This document shows positions 1 to 37,455 of a stretch of DNA of 37,455 nucleotides, piece after piece. Made by a program: the position numbers and the translations under genes. The stretch covers positions 1-37,455 of the forward strand of contig JAFGJN010000052.1 of NCBI GenBank assembly GCA_016929055.1, read 5' to 3'. The DNA is from Candidatus Zhuqueibacterota bacterium (GTDB taxonomy: Bacteria > Zhuqueibacterota > Zhuqueibacteria > Residuimicrobiales > Oceaniaggregativiventaceae). Each line of letters opens with the position of its first letter. Position 1 is the stretch's first letter. The notes below the pieces were generated by a model, which searched no databases, was not told where the DNA came from, and saw nothing but the letters and a program-made list of their open reading frames with translations.

Positions 1-432
1 CGGCACCGATACGACGGTGTGCTGAGGGGCAGATTCGACAGTCGACGGCTGAGCCTCCAGATCGCTCTGAAGATCGTTGATGCGTCGATCGCGTTCCGCC
101 AGCTCGGCCTTGAGATTTGCCAGCTGCACATCGCGTTCGCTGATGGTTTTTTCCAGTTGAATAATCTCAGCCTCCGCATCGACCGGATCCGCGGGTTCCG
201 TTACTTTCGCCGATTCTTGTTTTTTGCTGTCCGGGGTCAATCCCAGCAGCCGCAACACTTCATCTTCATCGCTCTGACCGCTTTGGTTTTTTTCGGTCAA
301 AACAGGCTCATCTGCCGATGTAGAGCCGGATTCATAAACCGCGTTGTCCGCTTTGCGCGACGACGAACAGGACATGAGCAAAAAAAGCGCTACCAGACCA
401 GCAAAAATCCTTACCCCGTATATCCGTCTCAT
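1..432 (-). CDS. Lipoprotein with coiled coil, 3' end cut by window edge
   Basis: The minus strand reads open from an ATG at 432 to the window edge, giving 144 residues without a stop. A GGAGAGAG Shine-Dalgarno sequence lies just upstream. The N-terminus is a lipoprotein signal: RR at residues 2-3, a hydrophobic core, and a lipobox LMSC followed by a Ser-rich linker. The mature part is acidic and polar. From about residue 100 it has heptad-like charged segments (QLEKTISERDVQLANLK, ELAERDRRINDLQ) that predict a coiled coil. It is therefore probably anchored to a membrane and elongated in the periplasm. I do not recognise the family. It follows lgt, the enzyme that lipidates such proteins, but is separated from it by 440 bp with its own candidate promoter. 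The C-terminal domain, which would reveal the function, lies outside the window. Confidence 0.8.
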   Translation of the reverse strand, partial: MRRIYGVRIFAGLVALFLLMSCSSSRKADNAVYESGSTSADEPVLTEKNQSGQSDEDEVLRLLGLTPDSKKQESAKVTEPADPVDAEAEIIQLEKTISERDVQLANLKAELAERDRRINDLQSDLEAQPSTVESAPQHTVVSVP

Positions 433-872
433 CTCTCTCTCCTCAATAGAGTTAGACCTGGTCAAATTTCCACCCGGATCCCTTTCCCACGGAATCCCCA
501 AATACTCATCTGCTGAATACGACGATCTTGCTATTTTGCGAAACATGACACTGGCCGGCATTCATCAGGTTGATCCGATCCTCTCTCCTGCCGACTGTTT
601 GGGAGCCACTGCCTTGAGGCAGAGCTCCATCGCCTGAATGTGTCTGCCGATGTTCCTGAACGACACAACCTTTTTTCCGACAACAGCGTTCAGCAAGGAA
701 ACTCGAGGTGCGGCAACGAATGATGCGAAAAACCCGGGAGACGGTCTGTTGCAGGACAACAGGATTATCTCAATGTATTAAAGTCGCCGATAAAAGTCAA
801 GATCTTTTTATCTTTTAAAGAACGCTAAATACATTAATATGATTCACTTAGGCTATCTCGCGCAATTCGCCT
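433..872 (-). other. 440-bp gene-free stretch: structured leader of the lipoprotein gene
   Basis: No convincing gene lies here. A 64-codon minus-strand reading frame at 565-759 has no ribosome binding site or family features. The minus strand carries a promoter candidate near 772-800 and then about 330 nt before the lipoprotein ATG. That leader has three visible inverted repeats: 746-751 with 757-762, 656-662 with 687-693, and a strong hairpin at 602-628 (GGAGC and CTGCC arms, TCAA loop). It could be a long 5' leader or an unannotated small RNA. I could not match it to 6S, RNase P, tmRNA, SRP or a known riboswitch by eye. Confidence 0.45.
772..800 (-). promoter_or_regulatory. Candidate sigma70-type promoter for the lipoprotein gene
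   Basis: On the minus strand a -35 box TTGACT (795-800) and a -10 box TACATT (772-777) are separated by exactly 17 bp. They lie in AT-rich sequence about 70 bp past the lgt stop codon. The start site would fall near 765, giving a leader of about 330 nt to the lipoprotein ATG. Confidence 0.5.
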
Positions 873-1691
873 TCAATGGGATTCTTGCCGTTTTTTACGC
901 AACCCCATTATCAACCCAATTGCACCTGCAACCACAAAGGCAAGGCTGATCGCCTGATTCATGCTCAAATCCTTGCCTGCGCAAGTAAACCAGACCATGG
1001 TTTCTTCATAATAGCGGATCAAATCGATGGCAAATCGCGCAATGCCATAGAGAATGAGAAAAAGAAAGAACAAAAACCCATCAAAATACTTTCGCCGGTC
1101 CATAGTCAAAAGAACGATAAAAATAATCAGACCATAAAGCGAGGAATAGAGCTGTGCCGGAATCAAAGGAAGACCGGGAAAGACTTCGCCGGCCGGACTG
1201 TGGGCCGGAAAGACGACACACAGACCGTGGCCGTTTTCGCAGGGCAAACCGAAACAACAGCCGTTGAGAAAACAACCGATACGGGTGAGAAAAATACCGA
1301 GTCCCACACTGGGCATAATGACATCGGCAAAACGAAAAAAGTTCAACCGGTGTCGGCGCAGGTAAAGAAAAGCTCCGGCAAAGGACAACAAAACACCGCC
1401 CAAAAGCGTCAGGCCGGCCAAACCGATCTGGCCGTCGCTCTGGAAAGGATTGATCGTATCCAGCCATCGGCCGCGGAATTCATCCAGATGAAACATCACA
1501 TACATCAACCGCGATCCGACAATGGAACTGACGAGAATAATCACAGCCAAATCCATGATTCGATCGGGATTGACATCACGGGTTTTGGCGCGTTTGACCG
1601 CCAGCCAGATGCCGAACAAAAACGAGAGGGCGAGCATGACACCATAAGCTCGCAGTTCGAATGGACCGATTTTAAACAGTACCGGATGCAC
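873..1691 (-). CDS. lgt: Prolipoprotein diacylglyceryl transferase
   Basis: Lgt transfers a diacylglyceryl group from phosphatidylglycerol to the lipobox cysteine of prolipoproteins in the inner membrane, the first step of lipoprotein maturation. The 272-residue product has the usual length and about seven hydrophobic segments. It carries the family signature TRIGCFLNGCCFG near residues 136-148, and the N-terminal FELRAYGVMLALSF resembles the family start. The start codon is GTG at 1691, behind a strong AGGAGG that overlaps the rodA stop codon, so translation is probably coupled to rodA. It is the last gene of the elongasome operon. A lipoprotein gene follows it. Confidence 0.96.
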   Translation of the reverse strand: MHPVLFKIGPFELRAYGVMLALSFLFGIWLAVKRAKTRDVNPDRIMDLAVIILVSSIVGSRLMYVMFHLDEFRGRWLDTINPFQSDGQIGLAGLTLLGGVLLSFAGAFLYLRRHRLNFFRFADVIMPSVGLGIFLTRIGCFLNGCCFGLPCENGHGLCVVFPAHSPAGEVFPGLPLIPAQLYSSLYGLIIFIVLLTMDRRKYFDGFLFFLFLILYGIARFAIDLIRYYEETMVWFTCAGKDLSMNQAISLAFVVAGAIGLIMGLRKKRQESH

Positions 1692-1700
1692 ACGTTCCTC

Positions 1701-2930
1701 CTAACGATAATAGTGATAACGACGCATGGAAACATTGGCGATCAATCCTGCCATAATCAAACTGGTGATCATGGAGGAGCCGCCGTAACTGATAAAAGGC
1801 AAGGGCAAGCCGGTCACGGGCATAATCCCGACCGTCATGCCGATATTGACAACGACTTGAAAGGCAAAAAGAGTGACCAGTCCGGCAACCGACAAACTTC
1901 CAAACCGATCGTTGGAAGCGGCGGCGATCCCTATTCCTCGCCACAAAAAGGCAAAGAAAACCGCCAGCACGATCAAGGAACCGACAAACCCCCATTCCTC
2001 GGCAAGAACAGAAAAAATAAAATCGGTGTGCTGAGCCGGAAGGAACCGCAATTGCGTTTGTGTTCCCTGTAAAAAGCCCTTGCCCAGCAAACCACCCGAA
2101 CCGATGGCCACCTTGGATTGAATGATCTGGTAGCCGGCACCCTGCGGATCGGAAACCAGCCCGAGAAAAGTCAGGATGCGGTTTTGTTGATAGGGATGAA
2201 GCTCGCTCCAGATCTGCGGGGCGAGAATGCCCACCAGTATATTGAGAAAAAAAACACTCCAAAAAACCGGAGCACTTTTCCCTGAAAAAAAGAGCATACT
2301 GCTGATGAGAAGAATACTGAAAAAAAAAGTCCAGAAATTGAACGAAGCGATAAAGGTGAGAAAGGGCGAAACAATGATAAAAATCGCGATCGGCTTCAAT
2401 CCGCGCCAATAGAGCATGGGAAGTGTGACCACCAAAAAGGCCAGCGCGGTTCCGAGGTCGGGTTGTTTGATCACCAAAGCAAACGGGAGCAGAGCCAACC
2501 CAAATACCGTCAGCAGTGTCCGAAAACGGTTGGGGTCGAGGTCGTCGTTGCTCAGATAGCGCGCCAGAGTGAGGACGAGCATGGGTTTCATGAATTCGGA
2601 GGGCTGGAACTTGATGCTCCCCAGCTCGAACCAGCGATTGGCGCTGCCGGCACTGCCACCGATCAGATCGAGTAAAATCAGGCTGACAATCAGACCGGCA
2701 TAGCCGATATAACAGAGCTCCCGATACCAACGCGTGGGCACGAATGTAATCAACACCATCAGCATCAACCCGATGGCAATCCAAATCAATTGTTTGTTGA
2801 AATTTTCGCGCATAGGCAGGGATTGACTGCTGCTGGTCGAGCTGTAAACGGCCAGACAGCTGAAAACCAGAATGAGCAAAACCATGGCGAAAAAGTACCA
2901 ATCGATTTTTTTTCGATCAAAAAGGCCCAT
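1701..2930 (-). CDS. rodA: Rod-shape SEDS glycosyltransferase RodA
   Basis: RodA polymerises lipid II glycan strands during cell elongation, in complex with the transpeptidase PBP2 encoded just upstream. The product has 409 residues from the ATG at 2930, with about ten membrane helices. SEDS motifs are visible: KFQPSEFMKP near residue 110 and the C-terminal GLPLPFISYGGSSM. I chose the ATG preceded by GGAAAAG at 5-nt spacing; an in-frame TTG at 2942 would add four residues. A 295-bp gap with its own promoter candidate and an 11-bp inverted repeat separates it from mrdA, so it may be expressed partly on its own. Its stop codon overlaps the lgt ribosome binding site. Confidence 0.96.
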   Translation of the reverse strand: MGLFDRKKIDWYFFAMVLLILVFSCLAVYSSTSSSQSLPMRENFNKQLIWIAIGLMLMVLITFVPTRWYRELCYIGYAGLIVSLILLDLIGGSAGSANRWFELGSIKFQPSEFMKPMLVLTLARYLSNDDLDPNRFRTLLTVFGLALLPFALVIKQPDLGTALAFLVVTLPMLYWRGLKPIAIFIIVSPFLTFIASFNFWTFFFSILLISSMLFFSGKSAPVFWSVFFLNILVGILAPQIWSELHPYQQNRILTFLGLVSDPQGAGYQIIQSKVAIGSGGLLGKGFLQGTQTQLRFLPAQHTDFIFSVLAEEWGFVGSLIVLAVFFAFLWRGIGIAAASNDRFGSLSVAGLVTLFAFQVVVNIGMTVGIMPVTGLPLPFISYGGSSMITSLIMAGLIANVSMRRYHYYR

Positions 2931-3055
2931 CGACTTTTCCAAATTGTGCTTTCAACCTGCTCGAAACAGCGCCACCGCATCCGATTCGCTTAAAAATTCA
3001 TTGTTTTTCATTTATGTCATCAACAGATTTTAGCAGCATAATTTACCTTTCACTG

Positions 3056-3079
3056 GTGTCCGGTCGTTCGACCGGACAC
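3056..3079. repeat. Perfect 11-bp inverted repeat in the rodA leader
   Basis: The arms GTGTCCGGTCG and CGACCGGACAC are perfect reverse complements with 2 nt between them. As RNA they would form a GC-rich hairpin of about 10 bp with a four-base loop. No T-run follows on either strand, so it is not a standard intrinsic terminator. It lies just downstream of the predicted rodA start site and could be an mRNA stability hairpin, an attenuation element or a protein-binding operator. Confidence 0.7.
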
Positions 3080-3094
3080 TAATGTTTACCTACT

Positions 3095-3123
3095 ATTAAA
3101 TCGAACCTTGTGACAAAGGGCAA
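3095..3123 (-). promoter_or_regulatory. Candidate internal promoter for rodA-lgt
   Basis: On the minus strand a -35 box TTGCCC (3118-3123) and a -10 box TTTAAT (3095-3100) are 17 bp apart. The predicted start site near 3088 precedes the inverted repeat at 3056-3079 and gives a leader of about 160 nt to the rodA ATG. Confidence 0.4.
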
Positions 3124-3225
3124 AATTGCAAACCTGATCTGTCGTCAATGAAAACCATCGCTTTTTTATATCAATTAGGGTGTGTGGTGTCACTAAATGG
3201 GGCACCGGTGATTGTTTTGGGAATC

Positions 3226-5007
3226 TCATTCATTCTTTTGACGAGCTTGGCGTGGATAGAGATCAAAATAGCGTCTCAGTATTCGTGCGGCAATCGGCGC
3301 CGCAACCCCACCGCCTCCACCGCCGTTTTCGACAAAGACACAGATCGCCACCTGCGGCCGCTCATAAGGCGCAAAACCGATAAACCAGGCATGGGACTCG
3401 CCGTGTGGATTTTGTGCTGTACCCGTTTTTCCGGCGACCTCAATTCCCGGTACCGCCGAAGCTCGGCCCGTTCCACCTTCGGCATTGACCACCTGAACCA
3501 TTCCTTCGGTCAGAACCTCCAGTGTTTCCGGCGAAATACCCTCGAGGCTTTCGGACTGCGGTCGAATCCACAGTGTGTCACCCTCAGCGGGACGATAAAC
3601 CGCTCGCAGCAGATGTGGCTGATGACAAATACCGCGGTTGCCCAAAATCATGGCAAACTGGGCCATCTGCAGAGGTGTAGTCAGCAGATCGCCCTGACCG
3701 ATGCCGAGATTGAGCATCTGGCCACGCGTCCATCCCCCCTTTCCATAGGTCTTGTCAAGATAAACCCGATCCGGCACCAGTCCCGCCGCTTCACCGGGAA
3801 TGTCGATGCCGGTGGGTTGTCCGAAGCGAAATTTTCTCGCCATCTCGGCCCACCGATCCACATCAACCTTGAGACTCAGCGCATAAAAATAGGTATTGCA
3901 GGATTCACGAATAGCGCCGAGCAGATCAAGGGTACCATGGCCCGCTTCATTCCAACAACTAAACGAACGCGAGCCAAGCCGGTAGAAACCCGGACAGTGT
4001 ACACGGGAATTCGGTGAAATAACACCATCCTGCAGCGCCGCAGCTGCGAGTACGAGCTTAAAAGTAGATCCCGGTGGATAGCTGCTTTTTACCATACGAT
4101 CATAGAGCGGCTTATCATCGGCCGTGATCAAGTGACGCCATTCTTCGATGCTGATACCGTCGCTGAAAAGGTCGAGATCATAATCCGGTTTGCTGCACAA
4201 GGCCAGAATTTCTCCGTTGCGCGCATCGACAAGCGCCAGACCGCCGCGTTTTTGCACAAACAGCTCTTCGGCAAATGCCTGCAGCCGCACATCCAGACTC
4301 AGATGCAGGTCTTCTCCCCTGACTTGTGCTATTTCGCCGTCCATAACGATGTCGCGCACTTCGCGGCCGAGCGCATCGACTTCCACAAAATCGTAACCGA
4401 GGTGGCCGCGCAACCGCTGATCATAAAGCCGTTCCAATCCCGCCTTACCCACCAGGTCGCCCGGACGCAAACCCGCATAGCGTTCCGATTTTAGTTCGGC
4501 ACGCGCCACTTCTCCGAGGTACCCGAACAGATGCGGCGCTCTGACAGGTGAAGGATAAATTCGTTTGGGTTCGATTTCATAAAATACGCCGGGCAAAGAC
4601 AGCTTCCATTCCTCGATACTCACCAGAGTAGCGTAATCAATATTTCTTCGAATGCGCACCGCCGAAAAGGGGCTTTCGGCTTTGCTCAATTCCGCCTTCA
4701 GCACTTTTGTATCGACTCCGATGATCTGCGACAACCGCTCCATGGTGCTGTCGTTGCCAAGAGTTTCATAAGGCGTGGCATAGAGCGTATAGGCGGGGCT
4801 GTTGTCGACTAAAATGGTGCAGTTGCGATCGAAAATCAAACCTCTATCAGGATGCAAAACAAAACGCCGGATGCGGTTGCTCTCGGAATGGCGAAAATAC
4901 TCTTGTCGCTGATGGATCTGCAGCTGAAACAATTTGATCGCCAGGACCAGAAAAAACAAAGCAACGATGCTGGAAAAAACAAGCCGCTTTGGGGCCAAAT
5001 CGATCAT
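3226..5007 (-). CDS. mrdA: Penicillin-binding protein 2, elongation transpeptidase
   Basis: PBP2 is the D,D-transpeptidase that cross-links peptidoglycan during lateral wall growth; it is anchored in the inner membrane and works with RodA and MreC. The 593-residue protein has one N-terminal membrane helix (about residues 9-27), a pedestal domain with the HPDRGLIFDRN motif near 52-62, and a C-terminal penicillin-binding domain. All three active-site motifs are present: S314-T-F-K317, S369-C-N371 and K527-T-G. The FSCWNEAGHGTLDLLGAI segment before the SCN motif is typical of class B elongation PBPs. The ATG at 5007 gives the expected start with a short cytoplasmic tail. It sits 42 bp after mreD, as in many rod-shaped bacteria. 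Confidence 0.97.
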   Translation of the reverse strand: MIDLAPKRLVFSSIVALFFLVLAIKLFQLQIHQRQEYFRHSESNRIRRFVLHPDRGLIFDRNCTILVDNSPAYTLYATPYETLGNDSTMERLSQIIGVDTKVLKAELSKAESPFSAVRIRRNIDYATLVSIEEWKLSLPGVFYEIEPKRIYPSPVRAPHLFGYLGEVARAELKSERYAGLRPGDLVGKAGLERLYDQRLRGHLGYDFVEVDALGREVRDIVMDGEIAQVRGEDLHLSLDVRLQAFAEELFVQKRGGLALVDARNGEILALCSKPDYDLDLFSDGISIEEWRHLITADDKPLYDRMVKSSYPPGSTFKLVLAAAALQDGVISPNSRVHCPGFYRLGSRSFSCWNEAGHGTLDLLGAIRESCNTYFYALSLKVDVDRWAEMARKFRFGQPTGIDIPGEAAGLVPDRVYLDKTYGKGGWTRGQMLNLGIGQGDLLTTPLQMAQFAMILGNRGICHQPHLLRAVYRPAEGDTLWIRPQSESLEGISPETLEVLTEGMVQVVNAEGGTGRASAVPGIEVAGKTGTAQNPHGESHAWFIGFAPYERPQVAICVFVENGGGGGGVAAPIAARILRRYFDLYPRQARQKNE

Positions 5008-5049
5008 GCGCGTTGCCCGAAGACGTTTTTTATACCTTTGCCATCGGTT

Positions 5050-5547
5050 TTAATCATACGGTTCCTCACCAAAAGCCGAGCTGTGACACCACACCCTTTC
5101 TGGTACCAAAGAAAGCACAATAAACCCGACTACAGCCGTATAGAGTGCAGATGTAGAAGCCGAAATCAAATCGTTGCGGTTGGGGTCAAAGCTGGACAAG
5201 AGGGCGATGAGAACATTGTGCAGCAGATCCAGAGCGAACAGAGCAACGGTCGGTCGCCACCAGGTCTGGGCACGCCGGCTGGAAAAAAGAGTGCCGCCGA
5301 TAAACCCGACAAGGGTCTTGACGAACGCCTGTAAACCCAGAATTCCGGAAACGGCGGCGTCCTGAAAGAGACCGACCGCGAATCCGTAAACCGTGGTGGT
5401 GAGGCGCTGTTCGCGAATTGCGATAATTAACAAATAGATCAGCACCAGATTGGGACACGCACCGCGGATCGCGATCAGATCGATGACGCTGTTCTGCAGC
5501 AAAACCGCAAGCAAAAGCAGCACCAGATGGATCAATTGTCTCATCAT
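5050..5547 (-). CDS. mreD: Rod-shape-determining protein MreD
   Basis: MreD is a small integral membrane protein of the elongasome. It links MreC to the membrane and supports PBP2-RodA activity. From the ATG at 5547 the protein has 165 residues and five to six predicted membrane helices; the segment NLVLIYLLIIAIREQR and the GFAVGLFQDAAVSGILGLQAF region are typical of the family. Two tandem ATG codons (5547 and 5544) lie 8-12 nt downstream of GAGGG. An in-frame TTG at 5565 that overlaps the mreC stop codon is a less likely start. The order mreC-mreD-mrdA is conserved. Confidence 0.93.
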   Translation of the reverse strand: MMRQLIHLVLLLLAVLLQNSVIDLIAIRGACPNLVLIYLLIIAIREQRLTTTVYGFAVGLFQDAAVSGILGLQAFVKTLVGFIGGTLFSSRRAQTWWRPTVALFALDLLHNVLIALLSSFDPNRNDLISASTSALYTAVVGFIVLSLVPERVWCHSSAFGEEPYD

Positions 5548-5561
5548 TGAGCAAGGCACCC

Positions 5562-6392
5562 TCAAAAACCGGCTGGGCGAAATTCGAACGGGTCCGCCAG
5601 AGTGTTCCAGCCGCTGCGCAAAATTGTCACCTCTTCCAGTCGATCAAAATCAACCGTCGGACGGACGCGTATTTGTTGAAACAACACCGATTGTCCAATC
5701 TCGACTCGAGAGGCGATACCCACGGGCAATCCCTTTGGAAAAATGGAACTCATTCCCGAGGTAACGATCGTATCGCCGACCGCCACATCGGCGCGGTGAT
5801 GCACGCCAGCAAGCTCTCCTTCATCACCTTCGAGCCATTGAAAGATCCCTTCGGCACGGCTGCGCCGAACCCGGGCTGCCACGCGAAAATTGCGGTCCGC
5901 TAAAAGATGCACGGTGCTGGCGGATTCACCGGCATGGAGAATTTTACCGACCAGACCGTCGGAAGAAATGACCGGCATATGCTCCACAACGCCGTTGCTT
6001 TTGCCGACGGAAACGACTAAAGTATGAATGCCAATACGATTGCGGCCGAGCACTCGAGCCGGCAACGCATCGTATCGGTTCAGATAATCGAGGTGCAGCA
6101 GGCGGCGCAGACGAACGTTCTCCAATTCAGCCTCCCGCAAACGCAGCTGTTCCAGCCGCAATCGAGCGTTTTCCAGGCGCAGATCTTCATTCTCGCTCTT
6201 GAGATGGCGCAATTCCACCAGCGTGCCCAGAGGAACAGCCAGTCGTCCCATTAAATCCACGGCAACTCGCTGTGCCGGCCCGTTTTGGGTTTGATCGTTG
6301 GCGAGAAATATCAAACCCAATGCCACCACCAACAACAACATCAAAACAGGATAGTCGCGGGAAACGGCGTATTTGCGAAACAAAGAGCTCAC
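5562..6392 (-). CDS. mreC: Rod-shape-determining protein MreC
   Basis: MreC is a periplasmic scaffold of the elongasome that activates PBP2. The 276-residue protein has one N-terminal membrane helix (about residues 14-31). A coiled-coil stretch rich in Glu, Leu and Arg follows (about 60-98, with LRLENARLRLEQLRLREAE), then the beta-domain with DGLVGKILHAGESASTVHLL and the late TSGMSSIFPKGLPVG motif typical of MreC. The start is a GTG whose bases overlap the stop codon of the upstream phosphoesterase gene (GTGA), which suggests translational coupling. The usual upstream neighbour mreB is absent here. Confidence 0.96.
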   Translation of the reverse strand: MSSLFRKYAVSRDYPVLMLLLVVALGLIFLANDQTQNGPAQRVAVDLMGRLAVPLGTLVELRHLKSENEDLRLENARLRLEQLRLREAELENVRLRRLLHLDYLNRYDALPARVLGRNRIGIHTLVVSVGKSNGVVEHMPVISSDGLVGKILHAGESASTVHLLADRNFRVAARVRRSRAEGIFQWLEGDEGELAGVHHRADVAVGDTIVTSGMSSIFPKGLPVGIASRVEIGQSVLFQQIRVRPTVDFDRLEEVTILRSGWNTLADPFEFRPAGF

Positions 6393-7180
6393 GATAGGCT
6401 GTGCTCCACTTGTCCGGCAAATCCCGGAGGCAAAACAGGTTTATAGCTCAAAGGCCGATCGCCGTCCCAGCAATATAACGCAGGACCCTCGGCTGTTATC
6501 TCGATAAAAGTAAAATCAGTCATCCAGGGACCGGGATTGAGGTACCAACCGCCGGCATAGTTGTCCAGCGCCGGCCAGTGCGTGTGCCCCAAAACCACAC
6601 AATCGTATCCCTCTTTGATTTTTTCATAAGCAAATCGGCGATAATCGATATCGGTATAGTCGGCCCGATCTTTTCCGGTCATTCGGCTCAGGCGCGAAAA
6701 AAAGAGGGCCAGGCGCACACCGCAATCGGGATGCAGAAGCCGATACAGCCGAATATTCAGCCGGTTGCGCAAAACCCGTTTAAGCAGGCGATAGAGGTAA
6801 TCGTTGCGCAGCAAGCCATCTCCGTGACACAGGTAGATACGCCGTCCCTCCGACTGCAAAACCCAATCATCAGCATGAATCTGAACGCCGATCTCTTGCA
6901 AAAATGTTCCCAGCCAAAAATCGTGGTTGCCGGCGAGATAATCGACTCGAACACCGGCCTGTGTCAATCGCAACAGTTCGCACAACACCCGAAAATGGTC
7001 GCGGAGGATAACGGTGTCGTATTCGAACCAAAAATCGAACAGATCGCCACAGATGACCAATCGATCCGCATGGGTTTCGACATAACGCAAAAACGACACC
7101 AATCGTTCGCGTCTCTGCTTTTCGATTTTTTCGGATGCACTGCCCAGATGCGCGTCGGAGATCAGCAGAATTTTTTCCAT
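6389..7180 (-). CDS. lpxH: LpxH-like UDP-2,3-diacylglucosamine hydrolase
   Basis: This is a calcineurin-type metallophosphoesterase most like LpxH, which cleaves UDP-2,3-diacylglucosamine to lipid X and UMP in lipid A synthesis. The 263-residue protein has the metal-binding motifs in order: D9-A-H11, G45-D46-LFDFWFEY, GNH86-D, CH119-GD and GH199-T-H201. The GDLFDFWFEY form of motif two is characteristic of LpxH rather than generic phosphoesterases. I chose the ATG at 7180, preceded by GGAAAGGAAAG and immediately followed by the first beta strand; longer upstream in-frame reading lacks a ribosome binding site. It heads the elongasome operon and overlaps mreC by 4 bp. Substrate specificity is inferred from the motifs, so a broader phosphoesterase role is possible. 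Confidence 0.85.
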   Translation of the reverse strand: MEKILLISDAHLGSASEKIEKQRRERLVSFLRYVETHADRLVICGDLFDFWFEYDTVILRDHFRVLCELLRLTQAGVRVDYLAGNHDFWLGTFLQEIGVQIHADDWVLQSEGRRIYLCHGDGLLRNDYLYRLLKRVLRNRLNIRLYRLLHPDCGVRLALFFSRLSRMTGKDRADYTDIDYRRFAYEKIKEGYDCVVLGHTHWPALDNYAGGWYLNPGPWMTDFTFIEITAEGPALYCWDGDRPLSYKPVLPPGFAGQVEHSLS

Positions 7181-7312
7181 GCTTTCCTTTCCAGAAATAC
7201 GAGGCAAAGGTATTAAAATTATGAATAGTTCCGCTGAAAAGCAAGGATGAACTTGAATTGCAACGGCGGATTTTGTATCTTGTGGAGAAAAGAGCCACGA
7301 CAAGGAAGTGCC
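7181..7312. promoter_or_regulatory. Divergent promoter region between lpxH and ispE
   Basis: This 132-bp spacer separates genes pointing apart. For ispE, a plus-strand -35 box TTGAAT (7253-7258) and a -10 box TATCTT (7276-7281) are 17 bp apart, followed by AAGGAAG just before the ATG. For lpxH, the minus strand has AT-rich sequence near 7205-7240 with only weak -10 and -35 matches. Confidence 0.4.
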
Positions 7313-8188
7313 ATGACCAGCGAATCCCTGACGCTTTCGGCGCCGGCCAAAATCAACCTGTTCCTACGCGTTCTTCACAGGCGGGCTGACGGCTTTCATG
7401 AACTGGAGACGATCTTTCAGGAAATCGACCTGGCGGACCGCCTGACCCTGACCTTCCGCCCTCAAGGGATCGAACTGAACTGCGACCAGCCCGAATTGCC
7501 CGTCGACGACGGCAATCTGGTCGTTCGAGCAGCACAAGCGCTGCAGCGGCTTTGCGGTATTCGCGCCGGATGCGCTCTGAATCTGGAAAAATGCATCCCC
7601 CTTTCAGCAGGACTGGGAGGCGGCAGCAGCGATGCGGCGGTGGCTTTGCTCGGACTCAACCATCTCTGGAATCTGCACCTCAGCCCCGAGACACTGTCGA
7701 CCCTTGCAGCGGCACTCGGTTCAGATGTGCCCTTTTTTCTCTCAGGCGGAACTGCCTACGCCACTGGACGCGGTGAAAGTCTCGTTCCTCTGAATGCCGA
7801 TCCGGCCTATGTCGGCTTGCTGGTCTACCCCAAACTGCGGATTTCCACTGCCTGGGCTTATCAAGCCGGCAGATTTAGCTTGACAAAGTCAAAAAATTAT
7901 TTTAATTTGAATTTTATATCGAACAGCTTGAATGACCCGAGTAGCTGGCAAGACCGCTTCGACAACGATCTGGAGGCGGTTGTATTTCGCCATCATCCGT
8001 TGATGGCCGAAATCCTCGCTGAATTTAAGCGCGCCGGAGCTTTTTACGCCCGAATGTCGGGCAGCGGCTCGACGCTGTTCGGTCTTTTCGACTCGGAAGA
8101 GTCGGCCCGTTCTGCTGAAAATCGTTTTGATCCGTACGATCGGTGGGTGTTTCGACCTGTTTACAGGCGACATCGTTCTTTATCGTGA
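7313..8188 (+). CDS. ispE: 4-diphosphocytidyl-2-C-methyl-D-erythritol kinase
   Basis: IspE is the GHMP-family kinase that phosphorylates CDP-methylerythritol with ATP in the MEP isoprenoid pathway. The 291-residue protein has the substrate-binding APAKINLFLRVL segment (about residues 10-21), the glycine-rich ATP loop PLSAGLGGGSSDAAVAL (about 93-109) and the C-terminal GHMP motif ARMSGSGSTLFGLF. The ATG at 7313 is preceded by AAGGAAG and puts the APAKINL motif at the usual distance from the N-terminus; the upstream in-frame extension overlaps the promoter. Presence of IspE implies that isoprenoid precursors for the undecaprenyl carrier are made by the MEP route. Confidence 0.96.
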   Translation: MTSESLTLSAPAKINLFLRVLHRRADGFHELETIFQEIDLADRLTLTFRPQGIELNCDQPELPVDDGNLVVRAAQALQRLCGIRAGCALNLEKCIPLSAGLGGGSSDAAVALLGLNHLWNLHLSPETLSTLAAALGSDVPFFLSGGTAYATGRGESLVPLNADPAYVGLLVYPKLRISTAWAYQAGRFSLTKSKNYFNLNFISNSLNDPSSWQDRFDNDLEAVVFRHHPLMAEILAEFKRAGAFYARMSGSGSTLFGLFDSEESARSAENRFDPYDRWVFRPVYRRHRSLS

Positions 8189-8201
8189 ATAAAGTGGTTG
8201 T

Positions 8202-8279
8202 GCAAAACACCATCCATAACGATGCGAAACCCGGCCAAGCGATCATCTTTTCTTTGCTGTCGCAAGCAGGGTGTTTTGC
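8202..8279. repeat. 10-bp inverted repeat upstream of tRNA-Gln
   Basis: GCAAAACACC at 8202-8211 is exactly complementary to GGTGTTTTGC at 8270-8279. The 58-bp interval between them contains no gene. The pair lies between the ispE stop codon and the tRNA. It might form a long-loop stem that separates ispE transcripts from the tRNA, but there is no T-run, and chance is a real alternative. Confidence 0.35.
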
Positions 8280-8317
8280 GCCGATTTATCACGGATGGAG
8301 AGCGTTGCGAGCGAAAT

Positions 8318-8389
8318 TGGGGCGTCGTCAAGTGGTAAGACACAGGATTTTGGTTCCTGCATACGGAGGTTCGAATCCTCCCGCCCCAG
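8318..8389 (+). tRNA. tRNA-Gln (anticodon TTG)
   Basis: The 72-nt cloverleaf is complete. The acceptor stem pairs TGGGGCG with CGCCCCA, followed by discriminator G. The D arm pairs GTC with GAC, with GG in the loop. The anticodon stem pairs CAGGA with TCCTG around the loop TTTTGGT, giving anticodon TTG at 8350-8352. The T arm pairs GGAGG with CCTCC around TTCGAAT. CCA is not encoded; the next bases are CTC. It lies 93 bp before prs and could be part of the same transcript. Confidence 0.97.
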
Positions 8390-8482
8390 CTCTTGTTTGC
8401 CTGCCTGACGAGGCGATCCGCCTTTGTCACCCTTTGCCTGCCCGATCGATTTAACCGCTTTGCATGCTGGAGAATCCAGACC

Positions 8483-9424
8483 ATGAAGATTTTTTCCGGG
8501 CGTTCGAATCCTTTGCTGGCGCAAAAGATTGCCGAATCTCTGGGAACCGAACTCGGGCACTGTTCGATCGAGAACTTTGCCGACGACGAGCTCTGGGTCA
8601 AATACGAAGAGAACATTCGCGGTTGCGATGTTTTTATCATCCAGCCCACCAATGCGCCGGCAGAAAACATGCTGGAACTCTTGATTATGCTGGACGCGGC
8701 GCGCCGGGCTTCGGCCTCTCGCATCACTGCGGTGATTCCCTATTATGGTTACGCGCGTCAGGACCGTAAAGACCAACCGCGCGTTGCAATAAGCGCCAAA
8801 TTGTTCGCCAATCTTATCACCAAAGCTGGCGCCAACCGTATTCTCACCATGGATCTGCATGCAGCCCAGATCCAGGGCTTTTTTGATATTCCTCTCGACC
8901 ACCTTTATGGCGCCGCCGTCTTTATCGATCATGTCAAAAAACTCGGGATCCCCGATTTGGTGGTCGTTTCGCCCGATATCGGCGGTATCCGTTTGGCGCG
9001 TTCCTATGCGCGCCGCCTCGGCTCCGAACTCGCCATGCTCGACAAACGCCGGGTGGGGCACAATGAATGTCAAGTGACCAACCTGGTCGGCAATGTTAAG
9101 GGTAAAAACGTCTTGATCGTCGACGATCTGGTGGATACCGCCGGTACCTTGATCAACGGCGTCCAGGTGCTCAAGGATAGCGGGGCGAAAAAAATCTATG
9201 TCGCCACCACCCATGCCATTCTTTCCAAAGACGCTCCCAGTCGAATCGACGATTCGCCCATCGATCAATTGTTCGTCACCGATTCCCTGAACATTCCGGC
9301 GGAAAAAATCCTGCCACAGATGCAGGTTCTGAGCGTATCCAATCTGATGGCTGAGGCCATCATTCGCATACACGACAACCGATCCATTTCCGACTTGTTC
9401 CCGGAAAAAGGACCGATTTTGTAG
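8483..9424 (+). CDS. prs: Ribose-phosphate pyrophosphokinase
   Basis: Prs makes phosphoribosyl pyrophosphate from ribose 5-phosphate and ATP for nucleotide, His and Trp synthesis. The 313-residue length is standard. Visible features are the N-terminal FSGRSNPLLAQKIAESLG, the YARQDRKDQPR ATP-binding segment, the DLHAAQIQGFFDIPLDHLYG region, VVSPDIGG, and the PRPP-binding loop VLIVDDLVDTAGTL. I chose the ATG at 8483 with GGAG about 10 nt upstream; a longer in-frame reading runs back into the tRNA and is not a start. It is followed 33 bp later by rplY, a common arrangement. Confidence 0.97.
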   Translation: MKIFSGRSNPLLAQKIAESLGTELGHCSIENFADDELWVKYEENIRGCDVFIIQPTNAPAENMLELLIMLDAARRASASRITAVIPYYGYARQDRKDQPRVAISAKLFANLITKAGANRILTMDLHAAQIQGFFDIPLDHLYGAAVFIDHVKKLGIPDLVVVSPDIGGIRLARSYARRLGSELAMLDKRRVGHNECQVTNLVGNVKGKNVLIVDDLVDTAGTLINGVQVLKDSGAKKIYVATTHAILSKDAPSRIDDSPIDQLFVTDSLNIPAEKILPQMQVLSVSNLMAEAIIRIHDNRSISDLFPEKGPIL

Positions 9425-9457
9425 ACCGAACAAACCGCTTAGCAACGGAGAATACAC

Positions 9458-10087
9458 ATGACCGAATCCAAACTCAACGTCATCACCCGGGACAATACCG
9501 GCAAAAAATGGACAAAAAAAATGCGCCGGCAGGGTCAGATTCCCGGCATTTTTTACCAGCATGGCAAAAAAAACATTCTCATCAGCATCAATACAAAGGA
9601 GCTGGTCACCTTTCTCCATCACGAGACCGGCTTGATCTCAGCCTCTTTCAACGGCAAAGAGGTGAAAAAATGCGTCATCCGTGAGCTCCAGACGGATCCG
9701 GTGTCGCGCGAACCGATCCATATCGATCTGATGGGCGTGTCGATGACCGAAAAATTGACCGTCAATGTGCCGATCCACTTGCACGGCACGCCCGATGGCG
9801 TCAAGAATCAGGGTGGAACCCTATCGCAGGTCTTGCGCGAGATCGAAATCGAGTGCCTGCCCAACGACATTCCGGAACACATCGAGCTCGATGTCAGCGC
9901 GCTTTCAATCGGCGACACCCTGACGACCGAAGCCATTGTCGCCGACAAGTTTGAAATCATCGGCGAAAGCGATCGACTCATCGCTACGGTCTCTGCACCG
10001 CGCGTCAGTGAGGAAGAAGAAGAGGAAGCCGAAGCCGAAGCGGCCGAACCCGAATTGGTCGGCAAAAAAGAAGAAGAGGAAGAATAA
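9458..10087 (+). CDS. rplY: 50S ribosomal protein L25, long Ctc/TL5 form
   Basis: L25 binds 5S rRNA in the central protuberance of the large subunit. This 209-residue protein is the long two-domain form: an N-terminal 5S-binding domain (about residues 1-93, with RRQGQIPGIFYQHG and LQTDPVSREPIHIDL) and a C-terminal TL5 domain (about 95-185, with IECLPNDIPEHIELDVSAL). It ends in a low-complexity Glu/Ala tail that is clearly acidic, a frequent feature of the long form. An AACGGAG sequence precedes the ATG. It lies in the prs-rplY-pth series. Confidence 0.95.
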   Translation: MTESKLNVITRDNTGKKWTKKMRRQGQIPGIFYQHGKKNILISINTKELVTFLHHETGLISASFNGKEVKKCVIRELQTDPVSREPIHIDLMGVSMTEKLTVNVPIHLHGTPDGVKNQGGTLSQVLREIEIECLPNDIPEHIELDVSALSIGDTLTTEAIVADKFEIIGESDRLIATVSAPRVSEEEEEEAEAEAAEPELVGKKEEEEE

Positions 10088-10108
10088 ATCCAGCGATCCC
10101 GGTGCGCC

Positions 10109-10738
10109 ATGTGTTTTTTGTTTCGCCCGAAAAAATCCGCTATCGACGATATTCTCTCTTCTCAACCCGCCGACCGATATCTGGTGGTCGGACTGGGCAA
10201 CCCAGGTCGTCGGTATCGCCATACCCGCCATAATTTCGGGTTTCGAGTCGTCGAAACTTTTGGGCAACGATACCAGACGCGGCGTCGAGTCGAGCCCCTG
10301 GCTGAGGTAAATTGGCTGCGCCGAGACGATCGCTGGATCATCCTGGCGCGCCCCCGGACCTACATGAACCGCAGCGGTCTGGCGGTTCGCGAACTGGTCG
10401 ATCACTATCAAATCGACCTGGATCGAATGCTGATCGTGACCGATGACCTCGATTTGCCGCTCGGGCGCATTCGTTTGCGCGGCCATGGCGGTAGTGGCGG
10501 CCATCGCGGTATGGAATCGATCATCGAACATCTCGACAGCGACCGCTTTCCCCGCCTGCGAGGAGGAATCGGTTCCTGTCCGAATGACAGAGAAACGGCC
10601 GATTTCGTTTTATCCCGCTTCGCGCCGGATGAAGCACCTTTGATGGATCAGGCCGTCCAACGCGCCACCGAAGCGGTGGGAACCTTTATCGAGCTGGGTA
10701 TCGCACAAACGATGAATCGATTCAATTCGAGTGAATAG
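10109..10738 (+). CDS. pth: Peptidyl-tRNA hydrolase
   Basis: Pth cleaves peptidyl-tRNA released by stalled ribosomes and so recycles tRNA. The 209-residue protein has VGLGNPG near residue 27, the catalytic histidine in HTRHNFGF near 40, the RPRTYMNRSGLAV motif, the catalytic aspartate region VTDDLDLPLG and the RGHGGSGGHRG loop. The first 22 residues form an extension ahead of the family core. The ATG at 10109 has no clear Shine-Dalgarno sequence, so the true start may differ. It lies between rplY and rpsF, which suggests one translation operon. Confidence 0.95.
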   Translation: MCFLFRPKKSAIDDILSSQPADRYLVVGLGNPGRRYRHTRHNFGFRVVETFGQRYQTRRRVEPLAEVNWLRRDDRWIILARPRTYMNRSGLAVRELVDHYQIDLDRMLIVTDDLDLPLGRIRLRGHGGSGGHRGMESIIEHLDSDRFPRLRGGIGSCPNDRETADFVLSRFAPDEAPLMDQAVQRATEAVGTFIELGIAQTMNRFNSSE

Positions 10739-10782
10739 AAAAATGAAAATCAGCGGACTCGTGTCCTTAAGGAGGAAAAATC

Positions 10783-11283
10783 TTGAATAAATACGAAACC
10801 ATCATTGTCATCGATTCTCTGCTGAAAGGCGAAGAGATCGAATCAATCGTATCCAAATTTCAGCGATTCATCTCTGACAACGGCGGCGAGATCGAAATCG
10901 TCGATCAATGGGGCAAAAAACGGTTGGCCTATGAGATCAAAAAGAGACAGTATGGATATTATGTCCTGATACGCTTCGATGCGCCGGGAAACATCGTCAA
11001 ACAGCTGGAGCGTGAGTACCGACTCAACGAATCAATTCTGCGCTACAAGGTGCTCAAGCTCGAGGTCCAGGCGTTGAAAGCTCTGGCCAGGATCAATGCA
11101 AGCCGGGAAAAGGCGGCGGAAGCGGCTGAAAAACCCATCCAAGCCCTGGAACCCGAAAAAACCGAACCGGCGGTCCAAGAGAGCGCCGATGCCGAACCAA
11201 CGGTCGAAGCGGACGAGGAAGAAACGCCCGCCGAAACGGCCGAAAACAACCCGGAAACCGAAAAAGAGAGCAAGGAAGCCTAG
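10783..11283 (+). CDS. rpsF: 30S ribosomal protein S6 with acidic C-terminal extension
   Basis: S6 binds 16S rRNA with S18 in the platform of the small subunit. The start is TTG, supported by a perfect AAGGAGG 7-8 nt upstream and by the conserved N-terminus MNKYETIIVIDSLL. Residues 1-97 form the S6 fold, including WGKKRLAYEIKKRQYGYY. Residues from about 100 to 166 form a low-complexity Glu/Ala/Pro tail not needed for the fold. It is first in the S6-SSB-S18-L9 block. A short GGAC-TCGT-GTCC hairpin lies upstream of the ribosome binding site, but I cannot see the known S6:S18 regulatory motif. Confidence 0.96.
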   Translation: MNKYETIIVIDSLLKGEEIESIVSKFQRFISDNGGEIEIVDQWGKKRLAYEIKKRQYGYYVLIRFDAPGNIVKQLEREYRLNESILRYKVLKLEVQALKALARINASREKAAEAAEKPIQALEPEKTEPAVQESADAEPTVEADEEETPAETAENNPETEKESKEA

Positions 11284-11323
11284 ACTTCTTTGATCCGACG
11301 GGATTCGGCAACAGGAGTCGCCT

Positions 11324-11827
11324 ATGTCGGACCTCAAGATGCCGGATGTGAACTCGATTCTCATCGCCGGCACTTTGATCACCGATCCGATCTTGCACAA
11401 GACACCCGGCGGGGCTTCGGTGGTCACCTTCACCATCGCCTCGATTCGCAAGTATCGAGATAATTCGGGTATTTGGCGCGAAAACATCTGCAATGTGGGC
11501 ATTGTCGCCTGGCATCGCCTGGCCGATTTTTGCTTCGAATCGCTCAAAAAAAAGAGCGCTGTCATCGTCGAAGGAGATCTGGTCAGCCGCACCTGGCGCG
11601 AAGACGATCCCAACAACCGCAGCGTGGTCGAAATTCGCAGCCGACGGATTCAAGTGCTTGAAAATGAAAGCGGTATTTTTGTCGAAACCGGAGAGAGCTC
11701 GGAAACAGCCCGGGCCGCCTCGCCGATGCCGGAGGCGGCAGAGCTGGAGACGCCCCGTGCTCGCCCACAAGAGGAAACAATCGAGCCGACAGAATTCGAT
11801 TTTGGATATCGTGACTTAAAACTCTGA
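11324..11827 (+). CDS. ssb: Single-stranded DNA-binding protein, atypical tail
   Basis: The 167-residue protein has an SSB OB fold at about residues 8-110 (NSILIAGTLITDPIL, VVTFTIASIRKYRD, the NVGIVAWHRLADFCFESLKKKSAVIVEGD region cut here to its recognisable core, and the final RSRRIQVLE strand). It lies between rpsF and rpsR, the usual place for ssb and, in enterobacteria, for its relative PriB. The tail is acidic and Pro/Glu-rich but ends in FDFGYRDLKL. The DDDIPF-type tip that recruits SSB partners is missing. It may be a divergent SSB, an SSB using a different C-terminal peptide, or a PriB-like paralog. A GACAACAGGAG sequence precedes the ATG. Confidence 0.88.
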   Translation: MSDLKMPDVNSILIAGTLITDPILHKTPGGASVVTFTIASIRKYRDNSGIWRENICNVGIVAWHRLADFCFESLKKKSAVIVEGDLVSRTWREDDPNNRSVVEIRSRRIQVLENESGIFVETGESSETARAASPMPEAAELETPRARPQEETIEPTEFDFGYRDLKL

Positions 11828-11843
11828 AGCCACAGGAGTCAAC

Positions 11844-12065
11844 ATGTTGAAAAAGAAACGCATTTGTCGTTTTTGTGAGGATAAGGTCGACTATATCGAT
11901 TTCAAAAACGAAAAGGCCTTGACCCGCTTTACCACCGAACAGGGGAAGATCATCCCCCGGCGTACATCGGGAACCTGCGCCAAACATCAGCGCCAATTGA
12001 CCCGCGCGATCAAAATCGCCCGCGAGCTGGCTCTGATTCCCTACATCTCTGAATTGACCAAATAA
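11844..12065 (+). CDS. rpsR: 30S ribosomal protein S18
   Basis: S18 pairs with S6 on the 30S platform. The 73-residue product contains the typical FCEDKVDYIDFKN and the C-terminal RTSGTCAKHQRQLTRAIKIAR segments. The N-terminal CRFC pair together with the cysteine and histidine in GTCAKH suggests the zinc-binding form of S18. CACAGGAG lies 6-8 nt before the ATG. The gene follows ssb by 16 bp. Confidence 0.97.
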   Translation: MLKKKRICRFCEDKVDYIDFKNEKALTRFTTEQGKIIPRRTSGTCAKHQRQLTRAIKIARELALIPYISELTK

Positions 12066-12079
12066 AGGATTGCCGGTTG

Positions 12080-12124
12080 TCCGACGGCGGAGCCTTTTTG
12101 CTCCAACGACTTGTTCGCGTCGGA
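12080..12124 (+). promoter_or_regulatory. Nested hairpins between rpsR and rplI
   Basis: TCCGACG at 12080-12086 pairs perfectly with CGTCGGA at 12118-12124. Inside it GGAGC (12089-12093) pairs with GCTCC (12100-12104) around a CTTTTT loop. The element fills most of the 90-bp rpsR-rplI spacer. It could adjust L9 translation or mark an RNA processing site. Function is inferred only from structure. Confidence 0.4.
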
Positions 12125-12155
12125 TGCGGTTCACCCCAAATCCGGGACCTGAAAT

Positions 12156-12599
12156 ATGAAGATAATTTTAAAAAAAGACATTGAAAAACTCGGCAAGGCC
12201 GGCGAAATTGTCGACGTCAAACCCGGCTTTGCCCGCAACTATTTGATACCCAATGGCAGCGCCATCCTCGCCACCAAGGGCAACCTCAAAGTCTATGAAC
12301 AGGAAAAAGTCCGGGAAACGAGCCGATTGAGTAAGGAAAAGGAGCAGGCCCAGGTCTTGGCCGACAAACTGGCTCAGGTCTCCTTAACCGCTACCGTCCA
12401 GGTGGGCGAAGAGGATAAAGTCTTTGGCGCTGTTACCAGCCAGGAAATTGGCAACCTGCTCAACGAGCAAGGATTCGATATCGATCGGCGCAAAATCGTG
12501 CTCGATGAGCCGCTCAAGGCGCTCGGCGTCTATGACGTACCGATCAAATTCCATCCGCAAGTTGAAGCCGTGGTCAAAGTCTGGGTTGTGCGCGACTGA
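12156..12599 (+). CDS. rplI: 50S ribosomal protein L9
   Basis: L9 binds 23S rRNA domain V near the L1 stalk. The 147-residue protein has the N-terminal domain signature LGKAGEIVDVKPGFARNYLI with the usual signature GFARNYLIP, a long central helix (about residues 45-75), and a C-terminal domain with GAVTSQEIGNLLNEQGFDID and VDVPIKFHP-like sequence (here YDVPIKFHPQVEA). It is the last gene of the ribosomal block and is followed by a strong intrinsic terminator. Confidence 0.97.
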   Translation: MKIILKKDIEKLGKAGEIVDVKPGFARNYLIPNGSAILATKGNLKVYEQEKVRETSRLSKEKEQAQVLADKLAQVSLTATVQVGEEDKVFGAVTSQEIGNLLNEQGFDIDRRKIVLDEPLKALGVYDVPIKFHPQVEAVVKVWVVRD

Positions 12600-12619
12600 C
12601 CCTCCCGACCAGCAGCCGA

Positions 12620-12673
12620 GAATCAAAAGAGGCGCAATCACACCAATCGGCAGGCCTCTTTTGATTCTTTTTT
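12620..12673 (+). terminator. Intrinsic terminator after rplI
   Basis: A perfect 14-bp stem is formed by GAATCAAAAGAGGC (12620-12633) and GCCTCTTTTGATTC (12654-12667) around a 20-nt loop. A run of six T residues follows directly (12668-12673). It lies 21 bp after the rplI stop codon and closes the ribosomal-protein transcript. Confidence 0.88.
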
Positions 12674-12825
12674 GCCGACACCCTTTTATCGCTCGGCCCT
12701 ATTCGCGTGTTGATCGAAACGCCTCTATCATTTCGATCATAAAATCGATTCACTCCGATGCCCGACTTGGACGAACAGTGAGACCCCTCACCTGCCAGGG
12801 AACAAAACGAAGCGAGGAATCGTAA

Positions 12826-13017
12826 ATGGAAAAAGCCTTTCCGGAATGCCAAAAGTGCAAACAAGGTGTGCTGATCCCCCTCTCCGATTACGGGCGCGAA
12901 GGCGCCACGATTATGTACAAAGCCTGGGTTTGCACCAACCCCGAATGTGGCTACAATATCCGGATCGACAACGGCGATATCAGTCGCGGACGAGAAATCA
13001 AGGCATCCGACAAGTAA
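12826..13017 (+). CDS. Small zinc-ribbon protein
   Basis: The 63-residue protein has two cysteine knuckles, C-Q-K-C near residues 8-11 and C-T-N-P-E-C near 42-47, separated by about 30 residues. This spacing suits a four-cysteine zinc ribbon. Aromatic and charged residues between the knuckles (ATIMYKAWVC) resemble ribbons found in many small cytoplasmic proteins. A GCGAGG sequence lies about 10 nt before the ATG. It stands alone between the ribosomal terminator and a YbbR-domain gene. I do not recognise a specific family; roles in nucleic-acid or protein binding are possible but unsupported. Confidence 0.75.
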   Translation: MEKAFPECQKCKQGVLIPLSDYGREGATIMYKAWVCTNPECGYNIRIDNGDISRGREIKASDK

Positions 13018-13030
13018 CGTTCTGCGCTCC

Positions 13031-13049
13031 GGTGCGTTTTTAACGCACC
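13031..13049 (+). other. Hairpin after the zinc-ribbon gene
   Basis: GGTGCGTT and AACGCACC form an 8-bp perfect stem with a TTT loop 13 bp after the stop codon of the small gene. No T-run follows, so it may be a weak or factor-assisted terminator or a 3'-end stability hairpin. Confidence 0.45.
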
Positions 13050-13204
13050 AACATCGACCGATTCCGCCCATTCCGGCGATCGCTGCACCCGTTCACCGGC
13101 CGCGAGTGACGACGGATCACACGCGGTTTTATATTTTTGCCAGCCAGCACCTGTGCGCAGATAGCGACGTGTTGCCTAGCTCTGAACTTTTTTATGTGGT
13201 CGAG

Positions 13205-14167
13205 ATGAGCGGACTTGCGCTATTAAAAAAGCCGAAAAACAATAAATTGGGCGAACGCTACAAGCTCAAGATCGCTTCCACTCTTTTTGCCGTTTTCATT
13301 TGGTTTCTGGTGGTTACCGGGGGCACCTTTGAATACGTGACCACCATTCCCATCTCCGCAGCCGACCACAACGATCGTTATATCGTCACCAGTGAAATCC
13401 CAAAAGACGCGCAAATCCGTTTGCGCGGCCAGGGCAAATTCCTCCTCGCCTACAGGCTTTTTCGCGAAGGCAAATTGTTTGTCGATTTCAACTGGGAATC
13501 CGGTCAAAATACGGTTCGCCTCTCCAAGGAAAACGTGCTCTTGACCGGCAATGCCAAAAACCTCACAGTTCTGGAGCTGATCCATCCGAAATCCTTTACC
13601 CTCTTTGTCGAGGAACGGGTCAGCAAAAAAGTGCGCATCAAACCGGGATTCACAATCAAAACTCTTCCCGGTTATACACTGGTCGGCGACATTGTTCTCG
13701 ACCCCCCGGAAGTAAAGGTGACCGGCCCGCAATCGATGGTCGACAGTCTGGCTTTTATAAAAACAAAAACAGTGGAATGGGATAAACAAAAATACCCGTT
13801 GCGCAGGCGCATCGCTCTGATGCCGCCGCCATCGCATAAACTGTCTCTCGAGTCGGAAAAAGTGGCGGTTTTTGCCGACATTCAAAAATTGATGGAGAAA
13901 AAAATCGACCGCGTTCCGGTGCAGGTGGTCAATCTGCCGCCTCGCACGTCCGCACTCGTCATCCCCTCCACTCTTTCCCTGGTGATTGAAGGCGGCGTCC
14001 AGGTCATTGCCACTCTGGATGAAGGGGATATTCGAGCCACCATTGACTATCGCCACCAGAACGAAGAAGGCAACAAGGATTTTCCGGTAAAATTGGCGCC
14101 GATCCCGCAGGTTCGCTTTCGAGATATCCGCCCCGAGCGCTTTAAAATCGTTCTCGAGCGCAGATAA
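13205..14167 (+). CDS. YbbR-domain membrane-anchored protein (CdaR-like)
   Basis: The 320-residue product has a short basic cytoplasmic start, one membrane helix (about residues 24-42, ASTLFAVFIWFLVVTGGTF) and a long extracytoplasmic part. Such a helix followed by repeated beta-rich modules, including the PPEVKVTGPQSMVDSL pattern near 175-190, is typical of YbbR domains. In Firmicutes the YbbR protein CdaR controls the diadenylate cyclase CdaA. Here no cyclase gene is adjacent; tsaD follows by 24 bp. I chose the ATG at 13205 because it places the helix directly behind a basic N-terminus. Upstream in-frame sequence overlaps the previous gene in another frame and looks like noise. Confidence 0.85.
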   Translation: MSGLALLKKPKNNKLGERYKLKIASTLFAVFIWFLVVTGGTFEYVTTIPISAADHNDRYIVTSEIPKDAQIRLRGQGKFLLAYRLFREGKLFVDFNWESGQNTVRLSKENVLLTGNAKNLTVLELIHPKSFTLFVEERVSKKVRIKPGFTIKTLPGYTLVGDIVLDPPEVKVTGPQSMVDSLAFIKTKTVEWDKQKYPLRRRIALMPPPSHKLSLESEKVAVFADIQKLMEKKIDRVPVQVVNLPPRTSALVIPSTLSLVIEGGVQVIATLDEGDIRATIDYRHQNEEGNKDFPVKLAPIPQVRFRDIRPERFKIVLERR

Positions 14168-14191
14168 ACCGCAAACAGCGAAAGATACACC

Positions 14192-15205
14192 ATGATTGTT
14201 CTTGGAATAGAAACGTCTTGCGACGAAACCAGCGCAGCGGTGGTCGACGATTCGCGCTTGCTCTCCAATATCATCGCTACCCAATCCATTCATGAGGCCT
14301 ATGGTGGCGTGGTTCCGGAATTCGCTTCCCGCGCCCATCTGCGCAATCTTTTGCCTGTCATCCGCTATGCGTTGGAGCAGGCCGGCATCGGCCTGCCAGA
14401 GGTGCAGGGATGCGCCGTGACCTATGGTCCGGGGTTGGCCGGCTCGCTGCTGGTCGGTCTCGGAGTCTGCAAAGGTCTGGCCCTGAGCCTGGGGATTCCC
14501 TGGATTGGAATCAACCATCTGGAAGGACACATTGTCGCACCGGCTGCAGACGGTGTCCACCCGGCCTATCCACACATCAGCCTGATCGTATCGGGTGGCC
14601 ATACCCTGTTGGTCTGGGTGGAAAAACCCCTTGTCTACCACATCGTCGGGCGCTCGATCGACGATGCCGCCGGCGAAGCCTTCGACAAGGTAGCAAAAGT
14701 GTTGGGGCTGGGATATCCGGGCGGCCCGGCCGTACAAAAAGCCGCTGAGGGCGGCGATCCGCTGGCGATCGATTTTCCTCGAGCCCTTCTCGACCGCGAC
14801 AGCCTCGATTTCAGTTTCAGCGGCCTCAAAACCGCGGTTCTCTATTACGCGCAATCACAGGGTGCCGAAAAAACACGGGAACAAACGGCCGATATCGCCT
14901 CTTCTTTTCAGCAGGCGGTCATCGATATCCTGGCGCATAAAGCCTTTGCCGCGCTCAAAAAATTCGACTGCCATACCCTCATCGTCGCCGGAGGTGTAGC
15001 GCGCAACCTCGCTCTGCGCCGACGATTCGATCGCGATTGCCAGGAACAGGGCATCACTCTGCACATCCCGCCCCTCGAACTCTGTACCGACAATGCCGGA
15101 ATGATCGCTCGCGCCGGACTTATGCGCCTGTCCCGAGGCGAACGTTCAAATTTTGATCTCGACTGCGTGCCGAACCTGGCGCTCGGTTCGATCCCAAACC
15201 ATTAA
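14192..15205 (+). CDS. tsaD: tRNA N6-threonylcarbamoyladenosine synthase subunit TsaD
   Basis: TsaD transfers the threonylcarbamoyl group to A37 of ANN-decoding tRNAs, with TsaB and TsaE. The 337-residue protein has the family start MIVLGIETSCDETSAAVV, the metal-binding histidines in NHLEGH near residue 110, the LIVSGGHT loop, the GEAFDKVAKVLGLGYPGGP motif, and the C-terminal VAGGVARNLALRRR and CTDNAGMIARAG motifs. No part is missing. The VWA protein gene follows 9 bp after its stop codon. Confidence 0.97.
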   Translation: MIVLGIETSCDETSAAVVDDSRLLSNIIATQSIHEAYGGVVPEFASRAHLRNLLPVIRYALEQAGIGLPEVQGCAVTYGPGLAGSLLVGLGVCKGLALSLGIPWIGINHLEGHIVAPAADGVHPAYPHISLIVSGGHTLLVWVEKPLVYHIVGRSIDDAAGEAFDKVAKVLGLGYPGGPAVQKAAEGGDPLAIDFPRALLDRDSLDFSFSGLKTAVLYYAQSQGAEKTREQTADIASSFQQAVIDILAHKAFAALKKFDCHTLIVAGGVARNLALRRRFDRDCQEQGITLHIPPLELCTDNAGMIARAGLMRLSRGERSNFDLDCVPNLALGSIPNH

Positions 15206-15214
15206 GAGACTTTT

Positions 15215-17398
15215 GTGACTCTATTCGCTGCCAATCGTTTACAACTGCTCTTTGCCGGAAATTCTCTGGTTTTGTTGATCCTCATGGTTCTGGCGGCTGC
15301 CTTAACGGTATTCGTTTATCGCCGAACCAATCCCGTGGTTTCACGGCGCCTGCGCCTAACTCTCATCATCTTGCGCACTCTGGCCCTGTGGCTCCTGTTG
15401 CTGGTTCTTTTTCAGGCAACCGTCGGCCGGATGCGCGAAATCGTCGAAAAGCCGATTGTGGCCGTCCTGGTGGATCAATCGGCCAGTATGGCCGTGCACC
15501 CCGATCGCCGCGAGCAGTTGGTGCAAAGCCTGGCTCAGATTCAAGCACTGCCAGCGCAAAACATGGAAATCCTGATCTATGGCTTTGGATCACGCCTGCA
15601 ATCGCTGGAAAATATAGCGGCGGATTCCCTGCAGCTGACCGATGACGCAACCGATATCACCGGCGCTCTGGAAAACCTGCGCTCACAATTGGGGTCGCGC
15701 AACCTGACCACCGTCGCCATCCTGAGCGACGGCAATTATACGCGCGGCGGCAACCCCGCTCGTCATGCCGGCCGCCTCGGTGTTCCCATCATCAGTATCC
15801 CCATTGGCTCGGTCGAAGAGATGCCCGACATCGCTCTGGCCAAAATCGAGGCCAACGCCTTTGCCTACAGCGGCGAAACCACACCGATTCGCATCGAAAT
15901 CTCTAACCGCGGGTTCCTTCCCCAACGCCTCACCGCGACACTGAAAGAAGACGGTTCCACTGTAGCAGCTGAAACCGTCGAATTGCCCGGCGCTCCCTCC
16001 CAACAGGAGGCGGTTCTCCGCTACACACCAACGCGACCCGGCCGATTCAAACTCGTCATCGAACTGCCCTCTCTTGAGGGCGAAGAGACCACTCTAAACA
16101 ATCGCCGCACAATTTACATCGATGTATTTAAATCGAGATTGCAGGTCTCCATTCTTGCCGGTTCGGCCATGCCGGATGTCGGTTTTCTGCGGCAACACTT
16201 TATGCGCGATGAGCGCTATGCCGTACAGACAATGGTCGAAAGCTCCAGCGGCCGCTATCTCGGCGGCCATCTTGTCGAACCAAACAGCGCATTTCTCGAC
16301 CAGACCGATCTGCTGATTCTCTTCAATTGGCCTACCCGGCAAACCGCACAGAAGCTGATCGAACGCGTGGTCAATGCCGTCAGCAACCGTCCTCTTTCAC
16401 TGTTGCTGATTGCAGGACCGGAGAGCAAACTCGACCGTTTACAGGAGATCGAAACGCATCTGCCTGTTCACGCCCGATCGCGCCCCATCAGCGAAAGCAC
16501 GCTCTTTGCCCGGCTTACGCCTGAGGGTAGCCGACATCCGATAACCGCCGGAAATGACGCCGAGAACATTGACTGGAACAGGCTGCCGCCGCTTTTGACC
16601 GCTCACAGAGAGATCGTCCCCTGGCCCGACTCTAAAGTTTTGTTGGTTGCGACGGGTGACAACCGGACGAGCGCGGAACCGGAAACAAATGCGCCCGAAC
16701 CCCTATTGGTTGTGCGCCAAAGCGATCTCAACAAATCCGCTGCGCTCATGGCCCATGCGAGCTGGCGCTGGCACCTGATGATGGCCGGCCTGGAGAAAAG
16801 TATAAGTGCCTTTGTTCCCCTTGTCGATCGGCTGGCGCGCTGGCTGGAAATCGAACACAACGACAAAAACGTTCGGCTGCAGGCCGACAAGGCCCTCTAT
16901 GCCGTCGGCGATCCGGTTGTCGCCGATGTTCAAATCGTCGACAACCGGCGGCGTCCCCTCGATGCGGATGTGAATATCACCGTCTATCACAACAACCGAC
17001 ACCTGCAGGAGCTGGCCACAGACCGGCAGCAAACGGGCCGGTTTGAAAAAACGATCTACCCCGACCGCCCAGGGGATTATATGCTCATCGCCATCGCTCA
17101 CCGGGAAGGTCGACTGGTCGGACGCGACACCACTCGAATCACTGTCGGCGAAACTGCCGACGAAATGCTGCAGACCCGCTTGAATCTACCGCTCCTCGCT
17201 TCCCTGGCCGAGATGAGCAGAGGGCGAATTCTGCCCCCGGACTCTTTGCAAACGCTGCCGAATATCGTATCCGGCCGCACACGCAGTCACTTCCGATTAA
17301 ATGAATGGGAACTTGCGCACCATCCAATCGTCTTATCTCTTGGTATCCTGCTCCTGACCGCCGAATGGCTGCTGCGCAAACTCTATGGCATGCTGTAA
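15215..17398 (+). CDS. VWA-domain membrane protein, BatA-like
   Basis: The 727-residue protein begins at a GTG behind AAGAGA. It has two N-terminal membrane helices (about residues 13-35 and 48-68), then a von Willebrand A domain with the metal-ion site D87-Q-S-A-S91 and the TVAILSDGN strand. Beta-sandwich-like segments and an alpha/beta region resembling a glutamine amidotransferase fold follow (from about residue 305). A C-terminal membrane helix (about 703-719) ends it, so most of the protein is probably periplasmic. The architecture is that of large BatA-like or CARDB/VWA membrane proteins of Gram-negative bacteria. It starts 9 bp after tsaD and precedes the trans-envelope cluster; membership in that system is an inference. 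A substrate-binding or complex-assembly role through the metal site is likely. Confidence 0.8.
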   Translation: MTLFAANRLQLLFAGNSLVLLILMVLAAALTVFVYRRTNPVVSRRLRLTLIILRTLALWLLLLVLFQATVGRMREIVEKPIVAVLVDQSASMAVHPDRREQLVQSLAQIQALPAQNMEILIYGFGSRLQSLENIAADSLQLTDDATDITGALENLRSQLGSRNLTTVAILSDGNYTRGGNPARHAGRLGVPIISIPIGSVEEMPDIALAKIEANAFAYSGETTPIRIEISNRGFLPQRLTATLKEDGSTVAAETVELPGAPSQQEAVLRYTPTRPGRFKLVIELPSLEGEETTLNNRRTIYIDVFKSRLQVSILAGSAMPDVGFLRQHFMRDERYAVQTMVESSSGRYLGGHLVEPNSAFLDQTDLLILFNWPTRQTAQKLIERVVNAVSNRPLSLLLIAGPESKLDRLQEIETHLPVHARSRPISESTLFARLTPEGSRHPITAGNDAENIDWNRLPPLLTAHREIVPWPDSKVLLVATGDNRTSAEPETNAPEPLLVVRQSDLNKSAALMAHASWRWHLMMAGLEKSISAFVPLVDRLARWLEIEHNDKNVRLQADKALYAVGDPVVADVQIVDNRRRPLDADVNITVYHNNRHLQELATDRQQTGRFEKTIYPDRPGDYMLIAIAHREGRLVGRDTTRITVGETADEMLQTRLNLPLLASLAEMSRGRILPPDSLQTLPNIVSGRTRSHFRLNEWELAHHPIVLSLGILLLTAEWLLRKLYGML

Positions 17399-17484
17399 TT
17401 TTCATTTCTGCAATCCCCTGGTTTTGTTGCTATTTAATGCAGAGAAGAAGAACAAAAGCTCGCCGTCAGGTGCCAAAAAAAGCA

Positions 17485-17513
17485 TTGAAATTCAGCGGCA
17501 CAAGAGCTACATT
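17485..17513 (+). promoter_or_regulatory. Candidate promoter of the trans-envelope cluster
   Basis: A -35 box TTGAAA (17485-17490) and a -10 box TACATT (17508-17513) are 17 bp apart in the 194-bp gap before the outer-membrane-like gene. The start site would fall near 17520, about 73 nt before the ATG. I found no sigma54 GG-N10-GC signature here despite the NtrC-type regulator encoded beyond the cluster. Confidence 0.5.
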
Positions 17514-17592
17514 TCTGATTGATTTGCTTGTGCAAGGCGCCCCCCCTCTCTGGGAAAGTCGTCGTGAAAATAAAAAAGGAACCAGACCTGTC

Positions 17593-18663
17593 ATGAAGAT
17601 TTTGAAACATCCGCTTTTCCTGGCGATTGCGATCGGCACCGTTCTTTACGGCACCGCCTCGGGACAGGTCACCTATGGTGGCGGCAAAGGATTGTTGCGC
17701 ATCTGGGATGCCCAGCCGGTGTTTCCCGGCCAGCTATACCTGAATGCGCTCTATTCCAGCTTTTTTACCGCTTCCGGCATCGATGCCAACGGCAGCAGGC
17801 GGCAAATTGAGGATCATACCCTGAATTTGGCGCTTACACTGGGTCTGTCCAAAAAATTCGAATTCTGGGCCCATTTCGTGCCTTATCAGGACGACCAGAA
17901 GCATCTGTGGGGGCCCTTTGGCGACAGTCGTGTCGGGCTCAAGTTTATGCCAGGCCGCGAAAGATCGATCTTTCAATTTGGATTGCTCGGATTTGCCCAA
18001 TTCGCCACAGCCGGTGCTTTTCTGGACGATTACAAGCCCAATCCCCCCTACGAGCCCTTTTCCTCGAATTCCCACGGCTGGGGATTGCTGGCACTCGTCA
18101 ATTTCGATCTCAAAAACGCGGCATCGCCCCTTCCGATCAAATTGTCTTTTAATGCCGGATATCGGGATCACGACTGGCACGACCGTTTTTTTACCGACGA
18201 CAAGGACCAACTGATCGGCGGGTTTGGATTGAAATTTCCTATCCGCACCTCGGTTCTTTATTCTGAAATCAGCGGCGAATATTTTATCCACCAGGCAGAC
18301 AAAATCCCGACACGATACAATTCCATGCGTTTTACGCAGGGAATCCGGTTTGTCGGCCCCCGGAACCTCGTTTTCGACATCGCCGGAGATATTCTCTTGA
18401 GTGCCAAGCCTTCCTCGCGCGAACTGGCATCCAGCCCGTTTATCAAAGAATACGCCGACTGGAAAATCATCTTTGGCGTCACGCATCGCCTGACACTGTT
18501 CAAACACCTGACGGCCGAAGAAAAAATGGCAAGGATGCGGGAACTCGAGGAACAAGCCAAACGGGAAACCATCAAGGAAAAACGGCAAAAGGTGATCAGA
18601 GAACTCGAGGAAATGCGTCGTAAATTGCAAGAAGAGAAAAAACCCTCACCTCGGCCGGAATAG
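17593..18663 (+). CDS. Putative outer-membrane beta-barrel with coiled-coil tail
   Basis: The 356-residue product starts with a signal peptide (MKILKHPLFLAIAIGTVLYG, cleavage probably after A-S-G). Alternating amphipathic strands with many aromatic and glycine residues follow, such as GQLYLNALYSSFFTASG, RVGLKFMPG and IFQFGLLGFAQFATAG. The pattern suits an outer-membrane beta barrel of roughly 12 or more strands. The last 50 residues differ sharply: a highly charged helix rich in Glu, Arg and Lys (about 303-350) that predicts a coiled coil. The ATG at 17593 has AAGGA about 12 nt upstream. It is the first gene behind the candidate promoter and could supply the outer-membrane part of the machine encoded downstream. 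I do not recognise a named family. Confidence 0.7.
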   Translation: MKILKHPLFLAIAIGTVLYGTASGQVTYGGGKGLLRIWDAQPVFPGQLYLNALYSSFFTASGIDANGSRRQIEDHTLNLALTLGLSKKFEFWAHFVPYQDDQKHLWGPFGDSRVGLKFMPGRERSIFQFGLLGFAQFATAGAFLDDYKPNPPYEPFSSNSHGWGLLALVNFDLKNAASPLPIKLSFNAGYRDHDWHDRFFTDDKDQLIGGFGLKFPIRTSVLYSEISGEYFIHQADKIPTRYNSMRFTQGIRFVGPRNLVFDIAGDILLSAKPSSRELASSPFIKEYADWKIIFGVTHRLTLFKHLTAEEKMARMRELEEQAKRETIKEKRQKVIRELEEMRRKLQEEKKPSPRPE

Positions 18664-18699
18664 ATACGAATCGTTTTACTATTGCCAGATCGCTGGACT

Positions 18700-20142
18700 A
18701 TGAGCTCTGTTGTGACAAAAATCCCTCTCAATCGTTCGATCCTCGTTTTGCTTTTACTCTGTGGATTTTTGCCGTCGTCCGCGCAATTCCGCCGGCAACA
18801 AAGCGAAAAAGTGATTTACCAGGATCTCGAAAAAGCATCGGAAAAACTCTTTCTTGAGGCAAAAAATCATTACGATGCCACCCGCTATTGGGAAGCGGCG
18901 CGAGATTTGATCATTTTGCTCGATTTCCACCCCTCCTATTCCCGAATCGACCAATCGCTTCTGATACTCGGCGATTGTCTCTATGAAATCGGGCTGACAG
19001 AAGGGGCGAGCAAGCTCTACCGCCATCTGGTGCGCAAATACATTCGCAGTCCCTTTCTGCCCAATGCCCTGCTCGGGCTGCAGCGCATCGAATACGACCG
19101 CGGCGATTACTCCAAGTGCCTGGAGTATTATACGGTCATCAACCGCGGCAATCCCAAGCGCGAGATACTGGACGGAGCGCGTTACTATGCCGGGCTCTGC
19201 CACCACAAGCTCAAGGATTACGTTCAGGCAGTCAAGATTCTCCAGGAAATCAGCGATAAAAGCGCTTATTATCCCTATGGTCTCTATACCATCGGTTTAT
19301 CCCATCTGCGCCTGAAACAGGTGCGCGAAGCGCTGCAAGCTTTTGCCGCAGTCAAGAGGTTGGCGATCACCAACGATGTCATCCGCGGTGCGGTGGATGA
19401 GACCCATTTGACCATGGGATATATCTATTACGAGCTCAAATACCACCACCATGCGGTCAGGGAATTCACCGCGGTTTCTCGGGATCACAAGAGCTACACC
19501 AATGCGCTTCTGGCCGCTGGATGGTCCGCCGCTCAACTCGGCGAATGGCTGCAAGCGGTGCAATACCTGACCGAATTGGCCGCTATCGCTCCCGAGAGCG
19601 ACCTGGCTGAGGAAGCGTTTTTCCTTCTTGGACGCGCTTATCTCAAATTGGGTCGCTATGAGGAAGCTCGAAACGTCTATGACCATCTGATCGCTATTTT
19701 TCCTGAACGCGATGTGGTACCGCAGATGGTGCAGCAGGTTCAGGTCGCTCTGATGGAGGAATCGCTCAAAATAGAAAAGGTCAAACTGGACCTGCTGATG
19801 CTGGAGACCAAATTGCTCGATACCATCGCACTGCCGGCGGACGAAAAAGTGCCGACTCATATTCGCGAAGAGAAAAAACGCCTGCAGGAGACGCGGGAAG
19901 GCTTGCTCAACCGCATTCGTGAAGAACGCCGGACATTCAATCAACTATCCGACTTGATGGCCGACATTCGCGATCGCACCGACACGCGGCGCGAAAGACG
20001 GGACTGGCGGGTATATGCCGAATATGGCCGCGCACGCGCCTCTTTTCTTTTGCGCATACAGGAGAGCGAAACAAAAGTCCAAAACCAAACCCCGGATTCT
20101 GCACCGACCGGTCAAACCGAAAAATCGGACAATTCTTTCTGA
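18700..20142 (+). CDS. Exported TPR-repeat protein
   Basis: The 480-residue protein has a signal peptide (hydrophobic core SILVLLLLCGFLP, cleavage probably after SSA), then helical tetratricopeptide repeats from about residue 45 to 350. Repeat signatures include LLILGDCLYEIG, ALLGLQRIEYDRGDYSKC and EEAFFLLGRAYLKLGRYEEA. The C-terminal third (about 350-450) is a charged coiled coil. An in-frame TTG at 18682 is possible, but the ATG at 18700 gives a normal signal peptide. It lies 36 bp after the outer-membrane-like gene and 5 bp before a second, larger TPR protein. TPR proteins of this type act as periplasmic scaffolds in envelope-spanning complexes. No named ortholog is evident. Confidence 0.82.
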   Translation: MSSVVTKIPLNRSILVLLLLCGFLPSSAQFRRQQSEKVIYQDLEKASEKLFLEAKNHYDATRYWEAARDLIILLDFHPSYSRIDQSLLILGDCLYEIGLTEGASKLYRHLVRKYIRSPFLPNALLGLQRIEYDRGDYSKCLEYYTVINRGNPKREILDGARYYAGLCHHKLKDYVQAVKILQEISDKSAYYPYGLYTIGLSHLRLKQVREALQAFAAVKRLAITNDVIRGAVDETHLTMGYIYYELKYHHHAVREFTAVSRDHKSYTNALLAAGWSAAQLGEWLQAVQYLTELAAIAPESDLAEEAFFLLGRAYLKLGRYEEARNVYDHLIAIFPERDVVPQMVQQVQVALMEESLKIEKVKLDLLMLETKLLDTIALPADEKVPTHIREEKKRLQETREGLLNRIREERRTFNQLSDLMADIRDRTDTRRERRDWRVYAEYGRARASFLLRIQESETKVQNQTPDSAPTGQTEKSDNSF

Positions 20143-20147
20143 TATCA

Positions 20148-23021
20148 ATGATGAAACGTAGCAATCGACACTTTTTTTTCTTTGGTGTGCTGGTCTGCCT
20201 CTGGCCCGGATCGGCCCAGACCCAGGAAAGCACCCTGGTCTCGGCAATCCTGCGGGAAGCCGGAAGCGATGTGGAAAAACTGTCGAAATTAATCCTGGAA
20301 CACGAAAGCTTGCTGCTAAAGTATCCAAAAAGCGATTTTGCACCGACGGTCCTGTTCCAGTTGGCTGAATTGCACCAGCAAAAATCGGTTCTGATCTTTC
20401 AGCAAGAAATGATCGCTTATGAAGAGGCGCTCGACGCCTATGATCGGGGCGAGTCGGCACAAGAGCCGATGATGCCGCGCATCAAACTCGGCGAAACAAT
20501 CGAATACTGCCGACGGATCATCGACGAATTCAACCGGGTGGATTTTCTCGACAAGGTCCTCTATAAATCGGCAATGGCTCATCTGCAGGAAGGCAATATC
20601 GCTAAAGCCAAAGTTCATTTCGATCGCATTATTCGAGAATTTCCCAATTCTTCCATCAATCTGGAATCACATTTCCGCATCGGCGAATACCATTTCGATC
20701 GCCGCGAATATTCTCAAGCCATCGAGCATTACCGCTTTTTACTCGGCAAGTGGGACAACCCCTATTTTGCCATGGCACTGTACAAACTCGGCTGGTCCTA
20801 TTACAACATTTCCGATTATCCCAACGCCATCAGCGCCTTTACCTACCTGATCGATGATATCGCCACGGTGGAAAAAGTCAATTCCCGCACCATTGGCCAA
20901 AACCGGGTAGACCTGCGCCGTGAGGCCGTGCACTATATCGCCAGCTGCTTTAGCGAATATGGCGGCCCCAAAGAAGCCAAACGCTTCCTGGCCCAGGAGA
21001 GTCATCAAAGCGTGGCCCTCGCCATCCTGCTGAAAATGGGGGAATTGTACGAACGCCGAAACTATTATGCCGAGGCCATCGAAACCTATCGCAACCTGTT
21101 GGTCATGTTTCCCATGTACGACGATGCACCCGGTATTCACCGCAAAATTGTGGACAGTTATACAGCAGACGAACAATTCGAGCAGGCCGATATCGCCCGA
21201 CGACAGGCGATCGACATGTTTTCACCCCGAGGTATGTGGTCCCGTTCGCAGCCGGACGACTCGCTTTACAGAGCCGCCATTGGACTTGCGGCGGAGTACC
21301 TGGTTTTTCTCGGCAAATCGGCACAGGCCGCCGGCCAGGAAACCGGTCGCGTTCGCGATTTTCAACTCGCGATCGAGAATTATGAACAGTACCTGCGCGA
21401 TTATCCGCATAGCGATGATGCCGCTGAAATCAATTATTATCTTGCCGAAAGCTATTACGACCAAGGCCTTTATGAAAAGGCAGCAGAAGCCTATTACGAT
21501 GTGGTGATCAAGTACGATTCCACCGATTTTCGCCAGGATGCCGCTTACAACCGGATTCTCTGTTATTATCAACTGCTCAGCAGCGACCAGGCACAGGACA
21601 GCGTGACCATCTATATCGTCGATTTCCTCGGTACCGGCGATATTCTGACGGCACGGATTTCCCGGCAATCGGAAAACGACCTGTTGCGCGCCTGCAACGA
21701 CTATGTTCGCTTTTTCCCCGACAGCAAACATATCGATCAGGTGCTGATGAAATTCGGCGAATCTCTGCATGAACTTCAAGCCTATGCCGCTGCGGTCAAG
21801 GCCTATAAAAAAGTTGTGGATCTCGGTCCTGAGGGGCCTTATTATCTGACCGCTTTTCTCAACACCGGCCAGGCGCTCTTTGAAGGCGGTTTTTTCAGCG
21901 AAACCGAAACCTGGCTACAGAGGCTGACAACCGACAATCCCGATTCCAGCCGCCAGGTGGAAAAAGCGCAGCGGTTGATCGCCTCTGCCCGCTTCAAAAT
22001 CGCCGAAAATCTCAGCGAACAGGGGCTCAACAGCGAAGCGGCGAATCTTCTCAAATCGATCGCCGGTTCCGCATCGGATCCCCAGTTCCGCGAACGTGCA
22101 CTTTTTGCCGCTGCTTCGCAGTTCCAGAAAACCGGTCAAAACGTCCAGGCTGCTCTGCTGCTCGAAGAATTGGGCAAAAATTATCCCGAGTCCGATCTCG
22201 CTGACGATGCCCTCTATCGCGCCGCCGGCATCCGCATGGACGACCAATCCTGGACTCTGGCGGCCGCAGACTATTTGCTCCTGGTCGACGCTTTTCCTGG
22301 CTCGGAATTTGCTTCCCAGGCATTGAAAAACGCCGCGCTTTGTTATGAAAACGTGCAGGATTGGTACGCTGCCAAAAAAGTCTATGCCCGATGTATCGAA
22401 ACCTTTTCTGATAATATTGAAGATACGATCGAATGCCTTTACCGCAGCGGTGAAATGTCCTTCAAATCCGGAGACTGGACAACGGCACTGAACGATTTTA
22501 CCCGCGTCGTCAATACCTACAGAAATGAATTACAAAACAGTAACTATATCGACTCGTATTTCGTCGCTCAGGCGCAATTCATGCTCGGTGAAGTTCATTT
22601 TCAGGATTACCGGAAAATGGAACTGACACCGCCGCTCAAACAGGCACTGCAAAACAAAATCGCCAAATTCAACACTGTGCTGGCGCATTACAAAGAGACG
22701 CTCGAGTATCAGGTGGCGGATTGGAGTACGGCTGCTTCCTATCGCATCGGCATGGCGTTTGAAGAGTTGGTGCGCGCCTTTATGGAATCGCCCGTACCGC
22801 CGGGACTGGACGAGGACGAGGTGCGGCTCTATACCCACAAGCTGGAAGAGAGCGCTCAGCCCTACAAGGAACGGGCACTGGAAACCTATCGACGCATGGT
22901 CGAACAAGCACAAGAAAATCAGATCGAAAACAAATGGGTCGAGGAGAGCCGCAAACGCATCGAGGTTCTGAGTGCGCAGCTGCAAAGCACGCCGCCGCCG
23001 GCCCGGGAGGTTTCGGGTTGA
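20148..23021 (+). CDS. Large exported TPR-repeat protein
   Basis: This 957-residue protein carries a signal peptide (residues 1 to about 24, with FFFFGVLVCLWPGSAQ) and then an almost continuous alpha-solenoid of TPR-type repeats. Examples are SHFRIGEYHFDRREYSQAIEHY-type units near 180 (shown here only by its core FRIGEYHFDRREYSQA), ALYKLGWSYYNISDYPNAI near 210, AEINYYLAESYYDQGLYEKA near 430, and DDALYRAAGIRMDDQSW near 690. It starts at tandem ATGs 5 bp after the previous gene with no clear ribosome binding site, so translation is probably coupled. Its size and repeat number resemble large periplasmic TPR scaffolds of gliding-type machines. It would bridge inner- and outer-membrane parts. Function is inferred. 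Confidence 0.85.
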   Translation: MMKRSNRHFFFFGVLVCLWPGSAQTQESTLVSAILREAGSDVEKLSKLILEHESLLLKYPKSDFAPTVLFQLAELHQQKSVLIFQQEMIAYEEALDAYDRGESAQEPMMPRIKLGETIEYCRRIIDEFNRVDFLDKVLYKSAMAHLQEGNIAKAKVHFDRIIREFPNSSINLESHFRIGEYHFDRREYSQAIEHYRFLLGKWDNPYFAMALYKLGWSYYNISDYPNAISAFTYLIDDIATVEKVNSRTIGQNRVDLRREAVHYIASCFSEYGGPKEAKRFLAQESHQSVALAILLKMGELYERRNYYAEAIETYRNLLVMFPMYDDAPGIHRKIVDSYTADEQFEQADIARRQAIDMFSPRGMWSRSQPDDSLYRAAIGLAAEYLVFLGKSAQAAGQETGRVRDFQLAIENYEQYLRDYPHSDDAAEINYYLAESYYDQGLYEKAAEAYYDVVIKYDSTDFRQDAAYNRILCYYQLLSSDQAQDSVTIYIVDFLGTGDILTARISRQSENDLLRACNDYVRFFPDSKHIDQVLMKFGESLHELQAYAAAVKAYKKVVDLGPEGPYYLTAFLNTGQALFEGGFFSETETWLQRLTTDNPDSSRQVEKAQRLIASARFKIAENLSEQGLNSEAANLLKSIAGSASDPQFRERALFAAASQFQKTGQNVQAALLLEELGKNYPESDLADDALYRAAGIRMDDQSWTLAAADYLLLVDAFPGSEFASQALKNAALCYENVQDWYAAKKVYARCIETFSDNIEDTIECLYRSGEMSFKSGDWTTALNDFTRVVNTYRNELQNSNYIDSYFVAQAQFMLGEVHFQDYRKMELTPPLKQALQNKIAKFNTVLAHYKETLEYQVADWSTAASYRIGMAFEELVRAFMESPVPPGLDEDEVRLYTHKLEESAQPYKERALETYRRMVEQAQENQIENKWVEESRKRIEVLSAQLQSTPPPAREVSG

Positions 23022-23353
23022 AAACATTTCTTTCACTATTCATGTTGATGCTGATTGCCGCCGTTCCGGCGCAGGAAAAAACCGAGCCATCCCAACCGCC
23101 TAAAGAGAGCGCTGTCGAACCGCGTGTGGATGACAGTTCCATCAGGCTCTTTCTCGACAAGATCGAGGTCGCTGGCCAACTGGAAAAACCTCAGGCAATC
23201 TTTATTCTGCCCGGGTCAGCTCCGGAGATCGACGACATCCGCATCGAGCGTTCCTTTTTCAAAGAAATCTTTCGGACGGTTGAAAAGAAAGGCCAGATCA
23301 TCACCAAACCCGTTGATGAAAAAAAAGAACGTAAAAATTATATCCCCTGGTAA
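23018..23353 (+). CDS. Small exported protein of unknown function
   Basis: The start is a TTG at 23018 with GGGAGG 8 nt upstream; it overlaps the stop codon of the large TPR gene by 4 bp. The 111-residue product has a clear signal peptide (KTFLSLFMLMLIAAVPA). A Pro/Glu-rich linker and a compact region with DDSSIRLFLDKIEVAGQLEKPQ near residues 38-58 follow, then IFILPG near 60-65 and a basic, aromatic C-terminus ending NYIPW. I do not recognise the family. The overlap with the TPR gene and position before exbB mark it as a component of the same complex, perhaps a periplasmic adaptor. Confidence 0.72.
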   Translation: MKTFLSLFMLMLIAAVPAQEKTEPSQPPKESAVEPRVDDSSIRLFLDKIEVAGQLEKPQAIFILPGSAPEIDDIRIERSFFKEIFRTVEKKGQIITKPVDEKKERKNYIPW

Positions 23354-23436
23354 TCCCATCTGACCGGAGTTCAATTCACTTCGCACCGGATCAATGCTGG
23401 GCAGGTAGCCACGACCGCAAGACAAGGAGGTTTTCG

Positions 23437-24081
23437 TTGGAAAGCATCATCCGCTTCTTTACGACGGGCGGGCCCGTCATGTTTATCATTCTCTTTGCAC
23501 TGCTTTTGGGCATCGCCATCATCGTCGAGCGCATCATCACCATCCGTTTCCGCAACCGAATCGATTCGGAAGCATTCGTCAACCGGCTGGTCGAGCTGAT
23601 CCGCAGCGGCAACGTCAACCGCGCCATCGAGTTTTGCGGTATGTCGGAAGCGGCGCTGCCAAAAATCGCTCGCGCCGGTCTGGAAGAGATCAACAGCTCT
23701 CCAGCCAATATTCAGAACGCCATGGAGTTGTCTGCCATGGTCGAGATCCCCAAAATCGAAAAGCGCACCAATTATCTCAACATGATTGCCAATGTGGCCA
23801 CACTGCTCGGCCTGCTGGGAACCATCATGGGTTTGATCAACTCGTTTGCAGCCGTGGCGCATGCCGACGCCGCCGACAAAGCCACCCTGCTTTCCGCCGG
23901 AATCTCGCTGGCGATGAACACCACGGCCTTTGGTCTGATCACCGCCATACCCTGCATGATCGGCTACACCTATCTGGTGGAAAAAACCAATGAAATCGTC
24001 GACGAAATCAATGAAAATGTGGCCAGACTCTACAAGCATATGGTCACGGCTTCCGCATCACCGGATCACCGGCACAAATAA
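23437..24081 (+). CDS. ExbB/TolQ/MotA-family proton-channel protein
   Basis: ExbB-type proteins form the inner-membrane pentamer that, with ExbD dimers, turns proton flow into mechanical work. The 214-residue protein starts at TTG behind AAGGAGG. It has one N-terminal membrane helix (about residues 12-33, PVMFIILFALLLGIAIIVE), a cytoplasmic helical region, and the two conserved helices with NVATLLGLLGTIMGLINSF (about 124-142) and LAMNTTAFGLITAIPCMIGY (about 158-180), which match the family. It precedes two ExbD genes. Gene order and neighbours fit an Agl-like or Tol-like motor rather than an iron-uptake TonB locus. A symbol is not assigned because exbB, tolQ and aglR cannot be told apart by eye. 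Confidence 0.93.
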   Translation: MESIIRFFTTGGPVMFIILFALLLGIAIIVERIITIRFRNRIDSEAFVNRLVELIRSGNVNRAIEFCGMSEAALPKIARAGLEEINSSPANIQNAMELSAMVEIPKIEKRTNYLNMIANVATLLGLLGTIMGLINSFAAVAHADAADKATLLSAGISLAMNTTAFGLITAIPCMIGYTYLVEKTNEIVDEINENVARLYKHMVTASASPDHRHK

Positions 24082-24104
24082 TCAATCGATTTCTAAAAAC
24101 GATA

Positions 24105-24137
24105 GGATTCGGCACCCAGCCTCGAATCCACTTGGGT
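24105..24137 (+). promoter_or_regulatory. Possible pseudoknot or two-state hairpin before the first exbD
   Basis: GGATTCG (24105-24111) pairs perfectly with CGAATCC (24123-24129). The loop contains ACCCA (24114-24118), which pairs with TGGGT (24133-24137) just downstream. The two pairings cross, giving an H-type pseudoknot or two competing hairpins that end 6 nt before the ribosome binding site of the next gene. Each pairing could arise by chance. Confidence 0.3.
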
Positions 24138-24153
24138 CTCTGTGAGGTAAACG

Positions 24154-24618
24154 GTGAATTTAAAAAATGCTATACAAATGCGGCGCCGCGAACGGCAGGA
24201 AAGCGATCTGGATCTCACGCCGGTGATGAATATTTTTCTGATATTGATTCCCTTTCTGTTGCTCACTGCGGTTTTTGTCAAGATCGCCGTTCTGGAACTC
24301 TCGCTGCCCAATCTGGAACGCGCCGGTGCGGCCGTGCAACAGCAGGAGAAAAAAAGCGTGGTCCTGAATTTCCTTTTCATCAAGGAAACAGGTTTTGAAG
24401 TCAAAAGTCCGGAGCTCAAATTTGCCCCTATCGCAAAAACAGGATCGGACTATGACTGGGCTGCCCTCACCGCCCAACTTTCCCAGGCCAAAGCCAAGCA
24501 TCCCGATTCCGAGGATATCATCATCGCTCCAGCCAATTCAATCAAATACGAGACCATCATTTCAGTGATGGATCACTGCCGGGAATCCGGATTCAGCAAC
24601 ATTTCTATCTCCGGCTGA
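24154..24618 (+). CDS. ExbD/TolR-family protein with Asn in place of the channel Asp
   Basis: ExbD/TolR proteins pair with the ExbB pentamer and bind peptidoglycan or a transducer in the periplasm. The 154-residue product starts at GTG behind GAGG. Residues 18-22 match the DxxLTP lead of the family, followed by one membrane helix (about 24-45) and a periplasmic domain with SEDIIIAPANSIKYETIISVMD near the end, typical of ExbD. The residue at the position of the proton-carrying aspartate (D25 in Escherichia coli ExbD) is N26, in PVMNIFLILIPFLLL. The second ExbD, encoded next, keeps its Asp. The pair may work as a heterodimer with one active site. Confidence 0.9.
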   Translation: MNLKNAIQMRRRERQESDLDLTPVMNIFLILIPFLLLTAVFVKIAVLELSLPNLERAGAAVQQQEKKSVVLNFLFIKETGFEVKSPELKFAPIAKTGSDYDWAALTAQLSQAKAKHPDSEDIIIAPANSIKYETIISVMDHCRESGFSNISISG

Positions 24619-24665
24619 TCTCCGGCCGGCAGCTATGCTTTACTGTAAACACGCACGAGAAGATT

Positions 24666-25178
24666 ATGACTTTTTTAACCCGTTCCGAACTGCCGCGAAT
24701 TTCGGCCACACGAAGCAACCGAACCGGCTCGTTCAAGCTGCGCCTGACATCGATGATCGACATGTTTACAATTCTGCTGGTTTTTCTGCTCAAATCCTAT
24801 AGCGCTGAAGGCCAGATCATCACGATCACGGCGGATCTGCGCCTTCCCGAATCGACTTCACAAATCCAACCGCGTGTGACGTCGGTGGTAGCTGTTACAT
24901 CCGAATGGATTTTGCTCGACGGCAGACCGATCACCCGAATCGAACAGGTGATGCAAAAGAGCGACCTGTTGATTCAGCCGCTAGCCGACGAATTGCAGCG
25001 TTTGCGCGCCATCTCCGAGGGAATTGGCGAAATGTCCACCCGTATGGCCGGATTTCAGGGTACGCTGTCGATTCAGGCCGACCGCGAAATGACCTTTGAT
25101 CTGATCAAACGAATCATGCTGACATGCGGTAAGGTCGGTTATAACAATATGATGCTCACGGTGATGCAAGCTGAATAG
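24666..25178 (+). CDS. ExbD/TolR-family protein, second copy with Asp
   Basis: This 170-residue protein has a basic cytoplasmic start with KLRLTSMID, then a membrane helix (about residues 30-45, IDMFTILLVFLLKSY) that carries the expected channel aspartate at D32. A periplasmic domain with the ExbD-like end FDLIKRIMLTCGKVGYNNMM follows. It is only distantly similar to the first copy and has an extra segment between the two halves (about 85-130). The gene lies 47 bp after the first exbD and 51 bp before the FHA/AgmX gene. Two different ExbD proteins with one ExbB match the composition of the myxobacterial AglRQS motor. Confidence 0.9.
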   Translation: MTFLTRSELPRISATRSNRTGSFKLRLTSMIDMFTILLVFLLKSYSAEGQIITITADLRLPESTSQIQPRVTSVVAVTSEWILLDGRPITRIEQVMQKSDLLIQPLADELQRLRAISEGIGEMSTRMAGFQGTLSIQADREMTFDLIKRIMLTCGKVGYNNMMLTVMQAE

Positions 25179-25229
25179 AGGGCAATCTCTCCGTTTTTGC
25201 CCCCGAAACACCTAACCTTTTGAGAACGA

Positions 25230-26615
25230 ATGTCAAAGCGCCGAAAAAAAGCCGTGGTTTCCCTGAAAATCTCTCAGAATGGCAGAGAGATCGAACGCAC
25301 CCTGCGCGACCGGGAATCGCTGACCGCGGGTAAAAGCCCAAACAACGATATCGTCCTCTATGGCGATTCCTTTCCCCGCTCCATGCAGGTGTTGCGTTGC
25401 TCGAGCTCGGGTTGTACGCTGCAGTTCGACGCAAACATGCGTGGCCAGGTGAATTATCGGGATGCCCGGCTGGATCTGCAGACCCTGCTGGTACACGAGC
25501 TTTTACCCGCCAGAAGCGGCTATTATCAGCTGCCGATTCGTCACGGACGCAACGGACTGATTCATGTGGGCGATGCCACGGTTCAGTTTCACGTCAATGG
25601 ACGGGCGCAGGCCGCTCCTGCCGAACCCAGCTATTCCTGGACCAAAGCCACAGGCAAAGCCCTCACTCGGGACGTGTTGTTCAAATCCATTTTCGTTCTG
25701 TTTTTTGCTTTTGAGATTCTTTTTGCCCTCTTTTTGCGGGGTTACGAGTTGCCGCCGATCGAACCGCCGGAATTGGCTCAAGTACCCAAACGCTTCGCCC
25801 GATTCGTGGTGCAACAGCAGGCGGAAACCCCGGAATCGGCCATGGCACTGACGACCGGCGGCGCTGACGGCGCTCAAAAAGAGGAAAAAGAAGGCGACGA
25901 AGAAGGGGCGGAACAACAGAGACAGGGTCGCCCACGGCGGGGCGGCGCGGGAGGCGGATCGGCCGAACAATCGGTAGCCGAACAGGGATTGCTGGCGCTG
26001 ATCGGCGGCAGCGGCGAAGCGAGTCAAAGCGGTGGCGCCGCTGATTTTCTCATCGATCAGGGATTGGTGCAGGAACTCGACAATCTATTGGGACAAACGC
26101 CTTTGCGCAAAGGCAGCGGCTATGGCCGCGGAACGGGGTCCGGTGTTGGCGATGGTCAGGAAGAGGGCGACGGCATCGAGGATTTGATGGACATCGGATT
26201 GAGCGGAGGGATCGACGATCTTATCGGCGATGTGCAGGGTGTGGAATCGGTTCAACTGCAAAAAAGAGGCAACGTCAACATCCAGGCGCCCGGACGCATT
26301 CGCGGCTCCGAAAGCGCGAGGGGCTATCGTACCGCCGAATCGGTCATGTCGGTCATCAACAGCCAGCAGGGCCGTGTCATGTATACCTATAACAAATATC
26401 TGCGCACAGACCCCACTCTCGGCGGCAAAATCAGCCTCGACGTCACAATCCAAGCCGACGGCCGGGTTGCCAAAGTAGATGTCATCGATACGACCATCAG
26501 CAATCGCGATTTTATTCGCGAGTTGATCGCCATTCTGCGTCGGTTGAGATTCGACACCATTCCGGAAGGATCGTTGACCGTCAACGTGCCTTTTGTCTTC
26601 AATCGGGTCGAATAG
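25230..26615 (+). CDS. FHA-like / AgmX-PglI energy-transducer protein
   Basis: The 461-residue protein has three parts. Residues 10-125 form a cytoplasmic beta-rich domain that reads like an FHA domain (SLTAGKSPNNDIVLYGDSF), though the usual SxxH of the phosphothreonine site is absent. One membrane helix spans about 150-169. A long Gly/Glu/Gln-rich linker (about 200-345) leads to a C-terminal domain (365-461) with SVINSQQGRVMYTYNKYL, GGKISLDVTIQADGRVAKV and LRRLRFDTI. The last part matches the AgmX/PglI (TonB-like) C-terminal domain. The layout equals that of GltG-type proteins of Myxococcus, which couple the AglRQS motor to the outer parts. It is the last gene of the cluster and probably the moving arm of the machine. 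Confidence 0.85.
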   Translation: MSKRRKKAVVSLKISQNGREIERTLRDRESLTAGKSPNNDIVLYGDSFPRSMQVLRCSSSGCTLQFDANMRGQVNYRDARLDLQTLLVHELLPARSGYYQLPIRHGRNGLIHVGDATVQFHVNGRAQAAPAEPSYSWTKATGKALTRDVLFKSIFVLFFAFEILFALFLRGYELPPIEPPELAQVPKRFARFVVQQQAETPESAMALTTGGADGAQKEEKEGDEEGAEQQRQGRPRRGGAGGGSAEQSVAEQGLLALIGGSGEASQSGGAADFLIDQGLVQELDNLLGQTPLRKGSGYGRGTGSGVGDGQEEGDGIEDLMDIGLSGGIDDLIGDVQGVESVQLQKRGNVNIQAPGRIRGSESARGYRTAESVMSVINSQQGRVMYTYNKYLRTDPTLGGKISLDVTIQADGRVAKVDVIDTTISNRDFIRELIAILRRLRFDTIPEGSLTVNVPFVFNRVE

Positions 26616-26640
26616 AACTGCTTCAGATTCGAAAATCTGC
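26616..26640. other. Convergent gene junction with short hairpin
   Basis: Only 7 bp separate the stop codons of the convergent transducer and regulator genes. A 6-bp perfect inverted repeat, CAGATT and AATCTG with a CGAA loop (26624-26639), spans the regulator 3' end. There is no T-run on either side, so termination of the two facing transcripts is unclear. Confidence 0.35.
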
Positions 26641-28008
26641 TGCATTCATGTTCAACGTCTGCATTTTTTGCTGCAAAAACTGACGCTTCATCTGTAACAG
26701 CCGCGCCGCGGCGCTTACATTGCCCTTGCTCTCCTGCAGTGCCCGGCGGATCAAATCCCGCTCGTAATTCTCCATTGCTGCATTTTTCATTTCGGCGAAC
26801 GACCGTTCTCCCAGCCGATCAACCGGCATCGCCCCGGCAGCTTCCGCGTGGAGCTCGTCCGGCAACTGCGCCGCGCTGATGCACTCGTGCTCCGCCAAAA
26901 CCACCGCTTGCTCGATCAAATTCTGCAGCTGCCGAACGTTTCCCGGCCAACTAGAGCGCTGCAGCAAGAGTATCGCTGAAGCGTCAAAACGCCGGGGCGG
27001 CAGATTGTGGCGCTGGACGCAGCGCTGAAGAAAATGATGAGCCAATAACAGGATATCCCCTGGCCTCTCCCGCAGCGGCGGCAAGTGGATCTCCACCACT
27101 TTGATGCGATAATAGAGGTCCGAACGAAATCGGCCCTGATCGATCTCGGCGCACAAATCCTTGTTGGTGGCGCTGATCAACCGCACATCGGTGCGAATGA
27201 CTTGTTTGCCGCCCAGACGCGTGATCTGCTTGTCTTCCAGCACCCGCAGAATTTTGGCCTGAGTCTCGAGACTCATGTCGGCGATCTCGTCCAAAAATAG
27301 CGTACCGCCGTCGGCACGCTCAAACTTGCCCTGGCGCTGTGCCAACGCGCCGGTAAAACTGCCCTTCTCGTGGCCGAACAGCTCGCTTTCCACCAAATCT
27401 TTGGGAATAGCCGCGCAATTCATGGTGACAAACGGGCCCTTGTGCCGCGGGCTGGAACGATGAATCTGCCCGGCGGCCAGCTCTTTGCCGGTGCCGCTCT
27501 CTCCGGTGAGCAAAACCGTTACATCGGTCTGGCTGACTTTGTCGATCAAACTGCGAACCCGTTGAATCGCATCACTTTCTCCGATCAAATCCGCTTGCCG
27601 GGTTGCCTGCAATTGGCGCCGCAACTGCAGGTTTTCCCGCTGCAAATGCAGTTTTTCAAGGGCGTTCTCAACTGTCAGACGCAACTCATCGAGTTCATAG
27701 GGCTTGACGAGATAGTCAAAAGCCCCGGCCTTCATCGCCTCGACCGCGATGCGCTCTGTTCCGTGCGCCGTGATCATGATGAACACCGGTCCCCCCTCTC
27801 CGCCAACCGCGCGCAGCAGTTCGAGACCGTCCATCTCGGGCATGCGGATATCGCACAAAACCAGATCGGGTTTCCAGGATTCGATTTTAAACCGAGCTTC
27901 ATGGCCGTTTTCCGCTTCCGCCAGATGATAGGAATCGTCTCCGAGCGCACGCCGCATGCCGTAACGCGCCATCGGTTCATCGTCGACCAACAGGATCCTG
28001 TCCTTCAT
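26623..28008 (-). CDS. NtrC-family sigma54 response regulator
   Basis: The 461-residue protein has a receiver domain (residues 1-115) with acidic residues D9-D10 and the phospho-acceptor D53. A sigma54-interacting AAA+ domain (about 140-370) carries Walker A GESGTGKE, the sigma54 loop EKGSFTGA (a common variant of GAFTGA) and FLDEIADMS. A C-terminal Fis-type helix-turn-helix (about 415-455, GNVSAAARLLQMKRQFLQQKM) ends it. It should activate sigma54 promoters when phosphorylated by the kinase encoded upstream, whose stop codon it overlaps by 4 bp. The target genes are unknown. The closest neighbours are the kinase, the trypsin-fold protein and the convergent trans-envelope cluster. Confidence 0.96.
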   Translation of the reverse strand: MKDRILLVDDEPMARYGMRRALGDDSYHLAEAENGHEARFKIESWKPDLVLCDIRMPEMDGLELLRAVGGEGGPVFIMITAHGTERIAVEAMKAGAFDYLVKPYELDELRLTVENALEKLHLQRENLQLRRQLQATRQADLIGESDAIQRVRSLIDKVSQTDVTVLLTGESGTGKELAAGQIHRSSPRHKGPFVTMNCAAIPKDLVESELFGHEKGSFTGALAQRQGKFERADGGTLFLDEIADMSLETQAKILRVLEDKQITRLGGKQVIRTDVRLISATNKDLCAEIDQGRFRSDLYYRIKVVEIHLPPLRERPGDILLLAHHFLQRCVQRHNLPPRRFDASAILLLQRSSWPGNVRQLQNLIEQAVVLAEHECISAAQLPDELHAEAAGAMPVDRLGERSFAEMKNAAMENYERDLIRRALQESKGNVSAAARLLQMKRQFLQQKMQTLNMNAADFRI

Positions 28009-30128
28009 TCCGATTCCCTCGCTTTCCTTTTGGCTTCCGCGCCTCTGAGCGTAACACGGAATTCGCTTCCCTGCCCAACCTGGCTCTCGAGTTCCAACCT
28101 GCCACCGAGATCACGGACATTGCGCCGGACAATGGTCAAACCCAGTCCCGTGCCGACAGCTTTGGTGGTGAAAAACGGCGAGAAAATCTTTCCCTGCGTC
28201 TCGGCATCGATGCCCGGGCCGTTGTCTGCGATTCGAATTTCCACCCAGGATTCACCGCCCGCCGCACCATCGCTTTTACTCGACGTCAAAATCACCCGCA
28301 CCCGACCGCCCATCGGCATCGCCTGCAAAGCGTTGTGAAGCAAATTAAAAATGATTTCCCGTACCGATTGTTTGGGGGCCAGGACCCGACAGGCGCATGT
28401 CGGTGGTTCGAAATCGATGCGTACCCGGTTTTGTTCAGCCTGATGCCGCAACAGGGCGATCACATCCTCGACAACCTCCCCGACGTCCAACCGCTCTCGA
28501 TTGGCCTGAGTAGGTCGGGCAAAACTCAACAACTTTTCCAGCACGGCATTCAATCGGTTGATTTCAGAGATCACACGATTCAAGTCCTGCTTGTCCCGCC
28601 CAACAGCGTTTTCGCTCAACACCTGGATCAAAACTTTGATCGATGAAAGGGGGTTTTTTATCTCGTGGGCAATGGTGGTCGCCAATTGTCCCATATTTCG
28701 CAGGTTTTCCGACTGATAGATGTGCGATTCCAGCTCCAGGCGTTCCTGCAACAGCCGGGCATATTGAAAAGCCAGAGCCACCTGGTTGGCAAAGGTCTGC
28801 AACACATCCATCTCTTCATCGGTATAGTCATTGCCGTTCTGCCTTTCGCTCAAACAGATCAATCCGGTCAACAGGTTCTCAAAAGCGATCGGCACAGCCA
28901 AAGCCATTTTGTTTTTTTGTAAAGCCCAGATTACCCGGTGGTCGCGCATCTGGCGGCGCAGACTGAAATGGCGCGTCTCTTGCAGCGCCTGCACCAGTAA
29001 AGTCACATGCGGCAAAACCCGCGTCCCCGATTCATGCAGGATAACGGGTTTCCCGTCATCGAAACGAAAAACAAGAATAGCGCAACTCTTTGCTTTGAAA
29101 ACGGTTACCAGCGTTTCGCTCAGGGTGTTCATCAACTGGTCCAGATCGAAAATTCGACTGATGCTGTCCGAGAGCTCGCGCAACACCTGCTGGTAATAGT
29201 AACGCTCCTTGAAAAACCATTTGTCCAGACGGTCCTGAACGCGAGCACGGAAGGGCTGAAAAGCGAAAACCAACGCCACCAGCAGCAAGCCCTCAATAAC
29301 AGCCGAATTGACCTCGGGAAACCGTCCCAGGTAATCGCCCAGCCGCCGAATTCCGAGCAAATAGATCGCCATGACCAAACCATAGATGATGGAATAAACC
29401 AAACTGGGCTTGATCACCAGGCGATAAAAGTTGTACCGATAGATATAATAAGCGAGCACCGCCATGGGATAGGCGGGGGAGAGGAGGAGAATCAATGCCA
29501 GTGTTTCGCCGATATAATGGACCCGATAGAGAGGGACAACAAAAATCAGCAGCGAACCAACGGCGATGCCGGCCAGAATTTGGCCGAGATCACGGTAAAA
29601 ATGGCGGTCAGAAGGATCCGACAGCAGGGGGATAAAACGCCTGGATATCCAAAGCGAACCGGCAATAGCGGTCAAAGCCCAAAGGATAAAAACCCGGGCG
29701 ACCACAAGCTCCGGAGCCGGCAGAGGTCGCCAAAGGAATGCCGAGAGGACAAAAAGAAAGGCCGGTACATAGAGCAAGACGATCGACAACTGCCGGCGGG
29801 AATTCAGAGTCTCTTCCTGTGACGATTCGGTGCGAAAACGAATGGCCAGATGGACATGCAGAAGGGCCGACGGCATCACCACCAGCCCCAGATAGGCGAT
29901 CAGTTTAAAGACGGCGGCCGTCAGCGCGGCAACGGAACCGAAAAACAACCAAAACAAAAGCGACAAAAAATTCCCTGCGTTCCACAGGGCACAGGAAAAG
30001 AGCACCACGCCAAAGGCAAAATCATCGTAGCGTTTCGGCGCTTTTTTCAGCGACAAACCGAGCAGAATGAGGGTCAAGGCGGTGCCGAAACCAAAGCCGA
30101 GGATGGGCAAAAGAGTAAAAAATGACAT
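28005..30128 (-). CDS. Multi-span membrane histidine kinase with GAF domain
   Basis: The 707-residue kinase has about eight to nine membrane helices in its first 310 residues, a GAF domain (about 330-470), a dimerisation domain with H488 in IAHEIKNPLSSIKV, and an ATPase domain with N-box NLLHNALQ, IADNGPGID and GTGLGLTIV. It partners with the NtrC-type regulator encoded by the overlapping downstream gene. The architecture resembles PrsK-type kinases; the input signal is unknown. The gene starts 14 bp after the trypsin-fold gene, so all three form one operon. Its ATG at 30128 begins just at the first membrane helix. Confidence 0.95.
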   Translation of the reverse strand: MSFFTLLPILGFGFGTALTLILLGLSLKKAPKRYDDFAFGVVLFSCALWNAGNFLSLLFWLFFGSVAALTAAVFKLIAYLGLVVMPSALLHVHLAIRFRTESSQEETLNSRRQLSIVLLYVPAFLFVLSAFLWRPLPAPELVVARVFILWALTAIAGSLWISRRFIPLLSDPSDRHFYRDLGQILAGIAVGSLLIFVVPLYRVHYIGETLALILLLSPAYPMAVLAYYIYRYNFYRLVIKPSLVYSIIYGLVMAIYLLGIRRLGDYLGRFPEVNSAVIEGLLLVALVFAFQPFRARVQDRLDKWFFKERYYYQQVLRELSDSISRIFDLDQLMNTLSETLVTVFKAKSCAILVFRFDDGKPVILHESGTRVLPHVTLLVQALQETRHFSLRRQMRDHRVIWALQKNKMALAVPIAFENLLTGLICLSERQNGNDYTDEEMDVLQTFANQVALAFQYARLLQERLELESHIYQSENLRNMGQLATTIAHEIKNPLSSIKVLIQVLSENAVGRDKQDLNRVISEINRLNAVLEKLLSFARPTQANRERLDVGEVVEDVIALLRHQAEQNRVRIDFEPPTCACRVLAPKQSVREIIFNLLHNALQAMPMGGRVRVILTSSKSDGAAGGESWVEIRIADNGPGIDAETQGKIFSPFFTTKAVGTGLGLTIVRRNVRDLGGRLELESQVGQGSEFRVTLRGAEAKRKARESE

Positions 30129-30142
30129 GGAATGCCAAAGCC

Positions 30143-31153
30143 TCAGGCAAATTTGATCTTGAGCAGGTCCATCACCGTGCGGATCGGACTGAGCACGGTC
30201 ACTTCATCCGATCCGGCAAACAACAAACCGACAGCGCGGTTGTCATTGTCGACGATCAGAGATCCGGAATCGCCCGGCTGCGACATATCGGTGGCCAGAA
30301 TCTGATTATCGAAAACCGCGCTGCGATTGCCTCCATAACCGACCTCGAGCGTGGTGTTGATGACGGTGATTCTGCCGGTTGTGAACTCGGTGGTGCGGCC
30401 GCATTTTTTCACGGCCGTGCCGATCGAGACGTCGGCAACGCCGGCAACACTCCCCACTTTATAGATCTCTTCGGCGAGCAGGTCACTCTCCACGGGCCGG
30501 CCGATTGCCGCATCGACCAGGTTTTTGAGCTCTTCCGGATGGGTACCGAAACGGGAGCGCGAACCGATTGCTTTGGTCAGAGCATTGAGAAAGCCGACGA
30601 TGACAACCGAAATCGGGCATTTGCTGTTCTGCTCTTCGGCGCCCTTGTAGCGGATCGGTTCAAACCGGTGCAAATGGGCGATGACATCCGTCGGAACCCG
30701 TCCGCCGTCAAGCGGCCCCGGCTGCACAATCGCATCGCCGATCTGCGCATCGTTGCTGTTGGCCAGCACGTGGTTGTTGGAGAGAATCAGCAGCTCATCG
30801 GTCTTTGCGTCGCGCACAACCGCACCGAGAGTACCGGCCGTAATGGCATAATGGCCGACACTGATACCGCCAACTGCCGGACGCCACCGGTCGGTCGTCG
30901 CTGGACGGGCAACCACCTTGCCGACCCGCATAACATCGGTCGTCAATCCGTCGATGCTCTGCGGCACAACATCCCGCCTGGCCAGCATCTGCAGCGGCAC
31001 CTTGTCGCTAACCAGAACCATCAGAGCCATTTCGTCGGTAATCTTGCCGGCGCTCTCTTTGAAACCCACGCCGACCCCTACCACATTGGCTTTGCGGCGC
31101 AGCTGTTTTTCCATCCGTTGCCGAAGGGCTTGCATCTGTTGCAGGTCGGCCAT
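30143..31153 (-). CDS. Trypsin-fold serine protease-like protein, cytoplasmic
   Basis: The 336-residue protein has a chymotrypsin-like triad: H128 in LSNNHVLAN, D214 in LVDAAIG, and S296 in QPGDSGSLIV. It lacks a signal peptide or membrane helix, so it probably acts in the cytoplasm, unlike DegP or Nal-unrelated secreted proteases. Residues 1-60 include a helical start and a VVGVGVGFK strand pattern found in Nal1-like and related bacterial trypsin-fold proteins. The ATG at 31153 follows a strong AAAGGAG and a promoter candidate. It heads the operon with the histidine kinase and regulator, which suggests a link to their signalling. Its substrate cannot be deduced. Confidence 0.82.
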   Translation of the reverse strand: MADLQQMQALRQRMEKQLRRKANVVGVGVGFKESAGKITDEMALMVLVSDKVPLQMLARRDVVPQSIDGLTTDVMRVGKVVARPATTDRWRPAVGGISVGHYAITAGTLGAVVRDAKTDELLILSNNHVLANSNDAQIGDAIVQPGPLDGGRVPTDVIAHLHRFEPIRYKGAEEQNSKCPISVVIVGFLNALTKAIGSRSRFGTHPEELKNLVDAAIGRPVESDLLAEEIYKVGSVAGVADVSIGTAVKKCGRTTEFTTGRITVINTTLEVGYGGNRSAVFDNQILATDMSQPGDSGSLIVDNDNRAVGLLFAGSDEVTVLSPIRTVMDLLKIKFA

Positions 31154-31263
31154 AGCAGTTCTCCTTTGCTTATATTTCGCTGCGAAACAGCGGTTCAAAA
31201 ACCGGCAGAGATGGTCAAAATGGCTTGCTCTCGCGCCGATCAGCCGCCGTTGATACTTGTTTA

Positions 31264-31291
31264 AATATAGCCATTCCTCGAGCATAATCAA
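31264..31291 (-). promoter_or_regulatory. Candidate promoter of the protease-kinase-regulator operon
   Basis: On the minus strand -35 TTGATT (31286-31291) and -10 TATATT (31264-31269) are 16 bp apart. The start site would lie near 31257, leaving about 104 nt to the protease ATG. The rest of the 273-bp divergent gap (31154-31426) shows only a weak plus-strand promoter match. Confidence 0.45.
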
Positions 31292-31426
31292 GCAAATTTC
31301 TGCGAAAATTTCAGTTTGCACTCAAGCGGAGATCGACTTCTCGTTTGCTTTTCAAAACGGTTTTCATTACTTTACTCTTGTCAAAAAAAACGCCGTAATA
31401 CCCCTGTTTTCCGAGAGGTCGGAAAG

Positions 31427-31957
31427 ATGAAACGCACCCGATTGTTTACCCGCCTGGTGATTCTCATAACCCTTACTCTGGTATTCGAAATGATCGGTCT
31501 ACCACAGCCGGTCACGGGTCCGCTGGTCAATCTCATGCTGATCCTCACAGCCTTGCTGCTCAACACCGGCGCCGGCATCATTCTGGGCACTGTCACGCCG
31601 CTGGTGGCTCTATTGCGGGGGCAATTGCCACCGATTCTGGCGCCGATGGCGCCGTTTATCATTCTGGCGAATGCCGCCTATATTTTTGCCTTTATGCACC
31701 TCTCGGCTTCCAGTCGCCGCCGGCACCATCGGCCTGGCCCCCGAACGTGGCTCGCCTTGATCGCCGGGGCCGGAATCAAGACCGCTCTGCTCTACGGTGC
31801 CGCCCGGCTGATTCTGCCCTTTCTGATCGGCCGCGATCTACCCGAAGCGGCGATTGCAGCCATGTCTTTGCCACAGCTTTTCACCGCTCTGGTGGGAGGC
31901 GGCGCCGCACTCGCCATCTATCCGACACTCGACCGTATCCTCAACAACGAACCCTGA
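31427..31957 (+). CDS. ECF transporter S-component-like membrane protein
   Basis: The 176-residue protein has five to six predicted membrane helices. It includes the segment EMIGLPQPVTGPLVNLML, followed by a second helix pair and PPILAPMAPFIILANAAY. These patterns resemble small ECF-type substrate-binding S components, which bind a vitamin or metal and dock on a shared EcfAA'T unit. No EcfA or EcfT gene lies in the window, so it would need a module encoded elsewhere. The ATG at 31427 has GAGAGG and GGAAAG upstream. The substrate is unknown. The next gene is uvrA, 52 bp downstream, without evident functional relation. Confidence 0.6.
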   Translation: MKRTRLFTRLVILITLTLVFEMIGLPQPVTGPLVNLMLILTALLLNTGAGIILGTVTPLVALLRGQLPPILAPMAPFIILANAAYIFAFMHLSASSRRRHHRPGPRTWLALIAGAGIKTALLYGAARLILPFLIGRDLPEAAIAAMSLPQLFTALVGGGAALAIYPTLDRILNNEP

Positions 31958-32009
31958 AAAACGGATCGAGCGTCGCACCGTTCAGAAAAACGAGAATCCC
32001 GCCAACCCC

Positions 32010-34748
32010 ATGAAACCGTCATCGATATCGATCCGCGGCGCGCGGACACATAACTTGAAGAATATCGACGTCGATTTGCCCCGAAATCGCCTGGTGGTGA
32101 TTACCGGCGTATCCGGATCGGGCAAATCGAGTCTCGCCTTTGACACGCTCTATGCCGAAGGTCGGCGCCGCTATATCGAGTCGCTCTCCGCCTACGCCCG
32201 CCAGTTTCTCGAACGCGTCGACCGGCCCGACGTGGATGAGATCAAAGGCATCGCGCCGGCTGTGGCCATCGAACAAAAAAATCCCACCCGTTCTTCCCGC
32301 TCCACCGTGGGTACGGCCACGGAAATTCTCGATTACCTTCGCTTGCTCTATGCGCGAATCGGTCGCACCATTTGCCCCTCCTGCGGCGAGCCGGTGGGCA
32401 AAGACTCGGTGCAAAACGTTGTCGAGGATCTGCTGACTCTGCCGGAACAAACTCGAGTGCTGATCACCTTTCCCTTTTGTGAATCGGATGCCACAGCGGC
32501 CGATGTCTTCCTCCGCGAAAAGGGTTTTCATCGTCTGTGGCTCGACGGCAAAACGGTTGCGCTCCAAGAGTACCCCATCCAGCCGGGCGAATGCGTCGAC
32601 GTTTTGATGGACCGGCTCATCATGAAACCGGGTATTCAGACACGGTTGGCCGACTCGATCGAACAGGCGTTTCACCACGGCCATGGCGTGATGCAAACCC
32701 ACGTTCCGGACGGCGAAAGCCGCCGTTATTCGCAGCTTTTCGAGTGTGGCAGCTGCCGGCGCACTTTTATCGAACCTCAACCGCGCCTCTTTTCCTTTAA
32801 CAATCCCTTCGGCGCCTGTCCGGTGTGCAAGGGCTTTGGCGACAGCATTCATATCGATCGCGATCGGGTCATTCCCGACCCGTCCAAAAGCCTGGCCGAG
32901 GATTGCATCGCCCCGCTGAGCACGCCTGCACATGCCGAGCTGCGCGCTCGGCTGTTAAGCTCGGCTGCCCAAAAAGGAATCGACATCCATCTGCCCTATG
33001 CCGACTTGAGTTCGGAACAACAGGAATCGATCTGGAAGGGATTCGGTGATTTCCCCGGATTGGACCGATTTTTCGAATGGCTGGAGAGCAAGAAATACAA
33101 GATCGGCGTGCGCGTTCTGCTCAGCCGCTACCGCGGCTATGTCCGCTGCCGCGCCTGCGGCGGCAGCCGTCTGCGCCCCGAAGCCCTGGGAGTGCAAATC
33201 GGCGGTCTGTCCATCGCCGAGGTCAGCCACATGACCGTACACAGCGCCCGCCGCTTTTTTCAAGAGCTGCAGCTATCTGAATTCGAAAAAACGATCGCCG
33301 ACCGTATCCTTGACGAACTGGGCAATCGGCTCGGCTATCTCGATGAAATCGGCCTCGACTATCTGACCCTTGACCGCCGTACCTCCACCCTTTCCGGCGG
33401 CGAATACCAGCGCATCAACCTCGCCACCGCTCTTGGCGCTCGGCTCATCGGCTCGCTCTATATCCTCGACGAACCGACCATCGGGCTGCATCCGCGCGAC
33501 ACGCAAAACCTGCTGGCCATTCTGCGCCAGTTGCGCGACGTCGGCAACACGGTGGTGGTGGTGGAGCATGACCGGGAGATCATTGAAAACGCCGATCATC
33601 TGATCGACATCGGACCCGGCGCCGGCCGCGACGGCGGGCACGTGGTCTTAAGCGGTACAACCGCCGATATCCTCTCTCACCCCGATTCGCTTACCGGCGC
33701 TCATCTCAGCGGCCGCCGGTCGATCGCTCCACCGCTGAACCGCCGTGCCGTCGATGGCCCGACCGTCACAATACACAAGGCGCGCGAACACAATCTCAAA
33801 GGGATCACCGTCGACATTCCCCTCGGCGCCCTGGTCGCCGTCACCGGCGTCTCGGGATCGGGCAAGAGCACCCTGGTACACAATGTCCTCTATGCCGGAC
33901 TGCGGCGACAAAAAGGAGACACCGGAGCAACCGCCGGCCGATGCAGCGGCATCACCGGCGGCCAAGCAGTCGGCCGCGTCGTGCTGGTCGATCAATCGCC
34001 TATCGGTAAAACGCCCCGCTCCAATCCGGCCACCTATCTCAAAGCCTTCGACCCCATCCGCCGTCTCTTTGCCGAAAGCCGCCCGGCTCGAACCGCCGGA
34101 CTCAAACCCGGCGATTTTTCCTTCAATACACCCGGCGGACGCTGCGAAACCTGTGAAGGCGCCGGTATGATCAAGGTCGAAATGCAGTTTCTCACCGATC
34201 TCTATCTGCTGTGCGAGAATTGCGGCGGCAAGCGCTATCGCAATTCCGTACTTGAGGTGCGAATGCACGGCAAATCCATCGCCGATATCCTCGATCTGAC
34301 CGTTGACGAAGCGCTCGATTTTTTTCGCAAACAGTCGGCTGTTACCCGCAAATTGCAGCCGCTGCATGACGTCGGCCTCGGCTATCTGACTCTCGGACAG
34401 GCCTCCAACACCCTTTCCGGCGGCGAAGCGCAACGGATCAAACTGGCGGCTCATCTGGCGGAAACCGGCGACGAAAAAACACTCTATCTCTTTGACGAAC
34501 CCACCACCGGTCTCCATTTCGAGGACACGGCAGTGCTGCTGCGGGCGTTCAACCGTCTTCTCGACGCCGGTCACTCGCTGTTGGTGATCGAACACAATCT
34601 CGATGTCATCAAAAACGCCGACTGGATCATCGACCTCGGTCCCGGCGGCGGCGATCGGGGCGGCGAGATGGTGGCCTGCGGCACACCCGAAGCGATTGCC
34701 GCCAACCCGAATTCAATCACCGGCCGGTTTCTCGCTGCGATCCTTTAA
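32010..34748 (+). CDS. uvrA: Excinuclease ABC subunit A
   Basis: UvrA is the damage-sensing ATPase of nucleotide excision repair. The 912-residue protein has two ABC modules: Walker A GVSGSGKSSLAFDTLY near residue 34 and GVSGSGKSTLVHNVLY near 617, signatures LSGGEYQRI and LSGGEAQRI, and zinc modules with CGSCRRTF...CPVC near 248-275 and CETCEGAG...CENC. The Walker B strand reads LYILDEPTIGLHPRDT. The sequence LATALGARLIGSLYILDEP resembles UvrA2-like paralogs of the Bacteroidota type more than the main UvrA, so a second uvrA may exist in the genome. The ATG at 32010 fits the family start (SISIRGARTHNLKNIDV). An upstream in-frame extension has no family similarity. Confidence 0.94.
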   Translation: MKPSSISIRGARTHNLKNIDVDLPRNRLVVITGVSGSGKSSLAFDTLYAEGRRRYIESLSAYARQFLERVDRPDVDEIKGIAPAVAIEQKNPTRSSRSTVGTATEILDYLRLLYARIGRTICPSCGEPVGKDSVQNVVEDLLTLPEQTRVLITFPFCESDATAADVFLREKGFHRLWLDGKTVALQEYPIQPGECVDVLMDRLIMKPGIQTRLADSIEQAFHHGHGVMQTHVPDGESRRYSQLFECGSCRRTFIEPQPRLFSFNNPFGACPVCKGFGDSIHIDRDRVIPDPSKSLAEDCIAPLSTPAHAELRARLLSSAAQKGIDIHLPYADLSSEQQESIWKGFGDFPGLDRFFEWLESKKYKIGVRVLLSRYRGYVRCRACGGSRLRPEALGVQIGGLSIAEVSHMTVHSARRFFQELQLSEFEKTIADRILDELGNRLGYLDEIGLDYLTLDRRTSTLSGGEYQRINLATALGARLIGSLYILDEPTIGLHPRDTQNLLAILRQLRDVGNTVVVVEHDREIIENADHLIDIGPGAGRDGGHVVLSGTTADILSHPDSLTGAHLSGRRSIAPPLNRRAVDGPTVTIHKAREHNLKGITVDIPLGALVAVTGVSGSGKSTLVHNVLYAGLRRQKGDTGATAGRCSGITGGQAVGRVVLVDQSPIGKTPRSNPATYLKAFDPIRRLFAESRPARTAGLKPGDFSFNTPGGRCETCEGAGMIKVEMQFLTDLYLLCENCGGKRYRNSVLEVRMHGKSIADILDLTVDEALDFFRKQSAVTRKLQPLHDVGLGYLTLGQASNTLSGGEAQRIKLAAHLAETGDEKTLYLFDEPTTGLHFEDTAVLLRAFNRLLDAGHSLLVIEHNLDVIKNADWIIDLGPGGGDRGGEMVACGTPEAIAANPNSITGRFLAAIL

Positions 34749-34769
34749 AGCGGGGGACGAAAAAAACTT

Positions 34770-34798
34770 TTGCGCTTTGTCGATATTTTGCGTAATTT
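34770..34798 (+). promoter_or_regulatory. Weak promoter candidate for the polyamine genes
   Basis: TTGCGC (34770-34775) and TAATTT (34793-34798) are spaced by 17 bp in the 160-bp gap after uvrA. The -10 match is poor. The gap is AT-richer than its surroundings, which supports a promoter somewhere here. Confidence 0.25.
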
Positions 34799-34908
34799 CA
34801 AGTCCGAAAAACGGCGTTTTCCAAATGCCGATCCGTTCAAACCTCCACATCCGACTCTATGCCGGTCAATCCTTTCACCAACCCCAATTTCAGGAGGGTG
34901 ATGCGAAA

Positions 34909-35469
34909 TTGTATCAGATCATTCCAAAACGCATGTTCTTTACCAAAGGCGTCGGCTATCATCGCGACAAGCTGCAGAGCTTTGAGTTGGCGCTTCGCGA
35001 TGCCGGGGTTGCCGCTTGCAACCTGGTCCAAGTCTCCAGTATCTTTCCGCCCGAATGCAAAATAATTCCCCGTGAAGTGGGCGGCAAAGTACTGCGCCCG
35101 GGACAGATCACGTTTGTGGTGATGGCCAGAGAAGCGACCAACGAACCCAACCGCCTCGTTTCGGCCGCTATCGGCCTGGCTCAGCCCAAGGATAAAAAAC
35201 AATACGGCTATATCAGCGAACACCATGGCTATGGTGAAACGCAAAAAAAAGCCGCCGACTATGCCGAAGATCTCGCCGCCCAGATGCTCGGGTCGACCAT
35301 GGGTCTGGAACTCGATCCGAATCTGGCCTGGGACGAACAGCGCGACGAATACAAAGTGGACAATAAGAACATTTTCGTCAGTCGCAGCATTGCCCAGACC
35401 GCACGCGGACACAAGGATGGCCTCTGGACCACCGTGGTCGCCATGGCGGTTTTTCTGCTGGGCGAGTAA
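34909..35469 (+). CDS. pdaD: Pyruvoyl-dependent arginine decarboxylase
   Basis: This enzyme decarboxylates arginine to agmatine with a pyruvoyl group made by self-cleavage. The 186-residue protein has the cleavage-site motif VQVSSIFPPECKIIP; by family knowledge the chain is cut between S43 and S44. It also has FFTKGVGYHRDKLQSFELAL, VMAREATNEPNRLVSAAIG and YGYISEHHGYG, all typical of bacterial PvlArgDC. I chose a TTG start at 34909 with a near-perfect GGAGGGTGA 7 nt upstream, which gives the usual family length. An in-frame ATG at 34825 would add 28 residues lacking family similarity, and the ATG at 34933 would cut conserved sequence. It begins a three-gene polyamine cluster. Confidence 0.9.
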   Translation: MYQIIPKRMFFTKGVGYHRDKLQSFELALRDAGVAACNLVQVSSIFPPECKIIPREVGGKVLRPGQITFVVMAREATNEPNRLVSAAIGLAQPKDKKQYGYISEHHGYGETQKKAADYAEDLAAQMLGSTMGLELDPNLAWDEQRDEYKVDNKNIFVSRSIAQTARGHKDGLWTTVVAMAVFLLGE

Positions 35470-35511
35470 GCACCGTTGACAAGCCGTTCACGCCCGCCAA
35501 CCGGAGTTTTT

Positions 35512-36588
35512 ATGGCTGTTCATCGTTCGATCTTTGCCGATGCGCCGGACATTGTCCCGCCACGGCTCGATAAAAATCTCTGTCTCTTTGAACTGCTGGA
35601 AGTGATGGGCCAGACGTCGTTCGAGGCGCGCCATGTCGCCGGCGGCGCTCGGCTCTTTCGCCGCATGATCGATGCCGGCGACACCATCTGGCTCGGCATC
35701 GCCGGTGCCGGCATCGCCGGCGGTATGGGCGGATTCGTCATTTCCCTCATCGAAGCCGGATTCATCGATGTGATCTGCTCCACCGGCGCTCAGATCTATC
35801 ACGATCTGCATTTCGCCTTTGGGCTTCCGGTCAAGGCCATTCACCCGCACGGAGACGACGATCTGCTTCGCCGCCACGGCGATACGCGGATCTATGATAT
35901 CGGAATCCGCGAAAAAGAAACCCTCGAAGCCCAGGACAAAATTATTCGCCGGTTCGTCCGCGAACGCTACGACCGGCTGAGAGACAAACCCCTTTCCAGC
36001 TGGGAGTTCAATCTGGAGCTGGGGTTGTGGGCCAACGAAACTGCCGACCACCCGGATCGCAGCTTTGTCATCGCTGCGGCGAAAAACGGTATCCCGCTCT
36101 TTTGGGATTCCCTCGCCAATCATTCCATCGCCATGAACCTGGCGCGCACCGACCTCGAGGGCTTTCCCGTTACTCTGTCCGCGCAACACGATATTCTCGA
36201 CTCGGCGGCTATTGCCTATCACGCCCAGGGATCCGGCTTTATCGAATTGGGCGGCGGCGGTCCAAAGAATTTTATCCAGCAGACCGGCCCGACCATCTCG
36301 CAAATCCTGGGCATCGATTTCGAGGGAGCCGAACGCGGCCTGCAAATCGGAACCGCCGTGGAACGAGACGGCAGCCTTTCCAGCTGCACGTTCAGCGAAT
36401 CGGTGACCTGGGGCAAGTACCAGTCCGCAGACGAACAAAAACTGGTGCAGATCTGGGGCGAATACAGCGTGATTTTCCCCCTGCTCGGTATGGCCGTCAT
36501 GCAAACGTGCACACCGCGCCCATCGAAAACCATTGTGCGAACCTTGCCCGTCTGGCGCAAAAATCTGATCGACAAACAATCCCGATGA
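35512..36588 (+). CDS. Deoxyhypusine synthase-like protein
   Basis: The 358-residue protein belongs to the deoxyhypusine synthase family, NAD-dependent aminobutyl transferases. It contains GIAGAGIAGGMGGFVISL, the ICSTGAQIYHDLHFAFG segment, SFVIAAAKNGIP, GGGGPKNF and the catalytic lysine K302 in SVTWGKY. In archaea and eukaryotes the target is eIF5A, which bacteria lack; bacterial members act on free polyamines, for example as homospermidine synthases. Position between arginine decarboxylase and agmatinase supports a role in polyamine synthesis. I chose the ATG at 35512 with CGGAG 5 nt upstream. An in-frame TTG at 35476 is less likely. The exact product (homospermidine or another amine) is not visible. 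Confidence 0.88.
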   Translation: MAVHRSIFADAPDIVPPRLDKNLCLFELLEVMGQTSFEARHVAGGARLFRRMIDAGDTIWLGIAGAGIAGGMGGFVISLIEAGFIDVICSTGAQIYHDLHFAFGLPVKAIHPHGDDDLLRRHGDTRIYDIGIREKETLEAQDKIIRRFVRERYDRLRDKPLSSWEFNLELGLWANETADHPDRSFVIAAAKNGIPLFWDSLANHSIAMNLARTDLEGFPVTLSAQHDILDSAAIAYHAQGSGFIELGGGGPKNFIQQTGPTISQILGIDFEGAERGLQIGTAVERDGSLSSCTFSESVTWGKYQSADEQKLVQIWGEYSVIFPLLGMAVMQTCTPRPSKTIVRTLPVWRKNLIDKQSR

Positions 36589-37455
36589 ACATACTGTTTT
36601 CTGAAAGCACTGCCATGCAAAGCCATGCTTCGCCGTTTCTCAATCCCGACCCCGAATTTTGCAACTTTGCCGACGCCGCCGTCGTCGTCCTGCCCTTCCC
36701 CTATGAAGGCAACATTTCGTACGGGGGCGGAACCGCCGGGGGACCGGATGCCATTCTTGAGGCTTCGGCTCAGGTCGAGTTTTATGACGCCGAGTTGGGC
36801 GCCGAACCGATGCGGATGGGTATCTTTACCCCAGAGGCGCCGTCCATTCCGCCCGATCCACAGGGAATGATCGATTGTCTTTACACGACCACGCACGATC
36901 TTTTGCAGCACGATAAATTTATCGCCGTCCTCGGCGGCGATCATTCAATCTCGAGCGGTTTTGCCCGCGCTCTGAAGGAAAAATACGGTGTTCTGTCGGT
37001 CGTGCAGTTCGATGCCCATGCCGACCTGCGCCAGACCTATGATGACAATCCCCTCAGCCACGCTTCGGTTCTGGCGCGCATTCGCGATCTGACCCCGCAT
37101 ACGCTGCATCTGGGCATCCGCAGCCTGTGCCGGGAGGAAGCCGAACAGGCAAAAGAAGAACAGATTCCGCTGTTTACCATGCGCGACCTGCGGCGGCGGC
37201 CGGAACACGCCATCGCCGCCCTTCAGACCCTGCCCGACCCCGTCTTTGTCACTTTTGACGTCGATGCGCTGGACACCGGCATCATTCATAACACCGGCAC
37301 ACCCGAACCGGGCGGCCTGACCTGGGACGAAACTCTGGACTGGCTGGAACGGGTCTTTATGAGCAAACGGGTGGTCGGATTCGATGTCGTCGAATTGTCG
37401 CAGCGGCCGGGCGACCTGAACTCGCCCTTTGCCGCCGCCAAACTCGTCTATAAAA
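36585..37455 (+). CDS. speB: Agmatinase-family ureohydrolase, 3' end cut by window edge
   Basis: The frame is open from an ATG at 36585, which overlaps the stop codon of the preceding gene, to the window end (290 codons, no stop). Ureohydrolase metal ligands are present: H120 in GGDHS, D143-A-H145-A-D147 and D225-V-D227. The NTGTPEPGGLTW motif also belongs to agmatinases. The likely reaction is agmatine to putrescine and urea, next after the arginine decarboxylase of this cluster. A later ATG at 36615 is possible as start. Substrate assignment rests on the context, since related enzymes act on arginine, guanidinobutyrate or aminopropylagmatine. Only the C-terminal end is missing. Confidence 0.88.
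   Translation, partial: MNILFSESTAMQSHASPFLNPDPEFCNFADAAVVVLPFPYEGNISYGGGTAGGPDAILEASAQVEFYDAELGAEPMRMGIFTPEAPSIPPDPQGMIDCLYTTTHDLLQHDKFIAVLGGDHSISSGFARALKEKYGVLSVVQFDAHADLRQTYDDNPLSHASVLARIRDLTPHTLHLGIRSLCREEAEQAKEEQIPLFTMRDLRRRPEHAIAALQTLPDPVFVTFDVDALDTGIIHNTGTPEPGGLTWDETLDWLERVFMSKRVVGFDVVELSQRPGDLNSPFAAAKLVYK

Follow-up and report, generated by a model that had tools for sequence, protein, structure and literature searches.

The window analyzed here, a 37,455-nucleotide stretch of DNA from a genome assigned to candidate division KSB1, carries genes for an ExbB, two unlike ExbDs and a TonB-like protein next to genes for a barrel and TPR-rich proteins, and the question it raises is what kind of machine these genes encode, how it is driven and what it does. 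We consider it likely that these genes encode a trans-envelope machine that is proton-driven and of the same kind as the AglRQS/Glt core complex, and that judgment extends to the whole of the following mechanism. Five ExbB subunits would surround an ExbD1-ExbD2 pair, with proton flow powering the motor, which would move a bitopic transducer via its membrane helix. The TonB-like C-terminal domain of the transducer would then pull on an outer-membrane barrel by way of two TPR proteins in the periplasm.

The eight-gene unit and its parts

The unit comprises eight genes (17593-26615), all on the forward strand (Table 1). The directon had been drawn from 15215 by the first-pass annotation, but the gene at 15215-17398, which encodes a membrane/VWA-like protein and lies downstream of tsaD, adjoins the unit in some families only and is a mere neighbor, so that the start of the unit is placed at 17593. 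A gene for an NtrC-type regulator also adjoins the unit. The promoter suggested at 17485-17513 is present as a 9/12 match to the sigma-70 consensus but is a weak candidate, since the kilobase contains 2 such matches where 0.8 are expected in shuffles, and a search for sigma-54 promoters gave no signal (16 matches, 19 expected). The gene order recurs in about 45 loci across the KSB1 phylum, which shows that the unit is not a product of chance and bears out the expectation that it would be kept among relatives, and relatives of the transducer, full-length ones among them across the phylum, are present in 79 of the 82 genomes compared, which include metagenome assemblies. A profile scan of genome contigs returned KSB1-type loci only and no Myxococcus sequence, plasmid searches returned a single Vibrio system, on two plasmids, and viral contigs gave no match to the unit.

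Table 1. Genes of the unit, with positions in the window and the evidence for each assignment.
Feature	Coordinates	Strand	Evidence and remarks
Outer-membrane beta-barrel, signal peptide and C-terminal helix	17593..18663	+	AlphaFold, Foldseek; head of unit
TPR protein 1, exported	18700..20142	+	TPR_6 E 9e-20; orthologues in about 45 loci
TPR protein 2, exported, YbgF/CpoB-like repeats	20148..23021	+	TPR_6 E 1e-35; about 45 loci
Small exported protein	23018..23353	+	Sequence; orthologue at same place, about 45 loci
ExbB/AglR-like motor subunit	23437..24081	+	PF01618 E 3e-29
ExbD1, Asn for the proton-carrying Asp	24154..24618	+	PF02472 E 4e-21
ExbD2, Asp kept	24666..25178	+	PF02472 E 2e-11
GltG-like transducer	25230..26615	+	NF033768 71 bits, NF033760 E 4e-25; model and Foldseek

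Profile matches confirm the ExbB, the two unlike ExbDs, the two TPR-rich proteins and the AgmX/PglI protein of the first reading. The first gene keeps its leading place in the unit across loci. Its product is modeled as a barrel of about 12 strands with a 40-residue C-terminal helix (AlphaFold pLDDT 83, pTM 0.72), with structural neighbors in Foldseek that include FapF (E 4e-7) and NanC (TMt 0.73). TPR protein 1 starts at ATG 18700 or TTG 18682 and reaches 29.5 bits with the GltC model NF033756 (cut-off 450), below generic TPR models. TPR protein 2 passes the YbgF/CpoB model TIGR02795 (155 bits, cut-off 90), and its stop is overlapped by the TTG start of the small exported protein (TTGA). The GltE model NF033758 has 17 TPR matches in the genome, none of them at this locus, and no sequence kinship could be detected between the TPR and barrel proteins and either the Vibrio proteins or the Glt models.

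The transducer has the architecture of GltG, with an FHA-fold domain (residues ~9-123), a single TM helix (~149-169), a low-complexity linker and an AgmX/TonB-type C-terminal domain (~346-460). The FHA-like domain is upheld by its predicted structure, which resembles FHA folds and is closest to the cytoplasmic domain of the YscD family of type III secretion (4d9v, E 8e-4), although none of the Pfam FHA models scores on the N-terminal part. The C-terminus passes the AgmX/PglI model NF033768 (71 bits against a cut-off of 40), and the best match of the whole protein is the GltG model NF033760 (E 4e-25), while the GltJ model is not significant. The claim of an Agl/Glt-like machine holds as to its proton-driven trans-envelope kind, its conserved gene order and its closest model, but strict membership in Glt does not: with 88 bits the transducer misses the GltG equivalog cut-off of 650, as does every one of the 82 genomes, and the GltE model has no match at the locus.

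That the unit might be a plain TonB import system, a reading we regard as very improbable, draws on the TonB fold of the C-terminal domain, which structurally matches TonB C-terminal domains in Foldseek, and a search of solved structures gave kinship to TonB, TolQ and ExbB only. Against it, the TonB models fail where the AgmX/PglI model passes (the TonB C-terminal model TIGR01352 gives 23.4 bits, under its cut-off of 27.1), the unit is without a receptor gene, and TonB-type motors are found elsewhere in the genome with ExbBs on other branches. The GltG model tops the matches of the transducer; a best match to a plain TonB or Tol-Pal system had been named as the outcome that would count against an Agl/Glt-like machine.

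The motor and its two ExbD subunits

The two pore threonines of ExbB are kept in all 46 loci examined. At the column of E. coli ExbD D25 and TolR D23, ExbD1 has Asn in 46/46 loci (codon AAT, 24229-24231) and ExbD2 has Asp in 46/46 (codon GAC, 24759-24761). The same split is seen in all eight copies of a paralogous module in KSB1 genomes (module B, the unit's own type being module A), and the ExbD1/ExbD2 pair of the Vibrio plasmid cluster has Ser/Asp at this site; TonB-type ExbD pairs in KSB1 genomes are Asp/Asp. In an ExbB tree built without Myxococcus or published core-complex sequences, the ExbBs of module A, module B and the Vibrio plasmid form one clade (support 100/100) that stands apart from TolQ, ExbB and the other ExbBs of the genome.

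The split between Asn in ExbD1 and Asp in ExbD2 in every locus appears to be new. With the pore threonines and the ExbD2 Asp conserved and ExbD1 always Asn, the motor would have one protonatable Asp provided that ExbD1 and ExbD2 pair as a heterodimer; if the axle is indeed ExbD1-ExbD2, the unit departs from the 5:2 proton motors (ExbBD, TolQR, MotAB), in which each of the two axle subunits bears an Asp in its TM helix. Alternatively, the ExbB ring may enclose, as is usual, an Asp/Asp homodimer, made of ExbD2 alone, with the Asn-bearing ExbD1 an accessory outside the pore, such as a peptidoglycan anchor or brake, and the motor an ordinary one. We hold this to be the less probable arrangement but a serious one: solved motors as a rule have homodimeric ExbD or TolR (PMC12215075), and the homo- or heterodimeric state of AglQ/AglS is not settled in the literature (PMC9389320). 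It is countered by the fact that the two ExbD genes always occur together and that the TM segment surrounding the site is retained in ExbD1, its Asn invariant in 46/46 and 8/8 cases, which would be hard to explain if that segment lay outside the pore. The literature names the assembly of AglQ and AglS in the gliding motor as an open question (PMC9389320, PMC9120999), and likewise the purpose of two unlike axle subunits; a lineage in which one of the proton sites is Asn throughout gives an evolutionary answer to part of it, and the KSB1 ExbDs are proteins on which axle composition could be tested directly.

Exchange of the motor in one family

In five genomes of three genera within one family (f4), the unit is found without ExbB, ExbD1 and ExbD2, and no module-A-type ExbB is present elsewhere in these five genomes. 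The FHA-TM half of the transducer is gone as well, and in its place are a coiled-coil-like domain and a different TM segment. The latter matches a TonB, confirmed as TonB-type at its C-terminus, whose gene these genomes carry beside an ExbB-ExbD-ExbD operon (E 1e-12 to 1e-21; identity as high as 56% over ~63 residues), and this donor TonB is present in exactly 5 of the 22 genomes of the order, namely the five with the exchange. An assembly error was considered and ruled out, given that five genomes of three genera are involved and the counterpart of the new TM segment is a TonB from those very genomes.

Loss of the TM His in one genome (G051) was at first thought rare; it is not rare in the TonB family at large, and a pairwise test with ExbB was therefore used instead. 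Across TonB-ExbB pairs that are not all independent, a His in the TonB TM segment goes with Ser or Thr at ExbB position 34 (9/9) and a non-His residue with Val, Ile or Leu (7/7). All five hybrid transducers obey this rule. The residues of this contact pair touch in E. coli (PMC12215075), contact between AglR and GltG is known (PMC3858216), and domain swaps between TolA and TonB work according to a study cited in PMC12204202.

As judged by these comparisons, the front half of the transducer is replaced and its TM segment is derived from TonB, which amounts to a natural motor swap; such an exchange of a motor by way of the front half of its transducer, here in three genera, looks new. In the swapped genera the envelope set would be driven by the TonB-type ExbB-ExbD-ExbD motor. 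The trees do not support one clean origin of the swap in the family. In them G050, of a genus that has kept the motor, is nested inside this family, so that there were two events, or one plus transfer or reversal; for the C-terminal part, the AU test gives a borderline p of 0.049.

Comparison of the two forms shows the transducer to consist of two modules, a front one (cytoplasmic domain and TM segment) that goes with the motor and a back one that goes with the TPR/barrel set. The family is a natural case in which the membrane half follows the motor and the periplasmic half the load, and it yields a residue-level rule that is open to testing. More generally, we put forward, as a proposal for which we see the chances as evenly balanced, that ExbD1-ExbD2 heterodimers, with one protonatable Asp, are obligate in core-complex-type motors, and that exchange of the cytoplasmic/TM "plug" of the transducer can re-route the load of such motors in evolution, the Ser/Thr-His contact being one element of the code by which the donor motor is matched.

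Task of the machine and comparison with known systems

We suggest, on slender grounds, that the machine probably serves an outer-membrane or cell-wall housekeeping task common to the class, which seems likelier than gliding. A motor for gliding or surface transport like that of Myxococcus, among the roles put forward by the first-pass annotation, has parts of a like kind to recommend it (one ExbB with two ExbDs, an FHA-TM-AgmX transducer, TPR proteins and a barrel). We find it improbable and unsupported, since the core genes by themselves do not suffice for gliding and are also present in bacteria that are not known to glide (PMC3169522), GltE is unmatched at the locus, the machine is nearly universal in a large class, and the genes flanking the unit across loci include no conserved cargo and no conserved adhesin or polymer genes. 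The CglB model, run without a positive control, matches nowhere, the controls included.

Near-universality in the class fits housekeeping, and a specific form of it would be a stand-in for Tol-Pal that acts at division to tie or constrict the outer membrane onto the cell wall, TolB and Pal being replaced by the YbgF/CpoB-like TPR protein and the barrel. TolB is above cut-off in only 23/82 genomes, the source genome not among them, while relatives of the transducer are far more widespread (79/82), and TPR protein 2 is above the YbgF/CpoB cut-off. We nevertheless think this unlikely, though less so than gliding, in that every genome of family f7 and the majority of those of f13 have TolB together with the machine and the transducer is of the AgmX type, not TolA. 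Whatever its task, a nearly universal envelope machine is hereby placed in a large uncultured group mostly without TolB.

With ExbB-ExbD-TonB and TolQRA the unit shares the motor family, the pore threonines and the TonB-like C-terminal fold, but it has two unlike ExbDs with one Asp, an ExbB without Ser/Thr at the position that contacts the transducer His, and a transducer with an AgmX-type tail and an FHA-fold cytoplasmic domain. The Agl-Glt and Agl-Nfs systems of Myxococcus xanthus likewise have a 1+2 motor and an FHA-TM-TonB-like GltG that contacts AglR, and their use of one motor with two transducers is itself a case of modularity (PMC3858216); AglQ and AglS are, however, both described with a conserved Asp (PMC9389320), and the M. 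xanthus genes are scattered whereas those of KSB1 lie in a single directon.

The setting is indeed outside the myxobacteria, but the kind of machine is not new, as a seven-gene core complex (gltD, E, G, C and aglR, Q, S) was described in 2011 for Gammaproteobacteria, Geobacter and Fibrobacter (PMC3169522). Like the KSB1 unit, in which one TolQ-type and two TolR-type genes are clustered with the transducer, the core complex groups one ExbB, two ExbDs, TPR proteins and a GltG-like transducer, with an additional gene. The KSB1 unit differs in its phylum, in the barrel gene at its head, in TPR proteins that are not recognizably GltD, GltE or GltC, and in the Asn/Asp split of the ExbDs, which is not described in PMC3169522 and the related literature examined.

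Outside the phylum the comparison covers one cluster, on the Vibrio alginolyticus plasmid pMBL287 (NZ_CP013487, 272287-279491). It differs from the unit in the Ser of ExbD1, in a transducer without the FHA domain, in barrel and TPR-position proteins that are not detectably homologous, and in a large Ig-like protein encoded upstream. It nonetheless has genes for a barrel, two exported proteins, small proteins, ExbB, ExbD, ExbD and a transducer in the same order, its ExbD1 is without and its ExbD2 with the Asp, each best matching the corresponding KSB1 ExbD profile, and its ExbB belongs to the same fully supported clade.

The eight-gene unit and its distribution

The genes that the first-pass annotation had assigned to a proton-driven envelope machine are all present in the window (contig C111; the genome totals 4.05 Mb over 366 contigs, with 90.5% completeness), and eight of them form the functional unit. 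The gene at its upstream edge, which had been counted as part of the machine, lies outside it: it comes after tsaD and adjoins the unit solely in the window's order and a few other families. Conservation of the cluster among relatives was borne out, as direct reading of loci showed the eight-gene order in about 45 of them, spread over families f1 to f16. Transducer matches turned up in 79 of the 82 genomes of the phylum, though in some, paralogues alone matched. No conserved cargo was seen beside the unit, and its flanking genes vary by family.

Features of the window and of related loci
Feature	Location	Strand	Content
Upstream gene	15215-17398		excluded from the unit
Functional unit (module A)	17593-26615		barrel, TPR1, TPR2, small exported protein, ExbB, ExbD1, ExbD2, transducer
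FHA site of transducer	25329-25385 (residues 34-52)		Pro at the normally phosphothreonine-binding Ser
Regulator/kinase pair	26623-30128	-	NtrC-type response regulator, histidine kinase; face the unit
Downstream pair	34603-36588	+	pyruvoyl-dependent arginine decarboxylase, then deoxyhypusine synthase family protein, in a bacterium
Module B, paralogous set	contig C230 of the same genome (L060 2287-10307)		TPR protein, small protein, ExbB, ExbD1 (Asn), ExbD2 (Asp), AgmX protein
Vibrio alginolyticus pMBL287 cluster	NZ_CP013487 272287-283180 (L097)		entire core-complex-like cluster

The first protein is predicted to form a barrel (about 12 strands) and to carry a C-terminal helix; the Foldseek matches of the model include FapF and NanC. 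The transducer begins with an FHA fold, for which a YscD-family domain is the top structural match; a TM helix and a low-complexity linker then lead to a TonB-like C-terminal domain, which exceeds the AgmX/PglI cut-off. Like YscD, its FHA domain probably does not bind phosphopeptides, because Pro stands in place of the binding Ser in all but one of 45 sequences (44/45) and the FHA-domain Arg is kept in 17. The regulator/kinase pair resembles PEP-CTERM PrsR/PrsK and AtoC/AtoS models, and its position is kept in several families of the order.

Module B, with a TPR protein of about 1500 residues (about 1526 on C230), occurs also in phylum genomes where module A was not found. Two f13 genomes (G080, G081; loci L070, L091) carry a second ExbB-ExbD-AgmX cassette immediately downstream of module A.

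The motor and its two unlike ExbD proteins

In the ExbB tree (n=33), a branch supported at 100/100 separates modules A and B and the Vibrio plasmid ExbB from E. coli ExbB, TolQ, the genome's TonB-type ExbBs, and the donor motor described below. The pore threonines of module A ExbB are invariant (46/46). At the position aligned with E. coli ExbD D25/TolR D23, ExbD1 has Asn in module A (46/46) and module B (8/8) and Ser in Vibrio, and ExbD2 has Asp in all three. Sequences in the set share as little as 40-45% identity (median 54%) with the ExbD1 and ExbD2 of the window, so the Asn/Asp split does not merely reflect closeness of sequences; the TonB-type ExbD pairs seen in the compared genomes, on contig C277 and in the donor motor, are Asp/Asp. 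We infer an ExbD1-ExbD2 heterodimer having one proton site, the alternative being an ExbD2 homodimer. AglQ and AglS of M. xanthus are both described with Asp, their mutual pairing being unknown (PMC9389320), and the AglQ site is essential (PMC9120999).

Proposed exchange of the motor in family f4

In five genomes of f4 genera g12, g14, and g15 (G048, G049, G051, G052, G053) the unit lacks ExbB, ExbD1, and ExbD2 and has the order barrel-TPR1-TPR2-small-transducer, and no module A type ExbB was found elsewhere in them. Their hybrid transducer has an ordinary C-terminal part (48-50% identity across the last 210-230 residues), but where the FHA-TM half would be it has a coiled-coil-like stretch and a different TM segment (about 63 residues, motif YGAxELK). 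This segment matches (E 1e-12 to 1e-21) a TonB (C-terminus above the TonB cut-off) that these genomes encode downstream of an ExbB-ExbD-ExbD operon. Within the order (22 genomes) it occurs in just these five, twice in each, in TonB and hybrid. Outside the order, YGAxELK-type TonBs were found in f13 and G010, and the ordinary motor is retained in all four f13 genomes whose module A locus was read. Proteins of 400-430 residues with this segment in f13 (L204, L209, L210, L211), with no ExbB found adjacent, are possibly further hybrids.

In E. coli, TonB Ser16 and His20 touch ExbB Ser34 and Trp38 (PMC12215075). Among YGAxELK-type TonBs with an ExbB found nearby, matched by position and counted by hand, TonB His goes with ExbB Ser/Thr in 9/9 pairs and non-His with Val/Ile/Leu in 7/7, a split with a probability of 1 in 11,440 if all pairs were independent, which not all of them are; an extra TonB (L193 1471, Glu), close to an already paired ExbB, was set aside as ambiguous. 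The hybrids follow their presumed motor, with His in the four genomes with ExbB Ser and, in G051, Ala beside TonB Leu and ExbB Ile. Module A ExbBs have Ser/Thr at this position in 0/46. The simplest reading is that the TonB-type motor drives the hybrid. G050 still has the module A motor and nests inside f4 in trees of both the rest of the unit and the transducer C-terminus, so the swap has either two origins or a single one followed by transfer or reversal.

Function and relation to known machines

Gliding, which had been suggested, is unsupported: the core set also exists in bacteria for which gliding is not known (PMC3169522), the unit's TPR protein was not matched by the GltE model, and CglB gave zero matches in a search run without a positive control. 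We tentatively favour an outer-membrane/cell-wall task, because the unit is near-universal in the class and 59 of 82 genomes have no TolB over the cut-off. Tol-Pal is patchy across the phylum (TolB over the cut-off in 23/82); simple replacement of Tol-Pal by the unit is, however, argued against by f7 and f13, which carry TolB together with it.

In open-licence literature we found no description of the phylum-wide barrel-headed version, the invariant ExbD1/ExbD2 split, or a natural transducer-plug swap. The V. alginolyticus plasmids pMBL287 and NZ_CP013488 carry a complete core-complex-like cluster, a mobile copy, which on pMBL287 adjoins a large Ig-like protein. The machine itself is of an already known kind (PMC3169522, PMC3858216).
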